Shown here: piece by piece, positions 1 through 24,432 of the stretch
How positions within the stretch are numbered: the first letter of the stretch is position 1
Layout of the letters: each line of letters starts with the position of its first letter
Virus record (IMG/VR): IMGVR_UViG_3300019487_000094
Location: 1-24,432 of that record
DNA from: a virus
DNA length: 24,432 bases
Reading direction: 5' to 3' (one strand)
Program-made: the position numbers and the translations under genes
Notes under the pieces: generated by a model
Told to the model about the DNA's origin: nothing
Databases searched by the model: none
What the model saw: the letters and a program-made list of their open reading frames with translations, nothing else

Positions 1-734
1 GCCCATGCGGCCCGTGCGGCCCGTGCGGCCCGTGCGGCCCGTGCGGCCCATGCGGCCCATGCGGCCCATGCGGCCCATGCGTCCCATGCGGCCCGTGCGG
101 CCCATGCGGCCCATGCGGCCCGTGCGTCCCATGCGGCCCGTGCGTCCCATGCGGCCCATGCGGCCCATGCGGCCCGTGCGGCCCGTGCGGCCCGTGCGGC
201 CTGACGTGCTTTTTCGATCAGGTCGGCCGCCGATATCCATTCCGCGTCAGATACGGTCCCGCCGTCTACCAGTCGCTGATAAAGCACACGAACACCGTTT
301 ACGGCTTCCTTGAGCGCCATGAAAGCCTCGCCATCCGGAAGTGCCGGAAGTTGTTTGTCGTCTTCTTGCATGAGCCAAACCATAAACTTCGGTATAACAA
401 GCGACAGGTCCGCGCCGGGTGGAATTGCCTCAAGAAAGGCAACAGCAAAATCTGGTCCATTCTTGCCTGGAAGTGCCTCGAAAATTGCATCTTCGAGATA
501 AGCCAGAGCGCGTGGGATGCCAAGCTCTGTTTCATAGACAGAGTGATCGGCTGTCGAAAACTCTTTTTTCATTCGGACGTTGTAGGAATTGATAGCACAC
601 CCTACGGCGCAACCCTTAAAACGCCCGTTCATCTTCCCGTAGGTTCCGTGGATGATGGAATCTGCTTTTCGGTGTGCCTTCATTTCCTCCACAATGCCCT
701 CTTTGAGCTTCTTGTCTGAATTGTATGCTTTCAT
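1..734 (-). CDS. Phage protein with Ala-Ala-Arg/Trp triplet repeats (3' end beyond window)
   Basis: Function unknown. The frame opens at ATG 734-732 behind a strong AAGGAG site that overlaps the stop of the preceding gene, and stays open to the window edge, giving at least 244 codons. Residues 1-175 or so are an ordinary globular-looking region beginning [13 protein letters not shown], with several Cys and Trp residues. It is followed by 22 tandem three-residue units (AAR, AAW, DAR or DAW). The repeats are codon-exact: W/R differ by TGG/CGG and A/D by GCC/GAC, with no frame breaks, so the frame is under coding constraint. From memory, phage proteins with similar Ala-Ala-Trp/Arg/Gly tails are common and uncharacterised. 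The tail is probably a long helix with Arg/Trp on one face. The gene is truncated here because the window ends. Confidence 0.85.
3..200 (-). repeat. 22 x 9-bp in-frame tandem repeat
   Basis: Twenty-two uninterrupted copies of a 9-bp unit, read on the minus strand as GCCGCA(C/T)GG with an occasional GAC in place of GCC. Copies differ only at two positions, both of which change an amino acid (R/W and A/D). The tract forms the C-terminal repeat of the gene that runs off the left edge of the window. Confidence 0.95.
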
Positions 735-744
735 TTTAATCTCC

Positions 745-879
745 TTATGGTTTTCTCTTCCCGCAACGGCAAACGTAAATTAACTTTTTATTTGCTAAGC
801 GCTTCCCGTCAAAAAAGGCAACAAGGCTCCTGTGGCAATATACATGCCCCCTCTTATGCGACCTCTTATGCTTCTTCAT
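745..879 (-). CDS. Small basic Cys-containing protein, 44 aa
   Basis: Function unknown. ATG 879-877 overlaps the TGA of the upstream gene (ATGA) and is preceded by GAGGAGG at good spacing. The stop codon TAA is part of the TAAGGAG ribosome binding site of the next gene. The protein is very basic (MKKHKRSHKRGHVYCH start, CRCGKRKP end) and has three Cys (one near residue 15 and a CxC near 37-39) plus four His, so it might bind a metal as a degenerate zinc ribbon; that is inference. Tight packing between two good ribosome binding sites supports it being real. Confidence 0.7.
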   Translation of the reverse strand: MKKHKRSHKRGHVYCHRSLVAFFDGKRLANKKLIYVCRCGKRKP

Positions 880-1061
880 GGCTTCCTCCTCTTTATCTCA
901 TACCCATAAACGGCGTTCTGCTTGATCTTGGTCATCATTATCTTTCGCCCAGCGTCAAAGCCCTCCTCCAAGCCCCTCCTGTAGGCGATGTCCTTGATGA
1001 TGCCCAGGACAATGATGATGAATAAAACAAGGCTCGTGTGCGTCAGGACTTCGAGTATCAA
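876..1061 (-). CDS. Small membrane protein, 61 aa
   Basis: Function unknown. One hydrophobic segment lies near residues 8-24 (TSLVLFIIIVLGIIKDIAY), followed by a charged cytoplasmic-type tail (RRGLEEGFDAGRKIMMTK). The likely start is TTG 1061-1059, which overlaps the TGA of the upstream gene. There is no strong Shine-Dalgarno, so translation probably depends on coupling. The stop overlaps the ATG of the next gene as ATGA. The single-span layout with a short charged tail is typical of small phage accessory membrane proteins. Confidence 0.6.
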   Translation of the reverse strand: MILEVLTHTSLVLFIIIVLGIIKDIAYRRGLEEGFDAGRKIMMTKIKQNAVYGYEIKRRKP

Positions 1062-1339
1062 GGCTTTGCCATTCTTTCCAGTTCCGTTTCAAACATGGAA
1101 ATTTGTTCTTGAACATCATCATCGCCTTCTTCCAAAAGTCTATCACCAATCCATTCAAGGGTATCTTGCGCAATCTCTCCATTGCAAAACTCAGCCATTC
1201 GATAAGCTTCAAACGCTAAATGGGTTTCGTATCGCCGTAGCATAGCAATACAATTCTTGATGTGCGATTTCGTCATGTTTCTTACTAGCAATACGGTTCC
1301 GTCTTTTGTCTTCCACGTCTCTGCTCGTTTCTGGTTCAT
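1058..1339 (-). CDS. Phage hypothetical protein, 93 aa (WKTKDGT family)
   Basis: Function unknown. The N-terminal pattern W-x-T-K-D-G-T, then MTKSHIKNCIAML, resembles a widespread family of small phage proteins that start with 'W(T/K)T(R/K)DG' and 'M(T/D)xxHL'; this is from memory, not a search. The C-terminal half is acidic and probably helical (GDRLLEEGDDDVQEQISMFETELERM), so it may form a coiled coil. ATG 1339-1337 overlaps the TGA of the upstream small gene, and its own stop overlaps the TTG start of the next gene. It belongs to the accessory operon downstream of the recombination genes. Confidence 0.75.
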   Translation of the reverse strand: MNQKRAETWKTKDGTVLLVRNMTKSHIKNCIAMLRRYETHLAFEAYRMAEFCNGEIAQDTLEWIGDRLLEEGDDDVQEQISMFETELERMAKP

Positions 1340-1479
1340 GCTAAACGGGATAATTTTTTACTGACAGCGCTTTGGCAATCAAGCTCCCAACTTTCAATAT
1401 GCCCGAAAGGACTGTTTCGTTTAACGTTAGCTTTCTGCATGACCATGCTTTGAGCGATGGTTGTTTTGCGTATGAGCAT
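1336..1479 (-). CDS. Possible small protein, 47 aa
   Basis: No recognised family. It fills exactly the space between two better-supported genes: it begins with a TAATG overlap (ATG 1479-1477) and ends with an ATGA overlap at 1339-1336. No clear Shine-Dalgarno precedes it beyond a weak GAGG-like run inside the upstream gene. The product is basic and polar (starts MLIRKTTIAQSMVMQ) with one Trp and one Cys. The perfect fit into the overlap chain is the main support. Confidence 0.5.
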   Translation of the reverse strand: MLIRKTTIAQSMVMQKANVKRNSPFGHIESWELDCQSAVSKKLSRLA

Positions 1480-1589
1480 TATTCAAGCCTCATTGAACAA
1501 CTCTCACAAACTATTGCCCAATCCTTCTCGATATACTGCATGAGTCTGTCGCACTTAGGACAGGGGATGCCCATGGTGATTGGCTTCAT
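1479..1589 (-). CDS. Zinc-ribbon microprotein, 36 aa
   Basis: The 36-residue product carries two CxxC knuckles, CPKC near residues 10-13 and CESC near 28-31, separated by about 14 residues containing Tyr and Trp. This is a complete minimal zinc-ribbon layout of the kind used for nucleic-acid or protein binding. ATG 1589-1587 overlaps the TGA of the upstream 126-aa gene (ATGA) and the TAA overlaps the next ATG (TAATG). No strong ribosome binding site is visible, so coupling is likely. Role in the phage is unknown. Confidence 0.7.
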   Translation of the reverse strand: MKPITMGIPCPKCDRLMQYIEKDWAIVCESCSMRLE

Positions 1590-1966
1590 TTAAAGACCCA
1601 ATCATAGAAGCCGTCCTTATGGGATTGAAGGTAGGATTCGATTAGAATATCAAGCCGTGGTTTGTCAAGAGCCGTCCAGAGGAAAAGTGTCCATAAGTCG
1701 TCTCGTCCAAGAAGCGGGTCCTCTGGGTCTATGGTTGCCATGTCGTCCGGGTGAAGCAATCCCAGGCAGTCTTCTTTAAGAGTCCCCCAGAAATGGAGGA
1801 AGCAGTATTCCTCGAAGTCTGCCTTGGCTTCTTTGTCCTGATCAAGCCATTGGCGATAGCCTTCGTCGTTGTCGGACTCCTCAAGGATTCTCTCAATCAA
1901 CTCTTCTTTTCGAGAGCATCCGGGAAGCATGGACGTTGTTACACCAGGAGGGAGATTGTCGCTCAT
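1586..1966 (-). CDS. Acidic hypothetical protein, 126 aa
   Basis: Function unknown. The product is acidic and rich in Trp, Asp and Leu (for example the stretches RQWLDQDKEAKADFEEY and DDLWTLFLWTALDKP), with no signal peptide or membrane segment. The start ATG 1966 lies one base after the TGA of the upstream gene, and the stop overlaps the ATG of the zinc-ribbon gene. High Asp/Glu content and a small size are common in phage proteins that bind host factors, but nothing here identifies a target. Confidence 0.75.
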   Translation of the reverse strand: MSDNLPPGVTTSMLPGCSRKEELIERILEESDNDEGYRQWLDQDKEAKADFEEYCFLHFWGTLKEDCLGLLHPDDMATIDPEDPLLGRDDLWTLFLWTALDKPRLDILIESYLQSHKDGFYDWVFK

Positions 1967-1967
1967 A

Positions 1968-2192
1968 TCAATTATATTTTTCGTAGATTTCGTTTATCTT
2001 GGACGCTTGTCCGTATTGGCCCTTTGTGAATTCCTCGACTTCTTCGTCCGGCATCTCAATGTCGATGCTGCAAATGTGCGTCTCTGGGTCAAATATCGCA
2101 TCATACATATCCCCGATAAATACCTTTTCCCAATCATCTAGCCGGTAGAACCATTCCTCTTTGATGCGCTTCAGCTTCTTGAGAAGGTTCAT
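1968..2192 (-). CDS. Acidic hypothetical protein, 74 aa
   Basis: Function unknown. The frame is open further upstream to about 2321, but that extension lies inside the neighbouring 73-aa gene. The ATG at 2192-2190 overlaps that gene's TGA as ATGA, so I take it as the start. The product begins with a basic helix (MNLLKKLKRIKEEW) and ends acidic (DIEMPDEEVEEF). A GGGAG about 13 bases upstream may help initiation. It belongs to the accessory chain after the exonuclease. Confidence 0.7.
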   Translation of the reverse strand: MNLLKKLKRIKEEWFYRLDDWEKVFIGDMYDAIFDPETHICSIDIEMPDEEVEEFTKGQYGQASKINEIYEKYN

Positions 2193-2410
2193 TTTATCGT
2201 GATCACTCCCTTCCACTCGATGTTCAAAATCACGGGGAGATTGTTTTGATCTTCGAACGATGCCTTTGCCCACTCGTGAAATTTCGTCAGGCAGTCGTCG
2301 ATAGATTCCCCAAGTCCCCAAAGTGTCCGCTTGCTACCCGGCTCGTCGTTTGCCGTTCTGTAAGTGAACTCGTAGACCAGGTTCTGCCTCTCTATCTCAA
2401 CCTTCGACAT
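2189..2410 (-). CDS. Hypothetical protein, 73 aa
   Basis: Function unknown. ATG 2410-2408 sits inside the last 14 bases of the exonuclease gene and has GAAGGGG just upstream. The product looks like a small alpha/beta fold (YEFTYRTANDE, then GLGESIDDCLTKFHEWAKASF, then a final strand VILNIEWKGVITIK). The C-terminal stop overlaps the next ATG. The tight overlap with the exonuclease suggests co-expression in the recombination operon, but no function can be assigned. Confidence 0.7.
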   Translation of the reverse strand: MSKVEIERQNLVYEFTYRTANDEPGSKRTLWGLGESIDDCLTKFHEWAKASFEDQNNLPVILNIEWKGVITIK

Positions 2411-3398
2411 CGGCCCCTTCTTTCAGCTTCACGATTGTAGGCACCGTTTTGGGCTCGCCCTCTGTCGCATACTGCGCTTTAACTTCCTGCGGGATAGCAA
2501 AGATAACGTTCTTGTCTTTCCTGATCTTCACGGTGAAGTTGCCAATAAGATACTCCCCTTTTTCAAGCGCTTTGAAATGCGGCTTCAGCTTGTCCATGAT
2601 TTTTTCGTATTCCTTCGCGTTGTTCTTGACCAATTCGCGCCGCTCCAAGAGATCGATAATCTCGTCAGAAGTGAGGATGCTCATAGCGTCAAAATTCTGA
2701 TCTGGAAGGCAAATCGACTTGAACGGACAATACTGGCAAACATCACGATCAGCAATACGAGCAGGGTATTCGGCCAACTTAGCGCCAGCGTCTTTTACCT
2801 TGTCTATCTTTGAGATCAGAGCATTTATCTTTTCTAGGCGCTTCAGGATGCCTTCTGCATAGGCGTAATCAAGAGGCACCGCTAGCATTTTAAGCCGCCC
2901 CGTCTGCTTATTCTTCATGATAAGAACCCCAAGATCGGAATTGTCCATCATGAGATACATCTGCATCGTGTCGTAGTAGCCACGAACGTAATGGGCTCCG
3001 TCGTTTCGGAGATCATCAACGGTATTTATCTTCTCCCATTTGTGTTCGTTCATCGTCTTGACTTCAAGCGGGTATTTTTTCCCTTCTATCTCAATCTTTC
3101 CATCAATACGACCGGTAATCTGATGCTCACGCCAGCTAAAAGACCGTTGCGATTCCTCTATTTTAAAACCGGAGTCCTGCAACAAACGAATGACGGCTGG
3201 CTCATGGATATGTCCCTCTTGGAAAATATATATAGAGCCTAGATTTGGTTTTTCTTTTTCTTCCCAGTTGAGTCGAGAATAAACAAGGAAGCGGTCGCAT
3301 GGATGGCCTACGCTGCTAGCCCAGTTATTGTGTTGAGGGTAGACTTGTTGCTTAGTAAGCAAGTGCTGGTCAACGTCTTTTGTGATGTCTCGAATCAT
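2397..3398 (-). CDS. Cas4/RecB-like PD-(D/E)XK exonuclease with probable Fe-S cluster
   Basis: Predicted nuclease that resects DNA ends for phage recombination. At 333 residues it shows the PD-(D/E)XK core (D99 in GRIDGK, then E112-V-K114 in LEVKT) and a Gln-containing motif at about 146 (DTMQMY). Four Cys fit an iron-sulfur cluster as in Cas4 and AddB: C34 near the N-terminus, and C221, C224, C230 (CQYCPFKSIC). The frame opens upstream to GTG 3413, but ATG 3398-3396 has GGAG at 9-nt spacing and is chosen. The gene follows a probable annealing protein, the usual exonuclease-annealase pairing. Its translation start shares 16 bases with that of the leader ORF at 6851 and is complementary to the candidate small RNA at 6924-7032. 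Confidence 0.85.
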   Translation of the reverse strand: MIRDITKDVDQHLLTKQQVYPQHNNWASSVGHPCDRFLVYSRLNWEEKEKPNLGSIYIFQEGHIHEPAVIRLLQDSGFKIEESQRSFSWREHQITGRIDGKIEIEGKKYPLEVKTMNEHKWEKINTVDDLRNDGAHYVRGYYDTMQMYLMMDNSDLGVLIMKNKQTGRLKMLAVPLDYAYAEGILKRLEKINALISKIDKVKDAGAKLAEYPARIADRDVCQYCPFKSICLPDQNFDAMSILTSDEIIDLLERRELVKNNAKEYEKIMDKLKPHFKALEKGEYLIGNFTVKIRKDKNVIFAIPQEVKAQYATEGEPKTVPTIVKLKEGADVEG

Positions 3399-3411
3399 TT
3401 GGTCACTCTCC
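3396..3411 (-). promoter_or_regulatory. Exonuclease ribosome binding site, shared 16-nt element
   Basis: GGAGAGTGACCAAATG on the minus strand contains the Shine-Dalgarno and ATG of the exonuclease. The same 16 bases occur at 6849-6864, and the first 11 are complementary to the RNA read from 7000-6990. It is probably a regulated initiation site. Confidence 0.7.
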
Positions 3412-3433
3412 ACAAATTTCTAAAAACAGTTTT

Positions 3434-4270
3434 TTATCCGGCGCTTCCAGGTTCGTCTGCGCCATTTTGATCGACGGGCCCTCCCCTCTGAACCCACTTC
3501 ACGATCTCGTCGTAGTTTTTCTTCTCGATCTCTTTCGAAGAGTTGTATTTGTATTTGACGAAGATGTGCGCCTTAATCCGAGCGTCGCTTACGTTGTTCT
3601 CTTTGCAAATCGCCCAGAGACGCTTTGCCTGAGGGTCGCTGATCACGCCAGCCACACCTGCGGACTGGCCGCCGCCTTCTGCCCCGGCGTTGAATTCGTA
3701 ACCGGCGATCTTCTGCACGTCCACACCGTTCTTGATCAGATCAGCCTCGGTCATGTTCTTCAGGCCAAGCAATGTGCATATCGCCCTCGCTTCCCAGTTT
3801 GAGACGGCAGACTTTCGGACATCCATCGGGTCGGGTGTTCTGTTGTTGCTGGAAAAAAACCCGTCGGATGAGGAGCGCCCACCATCAATCTGCAAAGTAA
3901 TTGGCTGGCCGTAAAGGTTGTCCAAAACCGAAGACCCGACCTCGCCCTCGACAACGTAGGAATAGGTGCCGTTCTCACCCTGTTCTTTCGTGACCTGCCT
4001 GTTTCTGTAGTATATGCCCCAAATCGTGCGAACCTTCTGGGCTCCCGTAGCTTGCAGGTAGTAGGAAATCTTTCCTCCTTTGCTGGCGACCTTCATCCAG
4101 TCCTGAAAATTTGTTCTCTGAATTGAGACTTTTACCGCTCCGTCAATAGCGCGAGCAATAGCCCCGACACGAGACTCGACCTTCTGCGCATCAAGCGAAA
4201 CTTCGAGCGGGTTAACTTGCAGGTTGTCTTCGGCTTGCTGAATGACTTCTGGCAGTATTTTATTCGTCAT
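3434..4270 (-). CDS. Probable phage single-strand annealing / recombination protein
   Basis: Likely single-strand DNA annealing protein, 278 residues, that works with the exonuclease encoded immediately downstream. I recognise the general layout rather than a named family: a conserved core (AIARAIDG... then DPMDVRKSAVSNWEARAI and a short LLGLKNMT), a flexible Gly-rich linker near 195-207, and a C-terminal helical domain at about 208-262 (DPQAKRLWAICKENN... NYDEIVKWV). That end resembles those of many phage annealases. ATG 4270 has AGGGGATG at about 8-nt spacing and is preceded by a strong promoter at 4327-4355. It is the first gene of that transcript. ERF, RecT or Sak-type assignment cannot be settled by eye. 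Confidence 0.65.
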   Translation of the reverse strand: MTNKILPEVIQQAEDNLQVNPLEVSLDAQKVESRVGAIARAIDGAVKVSIQRTNFQDWMKVASKGGKISYYLQATGAQKVRTIWGIYYRNRQVTKEQGENGTYSYVVEGEVGSSVLDNLYGQPITLQIDGGRSSSDGFFSSNNRTPDPMDVRKSAVSNWEARAICTLLGLKNMTEADLIKNGVDVQKIAGYEFNAGAEGGGQSAGVAGVISDPQAKRLWAICKENNVSDARIKAHIFVKYKYNSSKEIEKKNYDEIVKWVQRGGPVDQNGADEPGSAG

Positions 4271-4326
4271 GATTTCATCCCCTTTTGTTAGGTCGCGTTC
4301 GACGCTTCCGTGGTTGAGACTCTGAG

Positions 4327-4355
4327 ACTATACCAGGTTTTTGCTGGGCTGTCAA
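4327..4355 (-). promoter_or_regulatory. Sigma-70 promoter for the recombination operon
   Basis: TTGACA at 4355-4350, 17-bp spacer, TATAGT at 4332-4327, with TG one base before the -10 (extended -10). It lies just upstream of the annealing protein. A direct repeat of TGAGACT (plus strand, two copies 8 bp apart) covers the -10 and start area and could be an operator. Transcription should start near 4320. Confidence 0.85.
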
Positions 4356-4373
4356 CAATATTTGAGTGGTGGT

Positions 4374-4811
4374 TCATTTTCTTAGAATCCACAAAAGACC
4401 CTGTTTTTTTGCCAAATGCGTTGCAAGTCCACGATAAAATTTAGAATAAGCCTCTTCGGATATTCTCGCATATTTTGGAGAGGCCTGCTTCGCCAAAATA
4501 AGAAGTCTGTAGTATGCGTTATCCCCAAGCCTGGTTTTTGCGCGCTCCTCACGCTCTGTCTGGTGGGCCTCAACCCACTCATGGCAAGAGCCACAAAGAG
4601 CCTCGGCGTTCCTCTCGTCATAACGAGTATTCTGATGCCGTCGAGAAAAAAAGTGAGAGCATTCTATGCGCGTCTGCGGCGCGTCAGGGTTGTTGAGAGA
4701 CCTCTGAAAGCACCGGCGACCGCATTTCTGGCAGGTGAATTTGTCCCGCAAGCGAATGTAGAGCGAGAACCATCTGTCAGCCGCACCGCATTTGACCTTG
4801 AAGCGGTTCAA
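4374..4811 (-). CDS. HNH endonuclease (NinG-like), start uncertain
   Basis: HNH nuclease of 145 residues. Zinc-binding Cys pairs are C27xxC30 and C73xxC76, and the catalytic set reads H53 (ECSHFF), N68 (DERNAEAL) and H77 (GSCHEWV). The pattern resembles lambda NinG and related phage recombination nucleases that act on branched or structured DNA. The only in-frame start is TTG 4811, which has no convincing ribosome binding site. An ATG at 4840 that overlaps the upstream stop (ATGA) reads out of frame and ends after 10 codons, because a run of eight T (minus) separates the frames. One added T would join ATG 4840 to this gene. It is the last gene of the replication operon. Confidence 0.85.
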   Translation of the reverse strand: MNRFKVKCGAADRWFSLYIRLRDKFTCQKCGRRCFQRSLNNPDAPQTRIECSHFFSRRHQNTRYDERNAEALCGSCHEWVEAHQTEREERAKTRLGDNAYYRLLILAKQASPKYARISEEAYSKFYRGLATHLAKKQGLLWILRK

Positions 4812-4836
4812 GTGGAGGCCCCAAAAAAAATAAACT

Positions 4837-5049
4837 TCATTTTGATCTCAACTTTGCCCCAAGACTATACATCGCACGAGCGAGTTCAATCTTGCGTTTC
4901 GGTTTTTCAAATTTTATTGAACCGGCCATCTCCCATCTCTTAAGATAACAGACAAGGTCCCTCACGTTCTCCGGTTCTTTTTCTTCATAAGCCCACCCGT
5001 AAAGCCGGTCACGAACGTCACCCTCTTTCATGCCTTTTACGCGAGCCAT
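4837..5049 (-). CDS. Hypothetical protein, 70 aa
   Basis: Function unknown. The product is basic and helical, rich in Lys, Arg and Glu, with a run of Trp/Tyr (LYGWAYEEKEPENVRDLVCYLKRWEM). It sits between the helicase and HNH genes. ATG 5049 is 10 bases past the helicase stop; the ribosome binding site is weak, and a second ATG at residue 7 is possible. Its stop is part of the ATGA overlap leading to the HNH reading frame. By position it may be a small DNA-binding accessory to replication or recombination. Confidence 0.65.
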   Translation of the reverse strand: MARVKGMKEGDVRDRLYGWAYEEKEPENVRDLVCYLKRWEMAGSIKFEKPKRKIELARAMYSLGAKLRSK

Positions 5050-5059
5050 GGTGAAATAA

Positions 5060-5980
5060 TCATCTTGATTCTATTTCCGCTTTGTCTGGCTCGGTCATGT
5101 ATTTCTCGATGTTGTGGAACTTACCGTGCGAACCGTTGAAATGGAGCAAAAAATACCCCTTCGGGCCTAGCCTGTTTTTGGCGATCTCAACAGAGGCTTC
5201 GGATACGGTGTCTTTGATAGAGCCAAATTGTGACGATTTCTCCGTCAGAGAAAGAAAAAGAACGTGATCGGCCATTTCCTCGATAGCCCCGGTGCCCTTC
5301 AAATTCTTGAGCGTTGGCTTCTCATCTCCTTCCCGGTTGACCTGAGACAGAACCACAACGGCAATGTTATGCCGCATGGAAGTCTCTTTCAGAAATCTCA
5401 GGTATTCGGTTAGGTTCTCACGATCAGATAGCCTGTTCGTTGATCGGATATGTTGCAGGTGATCGACTATAAAAACGTCTGGTTTAAAATCCAAATGATC
5501 GAAGAGCGTGTAAATTTCATCCTGAGTGAAACAAAAATCATCGATTATACGAAGCGGAAGTTTCTCTACGGCCTTTTTAAAAACTTCAAGACGGTTCTTT
5601 TCTTCTTTCGTGATGGCCCCGATCATAAATCTAAAAGTGTCTACCTTGTTCTCGGCACAAAACAACTTCGTCACGATGTTTTCTCTTGCCATCTCAAGCG
5701 ATGCCATAGCAACCTTCGTTCCGCTATCTGCCAGATGAAAAGCCATGTTGCAAGCCATGGACGTTTTGCCTTGACCTGCGCGAGCGGCCAAGACAGTCAA
5801 CATCTTCCGGTGAAGACCAAAAAGCCCTTTATCTACCACTTCCAAACCTGTTTTGAATTCTGGTTCCCCTCGCTTTTCTGACAACCCAATGATAAGCTTT
5901 CCGACTGTAGTGGATATAGTCTCATTTGACGGAATATGAGCAACAACCTTTCGTTGACCGCGATATTGTTCGTTGTCCAC
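5060..5980 (-). CDS. DnaB-type replicative helicase (C-terminal RecA-fold only)
   Basis: Hexameric 5'-3' replicative helicase that unwinds DNA at the phage fork. Motifs are clear in order: Walker A AARAGQGKTS at about 65-74, SLEM at 94-97, Walker B VFIVDHLQ at 169-176, a Gln-containing SQVNR at 212-216, KGTGAIEEMAD at 228-238, and the basic finger KNRLGPKG at 268-275. At 306 residues it lacks most of the usual N-terminal primase-interaction domain. Start is GTG 5980 with GAGG about 10 nt upstream. An open frame just upstream (6111-5833) could be a small separate gene, or the missing N-terminal part displaced by a one-base shift. It follows the replication initiator, as in many phage replication modules. 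Confidence 0.9.
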   Translation of the reverse strand: MDNEQYRGQRKVVAHIPSNETISTTVGKLIIGLSEKRGEPEFKTGLEVVDKGLFGLHRKMLTVLAARAGQGKTSMACNMAFHLADSGTKVAMASLEMARENIVTKLFCAENKVDTFRFMIGAITKEEKNRLEVFKKAVEKLPLRIIDDFCFTQDEIYTLFDHLDFKPDVFIVDHLQHIRSTNRLSDRENLTEYLRFLKETSMRHNIAVVVLSQVNREGDEKPTLKNLKGTGAIEEMADHVLFLSLTEKSSQFGSIKDTVSEASVEIAKNRLGPKGYFLLHFNGSHGKFHNIEKYMTEPDKAEIESR

Positions 5981-6111
5981 CTTAAGGCTTCCTCAGCTTT
6001 TTGCCTATACTCATGATTGTAAAAAGTCTCGTTTATTATTTTTTCCAGTAATTTCGAAAACTCTTTCTCTCGCATAATCTCATGAACAAGCTCATGATCG
6101 TCTTTTTGCAT
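5833..6111 (-). CDS. Possible small ORF between initiator and helicase, 92 aa
   Basis: Low-confidence gene. It runs from ATG 6111, just inside the initiator gene's end, and overlaps the first 148 bases of the helicase in another frame. Only its first 45 or so residues look coding: a helical stretch ending FYNHEYRQKAEEAL. The remaining half lies over the helicase gene and looks like out-of-frame translation. A single inserted base in the CCTTAAGG near 5983 would join this N-terminus to the helicase and give it an extra N-terminal segment. Upstream GAG gives a weak ribosome binding site. Confidence 0.35.
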   Translation of the reverse strand: MQKDDHELVHEIMREKEFSKLLEKIINETFYNHEYRQKAEEALRWTTNNIAVNERLLLIFRQMRLYPLQSESLSLGCQKSEGNQNSKQVWKW

Positions 6112-6808
6112 ACACACTCAAATCGAACGGTTGTGACGATGCCGTTGCCTTTGTTCTCGGCTTCTCGTTTAAATAGCTTTCGAATTTTGTTTTGTTGAAT
6201 AATGTCTCCGGTCTGAGATAGGGCCACATTTTTTCTTGTCCTTTCCATTGAGAGGATTTCAAATCAACGACGCTTTTGAGTTCGTCCACGGTTCGTCCTT
6301 CGGACATTCTAGCCATTATGAATTTTAAATTGGCCTCTGATTTCACAGAAAAGTTCTTGTCTGCCTTTTCGTTTAGGTAAGAGATGACGAGGGCCGCGGA
6401 GGCCCTATTCTTTTCTATTCTATTCTTTTCTATTAGGCGGGAGTCTTCCCCTACCAGTCCCCTACCATTCAAGGATAATTCCCGTAATGAAGGGGGAATT
6501 GGAAGAGATGAATTCCTCATTTTCTCTATGTATTGGTGTTTATTGAAGTTACGAATATACCCGTATTGAGAACCGCCCACATCATACCACTCAATCTTTT
6601 CCCCTAGATCATTTTTGATGGCAAGGAAGTTAAAAGTGTCCTCGTAAGGGAAAATTTGCGACTTTAGAAGCGCCGGGTGTGCTTTGAAACGCCCCTCATC
6701 ATCAGCGAAGTTCCAAAGACCTATGTAAAAAAGTCGAGTAATCGGAGACCACTTCGCAATCTGTTCATCGCTCCAAAATTCCGGGTCAATCATGCGCTTT
6801 CTGGGCAT
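6092..6808 (-). CDS. Phage replication initiator with conserved phage C-terminal domain
   Basis: Replication initiation protein of 238 residues. The N-terminus MPRKRMIDPEFW...AKWSP...RLFYIGLWNFADDEGR is the winged-helix start seen in phage initiators. Residues about 140-214 match the 'conserved phage C-terminus' pattern (YLNEKADKNF, ... ARMSEGRTVDEL, ... QWKGQEKMWPYLRPETLF ... KFESYLNE), the Phg_2220_C type. Between them is a low-complexity EKNRIEKNR linker, encoded by a 15-bp tandem DNA repeat. The ATG at 6808 has a weak own ribosome binding site and lies inside a 21-aa leader ORF with a strong one, so translational coupling is likely. The helicase loader role is inferred from its position before the DnaB-type gene. 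Confidence 0.85.
   Translation of the reverse strand: MPRKRMIDPEFWSDEQIAKWSPITRLFYIGLWNFADDEGRFKAHPALLKSQIFPYEDTFNFLAIKNDLGEKIEWYDVGGSQYGYIRNFNKHQYIEKMRNSSLPIPPSLRELSLNGRGLVGEDSRLIEKNRIEKNRASAALVISYLNEKADKNFSVKSEANLKFIMARMSEGRTVDELKSVVDLKSSQWKGQEKMWPYLRPETLFNKTKFESYLNEKPRTKATASSQPFDLSVYAKRRS
6390..6435 (-). repeat. Hairpin and two 15-bp tandem repeats inside the initiator gene
   Basis: AGGGCC/GGCCCT hairpin (loop GCGGA) at about 6390-6406, followed by two nearly identical 15-bp copies of TATTCTTTTCTATTC at 6406-6435. It encodes the EKNR linker of the initiator. Iterons inside initiator genes are origins in lambdoid phages, so an origin here is possible but not shown. Confidence 0.4.
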
Positions 6809-6851
6809 CAGTCCACCAAGACGCGTTAGATTTGCAATCGGATATATTCAT
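6786..6851 (-). CDS. Leader peptide ORF before the replication initiator, 21 aa
   Basis: Short ORF starting at ATG 6851-6849 with an ideal GGAG ribosome binding site at 9-nt spacing, coding MNISDCKSNASWWTDAQKAHD. It is in a different frame from the initiator, whose ATG (6808) lies inside it, and ends 20 bases beyond that ATG. Translating the leader would bring ribosomes across the initiator's weak start, so it likely couples the two. The Cys and paired Trp could give an attenuation-like response, but I see no evidence for that. No homology is recognised. Confidence 0.55.
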   Translation of the reverse strand: MNISDCKSNASWWTDAQKAHD

Positions 6852-6864
6852 TTGGTCACTCTCC
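6849..6864 (-). promoter_or_regulatory. Leader ribosome binding site, shared 16-nt element
   Basis: GGAGAGTGACCAAATG, identical to the exonuclease start at 3396-3411. Its first 11 bases are complementary to the RNA from 7000-6990, and one more adjacent base also pairs. It should control translation of the leader and, by coupling, the initiator. Confidence 0.7.
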
Positions 6865-6889
6865 TTTTTCAATTTAAATGAGCACAGAA

Positions 6890-6918
6890 GTTATAGCACG
6901 AAGCAAAAACATTGTCAA
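6890..6918 (-). promoter_or_regulatory. Sigma-70 promoter for the replication operon
   Basis: TTGACA at 6918-6913, 17-bp spacer, TATAAC at 6895-6890, with TG one base before the -10. Transcription should begin near 6883, upstream of the leader and initiator, and downstream of the terminator at 6924-6959. This is one of the two best promoters in the window. Confidence 0.88.
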
Positions 6919-6923
6919 TATAA

Positions 6924-6959
6924 ATAAAAACTGCCGTTCGGCGACCAACCGAACGGCAG
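6924..6959 (-). terminator. Rho-independent terminator
   Basis: A perfect 11-bp stem (CTGCCGTTCGG and its complement) with a 7-nt loop containing UUGGUC, followed by TTTTTATTT on the minus strand. It would end transcripts arriving from the late/lysis genes and from the promoter at 7039-7067, and it separates them from the replication promoter immediately downstream. Confidence 0.9.
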
Positions 6960-7032
6960 CCCGTTGTTAACCAATATAACAACGGCTTAGGAGAGTGACC
7001 TCGTAGCCCTGGACGGGCATGGAAGGCACTAC
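6924..7032 (-). ncRNA. Candidate phage small RNA antisense to two early ribosome binding sites
   Basis: The predicted transcript of about 109 nt starts near 7032, downstream of the promoter at 7039-7067. It ends at the terminator. It should fold as a short 5' hairpin (GUAG...CUAC, with CCC/GGG inside, 7032-7003), an unpaired stretch 7002-6986, a perfect 9-bp hairpin (6985-6961) and the 11-bp terminator hairpin (6959-6931). The unpaired stretch contains GGTCACTCTCC (7000-6990), the exact complement of GGAGAGTGACC in the exonuclease and leader start sites. The two 3' hairpin loops contain TTGGT and TTGGTC, complementary to the ACCAA/GACCAA before the AUG of both targets. No coding frame is convincing. 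This is a sequence-based prediction; expression is unknown. Confidence 0.6.
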
Positions 7033-7042
7033 TGCTACAGTA
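7030..7042. promoter_or_regulatory. Possible operator dyad at the small-RNA promoter
   Basis: A perfect dyad TACTG-CTA-CAGTA overlaps the -10 and start of the candidate small-RNA promoter. The half-sites match LexA arms, but the 3-bp spacer is far shorter than the LexA box. A phage repressor site is possible; nothing in the window binds it obviously. Confidence 0.3.
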
Positions 7043-7067
7043 TGCCCTGAACCCGTAAAAAAGTCAA
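7039..7067 (-). promoter_or_regulatory. Probable promoter of the candidate small RNA
   Basis: TTGACT at 7067-7062, 17-bp spacer, CATACT at 7044-7039. The -35 has 5 of 6 and the -10 has 4 of 6 consensus bases, including the key A2 and T6. It overlaps the last codons of the lipoprotein gene. It is weaker than the two other promoters in the window. Confidence 0.5.
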
Positions 7068-7291
7068 GCCATGCGCTTTGCGTCCTCAGCTGACGCATTC
7101 ATGACCTCGCTCAAGTAATACTCTGAGATAAACCATCCGTTTTCTTTCGCAGTGAAAGATTCCCCAGCTTGCATGGGCTGGATATCCTTCTCCTTAATCA
7201 TGTAAATCGGCTGTTTCTGTTGAAAAGTCGCGCAACCGCTAACGCTGGCGGCGTATGCGATTAAAAAAAGCAGTGATCTTAGACGGGTCAC
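7064..7291 (-). CDS. Outer-membrane-type lipoprotein of the lysis cassette, 75 aa
   Basis: Short lipoprotein. Residues 1-19 form a signal peptide and the lipobox VSGC puts the lipidated Cys at about 20. The mature part is only about 55 residues (IYMIKEKDIQPMQAGESFTAKENGWFISEYYLSEVMNASAED). From memory, phage lysis modules often carry such small lipoproteins with an 'I.P..AGE.FT...G.F.S..YL.EVM' pattern. It may be an outer spanin-like protein. Start is GTG 7291 with GGGG about 10 nt upstream. It overlaps the upstream 62-aa membrane protein gene by 53 bases in another frame, an arrangement like Rz/Rz1, although both proteins are shorter than usual spanins. Confidence 0.75.
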   Translation of the reverse strand: MTRLRSLLFLIAYAASVSGCATFQQKQPIYMIKEKDIQPMQAGESFTAKENGWFISEYYLSEVMNASAEDAKRMA

Positions 7292-7427
7292 GTTCTGATA
7301 GCCCCTTCTTTCCTTCTGCTTCCGTCGCTTTTATACTCTCACGCCTCTCGCGGTTCTTTCGATGAAAGAACCTCAATGCCAGTCCAATGACCCCTATCAG
7401 ACCAGCTATGACTCCCCAGAATTCCAC
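7239..7427 (-). CDS. Small membrane protein, 62 aa, overlapping the lipoprotein
   Basis: The N-terminal membrane segment (VIAGLIGVIGLALRFF, about residues 5-20) is followed by a strongly charged tail (HRKNRERRESIKATEAEGKK). The type II topology with a basic soluble tail is spanin-like, but at 62 residues it is too short to span the periplasm by itself. Start is GTG 7427 shortly after the holin-like gene's stop; the ribosome binding site is weak. Its 3' end overlaps the lipoprotein gene in a different frame. Confidence 0.6.
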   Translation of the reverse strand: MEFWGVIAGLIGVIGLALRFFHRKNRERRESIKATEAEGKKGLSERDPSKITAFFNRIRRQR

Positions 7428-7439
7428 TGAGGTATAATC

Positions 7440-7616
7440 CTACTTTTTTGCGATGGCGTGCCTAAGCGTTGCAAAAACCCCAATCATCGCCTCAGACTGA
7501 AGGAACGTCCAGAACTTCGCCAAGTCAAACCCGTCTTGGACAACACCGGACAAATACCCAGAAAGCGCACCAACGGCTGCCAAAGCAACCAAGATGTACG
7601 TTTTTTTCCCATTCAT
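7440..7616 (-). CDS. Holin-like small membrane protein, 58 aa
   Basis: One hydrophobic N-terminal segment (YILVALAAVGALSGYLSGVV, about residues 7-26) and a second moderately hydrophobic stretch (MIGVFATLRHAIAKK). The ending 'LRHAI.KK' is common in small phage holin-like proteins, from memory. Start chosen at ATG 7616 because AGGGAGG lies 9 nt upstream; an upstream TTG at 7625 is in frame. It lies in the lysis cassette. Holin function is inferred from size, membrane segments and position only. Confidence 0.65.
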   Translation of the reverse strand: MNGKKTYILVALAAVGALSGYLSGVVQDGFDLAKFWTFLQSEAMIGVFATLRHAIAKK

Positions 7617-7634
7617 GTTAACCAACCTCCCTTT

Positions 7635-7925
7635 TTAAGCCCAGAGCTTCGTCGTGTCAATCTCCCCCACGACGAACCCACGATACTCTCGGTTCTTCAC
7701 GTCATAGCGGTTCTCAAAGGATACCTCGGACAGGAAATCATGCCCTTTGAGCAGCACGATATCCAGACCCACACCCGCCCCCCAGGGTTGCCTTTGCGTG
7801 TTCGTGTCCGTATCCACGATCGCAGGGCACGTTACGCACGACGGTGTTTCGCACTGATATCCGGCGAACGCGCTCCCGCCGAAAAACAAGAGTCCAACCA
7901 GAACAAACGCGCTTGTCTTTTTCAT
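7635..7925 (-). CDS. Secreted protein of the lysis region, 96 aa
   Basis: Function unknown. A Sec signal peptide is clear (MKKTSAFVLVGLLFFGGSAFA, cleavage near 21). The mature part has three Cys (CETPSCVTC), which could form disulfides, and a beta-rich end (WGAGVGLDIVLLKGHDFLSEVSFENRYD) reminiscent of an outer-membrane strand pair. ATG 7925 follows AGGGAGGG and overlaps the TGA of the upstream gene. It has no lysozyme or amidase motif, so it is not an obvious endolysin. It may act in the periplasm during lysis. Confidence 0.7.
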   Translation of the reverse strand: MKKTSAFVLVGLLFFGGSAFAGYQCETPSCVTCPAIVDTDTNTQRQPWGAGVGLDIVLLKGHDFLSEVSFENRYDVKNREYRGFVVGEIDTTKLWA

Positions 7926-8257
7926 CTATCCCTCCCTTTTATATTGCCGCTTATCTTGGTTAAAAGAGCGTATTGCTCATCCAGCTTTTGGTCCATGTCT
8001 TTCCTGTCTTCTCGGTATTCAACCCTGAATTGCTCTTGCGACTTTTTGATGGATGAGACTTCTTCACGCAGTATCGACACGCCTTGAGCCGTCTCTGCGG
8101 AAATTTTGTCCATACGCCTTATTTCGTTGCTGTTTGTTTGTATCTGTCCATAAGCGTTCTTAATGACAAAAGACAACAAAACCCACGAAACCGAACTTAT
8201 GACCGTTATCCAAAAAACGATGAACCAGCGTGGCGCTGTTTGCAGAACCTCTTTCAT
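7922..8257 (-). CDS. Membrane-anchored coiled-coil protein, 111 aa
   Basis: One transmembrane helix at about residues 11-32 (WFIVFWITVISSVSWVLLSFVI) followed by a long, charged, heptad-like coiled coil (residues 36-108). This is the topology of inner spanins and of XhlA-type lysis proteins. The frame is open upstream to 8305, but ATG 8257 with GAGGGAAAT is the natural start. It overlaps the next gene as ATGA. It lies first in the cassette before the secreted, holin-like and lipoprotein genes, which supports a role in envelope disruption. Confidence 0.7.
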   Translation of the reverse strand: MKEVLQTAPRWFIVFWITVISSVSWVLLSFVIKNAYGQIQTNSNEIRRMDKISAETAQGVSILREEVSSIKKSQEQFRVEYREDRKDMDQKLDEQYALLTKISGNIKGRDR

Positions 8258-8305
8258 ATTTCCCTCGTTTTTAATTGAATCATGCCGGTATTCCTGTCCG
8301 ACCAC

Positions 8306-8512
8306 CTATGAAAGTTTCGCTCCATTTCCAGACAACCGAACGCCATTCCCACTACATGACAGGTGATTTGTTGGGGATGGCAGCGCAACGTATTCAAAAG
8401 CCCCTATATCGTAGGCAGACCCTTGTGGCCTAGAGGTTCCTTCAAAGTCATTTGTAACATTAGCTACCGTCAAAGCCCAACTTGGAATTTTATTCAAATG
8501 CAAAGATGTCAA
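8306..8512 (-). pseudogene. C-terminal fragment of a right-handed beta-helix protein, 68 aa
   Basis: The frame encodes an end typical of right-handed beta-helix proteins: DFEGTSRPQGSAYDIGAFEY followed by a short tail with two CSGNG/LSGNG units. 'RPQG.AYDIGAFEY' is a well-known C-terminal motif of pectate-lyase-like or 'choice-of-anchor Q' proteins. The bulk of the helix is absent. A TTG at 8512 behind GGAGG (7-nt spacer) overlaps the stop of the upstream 399-aa gene (TTGA), so the fragment may still be translated. It is most simply a leftover after a recombination that replaced the N-terminal part, but a small functional tail chaperone is possible. Confidence 0.5.
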
Positions 8513-9708
8513 GCGACGGCCTCCATCTTGCCCCACTCGAAGATACTAGGGTTAGTTGCGTCCCCGAACAGCTTGTAAAACTGTATCCACTCATCCCCAC
8601 CCGGATTCTGGATGTAACCTCCAATATAGGGCTTTAGCATTTGAACCTCGTCCATGCCGAACTGCTGTGGGTCTTGGACGTAGAACGCGGCGCCGCTGCC
8701 AGTAACATCCATAACGACACAGCCATCGTATTTGCAGGTGTCTGCGATACACCGAAGCAGAACCGGATGTGATGCGGGTGGCGTGTAGTTAGCCGGAAAA
8801 CGCAGTACTTGTCCGTATACGATAGCATTTGGACTATTGTTGTTTCCATCTGAATTTGACTGAGCTGGGTGCTTGAAGCCAGGGTAGACGGCCGGTTCGT
8901 TCAAGGCCAAACCGATCATGTGCCCGGCCGACTTGATTTTCCCGGCCGCGTAGTCCTCCAGCTCCTTCTTCGTGATGGGTCGTGTACAGATGGGTATATG
9001 AGAAGCCGTGGCAGAGTTCCAGTCTCCGTTCACGTCGCGCAAAATACCGTCGCCTCCCAGCTTGACAATCCCACGGTCCCGGCACGTCCAGCCCTGCGCG
9101 TCCTTTTCCATCGCCCACATTTCCAGCGAATGTCCAGCTACGCGGTCAATGATGCAGCCATGGGCATCTTCTCCGGCGGCCGGTTTAAAATTCAATGGGA
9201 TTCGAGCTTGAAACGAAATCGTCTGTCCATTTTTGATGCGTCTAACCGTTACTACGGGCGTGTTTGAATCAGCCTCCCAAAGTCCATTCGAGAATGATTC
9301 ACAAGAAACTGCTCCACCCCATGCCAGTTTTGAGTTACGCACCAACTCCTGAATTATTGCGTCTGATTTTGAGTGTTTTGGAAACTGCTGAACGCCAGCA
9401 TAGTAAACTGACGTTTGAGAGAAAAATCCGATAGCAGTGGGTGGCGATGTAGGGAGTGGGGGTGATGGAGGAACAGGATCTGGTTCTGGGATCGGTAGAA
9501 CAGGGGTTGGCGTAGGAACAGGTGGCGTAACGACTTCATGTTCGACGCGCAACTCTAAAATTTGGTGGATTCTGATGTCATCTTTTGGGTTTTCTAGTTC
9601 CAAGTTTATGGCCGCCTCAATGGCTTTGTGCTTCTCGTTGTGCTTGGAAATCTCGACATTGTTCTTGAAAACCCTGAAATAAGCCGATCCAGTTTCTGTA
9701 AGTTTCAT
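8509..9708 (-). CDS. Putative tail-associated receptor-binding protein, 399 aa
   Basis: Three parts: an N-terminal helical domain (about 1-60), a Pro-rich linker at about 61-92 (repeats of TPxP/PxPxP), and a large C-terminal domain rich in Trp, Gly and Cys (from IGFFSQTSVYY to EWGKMEAVA). The last domain has the feel of a secreted sugar-binding or surface-adhesion fold, but no catalytic motif is evident. ATG 9708 has a perfect AAGGAGGT site at 8 nt. Cysteines (CESF, GCII, TCRD, CIADTC, DGCVV) could be paired outside the cell. A tail adhesin or depolymerase is inferred from position and layout. Confidence 0.6.
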   Translation of the reverse strand: MKLTETGSAYFRVFKNNVEISKHNEKHKAIEAAINLELENPKDDIRIHQILELRVEHEVVTPPVPTPTPVLPIPEPDPVPPSPPLPTSPPTAIGFFSQTSVYYAGVQQFPKHSKSDAIIQELVRNSKLAWGGAVSCESFSNGLWEADSNTPVVTVRRIKNGQTISFQARIPLNFKPAAGEDAHGCIIDRVAGHSLEMWAMEKDAQGWTCRDRGIVKLGGDGILRDVNGDWNSATASHIPICTRPITKKELEDYAAGKIKSAGHMIGLALNEPAVYPGFKHPAQSNSDGNNNSPNAIVYGQVLRFPANYTPPASHPVLLRCIADTCKYDGCVVMDVTGSGAAFYVQDPQQFGMDEVQMLKPYIGGYIQNPGGDEWIQFYKLFGDATNPSIFEWGKMEAVA

Positions 9709-9794
9709 CGAACCATACCTCCTTTTTGCATGGTTTCAACAAGAAGAATCATTAAGAAAATTCCAAATGCGAACCTAAGAGGAAGGTCTTTCAT
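9705..9794 (-). CDS. Membrane microprotein, 29 aa
   Basis: Very short ORF with perfect ATGA overlaps at both ends: its ATG (9794) overlaps the stop of the 221-aa gene and its TGA overlaps the ATG of the 399-aa gene. The product has a single hydrophobic stretch (FAFGIFLMILLVE). The AAGGAGGT of the next gene lies inside it. The exact fit in the overlap chain and the membrane segment support translation. Function unknown. Confidence 0.6.
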   Translation of the reverse strand: MKDLPLRFAFGIFLMILLVETMQKGGMVR

Positions 9795-10456
9795 TGGACA
9801 ACCATGACGCGCCTGGCGCTTCCAGCAGCTTCTTGAACATCAAGATTTTCAACATACCCACTTGCTGTTTTTCCAACACCTGCTATGTCAAGCCCAGCGA
9901 CTACTTTCAAATATCTAAAAGCAGTAGATACGCTCGTTATCGAAATCGTATCTACTAAGGTTGTTCGACCAGAATTGGAATAAATTTGGCAGGTAAAAGT
10001 AGTGCCTGAACGAGATATAGTTAAATAATAGACAGTCGAGTTGGACAGCCCTGTACTTTCATCGTAACTATCGGTTGATATATCATAGATTCCAAGTTGA
10101 TCATTGTCTAAATAAAATAACTGTAAACCAGTTCCATTAACGTTCAAATCCTCCAGATCGCCGCTTACGTTCCCCATTGCCCACACACCCCAAAGACTGT
10201 CAGTGCTATCTGCCGTCTGGGTTACTGTTAGTAAGTGCGAAAAATCGGTAAAGTGAGACGCCCCAAAATCTTTTTGAACATAGAATTTGTCTCCGTTTGT
10301 TTCCATGCTTGTGCCAGTCACTCTGGTGGACGTGACGGTAAGATCGGCACCCTCATCTTGTTCCGTGTAAGTAGTGAAATCTTCCGTTGCAGCAAAAGCC
10401 AATCCAGATAAAATGGAAAAAACAATGAAACTCGAAAAAATCGTTTTTCTAATCAT
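9791..10456 (-). CDS. Secreted lectin-like / jelly-roll protein, 221 aa
   Basis: Clear Sec signal peptide (MIRKTIFSSFIVFSILSGLAFA, cleavage near 22), then a beta-rich, Thr/Ser/Asp-rich domain of about 180 residues. Phrases such as DFTTYTEQDEGADLTVTS, VYYLTISRSGTTFTCQIYS and TASGYVENLDVQEA suggest a concanavalin or LamG-like jelly roll that would bind glycans. ATG 10456 overlaps the TGA of the upstream fibre-like gene. A signal peptide is unexpected for a protein encoded among tail genes. It may be exported to the periplasm or outer surface of the host rather than built into virions. Confidence 0.65.
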   Translation of the reverse strand: MIRKTIFSSFIVFSILSGLAFAATEDFTTYTEQDEGADLTVTSTRVTGTSMETNGDKFYVQKDFGASHFTDFSHLLTVTQTADSTDSLWGVWAMGNVSGDLEDLNVNGTGLQLFYLDNDQLGIYDISTDSYDESTGLSNSTVYYLTISRSGTTFTCQIYSNSGRTTLVDTISITSVSTAFRYLKVVAGLDIAGVGKTASGYVENLDVQEAAGSARRVMVVQ

Positions 10457-12006
10457 TGAGCATCTGCCGTATATTGAACACATAGCGCATAGGTATCGCC
10501 CGTAGTCGGGGTATTCGTAACATCGAAAGCAAGCATTTCACCAGCCACAAGCTGATTGCCAGCGGTGACGGCGGCAAAAGTGGCTGCTCCAGTCGTGGCA
10601 CAGGTTGGATTAGTTCCTGTGATAGTCATGGCGTTTCCGCCCCTGTCCTCTAAGGTGAAAGTGGCTAGAGTTGAGCAGGTCCCTCTACAGTTACAACCAA
10701 CAGCCGTAACCGTTACAGCGTCGTTGTTCATAAAAAACGCATAGTTATCATCTGATGCAGTGAGAGATTCCAGAACAGCGCAAACAGTTCTTTCGTATGC
10801 TAGGACACGTTTTGCGCCACCATAGTAAACAAATTGGTCATCAGTCGTGTCTATTGAAAAATGCCCAACGGATGTAATACTAGGGGCTGTTCCAGGAGAT
10901 ACAGGAATCATCCCATTCACGCTAGTTGCCGTGGCTACTCCGATATTTGGGGTCGTTAAAGTCGGCGATGTTGCTCGGACAGGCGCACCAGAGCCTTGCG
11001 CGGTAGTCCAGACGGGAAGCGCGGAAGCCCCACCGCCCACCAGTATTTCGGTTGTAGCTCCCGCTGCGAGAGTCTGGTGCGCTCCGGTAGCCGTCGTTCC
11101 AGCAGCAATTAAACCGTAAGCGGTCGTGCTTGTTGAGCGACCCGTTCCCCCGTCCGTAACCGGAACATCCGTTCCCCCAGCCATATAAAGAGCATTTCCT
11201 TCGACGGTAAGGTTTCCGGCACTAGCACGGGCTAGAGTCGTATCTGAGGCATGGCCTACTTCCAGAGAACCAACACCAAGAGCTGTAGAGGTCGATGACG
11301 TGATACCTGCGACAGGTAGGCCCGTGGCATTGGTGAGCGTCCCCGCAGACGGTGTCCCGATGTTCGGTGTGGTCAGAACGGCGTTCGTGAAAGCCGGGCC
11401 CGCTCCTACGGCTACGGACTGGTCGAAAGTGAGCGAGAGATTCCCGAAGGTGTAGACCCGATCCCCGTTAAGATTGGCGGTTTGAAAAGTGCCTTTATGT
11501 GAATCGCCGTCGTATAGGGAAATCGACGTGCCGCCGTCCGATGAGCCATCCAAACAAGCTCCTGTGGTGCAGTCTCCCACAGATGTAATATAGCCTGTCC
11601 CTGTCGCGGATATTGTGTCTGTTACATCATTATAAGAGAGACCGGAACCAAGAGTCCAAAATTTCACCGCTCCGTCGGTGTCGTCCCAGCCGATAACCTT
11701 GTTTGCATTTGGATCGGCAAGAGAAGCGCCCGTGCCTCCGTCGGCGAGCGCGACATCGGTATTACCAGAAGCGTAGATTGTTCCCGATGCTGTGTTTGGA
11801 AGAAGGAATTGTATCGTGCTTGACATCGCCTGAGGAAGTATCTCAGCGTAGTTCGTCCCGTCGTCCCCATCTTCATAGAGGCGTAGCTTGCCAACATCGG
11901 TGGTTCCATTCCTCAAATCCAGCCTGTCTGTCTGCTGCGCTGCTTGGACCGGGCCGGATAGAATGAAGGCTATTAAGAAGCCAATATAAGAGACTTTTGA
12001 ACCCAT
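10453..12006 (-). CDS. Fibre-like protein with Sec signal peptide, 517 aa
   Basis: Tail-fibre-like protein. Residues 1-22 form a signal peptide (...IAFILSGPVQA). The body contains typical fibre motifs: LADGGTGAS near 85, VTDGGTGRS near 285, and repeated LTTPNIGTPSAG / LTTPNIGVATA segments. A Cys-rich C-terminal domain (CNCRGTCS and several other Cys) may be a small receptor-binding head. The upstream frame extends to 12063, but ATG 12006 follows AAGGGAGA at good spacing and starts the signal peptide. It overlaps the 173-aa upstream gene by 34 bases and the next gene by ATGA. Export of a fibre-like protein is unusual. Confidence 0.75.
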   Translation of the reverse strand: MGSKVSYIGFLIAFILSGPVQAAQQTDRLDLRNGTTDVGKLRLYEDGDDGTNYAEILPQAMSSTIQFLLPNTASGTIYASGNTDVALADGGTGASLADPNANKVIGWDDTDGAVKFWTLGSGLSYNDVTDTISATGTGYITSVGDCTTGACLDGSSDGGTSISLYDGDSHKGTFQTANLNGDRVYTFGNLSLTFDQSVAVGAGPAFTNAVLTTPNIGTPSAGTLTNATGLPVAGITSSTSTALGVGSLEVGHASDTTLARASAGNLTVEGNALYMAGGTDVPVTDGGTGRSTSTTAYGLIAAGTTATGAHQTLAAGATTEILVGGGASALPVWTTAQGSGAPVRATSPTLTTPNIGVATATSVNGMIPVSPGTAPSITSVGHFSIDTTDDQFVYYGGAKRVLAYERTVCAVLESLTASDDNYAFFMNNDAVTVTAVGCNCRGTCSTLATFTLEDRGGNAMTITGTNPTCATTGAATFAAVTAGNQLVAGEMLAFDVTNTPTTGDTYALCVQYTADAQ

Positions 12007-12494
12007 GAACCGCTCTCCCTTCGCTCTATAGATAAGTCGTTTCCACTCTTTGTAATCCTCCAAGAGCCATTGGTTCCTTGGTCTCCGAAGTAAACAGTAT
12101 CATTGGTGGCTAGACCTAAATTAATCACAGCCCCGGCTGCCGTGGTTGCGCCAGTACCACCTTGATCGATTGACACAGGAATGTTTATCTGTTTCTGCAC
12201 GGGGAGGTTGAACTTGACCATCTCCTTGTTCAGCTCATCCCTGACAGAGCTCCCAACCGTATTCTCGTATCTTTGAGCTCGCTTTTCAAAGGACATGTGT
12301 TCCAGAGATAGTTTTGCCTCAATGCTCTCCGAGACGCTAAGGATGAAACGGCGCAGCTCTGCAATGTCATCCTTAGACACAAAGCGCTGCTCCTTGATAG
12401 CATCTACCCTTTGTGATGCACCGTCATTGCTTGATAGCCTCTCGCGGCGACGCTGCTTCTGAAACTGTTGCATCATCTCTTCTCGGCTAGCCAT
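11973..12494 (-). CDS. Coiled-coil tail fibre attachment protein, 173 aa
   Basis: Structural protein. The N-terminal ~90 residues are charged and helical (a coiled coil with many Gln, Arg and Glu), then comes the fibre motif IDQGGTGATTAAGAVINLGL near 110, and a beta-rich end (TVYFGDQGTNGSWRITKSGN). The GGTGATTA motif is common at joints of phage fibres. ATG 12494 overlaps the previous stop as TAATG. It likely connects a fibre to the tail, but no specific family is recognised. Confidence 0.65.
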   Translation of the reverse strand: MASREEMMQQFQKQRRRERLSSNDGASQRVDAIKEQRFVSKDDIAELRRFILSVSESIEAKLSLEHMSFEKRAQRYENTVGSSVRDELNKEMVKFNLPVQKQINIPVSIDQGGTGATTAAGAVINLGLATNDTVYFGDQGTNGSWRITKSGNDLSIERRESGSWVQKSLILAS

Positions 12495-14107
12495 TATTTT
12501 CTCCGTGAAATTTTCTTGACATGAGCCTTAGTCTCCATTGACCCTATACCTTGGTTATGGACTCGCAGGCTGGGTTTGACTTCATACCAGCCAGTGTGAG
12601 AGCGCCCGATGAGCTGGTTGTTAAGAGCTTCTTTCTCCTTCTTATCAAACTTCAGTACTGATTTTCTATGCCCTCTAAAAGGAATTTCAAAATTTTCTAT
12701 AAACTTTTCTAAGCGCAACCGAGCTATGGATTCTTCTGGTGACACCATCTCAAAGCCCTGGCCAGCAGGAAGTAATTTCTGATGAGGTATATTGGCTGGC
12801 CCAGGAAGCGTGGCTAGATCATCCGGCCCAAGGATTTCACGGAAATACTGAGAATTCGGCTCAAGCAGCCTGGGCGCTTGCTTTAGTCTTGAGCGAACCA
12901 ACGCCTCTGATGCTTTTTTATTTAGCCTCTCAATTTCACCTGTCATTCTCGAAACCGATTGTTTTATAATTGGTATCTCTCGCACAGCCGCCGCAGTCAC
13001 CGAACGCATTGAAGGTCTTCCCGCTATCTGTGTAGCGACTCGTTGCGCTATATTCCCATGCTCCAAAGTAGTCTCTACGAGCTTAGCGGCGGCTTTCTTG
13101 CCGCTTTCAAGGCCATACCAACGACTGTTGAGCTTGTGGATATCTGGGTGGGTCTGCTCTACAATCTCTTTATAGGCTTGTGCGAAAGCGTCGTCTGCGA
13201 TGCCTTGTTCTGGGGCGGTTACAATCTGCAGGCCTTTACGCTGACGCTTTTGAATACCCTCGGTGCGATCGTAAAGAAACTTCTTGCGGTTGTGGGCCTT
13301 TATGGTATCCATGCCACGCTGCTCGTTTATCCATCGCCACTCATCTGCGAAAGCCTTTGCTAGCTTCTTACGTTCAGCTGGGTTCGAGTTCTTAATTTGT
13401 TTAAGAAGAATAAGTCTGGCCCTTGTCATCACATACTCAGGGCTTATCTCCTTCACATTCTGTTTGACTAGACTCTCAATCTGGCCCACAACTACATCTT
13501 GCTCGTTTCTGAACTTGTCTACAATATGCTGAGGTTTTGAGGTTTTTTTAATAATTTGTGATCCCTCAACGAGGGCGCTAACGGGCCTATTAGCTTCCAC
13601 GTCTGTCGCTACATCCAAGGCTGGAAGTAGCCTTGAGGTAACAGCCCGGCCCTTAGTGGAAGCTTGATGATAGATGAGACGGTCTAGCGCACCGCTCTTT
13701 GAGGCCGCAAACTTCCTTGCGATGTTGGAGCCTGTGAGCAGCCCCTCCGCTGCCCCACTAGCCGTTCCAACCACAGGGGTCAAATATCCAGCCAGGGCGC
13801 GTGGGTCTATCGCTGAGCCAGCGAGGAAGGAGGCGACGCTGTTTGGGTTTACGTCCACTCCAAACACATTTGCGTTAGGCGTGCTTGGGACACCAAACGC
13901 GTCCACGGCCTTCCTGCCAAGGTTCATGCTCTCGGCTGAGGCTCGCTTTATAAGGTCGCTTTCCAAGCCAGGAGAGTACTCGGAGGCGGTCGCCCCGACC
14001 ATGGAACGGCCAACGCCCTTTAGGGTGTCAATGACTGAACCCTTGACTATTTCCCGCGCCGATTGGCGCTGTTTAGCTTCTTGAAATAAACCCTTGACTA
14101 TGGCCAT
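12494..14107 (-). CDS. Large ejection-type internal virion protein, 537 aa
   Basis: Candidate internal head protein that is ejected with the DNA, as P22 gp16 is. Position supports this: it is the third and largest in a run of 287, 356 and 537 residues following the adaptor, hub and needle-like genes. The N-terminal third has Gly/Ala-rich amphipathic stretches (VASFLAGSAIDP, LTPVVGTASGAAEG) that could contact membranes, and the rest is helical and basic. No lytic transglycosylase motif was seen. ATG 14107 shares a base with the upstream TGA (TGATG). Confidence 0.6.
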   Translation of the reverse strand: MAIVKGLFQEAKQRQSAREIVKGSVIDTLKGVGRSMVGATASEYSPGLESDLIKRASAESMNLGRKAVDAFGVPSTPNANVFGVDVNPNSVASFLAGSAIDPRALAGYLTPVVGTASGAAEGLLTGSNIARKFAASKSGALDRLIYHQASTKGRAVTSRLLPALDVATDVEANRPVSALVEGSQIIKKTSKPQHIVDKFRNEQDVVVGQIESLVKQNVKEISPEYVMTRARLILLKQIKNSNPAERKKLAKAFADEWRWINEQRGMDTIKAHNRKKFLYDRTEGIQKRQRKGLQIVTAPEQGIADDAFAQAYKEIVEQTHPDIHKLNSRWYGLESGKKAAAKLVETTLEHGNIAQRVATQIAGRPSMRSVTAAAVREIPIIKQSVSRMTGEIERLNKKASEALVRSRLKQAPRLLEPNSQYFREILGPDDLATLPGPANIPHQKLLPAGQGFEMVSPEESIARLRLEKFIENFEIPFRGHRKSVLKFDKKEKEALNNQLIGRSHTGWYEVKPSLRVHNQGIGSMETKAHVKKISRRK

Positions 14108-15177
14108 CAGTCTAGCAAGTCCTGTTCCCGCATCGCTTCAATGACCTCCCTGCGCGTTTTATTGTAGTATTTCATGCTGTCTTGAATGTCTCGCTCCACG
14201 GCTGGGGTGAATCTTTCACTGGATGCGTCGTCGTCAAAATTCTCTGCCTCTTTCTCAACCTCCGAGAGTGGCGTGATGAACTGGCCGTTCTCATCTACAG
14301 TATACTGCCCAGCCGCTACCAACTTCTCACGGGCAGAGGCCATGCGCATCAGCTTCTTGAACTTCTTTTCTCTAACCTTACCGCCCTCATCACTATCCCA
14401 AAGAAGTGGAAGCGCTCTGCTCTTTGCGTCGTTGTCGGACAAGCGCTTGTCCCCCGTAAGCGTCCTGTAAAGACCTACTGCTGCGGCTGGCCTAGAGTCA
14501 TTATAAGTTACAAGCTCCGCATTGGTCTCTCCACGAGTGAAGAAATTTACAATATTCTGCCAGATTGCCCCATAACCAGAAGGCAGCTTTTTAGCGTCGT
14601 CCTTCATCTGAGTGAGCAAAGATTTTGCATTTTTAGCCTCTATCAGGTCGGCTTGTTGCTGAGCACCTGGAACCTTCTTCTTCAGGCTCTGCTCCTGCTC
14701 CTGCTGAATAAGCTTATTCTTCGCCTCTTGTTGGAGCCCCTTACTGGTTGGCTTTCCAGTGAACAAGTCAATCTCAGGGGCTTCAATGCCTGAAAGAGGA
14801 CCGGCTTCCTCTGGTTTTGCAGGTGTCGTATCTAACAACGGGTCAGCCTGATTGCCGACAGAGGATGTGCCTGTAACATCTTCATAAAGCTGGCGATTGC
14901 CCATGAGTTTAGCGGCCTCTGCCACCTTGCTGCGTTCGATTAGCTTTTCAAGATCAGTCTTGAGAGACTCATCTCGAACGATAGACCCGTCTGGTCCAAT
15001 CTTAAGTCCATGCCCAGCCGCTGTAACATTCAAAGCCAGCTGTTGCATCATGGTATCATTCGCCTGCTTTCGGGCCTCTGTGAAGGTCTGCAAGGCTGTA
15101 GGGATGGCCAAGATATCTTTCATCTCATCCGCATCCTTCTGTCTTTTATACGCTAAAACGTCAGAAAGAACCCCCAT
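14107..15177 (-). CDS. Ejection-type internal virion protein, 356 aa
   Basis: Second of three consecutive internal virion candidates. It is helical, Gln/Lys/Ala-rich, with a long Lys/Gln/Glu-rich segment at about 145-200 (KNKLIQQEQEQSLKKK). A more conserved core follows near 205-275 (GAIWQNIVNFFTRGETNAEL, SRPAAAVGLYRTLTGDK). No signal peptide. Start ATG 15177 overlaps the upstream TAA. It occupies the place of P22 gp20; sequence alone does not prove homology. Confidence 0.6.
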   Translation of the reverse strand: MGVLSDVLAYKRQKDADEMKDILAIPTALQTFTEARKQANDTMMQQLALNVTAAGHGLKIGPDGSIVRDESLKTDLEKLIERSKVAEAAKLMGNRQLYEDVTGTSSVGNQADPLLDTTPAKPEEAGPLSGIEAPEIDLFTGKPTSKGLQQEAKNKLIQQEQEQSLKKKVPGAQQQADLIEAKNAKSLLTQMKDDAKKLPSGYGAIWQNIVNFFTRGETNAELVTYNDSRPAAAVGLYRTLTGDKRLSDNDAKSRALPLLWDSDEGGKVREKKFKKLMRMASAREKLVAAGQYTVDENGQFITPLSEVEKEAENFDDDASSERFTPAVERDIQDSMKYYNKTRREVIEAMREQDLLD

Positions 15178-16040
15178 TAATAATTCTCCCAGAAGCCGCC
15201 GCGCCTGCCTAAGCCGCCTACCAAGCGAAGGTTGTCATTAATTACCTCGCCGCTGTTAACGTTGCTTAGGGTAAACGGGTTTGTTTGTACAACCGGCTTT
15301 GGCTGAGATAGCCTAGCGCCAGCTAACCCTGCCCCAGATTGCATTATGGCCCCTCCAGTTCCTGAAGGCCCAAGCCCACCGGCTAAAGCCCCTAAACCGG
15401 TCAATCCTCCGGTCACTGCAAGCGACGCACCGCCTGTGAATGGCGCAAGGGCAAGCCCGGCCATTAATCCACCAGCCCCTCCTGTCAACGCACCCAAAAG
15501 ACCCCCCTTGCTGTCCTTCTGTCCTGCTAGCACCTTGGCTACCTGGTTCTCATAATTCGCAAGGTTAAACTCATTCTGCTGGCCTTGGTTTGTAAGGGCA
15601 AGGCTTCCCGCGTTTGAGGTCGAGTTTACGCCAAGCCCAGCAAGGGTTAGTCTTGCGCCAAGAGCTCGTTCAATGTCAGAGGCGGCCATGCCAAGACCTG
15701 CTGATGTTATCTGCGAGAGATAGTCGCTTTCAAGGTCAGCCAGCGTAGAGGCTGTCGTCGAACCAGTGAGTTGGTTATTCGCTTCTAGGTCAGCAATTAT
15801 CCGCTTACGAGAATCCCTGAGCTCTGGGAGGAGCATACTGGATGCGGCATTGATTGCATTGCGGGTAGCCTCTGGAGAGGTGCTAACCGCCTCCTGCATG
15901 TAAGGAGTCAATCCATAGCCTGTCGTGTAGGCTGAACCTATGCTCAGCCCGTTACGGATAGCCTCGGCCACACCTGGGTCTTGGTAAAACATCGGTGGAG
16001 GAGGCAGCTCTACTGATTTCTTGCTACTAAAAAGTCCCAT
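15177..16040 (-). CDS. Ejection-type protein with Gly/Ala-rich membrane segment, 287 aa
   Basis: First of the three internal virion candidates, in the place of P22 gp7. An N-terminal polar region (ELPPPPMFYQDPGVAEAIRNGL), a helical middle, then a Gly/Ala-rich hydrophobic tract at about 180-245 (GGLLGALTGGAGGLMAGLAL, TGGLTGLGALAGGLG) that could insert into a membrane during DNA delivery. ATG 16040 follows GAGGAG. The neighbouring adaptor and hub genes give the best argument for an ejection role. Confidence 0.65.
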   Translation of the reverse strand: MGLFSSKKSVELPPPPMFYQDPGVAEAIRNGLSIGSAYTTGYGLTPYMQEAVSTSPEATRNAINAASSMLLPELRDSRKRIIADLEANNQLTGSTTASTLADLESDYLSQITSAGLGMAASDIERALGARLTLAGLGVNSTSNAGSLALTNQGQQNEFNLANYENQVAKVLAGQKDSKGGLLGALTGGAGGLMAGLALAPFTGGASLAVTGGLTGLGALAGGLGPSGTGGAIMQSGAGLAGARLSQPKPVVQTNPFTLSNVNSGEVINDNLRLVGGLGRRGGFWENY

Positions 16041-16054
16041 CTAAAATCTCCTCA

Positions 16055-16318
16055 TTATTTTGCGGTCCATCCAGTTGCCCCATCACCGGACTCTTTGACA
16101 TAAATTGTGCTGGACGCACCACCGTCGGTGCGCATGTAAATTGATCCAACACCAGCGGCAACTGCGCCCTCGGGCGAGCCTACGCCCGAGAATATTCTGC
16201 GCGTCTCAGCGTCCCCGGCGACGTTGTCAAAAAGCTTCTTCATCATTCGGTTGAGCTCTGATAGCCCCTCGGCTGTTTTCAGCTTTTCAGGCGTTAGCTC
16301 AACGTAGCCCTCAGCCAT
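16055..16318 (-). CDS. Small tail/virion protein with GSPEG motif, 87 aa
   Basis: The C-terminal part (GVGSPEGAVAAGVGSIYMRTDGGASSTIYVKESG...GW) is a small beta domain seen at the ends of many phage fibre and needle proteins ('GSPEG...GS.Y.RTDGG..TTLYVKE'). The N-terminal ~40 residues are helical. ATG 16318 overlaps the TAA of the 412-aa gene (TAATG). It probably makes part of the tail tip or a fibre trimerisation unit. Exact function unknown. Confidence 0.7.
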   Translation of the reverse strand: MAEGYVELTPEKLKTAEGLSELNRMMKKLFDNVAGDAETRRIFSGVGSPEGAVAAGVGSIYMRTDGGASSTIYVKESGDGATGWTAK

Positions 16319-17556
16319 TAGGTAAGCTGCGCCGGAATCTCTTCGACCCGGATGTATGAATTCATCACGCCTCCAAGAAGCCTCGCGCCTCCGGTGCCAT
16401 TCATGGTCGTGGTGGAACCAGTCGTACCACCAACCCTGACCTTAAAAGTTGTTAGCGAGGTTGTCCCTGCCTTCATGACATGGCTTAATCCAATCTGATG
16501 GACAAATGTCCCGCCTGAGAAGCTGGCCTGCACAGCGCTCAGCGCGCCAGCCGTAGAGTCCTGAAATAACCCCATGATCATCGGCATATTGTCTGTCGAG
16601 TGGTCACCCACAAATCGTATATCTATCCTCAGCTTGTTATTAACGTTGGTTGGCACAAAGTTGAGCGACAAGAATTGATCACCTTCGGTGTTCTGAGGGA
16701 TGGTGTCGTCTGAGACCATCGCCGTGGTGCCGGTTGCAACGGCTCCTGTCTGATACTCCACGAAGTTACGGACACCCACGTCCAATATGTTAGACACACC
16801 GTATGTATCAAGCTCGCCAGAACCGGTGCCGTTCATGCGGAACCATCCAAGATAACGATACACGGTCCCTGAAACGGTGGCATAACGCTTTGTGTTGTTT
16901 GCGGCTGTGATAGAGACGGCGTAATCCGCGTGTGTCGGAGCGGTCGTTGTCATCTTAATGTTGCCGCTAGCGTCAATAATGACATACCCTGTTGTGTTGG
17001 TCGCTTGCTGAGATACGCCACCGGCCCAGTTACCAGAGGTAGTCAATGTAAGAGTGGTGTTTGATGTCTTAGAAACATTTGAAGCGTTAATCACAACACT
17101 TCCTGGGCCCACGGTCATTGTAGTGGTGCTTGCCTGCATGACGTTCATCTCTGATCTAAATTCTGGGGCAACGTTAACTGCGGCCCACTCAGGAGCGGTA
17201 GCCCCAGAGTTCATGCGAAGAACTTGAAGGGCTGTCCCCTTAGCTAACCTTGCCCATGCAGAGGATGAACTTGCATAAATAACATCACCTGCCGCCTGTG
17301 AAGCGATTGTGAGCCCTGAGTTCAGAGGTATTTTCGGACCGTCATTGGTGGTCCCTGAGTGATCATGCCCGGTAGAGGCGTGCAAGGAGTCATTAAAATA
17401 CGTGTGAAGCAGGTCTAGCTGGGCTTCCAGGTCAGCGTCTGTGAGAACCTCCGTGCCCCAGTCTTTAGAACGAGCACTCAGCGAAGGCCACGCCGCCCAA
17501 GCGACAGAGCCTATAAGCAATGCAGAGATTGTTAGAATAGCGAGCTTTCTTTTCAT
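16318..17556 (-). CDS. Fibre/needle-like protein with Sec signal peptide, 412 aa
   Basis: Signal peptide at residues 1-21 (MKRKLAILTISALLIGSVAWA). The mature protein starts with a helical stretch and HDHSGTTNDGPKI, a motif common in phage fibres. Then comes AAGDVIYASSSSAWARLAKG, another fibre motif, followed by long beta-rich Thr/Ser/Asn segments. It sits right after the gp10-like hub gene, where P22 carries its tail needle. ATG 17556 has AAGGAGG at 4-nt spacing. The signal peptide is unusual for a virion protein. Confidence 0.75.
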   Translation of the reverse strand: MKRKLAILTISALLIGSVAWAAWPSLSARSKDWGTEVLTDADLEAQLDLLHTYFNDSLHASTGHDHSGTTNDGPKIPLNSGLTIASQAAGDVIYASSSSAWARLAKGTALQVLRMNSGATAPEWAAVNVAPEFRSEMNVMQASTTTMTVGPGSVVINASNVSKTSNTTLTLTTSGNWAGGVSQQATNTTGYVIIDASGNIKMTTTAPTHADYAVSITAANNTKRYATVSGTVYRYLGWFRMNGTGSGELDTYGVSNILDVGVRNFVEYQTGAVATGTTAMVSDDTIPQNTEGDQFLSLNFVPTNVNNKLRIDIRFVGDHSTDNMPMIMGLFQDSTAGALSAVQASFSGGTFVHQIGLSHVMKAGTTSLTTFKVRVGGTTGSTTTMNGTGGARLLGGVMNSYIRVEEIPAQLT

Positions 17557-17565
17557 CACTCCTCC

Positions 17566-19146
17566 TTATGCCTCTTCCAAAGCCAAAGCCACGATCTTTA
17601 TCTTCTTTATGCGTGGACGTGTTGACGTTCCGCTGTTTGAAATGGTGAACTGAACACGTCTTCCAACTGCACCGTTAGGGAACGGATACACCACGGTGCG
17701 GTCCTGTGGGGTCGATGTTATCGACGATGTGTTCAAGATGAAGGTTGTGTTAAGCAAAGCTCCGGCAGCTGTAAGGTCTATGGTCTTTGTTCCTGAATGA
17801 AGACCGCGGTCCATGTCCCACAGCACGCTCACGGAGCCTGTCGTGCCGTGGAACGTCACGATCATTTTAATAAGCTTAAGGCGCACATCGTCTATGCCAA
17901 ACTCCCCGCCACTTGCAATGGCGAAGTCGCGTGAGGAAAAGACCTTCGTCTTGTAGACAGCCTGGGTGGCTTGGCCCTCATCGGAATTGTCATCCGTCTC
18001 TAGTTCGTAGCACTTGTCCTTCTGAGATGAGGCGGCATAAATATTGTTAAACCCAAACCTAAGGAGCGCAGGGTATCCAAAGTTGTCGGATAGCGCGGTA
18101 TTCACCGGCCGGTTCATCCACCGGCCTAGCGTGGCATCATAAATTCTCATCTTGTTAGGATAGGACACAGCGCTGTCAATATCGGAGTAGATGAGATAAT
18201 ACCGCCTGTTGCGATAGATGCCGTAAACACGCTTGGAAAGATCGATCTTGTCGATAAAAACATCCCTGTTGAAGTATGTCAACTCCTTGGGTGAGTTTAC
18301 TCCATCATAAACGAAGATGCCCTTCGTCGGCCAATCGGACATGAAATAGACTCCCTCATCACCAAGTGCGATAGAGTACGGCGCACAGCAATTGCGAAAC
18401 GGGTTTCCAAGAGGCCTGAAGGCCGTGTTCGGAAAGTTATAGATGGCATACCCGCCTCTATTTGTGAAAACCAGCGTCTCATTACCGCTTGGGAAGTTCG
18501 GCTGACAGCCTCTCGTGTCCTCAGGCAGGTCGATGCTAGAGGCATCGTTAGAAAGACTCCAAGCGTCGGATGCGACCCAGTTGCCCACCCCGGCGCGGCA
18601 GATGTAAACCCTGCGTGGAAAGTCGCTTGAGCCTTCAGCAATCAAGCGAGTCTTATGCCCATAAATTCGAGCACAGTTCGAGGCTGGAACAGAGGATGGC
18701 GTAGCGATGGCGACCCCGACAGTCTTGCGCTTTAGGCCATCAGAAACATTGGTCATCCACAGGCCCTCACCAGCCGAAACCCCGTGAGTCAACACACCAG
18801 ACGTGAAGGCGGCAGCATCGTCCTGCGTAAGAACAGCCCCGACGAATTTTACCAGGTCGCCCTCGATGACTGCGTATAACTCCGTGCCGCCTGAGTCCTT
18901 ATGTTGAATAAGAAGGTCTGGCTGTAAGGTGTAACCGACTCCTCCGTCTCCTACCTCGTTGAAGCCACGGGCGCGTATCATGCCTCCAAGGGAGAGGGCG
19001 TCCCAGTTGTCAACCTGGCGACCCTCCTCGGTCTTCATGGCCTGGTCCTCGGAGATGGTGTTCTCCCCTCCGGCGAAGCTTAAGAGCTCTAACGCCAGCT
19101 CTACATGTTCCTGCTTATCCAACACGCGAGCAGTTTGTAGTCCCAT
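17566..19146 (-). CDS. P22 gp10-like tail hub / DNA stabilisation protein, 526 aa
   Basis: Probable tail hub that plugs the portal and holds the packaged DNA. Length fits the gp10 family (about 470-530). The sequence has repeated blade-like phrases with Trp, Tyr and Gly: GNETLVFTNRGGYAIYNFPN, GDEGVYFMSDWPTKGIFVYD, RRYYLIYSDID, LLRFGFNNIYAAS. These suggest a beta-propeller. It follows the adaptor gene exactly as gp10 follows gp4 in P22. The start ATG at 19146 overlaps the upstream TGA (TGATG); GTG 19149 is an alternative. C-terminal beta-sandwich region from about 400. Confidence 0.75.
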   Translation of the reverse strand: MGLQTARVLDKQEHVELALELLSFAGGENTISEDQAMKTEEGRQVDNWDALSLGGMIRARGFNEVGDGGVGYTLQPDLLIQHKDSGGTELYAVIEGDLVKFVGAVLTQDDAAAFTSGVLTHGVSAGEGLWMTNVSDGLKRKTVGVAIATPSSVPASNCARIYGHKTRLIAEGSSDFPRRVYICRAGVGNWVASDAWSLSNDASSIDLPEDTRGCQPNFPSGNETLVFTNRGGYAIYNFPNTAFRPLGNPFRNCCAPYSIALGDEGVYFMSDWPTKGIFVYDGVNSPKELTYFNRDVFIDKIDLSKRVYGIYRNRRYYLIYSDIDSAVSYPNKMRIYDATLGRWMNRPVNTALSDNFGYPALLRFGFNNIYAASSQKDKCYELETDDNSDEGQATQAVYKTKVFSSRDFAIASGGEFGIDDVRLKLIKMIVTFHGTTGSVSVLWDMDRGLHSGTKTIDLTAAGALLNTTFILNTSSITSTPQDRTVVYPFPNGAVGRRVQFTISNSGTSTRPRIKKIKIVALALEEA

Positions 19147-19826
19147 CACATCAGGCTATAATCATAGCCTCCTCCAATAAGATCGTCTGCTCCCATGACA
19201 AGATTAACGTCTGGCACGGCGTACTGCTTGCTCATGTAAAGCCGCTCTGCGTATGCCTTGGCATCTCGGACGATGGTCAAGAACCGTTGGTAGTAGGTGT
19301 TGGAAATTTCGTTCTTCCCAACCTGCCTTAAAAGCTCAGAGGCGGCGTAGTAGACCGGCCCCTCGCGGTACTCCTCAGGAAGAATTCCAGTGTCTGAGTC
19401 ATCGCTAAGCTCAGTGTCTGGTTTCTTGAAGTAATACAGCGCGTAGGCAGCGCCCGTCACTGAGCCAAGAAGCTTGATGTAACGAGCCCCGCTCTCTTCT
19501 GAGATGTAGTAAACAGGGATCGCCCCACCGTAGTTGTAGAACCTCTCATAATCCTCTATTGAGATTTCGCGCTGACGAGTAATGACATAGTTGCTGACGA
19601 TAAGAACGTGTATCTGCAGGCAGTCTGAAGGCAGGGCTATCTGGTTAGATGATACGGTTCCCGTGGACTTTGCCCTGACAAGCATCGCCTCCCTGCAAAA
19701 CTGCATCTCACCCCTGTTCAGCTCCTTTTTGCGGCTGGCCAGAGGGAACTGGTCCGTCGTGCCTGTGTTGTCATCACCGAGCAGTGAACTTAACTTGGAT
19801 TGCATGTTGAGAAACGTGTAGCTCAT
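19146..19826 (-). CDS. Tail adaptor protein (P22 gp4-like), 226 aa
   Basis: Head-tail adaptor that binds the portal ring. The pattern SYTFLNMQSKLSSLLGDDN, ... RKKELNRGEMQFCREA, ... LPSDCLQIHVLIV, ... EYREGPVYYAASELLRQ and a C-terminal helical arm is the usual layout of phage adaptor proteins. The frame extends to 19874, but ATG 19826, overlapping the glycosyltransferase stop as ATGA, is the better start. It is followed by the hub gene. Together they are the strongest evidence for a P22-type tail. Confidence 0.8.
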   Translation of the reverse strand: MSYTFLNMQSKLSSLLGDDNTGTTDQFPLASRKKELNRGEMQFCREAMLVRAKSTGTVSSNQIALPSDCLQIHVLIVSNYVITRQREISIEDYERFYNYGGAIPVYYISEESGARYIKLLGSVTGAAYALYYFKKPDTELSDDSDTGILPEEYREGPVYYAASELLRQVGKNEISNTYYQRFLTIVRDAKAYAERLYMSKQYAVPDVNLVMGADDLIGGGYDYSLM

Positions 19827-20965
19827 GCTGTTACCAGCTCTCCCTTCATAGCCCTTGAGAACGCCTCCGGCCACATGTGAGACTTGGTGTTGATGTTGTG
19901 GTTCGTAAACACCTCGTTCCTCGCCGCGCGGGCAAGGCGCTCACGGCGGTACTTGTCAATTACTAGCTCCTCGATGGCCTGTACCCATGAACGGGTGTCG
20001 CTAGCAGCAAGCAGGCCTGTTGATCCGTTTGAGATAACAGAAGAGTACGGCACCATGTCGCTTGCCACCGTAGCGGCCGACAACACCGAATACTCAAGCC
20101 ACTTGATCGCTGACTTGTTCCTGTTAAAACGGTTGTCAACCAAAGGACACAGGCCAATATCCAGGTTTAAGCTGAAAATCTTGTAGGGATAAGCAACGTG
20201 CGGAACCCAGGCGTGGTATTCCATCTGATTCTGTGGGGCATCCTTAAAAAGACCCATGAAACGCAGGTCGCCGGAGTAGACGAACTTTAAGTTCTTGTGG
20301 CGGCGCAAAACATCAATGATGGCCGGTCTGACCAAGTATAGGTCCTCGTAGTGTGATGCCCCGCCCTGCCAACCCATGCGAACTTCACTCTTGACAAACT
20401 CCTGTCCACGTGGATAGAACTCAGGGTCAATAAAGTTAGGGAGCACGGCAACATTTGGGTTGATGGTAAGGAACTCCTCCCGCAGCTCTGGTGTGGTGCA
20501 GGTCACAAGGTCTGCCTTCTTGAAGTTCAGCCTGAACATGTCACGGAAATGGATGTTTGCGTCGATGTTAAAAATCTTCTTGCCGGTTGGCGAGACCATC
20601 TCCTCATGCCACAGCTTCTCAGTTGTCCCATCCTCCCACTGGAAGTTCCACGGCTCAATGCCGACGTATTGATAATATGGGTTTAGAGGGCTCGTGTTAA
20701 ACGGGTCGTCATCATAATCGGTAACGACCACCTTCCCGATCTTCCGACACATCTTGATGAACTCAAACCAGGCCTTGGTAGATGGTCTTGCAAAGAAGAT
20801 TACATCCGACATCACGGCAAGGTTTGGTGCGTTCTTCTCTCCAAGCTCGCTCTCCTTAATGAAATAAACCTCGGCGTGGCCATGCTCTAAAGCCTTAAGA
20901 AGTGGCAGGCGTACACGGTAGTAGTTTGTCGCAAGCTGATCTCGCTCGATGGCCATAATCCTCAT
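19823..20965 (-). CDS. GT4-type glycosyltransferase, 380 aa
   Basis: Predicted GT-B fold glycosyltransferase that moves a sugar from a nucleotide-sugar to an acceptor, probably in surface glycan modification. The N-terminal domain reads RIMAIERDQLATNYYRVRLPL. The C-terminal donor domain contains GWQGG at 198-202, the stretch CPLVDNRFNRNKSAIKWLEYS at about 273-293 with K284, S285 and the key Glu 291, and GSTGLLA at about 314-320. Those match GT4 proteins. ATG 20965 overlaps the upstream TGA and has GGAG 9 nt away. It is the last gene of the glyco block, next to the tail adaptor. Confidence 0.85.
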   Translation of the reverse strand: MRIMAIERDQLATNYYRVRLPLLKALEHGHAEVYFIKESELGEKNAPNLAVMSDVIFFARPSTKAWFEFIKMCRKIGKVVVTDYDDDPFNTSPLNPYYQYVGIEPWNFQWEDGTTEKLWHEEMVSPTGKKIFNIDANIHFRDMFRLNFKKADLVTCTTPELREEFLTINPNVAVLPNFIDPEFYPRGQEFVKSEVRMGWQGGASHYEDLYLVRPAIIDVLRRHKNLKFVYSGDLRFMGLFKDAPQNQMEYHAWVPHVAYPYKIFSLNLDIGLCPLVDNRFNRNKSAIKWLEYSVLSAATVASDMVPYSSVISNGSTGLLAASDTRSWVQAIEELVIDKYRRERLARAARNEVFTNHNINTKSHMWPEAFSRAMKGELVTA

Positions 20966-21177
20966 ATGCGTTTCTCCAGCCAGAAGTATAGCCAGTCAGG
21001 AAGCATGTCCATAAGCGTCCTAAGTCTGAAGCCCGCAGGAAAGCAGAAAGAGCCATTGTTGACCAAAACCATACCTAGAATAATAAATGTGGTCACGCGC
21101 AGCTTGTACCTCATGTCCCTGCCTATAGATAGCAAAAGCAGGTCAAAGTTGAATAGCTCAATAGCCACTATCTGCAT
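20962..21177 (-). CDS. Small membrane protein of the glyco block, 71 aa
   Basis: Function unknown. A hydrophobic stretch (VTTFIILGMVLVNNGSF, about residues 28-44) and an aromatic C-terminal end (DMLPDWLYFWLEKRI) suggest membrane association. ATG 21177 follows a strong GAGGAGG and overlaps the kinase gene's end by 10 bases; its stop overlaps the glycosyltransferase start. It may tether the block's enzymes or act on a lipid-linked glycan at the inner membrane; that is inference. Confidence 0.6.
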   Translation of the reverse strand: MQIVAIELFNFDLLLLSIGRDMRYKLRVTTFIILGMVLVNNGSFCFPAGFRLRTLMDMLPDWLYFWLEKRI

Positions 21178-22208
21178 ACGACGGCCTCCTCAAGCATATA
21201 TTCGATCTGCTTAATGACACGTCTCATGGAATATTCATCATCAAAACCCGTAGAGGGCTTGTTTGGCATTCCAAGACAGCTTGGAGGCGACTTCTCAAGA
21301 AGCTCAAATTTTCCACCCCTAAAAATTTGAGCTTTTAGAGTAATGGCCCAGCCAAAGTCTATGAGCTTGATGGTCCTGTCAAGAACCATGAGGTTGTCGA
21401 GCTTGATATCGCGGTGCTGTATGTCGTGCGCTTGGAGCTCATCTAGAATACGATTAAGCTGCGCCCTCCAATCATCGGGAATGTTGTCCAAGGTAAGGTG
21501 CTCACCGCAGTTCTCAATGGCGATGGCATCTGGATTATATTTCTCTCCCTGCGGGATGAGCTTCGGAAAATGCCTGCTATTAAGCCTTGACAGAATATCC
21601 TCCTCATTGGCAAGCAGAGGGTACTCGTGATAGGAGACTTGAGTCTTTATGACCCCAAAATCCGTCTTCTTGATTACGGACGTGGCTCCTTTCCAGTAGG
21701 CGTTGAAGCGCCCGACGCTCTTGTCCTTCGGTTCCACCCAGCCGATGCTGGAGGCCTTCAGGGAATCCAAGAGCTCGTCCACTGTTACTGGCCCCAGGTA
21801 CTTTCTGTACTCTTGAGCGATATCATTCTTGTGGTGCACGGCGTGATAAGCAAGCGCCGCCGTGTGGCAAGCATAGTCTGGGGTGAAAAAACCACGGTCG
21901 TTCCACTCCCTAGACCTTAGGATGGCGCGTTGGAAGCTCTCGGGGTAGTAGTCGTCCCCCACGGAACGCACGTCTGCATAGAGGCAGCTTTCACCTATAG
22001 GGATGCGAGTCCTAACACGCGGAACCTTATGAACAAGCCTAGCCTCTGGAAACAGCTCGAAAAAATGCTCAAAGTCATAAACAAGCAGGTCAAGGTCAGA
22101 GTGTTCGCCTAGCTGCGCATCGTTCGGGAGGTTATCAAAGTTCCTTAGCACAACGTACTGAAAGTTAACGTCATGCATGTAGCTGAAAAACTGCCTCAAG
22201 TTGCGCAT
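21168..22208 (-). CDS. Nucleotidyltransferase-like / kinase fusion protein, 346 aa
   Basis: Two domains. Residues about 15-85 resemble a nucleotidyltransferase fold with the catalytic-type motif GEHSDLDLLVYD (D38, D40) and a possible third acidic residue at D79. Residues about 165-346 are a protein-kinase-like fold with all expected catalytic residues: K188 (VIKT), HRDIKLDN at 265-272 and DFG at 284-286. The kinase half is like the sugar/LPS kinases (WaaP and related) that phosphorylate core heptose or Kdo. ATG 22208 has AAGGAG at good spacing. The pair of domains in one chain, among glycan genes, suggests sugar or lipid A core modification. Confidence 0.8.
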   Translation of the reverse strand: MRNLRQFFSYMHDVNFQYVVLRNFDNLPNDAQLGEHSDLDLLVYDFEHFFELFPEARLVHKVPRVRTRIPIGESCLYADVRSVGDDYYPESFQRAILRSREWNDRGFFTPDYACHTAALAYHAVHHKNDIAQEYRKYLGPVTVDELLDSLKASSIGWVEPKDKSVGRFNAYWKGATSVIKKTDFGVIKTQVSYHEYPLLANEEDILSRLNSRHFPKLIPQGEKYNPDAIAIENCGEHLTLDNIPDDWRAQLNRILDELQAHDIQHRDIKLDNLMVLDRTIKLIDFGWAITLKAQIFRGGKFELLEKSPPSCLGMPNKPSTGFDDEYSMRRVIKQIEYMLEEAVVCR

Positions 22209-22216
22209 CTGTCTCC

Positions 22217-22744
22217 TTAGTGTAGCCTGACTGCCACGATGCTTGCTTCAGTGCAGGTCGTAGAACCTGCTGAAGCGACTGTATCGATGCCGCCAAAGAT
22301 CTGGATGATGTCATCCGTGTTGATAGTCGTGTATAGCACAGTAGGTAAATGAATATTACCAGCCACACCGCTAAGAGCAGTGATTATTCCAGTTCCAAAT
22401 GCTGTTGAACTGCCTGCCAGGTCCGCAGCCGTGTTGTTCGTGCGTCTGAGCTTTGTCGTGATTGTCCTGTTTAAGGCGTAAGTAGCCCCGACATTCTCCC
22501 AGTTGGCATGTGCCATAATGAGGTACGTACCAGGCTTCGTGATGGTGATGGATGGGTCCGTCGTCCCAAAATCGATGGGTGCCTGCGTGTTCGTGATCGT
22601 ATATACCGTGCCATCTGAATAAACCGTTATGGTGTCTTCCGAGCTGAATGGTGATACCCCGCAGTTCGTGACAGACATGCCAGCTTCGCAGGCCATGGTG
22701 GTCGTTAGGAGCAGGCCGAATATGAATGCTAACAGCCGCTTCAT
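22217..22744 (-). CDS. Secreted C1q/TNF-like jelly-roll protein, 175 aa
   Basis: Signal peptide at residues 1-21 (MKRLLAFIFGLLLTTTMACEA). The mature protein is beta-rich and ends in a pattern typical of the C1q/TNF-like knob of phage fibres: TKPGTYLIMAHANWENVGAT, ... TVLYTTINTDDIIQIFGG, ... STTCTEASIVAVRL. Two Cys are close to each end of the mature chain and could form a disulfide. It follows a second secreted protein in the glyco block. It may form trimers on the cell or virion surface. Confidence 0.75.
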   Translation of the reverse strand: MKRLLAFIFGLLLTTTMACEAGMSVTNCGVSPFSSEDTITVYSDGTVYTITNTQAPIDFGTTDPSITITKPGTYLIMAHANWENVGATYALNRTITTKLRRTNNTAADLAGSSTAFGTGIITALSGVAGNIHLPTVLYTTINTDDIIQIFGGIDTVASAGSTTCTEASIVAVRLH

Positions 22745-22748
22745 CTTA

Positions 22749-23120
22749 TTAATTCTCCTCTACGACGTAGAAGAAGGAGGCTTTATCACCGCTGACAGTC
22801 GCGTCCACCTTAAATATGGCCGCATCGAACTTAACAGGCGGGTCAGAGTGACCCTCAATGACGACGCAGCCACCTGGGGAGAGGATAACCCCTTGCTGTG
22901 CCCCTGCCGCTGCTACCGGGTTCTGCGCCACAGCAATCTTACCAGTGTTGCCTGTGTCACCGCAGATGATAATGCTGGTAACGTGCTTCGAGGAGGACAG
23001 GATAGCCAGAGCCGTCCCAGATGTCGCGACGGTCTTGGTCCCCTGGCCGAACCTGATTCCAGCGTGCGCTGGCGCGCTGATACAGCTGAACGAGATTATG
23101 AGTACGATTAGCCCTCTCAC
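22749..23120 (-). CDS. Secreted small protein of the glyco block, 123 aa
   Basis: Signal peptide at 1-20 (MRGLIVLIISFSCISAPAHA). The mature part is beta-rich (TKTVATSGTALAILSSS, ICGDTGNTGKIAVAQN, GVILSPGGCVVIEGHSD) and ends with KASFFYVVEEN; it looks like a small beta-sandwich head. Start is GTG 23120, overlapping the WbqC stop with AGGAGG just upstream. A decoration or capping role on virions or host surface is possible but unproven. Confidence 0.7.
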   Translation of the reverse strand: MRGLIVLIISFSCISAPAHAGIRFGQGTKTVATSGTALAILSSSKHVTSIIICGDTGNTGKIAVAQNPVAAAGAQQGVILSPGGCVVIEGHSDPPVKFDAAIFKVDATVSGDKASFFYVVEEN

Positions 23121-23668
23121 CTTGCCTCCTGTTTAACCTCTTTAGATTTCCACAGTTGCTTTCGTGTACCGTCAATTCCAAACTGCTCAAACATCTCTAA
23201 GATGTTGAGCCTTTCGTTCTCATGGGTAGCGTAAACAACGTCTATGCCTGAGCTCCTAATCAGCTCCTCATCTAGGTACTTGTCCTTCGCGGACGGGTGT
23301 GTCACATAGTGAGTCGCCCCGTAGTGGTTCAAGTTATCCACCAGCCTCTGGGTCTTGGTAGAGTCCGTCACTACGTCCTTGACAAGCCTTGTGTTGATCC
23401 CAAGAACCCTTATCACCCAAAGGATGAACTCTACGTTCAGCTGAACAAGGTTCTCCCCATTCACGTACTGCTTCGAGTAAAGCGGGGCAAGCCCGGAATG
23501 AACCGGCATGGTTACCCATCGCTGCTTGCCTTGTAGAAAATAACGGTTCTGGTAGCCGTTCTTCTCGAATTGACACTGCTCTAGGATAATGAACACGTCG
23601 CACATCGACATCTTGTAGAAGAAGCCAAAGTGCGGCACGAAATTCGGTTGATGAATTCCTACTCGCAC
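23117..23668 (-). CDS. WbqC-like protein, 183 aa
   Basis: Matches the WbqC family (PF08889), whose members occur in O-antigen and other polysaccharide loci and may work in amino-sugar modification. Recognised features: MRVGIHQPNFVPHFGFFYKM at the start with the HQP motif, CDVFIILEQCQFEKNGYQNR, and the long alpha/beta core. Its exact reaction is not established. GTG 23668 overlaps the methyltransferase end by 10 bases. Seen beside a methyltransferase, a glycosyltransferase and a sugar-kinase-like gene, it supports a glycan-modification cassette. Confidence 0.85.
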   Translation of the reverse strand: MRVGIHQPNFVPHFGFFYKMSMCDVFIILEQCQFEKNGYQNRYFLQGKQRWVTMPVHSGLAPLYSKQYVNGENLVQLNVEFILWVIRVLGINTRLVKDVVTDSTKTQRLVDNLNHYGATHYVTHPSAKDKYLDEELIRSSGIDVVYATHENERLNILEMFEQFGIDGTRKQLWKSKEVKQEAR

Positions 23669-24150
23669 TGTTTTATCTCATCCTCCTCATGCACCAGAAC
23701 CTCCCAAACATAAGCCCCGTTCTCCTCATGATCGATAACGCGTGGTCCAAAAAATAAATCCACCACCTGCTTAACCGCGCGGTGTGCCGGGTTTCCGTAG
23801 TCATACCCGGTTATTGCCCCGCCGGGGCGCACCTTCGGAGACCATACGCCGATATCCCAAAAGACGCTTCGCTCGTCATATGCCGCGTCGATAAAGACAA
23901 GGTCAACCGATTTGTCCTCCACCTTGAATGATGCGGAAACGGAAGGCTCAAGAATAGCTATCACTCTGGGGTCATGCGTGTGTGCAAGAAAAGAAGCGTC
24001 TTTGTCAGAGTCCACGGCGTAGTATCTCTCAATAGACGGACAAGACGCGAGCAGCGAGAGCATCGTCTCCCCATCTCGGACCCCGACCTCTACTATGCGT
24101 CTATAGCGTCTCTGGTTGACCAGGCCTGCCAGCACCTCATACCTTTTCAT
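23659..24150 (-). CDS. Class I SAM-dependent methyltransferase, 163 aa
   Basis: Rossmann-fold methyltransferase that transfers a methyl group from S-adenosylmethionine, probably to a sugar. Motifs seen: VEVGVRDGET (motif I, about 20-29), acidic AVDSDK at about 45-50, DLVFIDAAYDE at 83-93, and GGAITGYDYGNPAHRAV at 110-126. Length is compact, near the minimal catalytic domain. ATG 24150 is preferred; TTG 24159 is in frame and gives 166 residues, but leaves the GAGGAGG too close. Neighbours make a glycan O-methyltransferase likely. Confidence 0.8.
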   Translation of the reverse strand: MKRYEVLAGLVNQRRYRRIVEVGVRDGETMLSLLASCPSIERYYAVDSDKDASFLAHTHDPRVIAILEPSVSASFKVEDKSVDLVFIDAAYDERSVFWDIGVWSPKVRPGGAITGYDYGNPAHRAVKQVVDLFFGPRVIDHEENGAYVWEVLVHEEDEIKQCE

Positions 24151-24432
24151 GTAGACCAAAAGCCTCCTCTAATTTTTCAGTATTCAGCCTCCAGGGGTGG
24201 TAATACCAGAACGTGTGCCTTGGGTCAAACCGCTCTAACTCCAACGACCTCCAAATCCTGTCATGGTTGTTGCCGATAAGCTGGATGCTGTTGGCCTCGC
24301 AGATGGTCTTGGTTTCCTTGTTGACCTCGTTAAACGGCGGGATAAACTTGTCCGCTCCAAGCAAGGCGCAGCTGGTGAGTATGGACATCTCGTTAGCGTC
24401 TCGTGAGTACTGAGAGTGGTCCCCGTGGAATA
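24137..24432 (-). CDS. C-terminal part of an unknown gene of the glyco block (5' end beyond window)
   Basis: The frame is open to the window edge with no start needed inside the window (an internal ATG exists at 24388). About 97 residues are visible. Noticeable motifs are HGDHSQY near the cut edge and LIGNNHDRIW in the middle. His/Asp pairs such as GD and GNxHD occur in metallophosphoesterases, but the order and spacing here do not fit that family well, so I leave function open. Its last 14 bases overlap the methyltransferase start, so the genes belong to one operon. Confidence 0.6.
   Translation of the reverse strand, partial: FHGDHSQYSRDANEMSILTSCALLGADKFIPPFNEVNKETKTICEANSIQLIGNNHDRIWRSLELERFDPRHTFWYYHPWRLNTEKLEEAFGLHEKV

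What the first reader, a model, noticed from the sequence alone, without database searches (positions are those of the whole stretch)
6924..7032. A candidate phage small RNA complementary to the ribosome binding sites of two early genes
Between the lysis and replication operons lies a compact minus-strand unit: promoter (TTGACT-17-CATACT), 5' hairpin, unpaired segment, 9-bp hairpin, 11-bp terminator hairpin, U tract. The unpaired segment holds GGTCACTCTCC, which is perfectly complementary to GGAGAGTGACC at both the leader/initiator start (6854-6864) and the exonuclease start (3401-3411). By base arithmetic, a given 11-mer is expected about 0.01 times on both strands of this window, yet it lands exactly on two ribosome binding sites. 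The initiator promoter starts transcription downstream of this element, so the RNA would act in trans (or on read-through transcripts). It could switch off DNA replication and recombination genes once late transcription arrives. I know of no described RNA of this design.
Basis: partly seen in the sequence, partly recalled or inferred. Interest (0 to 1): 0.9.

Follow-up and report, generated by a model that had tools for sequence, protein, structure and literature searches.

The report
Candidate phage antisense RNA, c4/IsrK-like
A phage carries, just after its lysis genes, a short RNA that ends in a transcription terminator and holds 11 letters exactly complementary to the ribosome-docking sites of two of its replication and recombination genes; it may hold those genes silent in the way a few known phage RNAs do, but this rests on one genome and is untested.

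Summary
GGTCACTCTCC (7000-6990, minus strand) is perfectly antisense to GGAGAGTGACC at two ribosome-binding sites (RBSs): a 21-aa leader ORF overlapping the initiator gene (6864-6854) and the Cas4-like exonuclease gene (3411-3401). The region ends in a strong terminator. Shuffled versions of the RNA never matched two RBSs over 11 nt (0 of 3000). Three details fail: the anti-RBS is not unpaired in the predicted 109-111-nt RNA; the promoter is weak and of a kind found at chance density; and another start (7625) is predicted to bind the RNA more strongly than either target.

I add a second reading. In any RNA that reads through the terminator, the anti-RBS pairs with the leader RBS in cis (predicted probability about 1). 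Transcripts from the strong promoter 3' of the terminator cannot form this lock. The layout (RNA, terminator, short ORF overlapping the regulated gene) resembles Gifsy-1 IsrK-orf45-anrP and phage P1 c4-icd-ant, so the design is not unprecedented. It matches no Rfam family.

No close relative of this early module was found, so covariation could not be tested. Best reading: a c4/IsrK-like antisense element, probability about 0.45. Trans-silencing of the exonuclease is less likely, and chance remains possible.

The parts
7039..7067 (-). weak promoter-like site TTGACT-17-CATACT (predicted start about 7033); it overlaps the stop codon of the last lysis-region ORF (7064-7291)
   Evidence: 9 of 12; 5 found in the 6.5-kb region against 7.3 in shuffles
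6992..7033 (-). 5' hairpin of the short RNA; its 5' arm pairs with most of the anti-RBS segment
6990..7000 (-). anti-RBS segment GGTCACTCTCC
6961..6985 (-). 9-bp hairpin CCGUUGUUA...UAACAACGG
6920..6960 (-). intrinsic terminator: 13-bp stem (6960-6930), 5-nt loop, TTTTTATTT tract; also the likely end of the lysis-operon transcript
6890..6918 (-). strong promoter TTGACA-17-TATAAC for the leader/initiator operon, 3' of the terminator; its transcript lacks the anti-RBS
   Evidence: read directly (11 of 12 to consensus; the scan requires T at position 6 and so skips it)
6854..6864 (-). target 1: RBS GGAGAGTGACC of the leader ORF (12-nt complement with the preceding A)
   Evidence: cis pairing probability about 1 in read-through RNA
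6786..6851 (-). 21-aa leader ORF MNISDCKSNASWWTDAQKAHD, overlapping the initiator start by 23 nt (translational coupling inferred)
   Evidence: sequence; no Pfam match
6092..6808 (-). replication initiation protein (Phg_2220_C domain)
3401..3411 (-). target 2: RBS GGAGAGTGACC of the exonuclease gene
2397..3398 (-). Cas4-like (PD-(D/E)XK) exonuclease

Best explanation
A c4/IsrK-like base-pairing control element. Transcripts that enter from the lysis operon, or from the weak promoter at 7067-7039, mostly stop at the terminator at 6960-6920 and leave a short RNA of about 110 nt or a 3'-UTR fragment. RNAs that read through fold so that the anti-RBS (7000-6990) covers the leader RBS (6864-6854), keeping the leader and the overlapping, probably coupled, initiator untranslated. 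Only transcripts from the strong promoter downstream of the terminator have a free leader RBS. The released short RNA may also bind the same sequence in trans at the leader RBS and the exonuclease RBS and lower early-gene translation when upstream transcription is high. Shown from sequence: the complementarities, terminator, promoter positions and overlapping ORFs. Predicted: the cis lock. Inferred: that transcripts exist, translational coupling, trans action and timing.
For: Exact 11/12-nt antisense to two RBSs and nowhere else in the window. No shuffle of the RNA reaches a two-target 11-nt match (0 of 3000). No other repeated 10-nt RBS sequence in the window has an antisense copy. In read-through RNAs starting at 7033, 7100, 7300 or 7500 the eleven pairs have probability 0.98-1.0, and holding the segment open costs 15.7 kcal/mol. 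Only 1 of 400 shuffles of the upstream region gives a helix of 11 at this RBS, and the next best of 34 other starts in the window has 7. The short RNA folds far better than shuffles (z -6.8). Predicted binding in trans: exonuclease -15.0, leader -12.0 kcal/mol; 0 of 300 shuffles matched both, 3 of 300 matched the sum. The layout parallels IsrK-orf45-anrP.
Against: A single genome: no close relative of the early module was found, so no covariation. The relative with about 69% identical tail proteins has a different early module and no such element. Two phage loci with exonucleases 37% identical lack it. The 9-nt version of the pattern is common. The cis helix, rare for one gene (1 in 400), is less striking over some 35 genes (roughly 0.09 expected per window). 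The anti-RBS is mostly folded away in the short RNA. The 7625 start is the top predicted target. The promoter is no better than chance.
Confidence: 0.45

Rival explanations
1. Plain terminator. The region is the 3' UTR and terminator of the lysis operon, and the 11-nt match is coincidence; the two RBSs are alike because both are strong Shine-Dalgarno sites.
For: The last lysis-region ORF stops at 7064, just upstream. The own promoter is weak. Weaker versions of the pattern are frequent. The 17-nt RBS sequence also sits at a gene start in an unrelated phage contig without any antisense copy.
Against: A two-target 11-nt match was not reached in 3000 shuffles. The match falls in a terminated intergenic RNA 125 nt from one target and forms the predicted dominant pairing of the read-through RNA.
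Confidence: 0.4
2. Cis lock only (a sub-case of the best explanation). The anti-RBS serves to block leader/initiator translation on RNAs that read through from the lysis operon; the exonuclease match is incidental and no trans-acting RNA works.
For: Cis pairing probability is about 1, whereas in the short RNA the segment is hidden. Read-through locks of this kind are documented for Bacillus sigG and T4 late and homing-endonuclease genes.
Against: It leaves the exonuclease RBS match, 17 nt shared with the leader RBS, as a coincidence.
Confidence: 0.25
3. A translational repressor protein, or the initiator itself, recognises the shared 17-nt RBS sequence, and the third copy is incidental.
For: The two RBSs share more (17 nt) than the antisense covers (11 nt). 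T4 RegA is a precedent for one protein acting on many RBSs.
Against: Does not explain the inverted copy inside the terminated RNA; no RegA-like protein was looked for or seen.
Confidence: 0.08
4. DNA-level binding sites (iterons or operators), two on one strand and one inverted.
For: Three copies, two of them within 150 bp just upstream of the initiator gene.
Against: Two copies sit at the same distance from start codons, and one lies inside an operon 3.4 kb away.
Confidence: 0.05

Closest known systems
IsrK / orf45 / anrP of Gifsy-1 prophage (PMC4825925)
   Same: Phage-encoded short RNA ending at a terminator, directly upstream and co-directional with a short ORF whose translation feeds the next gene; the read-through RNA pairs its sRNA part with the downstream region and is translationally silent.
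   Different: In IsrK the cis helix involves the 3' part of orf45 rather than its Shine-Dalgarno site, and the short RNA activates translation in trans; the product is an antirepressor-like protein. Here the pairing covers the RBS itself, a separate promoter lies 3' of the terminator, the gene encodes a replication initiator, and there is a possible second target.
c4 antisense RNA of phages P1 and P7 (RF01695) with icd-ant
   Same: Co-directional antisense RNA made just upstream of its target and blocking synthesis of the downstream protein in trans (that icd is translationally coupled to ant, and the site detail, are from my own knowledge).
   Different: No Rfam c4 match; one complementary segment seen rather than two; an intrinsic terminator instead of processing; the target is an initiator, not an antirepressor.
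CI RNA with seqA/seqC of phage P4 (as described in PMC4825925)
   Same: Phage antisense RNA from the leader of an operon that keeps the phage's own replication genes off.
   Different: P4 CI acts by premature transcription termination, not on an RBS; no match here to any Rfam family.
Read-through RBS locks: Bacillus sigG, T4 I-TevI, soc and e (PMC5942855, PMC2988022)
   Same: RNA from an upstream promoter folds over the RBS; RNA from the gene's own promoter cannot.
   Different: Those are cis only. Here the upstream arm lies before a terminator, so a free RNA carrying it could also act in trans.

Membership tests
c4 antisense RNA (RF01695) | match to the Rfam covariance model | tested here: not met
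   no match at the gathering score, nor at E up to 5 in 6750-7150
c4 antisense RNA (RF01695) | RNA co-directional with and just upstream of its target operon | tested here: met
c4 antisense RNA (RF01695) | two segments complementary to target sites including the RBS (definition from my own knowledge) | tested here: not met
   only one exact segment of 11-12 nt found
c4 antisense RNA (RF01695) | trans-acting repression shown | not testable with these tools
   needs an experiment
IsrK-type dual sRNA/mRNA | short RNA ended by an intrinsic terminator, with a short ORF next downstream and the regulated gene after it | tested here: met
   for the window; for IsrK
IsrK-type dual sRNA/mRNA | read-through RNA silenced by cis pairing of the sRNA part | tested here: inconclusive
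   predicted with probability about 1; silencing not measured; the paired element differs (RBS here)
IsrK-type dual sRNA/mRNA | sequence or structure match to an isrK family model | tested here: not met
   no Rfam family matched the window at its gathering score
read-through RBS lock (sigG, T4 late genes) | upstream arm present only in RNA from an upstream promoter, absent from RNA of the gene's own promoter | tested here: met
   anti-RBS at 7000-6990, own promoter at 6918-6890; folding; both promoters inferred from sequence
trans-encoded regulatory sRNA | predicted targets rank at the top among all gene starts | tested here: inconclusive
   2nd and 4th of 40; the 7625 start ranks 1st
trans-encoded regulatory sRNA | conservation or covariation of seed and targets | not testable with these tools
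   no close relatives found

The most novel reading that the evidence does not exclude
One phage RNA, released at the end of the lysis operon, uses a single anti-RBS segment both as a cis lock on read-through initiator mRNA and as a trans silencer of two separate early genes (replication initiator and recombination exonuclease), forming an RNA-based late-to-early feedback switch.
Probability: 0.2. Interest if true: 0.65.

Novelty: new variant of a known kind. Interest (0 to 1): 0.42.

Why it matters
Phage-encoded base-pairing RNAs with known targets are few. If real, this would extend c4/IsrK-type control from antirepressors to a replication initiator, add a second target in recombination, and show how a phage with lysis and replication genes on one strand stops late read-through from re-starting early translation. 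It also gives a simple rule for searching other phages: an anti-RBS just before a terminator that precedes an early operon.

Tried and rejected
Rfam scans of the window (gathering), the element (E up to 5) and nine related loci: nothing. Relatives of the exonuclease in viral contigs and in genome contigs: none confirmed. Relatives of the 3434-4270 protein in viral contigs and phages: none. Relatives of the 527-aa protein 17566-19149: one phage in three contigs, with another early module. Helicase relative L063 (43% identical): early region examined, no shared RBS with antisense copy. Blastn of the region against phages: one irrelevant hit. The 17-nt RBS in viral contigs: one unrelated phage. 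The gapped pair search used 95-124 nt, one base short of the window's 125-nt gap; it would still have found relatives with shorter spacing and found none. The plain duplex energies ignore internal structure and were discarded for the ensemble energies. Pfam search of the leader peptide: nothing.

Full report
WHAT WAS CLAIMED AND WHAT IS THERE. The window is a 24,432-base viral record with its tail/structural-type, lysis and replication/recombination genes on the minus strand. Between the last lysis-region ORF (stop at 7064) and the replication genes lies the finding. The exact 11-mer GGAGAGTGACC occurs at 6854-6864(-) and 3401-3411(-), and its reverse complement at 7000-6990(-), nowhere else. 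Both sense copies are ribosome-binding sites: the first serves a 21-aa leader ORF at 6851-6786 that overlaps the initiator ORF (6808-6092) by 23 nt; the second serves the exonuclease at 3398. The initiator is a phage replication initiation protein with a Phg_2220_C domain, and the exonuclease is of the Cas4-domain type. The first 125 residues of the initiator align from residue 1 of a PHROG profile, which supports the 6808 start.

CORRECTIONS TO THE DETAILS. The terminator stem has 13 pairs. The antisense is 11 nt to the exonuclease and 12 nt to the leader; the two RBSs share 17 nt. The promoter TTGACT-17-CATACT scores 9 of 12, and such sites are not enriched in the region (5 found, 7.3 expected). 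The segment described as unpaired is mostly paired with the 5' arm in RNAs starting at 7034 or 7032; opening all 11 nt costs about 9.4 kcal/mol (7034 start), and only the last few bases are free. A start at 7028 would free CUCUCC, so accessibility depends on the exact 5' end.

IS IT MORE THAN CHANCE. Dinucleotide shuffles of the RNA never reached an 11-nt match to two RBSs (0 of 3000; 3 reached 10 nt). Repeated RBS sequences of 10 nt occur about ten times in the window, and only this one has an antisense copy. In all fetched sequence the same pattern at 9 nt occurs 45 times, this one included, many with unlikely start codons; so 9 nt would mean nothing, while 11 nt with two well-supported RBSs in a terminated intergenic RNA is unusual. 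I judge the window-level chance at around one in a thousand, before allowing for the unknown number of windows the first stage has read.

PAIRING STRENGTH. With internal structure included, the RNA binds the exonuclease start at -15.0 kcal/mol and the leader start at -11.8 to -12.0. These rank 2nd and 4th of 40 starts. The best is the 7625 start (-16.4); 17559 is third. Of 600 random minus-strand windows none reaches the exonuclease value. Shuffles that keep the terminator match both values together in 0 of 300 and their sum in 3 of 300. Trans binding is plausible but not cleanly specific.

THE CIS READING. Folding RNAs that start anywhere from 7033 to 7500 and pass the terminator gives the 7000-6990: 6854-6864 helix with probability 0.98-1.0 at every pair; keeping the segment open costs 15.7 kcal/mol. 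The two hairpins between the arms shorten the effective loop (inference from the fold). In shuffles of the upstream region 1 of 400 gives a helix of 11 at this RBS, and among 34 other starts in the window the longest is 7; over some 35 genes this alone would be expected about 0.09 times. RNA from the strong promoter TTGACA-17-TATAAC (6918-6890) starts after the anti-RBS and cannot form the lock; its leader RBS is only moderately structured. So the same segment could act in cis on read-through RNA and in trans as a released RNA.

RELATIVES. No close relative of the early module was found. Three contigs of one phage share the tail-region genes (up to 69% identity), but its early region is different and has no repeated RBS with antisense. 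Two loci with exonucleases about 37% identical (L043, L048) lack the feature. Initiator relatives have other upstream regions. The covariation test that would settle the matter could therefore not be run.

COMPARISON WITH KNOWN SYSTEMS. The nearest in layout is IsrK of Gifsy-1 prophage: sRNA, terminator, orf45, anrP; read-through RNA is translationally silent because its IsrK part pairs downstream, and orf45 translation is coupled to anrP. There the short RNA activates; here the pairing covers the RBS, so repression is expected. P1 c4 is the nearest in expected action: a co-directional upstream antisense RNA that stops synthesis of the downstream proteins (detail on its two segments from my own knowledge). 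P4 CI RNA keeps the phage's replication genes off by termination. Read-through RBS locks are documented for sigG and T4 late and homing genes. The window matches no Rfam family, so I do not file it as a member of any of these; it works like them if it works at all.

VERDICT. A real and improbable complementarity, best read as a c4/IsrK-like control element (about 0.45), with plain coincidence nearly as likely. Trans-silencing of the exonuclease is the most novel part and the least supported.

Noticed in passing
L005 6640-6790; L007, L008, L012, L018 upstream of the initiator: Leaders before related initiator genes show two interleaved complementarities (a-b-a'-b', pseudoknot-like) ending in a terminator with a TTTTATTTT-type tail, often over a short ORF; fold z-scores -1.9 to -4.0, no Rfam match. 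Possibly an undescribed attenuator.
   Followed up: partly
L005 and L006, 6645-6655 and 6740-6750: The leader-ORF RBS GGTGAGGAAAG has an exact 11-nt complement downstream, just before the terminator: a possible parallel to the window's element in reverse order.
   Followed up: partly
L064 3696-3712: The window's 17-nt RBS GGAGAGTGACCAAATGA occurs at a gene start in an unrelated phage contig without an antisense copy.
   Followed up: yes
window 7625 and 7925 starts: Two lysis-region starts share AAAAGGGAGG at their RBSs; the 7625 start is the best predicted target of the short RNA.
   Followed up: partly
window 5-210: Repetitive ORF encoding runs of (M/V)RP at the left end of the record, perhaps a repeat or an assembly end.
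   Followed up: no
window 12494-24388 against G003 (L058, L059): Tail-region genes are shared with another phage (up to 69% identity) while most of the early region differs: modular exchange.
   Followed up: partly

Follow-up and report, generated by a model that had tools for sequence, protein, structure and literature searches.

We lean, on balance, toward reading the gene module described here as a glycan pathway set in a virion operon, with virion proteins as its most likely acceptor. The DNA analysed (the window) is virus DNA of 24,432 nucleotides, positions 1 to 24,432 of IMG/VR record IMGVR_UViG_3300019487_000094. Its rightmost block is part of a longer glycan-synthesis module: the window holds the right-hand part, cut at the end of the record. 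Comparison with relatives indicates that, in a podophage-like clade of uncultured viruses, the module is fixed within the head-neck operon and inherited vertically. The final product would probably be a short modified amino-sugar chain on the particle itself.

Gene content and junctions of the block

A sequence-only reading had proposed a glycan-modification cassette at 19823-24432, arranged in an overlapping chain beside the tail adaptor. ORF calls and profile searches found every gene named for this block, all on the minus strand. A further member, missed by that reading, is a NodB/CE4-like polysaccharide deacetylase at the right end; its C-terminal half (24137-24430) is present, and the reading frame is open at the end of the record, where it is cut. 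This half is about 40-48% identical to NodB-like proteins found in the same place in relatives. Next comes a class I SAM methyltransferase (Methyltransf_24; 23659-24159; PF13578, E = 7.2e-13), whose gene overlaps the WbqC gene by 10 nt. The methyltransferase profiles of relatives did not recover it, and it appears to be a variable interior gene. The WbqC-like protein itself (23117-23668) matches PF08889 with E = 6.2e-25 (88.8 bits versus a cut-off of 21.3).

Two beta-rich proteins follow, which had been described as secreted. The first is small (22749-23120), its gene overlaps that of WbqC at GTGA, and no homologue was found in the loci of relatives. The second, of virion type (22217-22744), has homologues in two relatives (50% identity over 138 aa to L007:6523-7005 and 47% to L085:7567-7998). 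The description as secreted depends on a home-made rule, by which both proteins have signal-peptide-like N-termini; the L007 and L085 homologues of the second lack one. The gene at 21168-22208 encodes a fusion protein (NTkin) that joins a nucleotidyltransferase-like domain to a compact domain resembling protein kinases; it was characterised from a 12-sequence alignment. A proposed small membrane protein exists as an ORF of 71 aa (20962-21177), but it has just one weak hydrophobic stretch (best Kyte-Doolittle 19-mer, 1.68) and is found in the window only, with no match among relatives. The last gene of the module encodes a GT-B/GT4-like glycosyltransferase (19823-20965; PHROG 7162, "glycosyltransferase", E = 2.1e-34). 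Beyond it lies an SU10-type head-tail adaptor (19146-19829; PF24175, E = 1.4e-12; 49 bits versus a cut-off of 27), whose true start, as placed by homologues, is probably the ATG at 19826. In relatives, the adaptor sits between the head genes and the nozzle. Downstream of it in the window is a tail-nozzle-type protein (17566-19149), 48-69% identical to the post-adaptor gene in relatives L007-L017, for which a nozzle function is suggested by position.

With the deacetylase fragment and the nozzle included, the block has nine junctions. Seven of them overlap, by between 4 and about 20 nt according to the start codon chosen; at the other two, the genes are separated by 4 nt (22749/22744) and by 8 nt (22217/22208). 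GT4 and the adaptor share an ATGA (-4), with the GT4 stop at 19825-19823 and the adaptor start at 19826-19824. The cassette genes had been taken as translationally linked to virion genes and hence expressed late, and the overlaps bear this out, as late co-expression follows naturally from such linkage. The linkage is evidence on timing, not on target.

Conservation of the module and of its position

The order WbqC, NTkin, GT4, SU10-type adaptor, nozzle is found in 22 other contigs, and all 22 keep WbqC, NTkin and GT4. Near-duplicates (L008/L009/L012, L109/L110 and L096/L114) are each counted as contigs, so there are about 18 independent lineages; L120, with a kinase-family match only, was excluded from the clade. 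When contigs were sought with the adaptor only, 15 of 15 had WbqC-NTkin-GT4 beside it. Genome ends are missing from most records. Overall, the relatives' gene order is MCP, two small genes, GT2, a variable interior, WbqC, NTkin, GT4, adaptor and nozzle, and GT2 lies between MCP and WbqC in all 20 relatives that reach that far upstream. The interior holds a NodB or PIG-L deacetylase, dehydrogenase/acyltransferase genes or methyltransferases. PIG-L occurs in three relatives, and NodB in the window and in most deacetylase-bearing relatives; five of the 17 fully seen interiors (L014, L015, L107, L110 and L115) have no deacetylase.

Across 16 contigs, GT4 and NTkin (mean identity 0.535 and 0.565) are about as conserved as the adaptor (0.481), the nozzle (0.584) and MCP (0.615). 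Divergence of the cassette tracks that of the virion proteins (Mantel r = 0.883; 0 of 2,000 permutations) in the 16 of 19 loci with all families, taken as one locus per contig and with the window not among them. In a tree built from MCP, adaptor and nozzle (again one locus per contig), interior type changes only three times among 16 contigs, and two of these changes fall inside otherwise uniform groups (L013; L017 with L119). So few switches weaken the idea of a freely reshuffled serotype locus.

Single-protein searches of viral contigs with the adaptor or NTkin, megablast of the window against phages, and tblastn against phages with the kinase protein or the window adaptor gave nothing useful, and the L002 adaptor found its own record only. 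Absence from VIA-align lists was not counted as evidence. Searching GTDB with the kinase alignment matched one contig, L085, labelled as a Parcubacteria MAG "viral-cat"; we read it as a phage contig inside a bin and not as host evidence.

The same slot is used by unrelated phages. MW202801 (Podoviridae sp. ctQWt234), a complete circular podovirus, carries a different cassette between MCP and adaptor: radical SAM-GT2-PhyH-methyltransferase-NodB-GT4. It shares NodB, methyltransferase, GT2 and a terminal GT4 overlapping the adaptor with the window clade, but radical SAM and PhyH replace WbqC and NTkin, and the GT4 is only 25-26% identical. L020 has a methyltransferase and several glycosyltransferases in this slot. 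Among 12 further GT4 loci that include an adaptor, 7 have the GT4 directly next to it. The embedding had been thought odd for genes that are usually separate morons; instead, it is fixed in the clade, and the corresponding place in unrelated podophages is taken by different glycan cassettes.

Enzyme families and likenesses to known pathways

The predicted structure of the WbqC-like protein (pLDDT 92) has a HUP fold. Its closest solved fold is BshC (4wbd; Z = 10.8, rmsd 3.5, 175 residues aligned); the next HUP match scores just 1.5 lower (Z = 9.3). The WbqC profile matched no BshC among PDB sequences up to E = 10, and Foldseek with WbqC returned nothing at E = 0.001 or better. Because the likeness is one of fold and not of sequence, we would say that WbqC may work like BshC, not that it is BshC. 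Twelve plasmid loci were hand-picked from 41 records with a WbqC match, without a control set, and in 9 of them PIG-L or a sugar aminotransferase is encoded no more than 3 kb from WbqC. In Vibrio phages, WbqC directly follows a "BshB1" deacetylase, and among 192 genomes from the rest of L085's phylum group, PIG-L is directly upstream in one of four WbqC loci.

In the 12-sequence alignment, the nucleotidyltransferase half of NTkin has an invariant GxHSDLD and a later Asp, and the kinase half has invariant K188, E202, D267, N272 and D284-F-G. The kinase match to PF00069 (E = 4.1e-7; 30.1 bits) is just below the cut-off of 31.7, and this half aligns with RIO2 and protein kinases. PDB sequence searches with the nucleotidyltransferase domain and with NodB gave no match. 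The classical GT4 catalytic motif is EX7E; in our GT4 the second Glu (E291) is invariant, and the first is Asn in the window. Pfam GT4-type domains match with E values of 5e-4 to 7e-3, all below cut-off. Against the PDB, the GT4 profile matched 14 sequences, and the best solved matches include enzymes of bacterial surface glycans along with BshA/MshA: 5d00 is named as N-acetyl-alpha-D-glucosaminyl L-malate synthase (BshA), and we take 2jjm and 3mbo to be BshA and 3c48 to be MshA. NodB/CE4 enzymes carry Asp-Asp and His-x3-His as metal and catalytic motifs. In NodB-like relatives, D6-D7 and SHGLxH are near-invariant, and the window has the C-terminal half only; Polysacc_deac_1 scores 16 bits in L007 (below cut-off) and 32.1 bits in L002 (above it). 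From their sequences, with one locus taken per contig, the module enzymes look soluble.

Part of the module resembles the three-step logic of bacterial bacillithiol synthesis (BshA-BshB-BshC): a GT4-type transferase and a de-N-acetylase are followed by an enzyme that caps the amine, whose fold is the one closest to WbqC. The module differs in having no BshC by sequence, in having extra enzymes, and in that NodB takes the place of PIG-L in the window and in most of the relatives that have a deacetylase. Unlike bacillithiol, its product would probably be bound to polymer or protein.

Where the glycan would go

We propose that soluble module enzymes are produced late, at the pace of the capsid and neck proteins, and would use host nucleotide sugars. 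GT2 and GT4 enzymes would build a short glycan; the deacetylase (NodB in the window, PIG-L in some relatives) would free the amine of an N-acetylhexosamine; WbqC, as a BshC-like HUP enzyme, would put an acyl or aminoacyl cap back on that amine; and the methyltransferases and NTkin would supply methyl groups and phospho groups. The acceptor would most likely be at least one virion protein of the head-neck region, so progeny would leave the cell decorated. We are more tentative about a bolder version: a hard-wired head-neck pathway for particle glycosylation, in which interchangeable interiors (NodB, PIG-L or dehydrogenase/acyltransferase) yield alternative glycans and WbqC is a BshC-like amine-capper of amino sugars.

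The main competitor, which we consider possible but doubtful, is late remodelling of the host surface: the module would act at the cytoplasmic face on a surface glycan such as the LPS core or capsule, to keep progeny from being trapped on debris or to block superinfection. Bacterial polysaccharide clusters do contain WbqC together with GT2, methyltransferases and acyltransferases, and two proteins inside the block bear signal peptides by the home-made rule. The kinase and methyltransferase also recall O-antigen capping by WbdD of E. coli O9a, which the available portion of PMC3482155 presents as a eukaryotic-like kinase that phosphorylates sugar, plus methylation; by that account the window differs, as a nucleotidyltransferase domain is joined to its kinase and its methyltransferases are separate. 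The module may use host-supplied lipid-linked acceptors. But none of the 19 phage records has a WecA- or WbaP-type initiating transferase (the sole matches of this kind came from the MAG that holds L085, on its other contigs) or a GtrA-type flippase (control positive in 8 of 14 genomes), and on this count a Gtr-type or WecA/WbaP-initiated pathway is rejected. This absence and the apparent solubility of the enzymes, though indirect as evidence, make the virion a better fit than LPS or capsule, both of which had been suggested as targets. Co-divergence of the cassette with capsid and neck genes, and the recurrence of the slot in unrelated phages, also speak against surface remodelling. Gtr serotype-conversion cassettes of temperate phages are a familiar phage-encoded glycan change; our module lacks their flippase and sits in the virion operon.

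Decoration of phage DNA, with the module glycosylating and further modifying hypermodified bases, is improbable. Arthrobacter phage DanielleIgnace has WbqC with glycosyltransferases, a ParB-like gene and a methyltransferase; WbqC is near a terminase in a Vibrio phage; and virus-encoded DNA glycosylation is described (Pyle 2024, as cited in the part of PMC12619734 available). A literature search for hypermodification with ParB found none. Against DNA decoration, no thymidylate-synthase-like gene is present in 19 phage records (control positive in 9 of 14), so modification based on that enzyme is rejected; 21 phage records hold no C5-DNA (C5-cytosine) methylase; and the module lies within the late virion operon and apart from the replication genes. 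TET/JBP dioxygenases were found in 0 of 22, but the control was silent in the same search.

Slightly less probable still is a soluble small molecule, a bacillithiol-like thiol made by GT4, the deacetylase and WbqC. The BshC-like fold, the GT4 match to solved BshA and the three relatives with PIG-L would suit it, but GT2, NTkin and several methyltransferases are outside the pathway as far as our partial source describes it, BshC is absent by sequence, most interiors have NodB or no deacetylase, and such a product gives no reason for linkage to neck genes. The record does end inside the block, but a contig misjoin or a recently acquired moron has next to no chance, and both are refuted by the shared gene order (22 other contigs and 15 of 15 adaptor-found contigs, with none of the relatives found lacking the block) and by the like cassette in a complete circular genome.

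To our knowledge, phage virion glycosylation is known from few lineages and involves one or a few glycosyltransferases. The multi-gene, virion-operon form proposed here would be a new one. Literature searches found no paper about phage WbqC by title, nothing relevant on WbqC with amino sugar or glycine, a prophage paper only for podoviral glycosyltransferase and deacetylase, and none on glycosyltransferase genes beside structural genes or signal peptides on virion proteins. The accessible parts of PMC12363180 and PMC12619734 report that phage glycosyltransferases glycosylate mycobacteriophage capsid and tail tube, acting on the particle's own proteins in Che8, Corndog and Myrna (Freeman 2023). 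Compared with these, as described there, the window clade has a multi-gene pathway (deacetylase, WbqC, NTkin and methyltransferases) translationally coupled to a podophage-like adaptor, and here action on the particle is what we infer.

If particle glycosylation is correct, glycans would be a core trait of this clade's particles and not an add-on, since a multi-step pathway is coupled to the neck genes and stable across the clade. In viral metagenomes such cassettes are easily mistaken for auxiliary genes that act on the host surface, so annotation depends on the target. An amine-capping role would also give a chemistry to WbqC, a family of obscure function in many bacterial surface-glycan clusters: the BshC-like fold and the deacetylase and aminotransferase neighbours make it testable whether WbqC converts the free amine of a hexosamine to an N-capped sugar.

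The gene block and its conserved frame

The IMG/VR record is 24,432 bases in its entirety, and a DNA search found no match to it among 50,697 phage records. At its left are replication genes (a DnaB-like helicase, a replication initiator, a Cas4-like nuclease, and NinG-like and HNH genes). The left-end open reading frame (3-734), which is cut by the record end, finishes in an extended stretch of AAR/AAW/DAR repeats and is otherwise an ordinary protein. The virion operon is on the minus strand and, read from right to left, ends with the adaptor, the nozzle, and tail or fibre genes. In order of transcription, the block consists of a deacetylase fragment (24430-24137), a methyltransferase, WbqC (23117-23668), two beta-rich proteins, a nucleotidyltransferase-kinase (the "kinase protein," 21168-22208), a 71-amino-acid open reading frame, the GT4 glycosyltransferase (19823-20965), the adaptor (19146-19829), and the nozzle (17566-19149). 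Seven of the nine junctions overlap (the remaining neighbours are separated by 4 and 8 nt), and the stop codon of GT4 shares an ATGA with the start codon of the adaptor, so the sequence-only reading was right to describe an overlapping chain directly beside the adaptor. The deacetylase fragment, which was absent from its gene list, is a further member. Relatives have a NodB-like protein at this position, and the Asp-Asp and SHGLxH motifs are near-invariant in their alignment.

With a five-sequence glycosyltransferase alignment as the query, the order WbqC, kinase protein, GT4, adaptor, nozzle was found in 11 loci (L007-L017) among the best 80 of 127 confirmed viral loci, and searches with the adaptor and the kinase protein brought this to 22 contigs besides the window. 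The adaptor search is a fair test of linkage because its query does not select for the cassette; when it was used alone, the cassette was present in 15 of 15 contigs. All 20 contigs that extend as far as the capsid genes have a GT2 (Pfam Glycos_transf_2) between the major capsid protein (MCP) and WbqC, behind two small conserved genes. By comparison with these relatives, the window's cassette should therefore continue past the right end of the record, first with the missing part of NodB and then with a GT2, up to the capsid gene.

One phage contig of this clade (L085, JAIFWG010000003.1) lies inside a GTDB genome that carries the label Candidatus Parcubacteria 'viral-cat', which is probably a binning artefact. 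By eye, HNH-endonuclease-like genes are inserted among the capsid-to-adaptor genes of several relatives (L010:2563-3132, L119:4380-5096, L106:1794-2354, L110:6657-7100, and L014:9118-9504).

A variable interior and a recurrent position

We compared module interiors at 17 loci in which both GT2 and WbqC were visible. Every interior had at least one of NodB (9 loci), PIG-L (3 loci), or a dehydrogenase/hexapeptide-acyltransferase protein (8 loci), and 12 had a deacetylase; inside the module, NodB never occurred together with either of the others. (L007 has an extra hexapeptide-type match past the nozzle.) The methyltransferases also differ, and the relatives' profiles do not recover the window's. 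When the interior type was mapped onto a tree built from MCP, adaptor, and nozzle for 16 contigs, it changed three times, which speaks against free shuffling: the frame is conserved, and the genes inside it are replaced slowly.

Across the same number of contigs, mean pairwise identities were 0.615 for MCP, 0.584 for the nozzle, and 0.481 for the adaptor, and 0.565 for the kinase protein, 0.535 for GT4, 0.510 for GT2, and 0.465 for WbqC. Averaged cassette and virion identities were correlated (r = 0.883, reached by 0 of 2000 permutations). As far as sequence identities go, this shows vertical inheritance and not a common target, because common ancestry alone suffices to produce such a correlation.

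Similar arrangements occur outside the clade. In the complete circular podovirus MW202801, the genes from the MCP region to the adaptor encode a radical SAM protein, GT2, PhyH, a methyltransferase, NodB, and GT4, and the GT4 overlaps an unannotated PF24175 adaptor. Among 50 records that contain a GT4 relative, MW202801 included, 11 carry PF24175. Iterated profiles, which missed MW202801, gave 12 non-clade loci with an adaptor. GT4 abuts it in seven (L021, L022, L032, L037, L038, L039, and L051), lies between MCP and adaptor in two (L019 and L027), and is kilobases away in three (L028, L076, and L077); since these loci were found via GT4, the counts show recurrence, not frequency. From MCP to GT4, L020 encodes a GT2, a GT4-type transferase, a methyltransferase, and a TOD1/MUCI70-type transferase.

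Candidate chemistry of the WbqC protein

The nucleotidyltransferase and kinase residues of the fused protein are invariant among 12 sequences, and its kinase half aligns with RIO2 and protein kinases (model pLDDT 77). The WbqC model (pLDDT 92) had no close PDB match in Foldseek. With VIA-align, its top fold match was BshC (4wbd, Z 10.8, rmsd 3.5, 175 residues), followed by glutamyl- and tyrosyl-tRNA synthetases and phosphopantetheine adenylyltransferase (Z of 9.3 or less). As modelled, WbqC is a HUP-fold protein. Its sequence profile did not find BshC.

In bacillithiol synthesis, BshA joins GlcNAc to malate, BshB removes the acetyl group, and the putative role of BshC is to ligate cysteine to the amine (excerpts of PMC4360819); in some bacteria a bacillithiol N-methyltransferase acts (excerpts of PMC12719100). 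The phage module is similar in having a GT4-type enzyme, a deacetylase (NodB or PIG-L), and WbqC. The 14 solved sequences matched by the GT4 profile include BshA, and in Vibrio phages a WbqC gene follows a gene annotated as a BshB1 deacetylase. Among 12 plasmid neighbourhoods of WbqC (hand-picked, without a control set), PIG-L was within 3 kb in four and a sugar aminotransferase in six; nine had one or the other and three (H27, H34, and H40) had neither. A Streptomyces sp. NBC_00239 plasmid (L131, 356-6496) has an overlapping chain of PIG-L, WbqC, GT4, and an aminoacyl-tRNA-ligase-related gene. Taken together, these several weak supports make capping of an amino sugar's free amine by WbqC a lead.

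The chain in L131 is preceded by two genes with the annotation dCTP/deoxycytidine deaminase. In Arthrobacter phage DanielleIgnace (L121, 2199-9018), the WbqC-like gene 95 is clustered with two glycosyltransferases, a hydrolase, a ParB-like gene, and a methyltransferase.

Export-like N-termini and the target of the glycan

The two beta-rich proteins had been called secreted. The protein at 22217-22744 does have a signal-peptide-like N-terminus, but its homologues at the same place in L007 and L085, which are about half identical, lack a hydrophobic N-terminus. Outside the block, after the nozzle, the protein at 16318-17559 begins with a signal-peptide-like stretch located immediately ahead of AWPS..., the point at which 16 of 18 distinct sequences place their initiator Met. 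The two exceptions, which carry the extension, are the window and L011 (11667-12506). From their sequences, these look like virion-type beta proteins with prefixed export signals. More such N-termini, identified with a simple rule or visually, occur in the window (7638-7925, 9794-10483, 10456-12063, 22220-22744, and 22752-23120) and in relatives (L009:3481-3876, L105:10131-10709, and L002:23964-25346), on beta-rich or tail-region proteins.

Modification of the host surface is the main rival reading and the less likely one. Against lipid-linked surface pathways, the families PF00953, PF02397, and PF04138 were found in 0 of 19 phage records (the matches in G059, the metagenome-assembled genome that holds L085, are on contigs other than the phage contig). 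Also, the cassette enzymes have no clear transmembrane segment, by a rule that is crude, since one capsid protein outscored every cassette enzyme. Against phage DNA as the target, thymidylate synthase (PF00303) was found in 0 of 19 phage records and C5-cytosine DNA methylase (PF00145) in 0 of 21. For TET/JBP (PF12851) the count was 0 of 22, and the positive control was silent as well. Glycosylation of virion proteins has a precedent in mycobacteriophages (excerpts of the citing papers PMC12363180 and PMC12619734), and the coupling of the cassette to capsid and neck genes also speaks for it; we infer, at about an even chance, that the cassette modifies the phage's own virion proteins.
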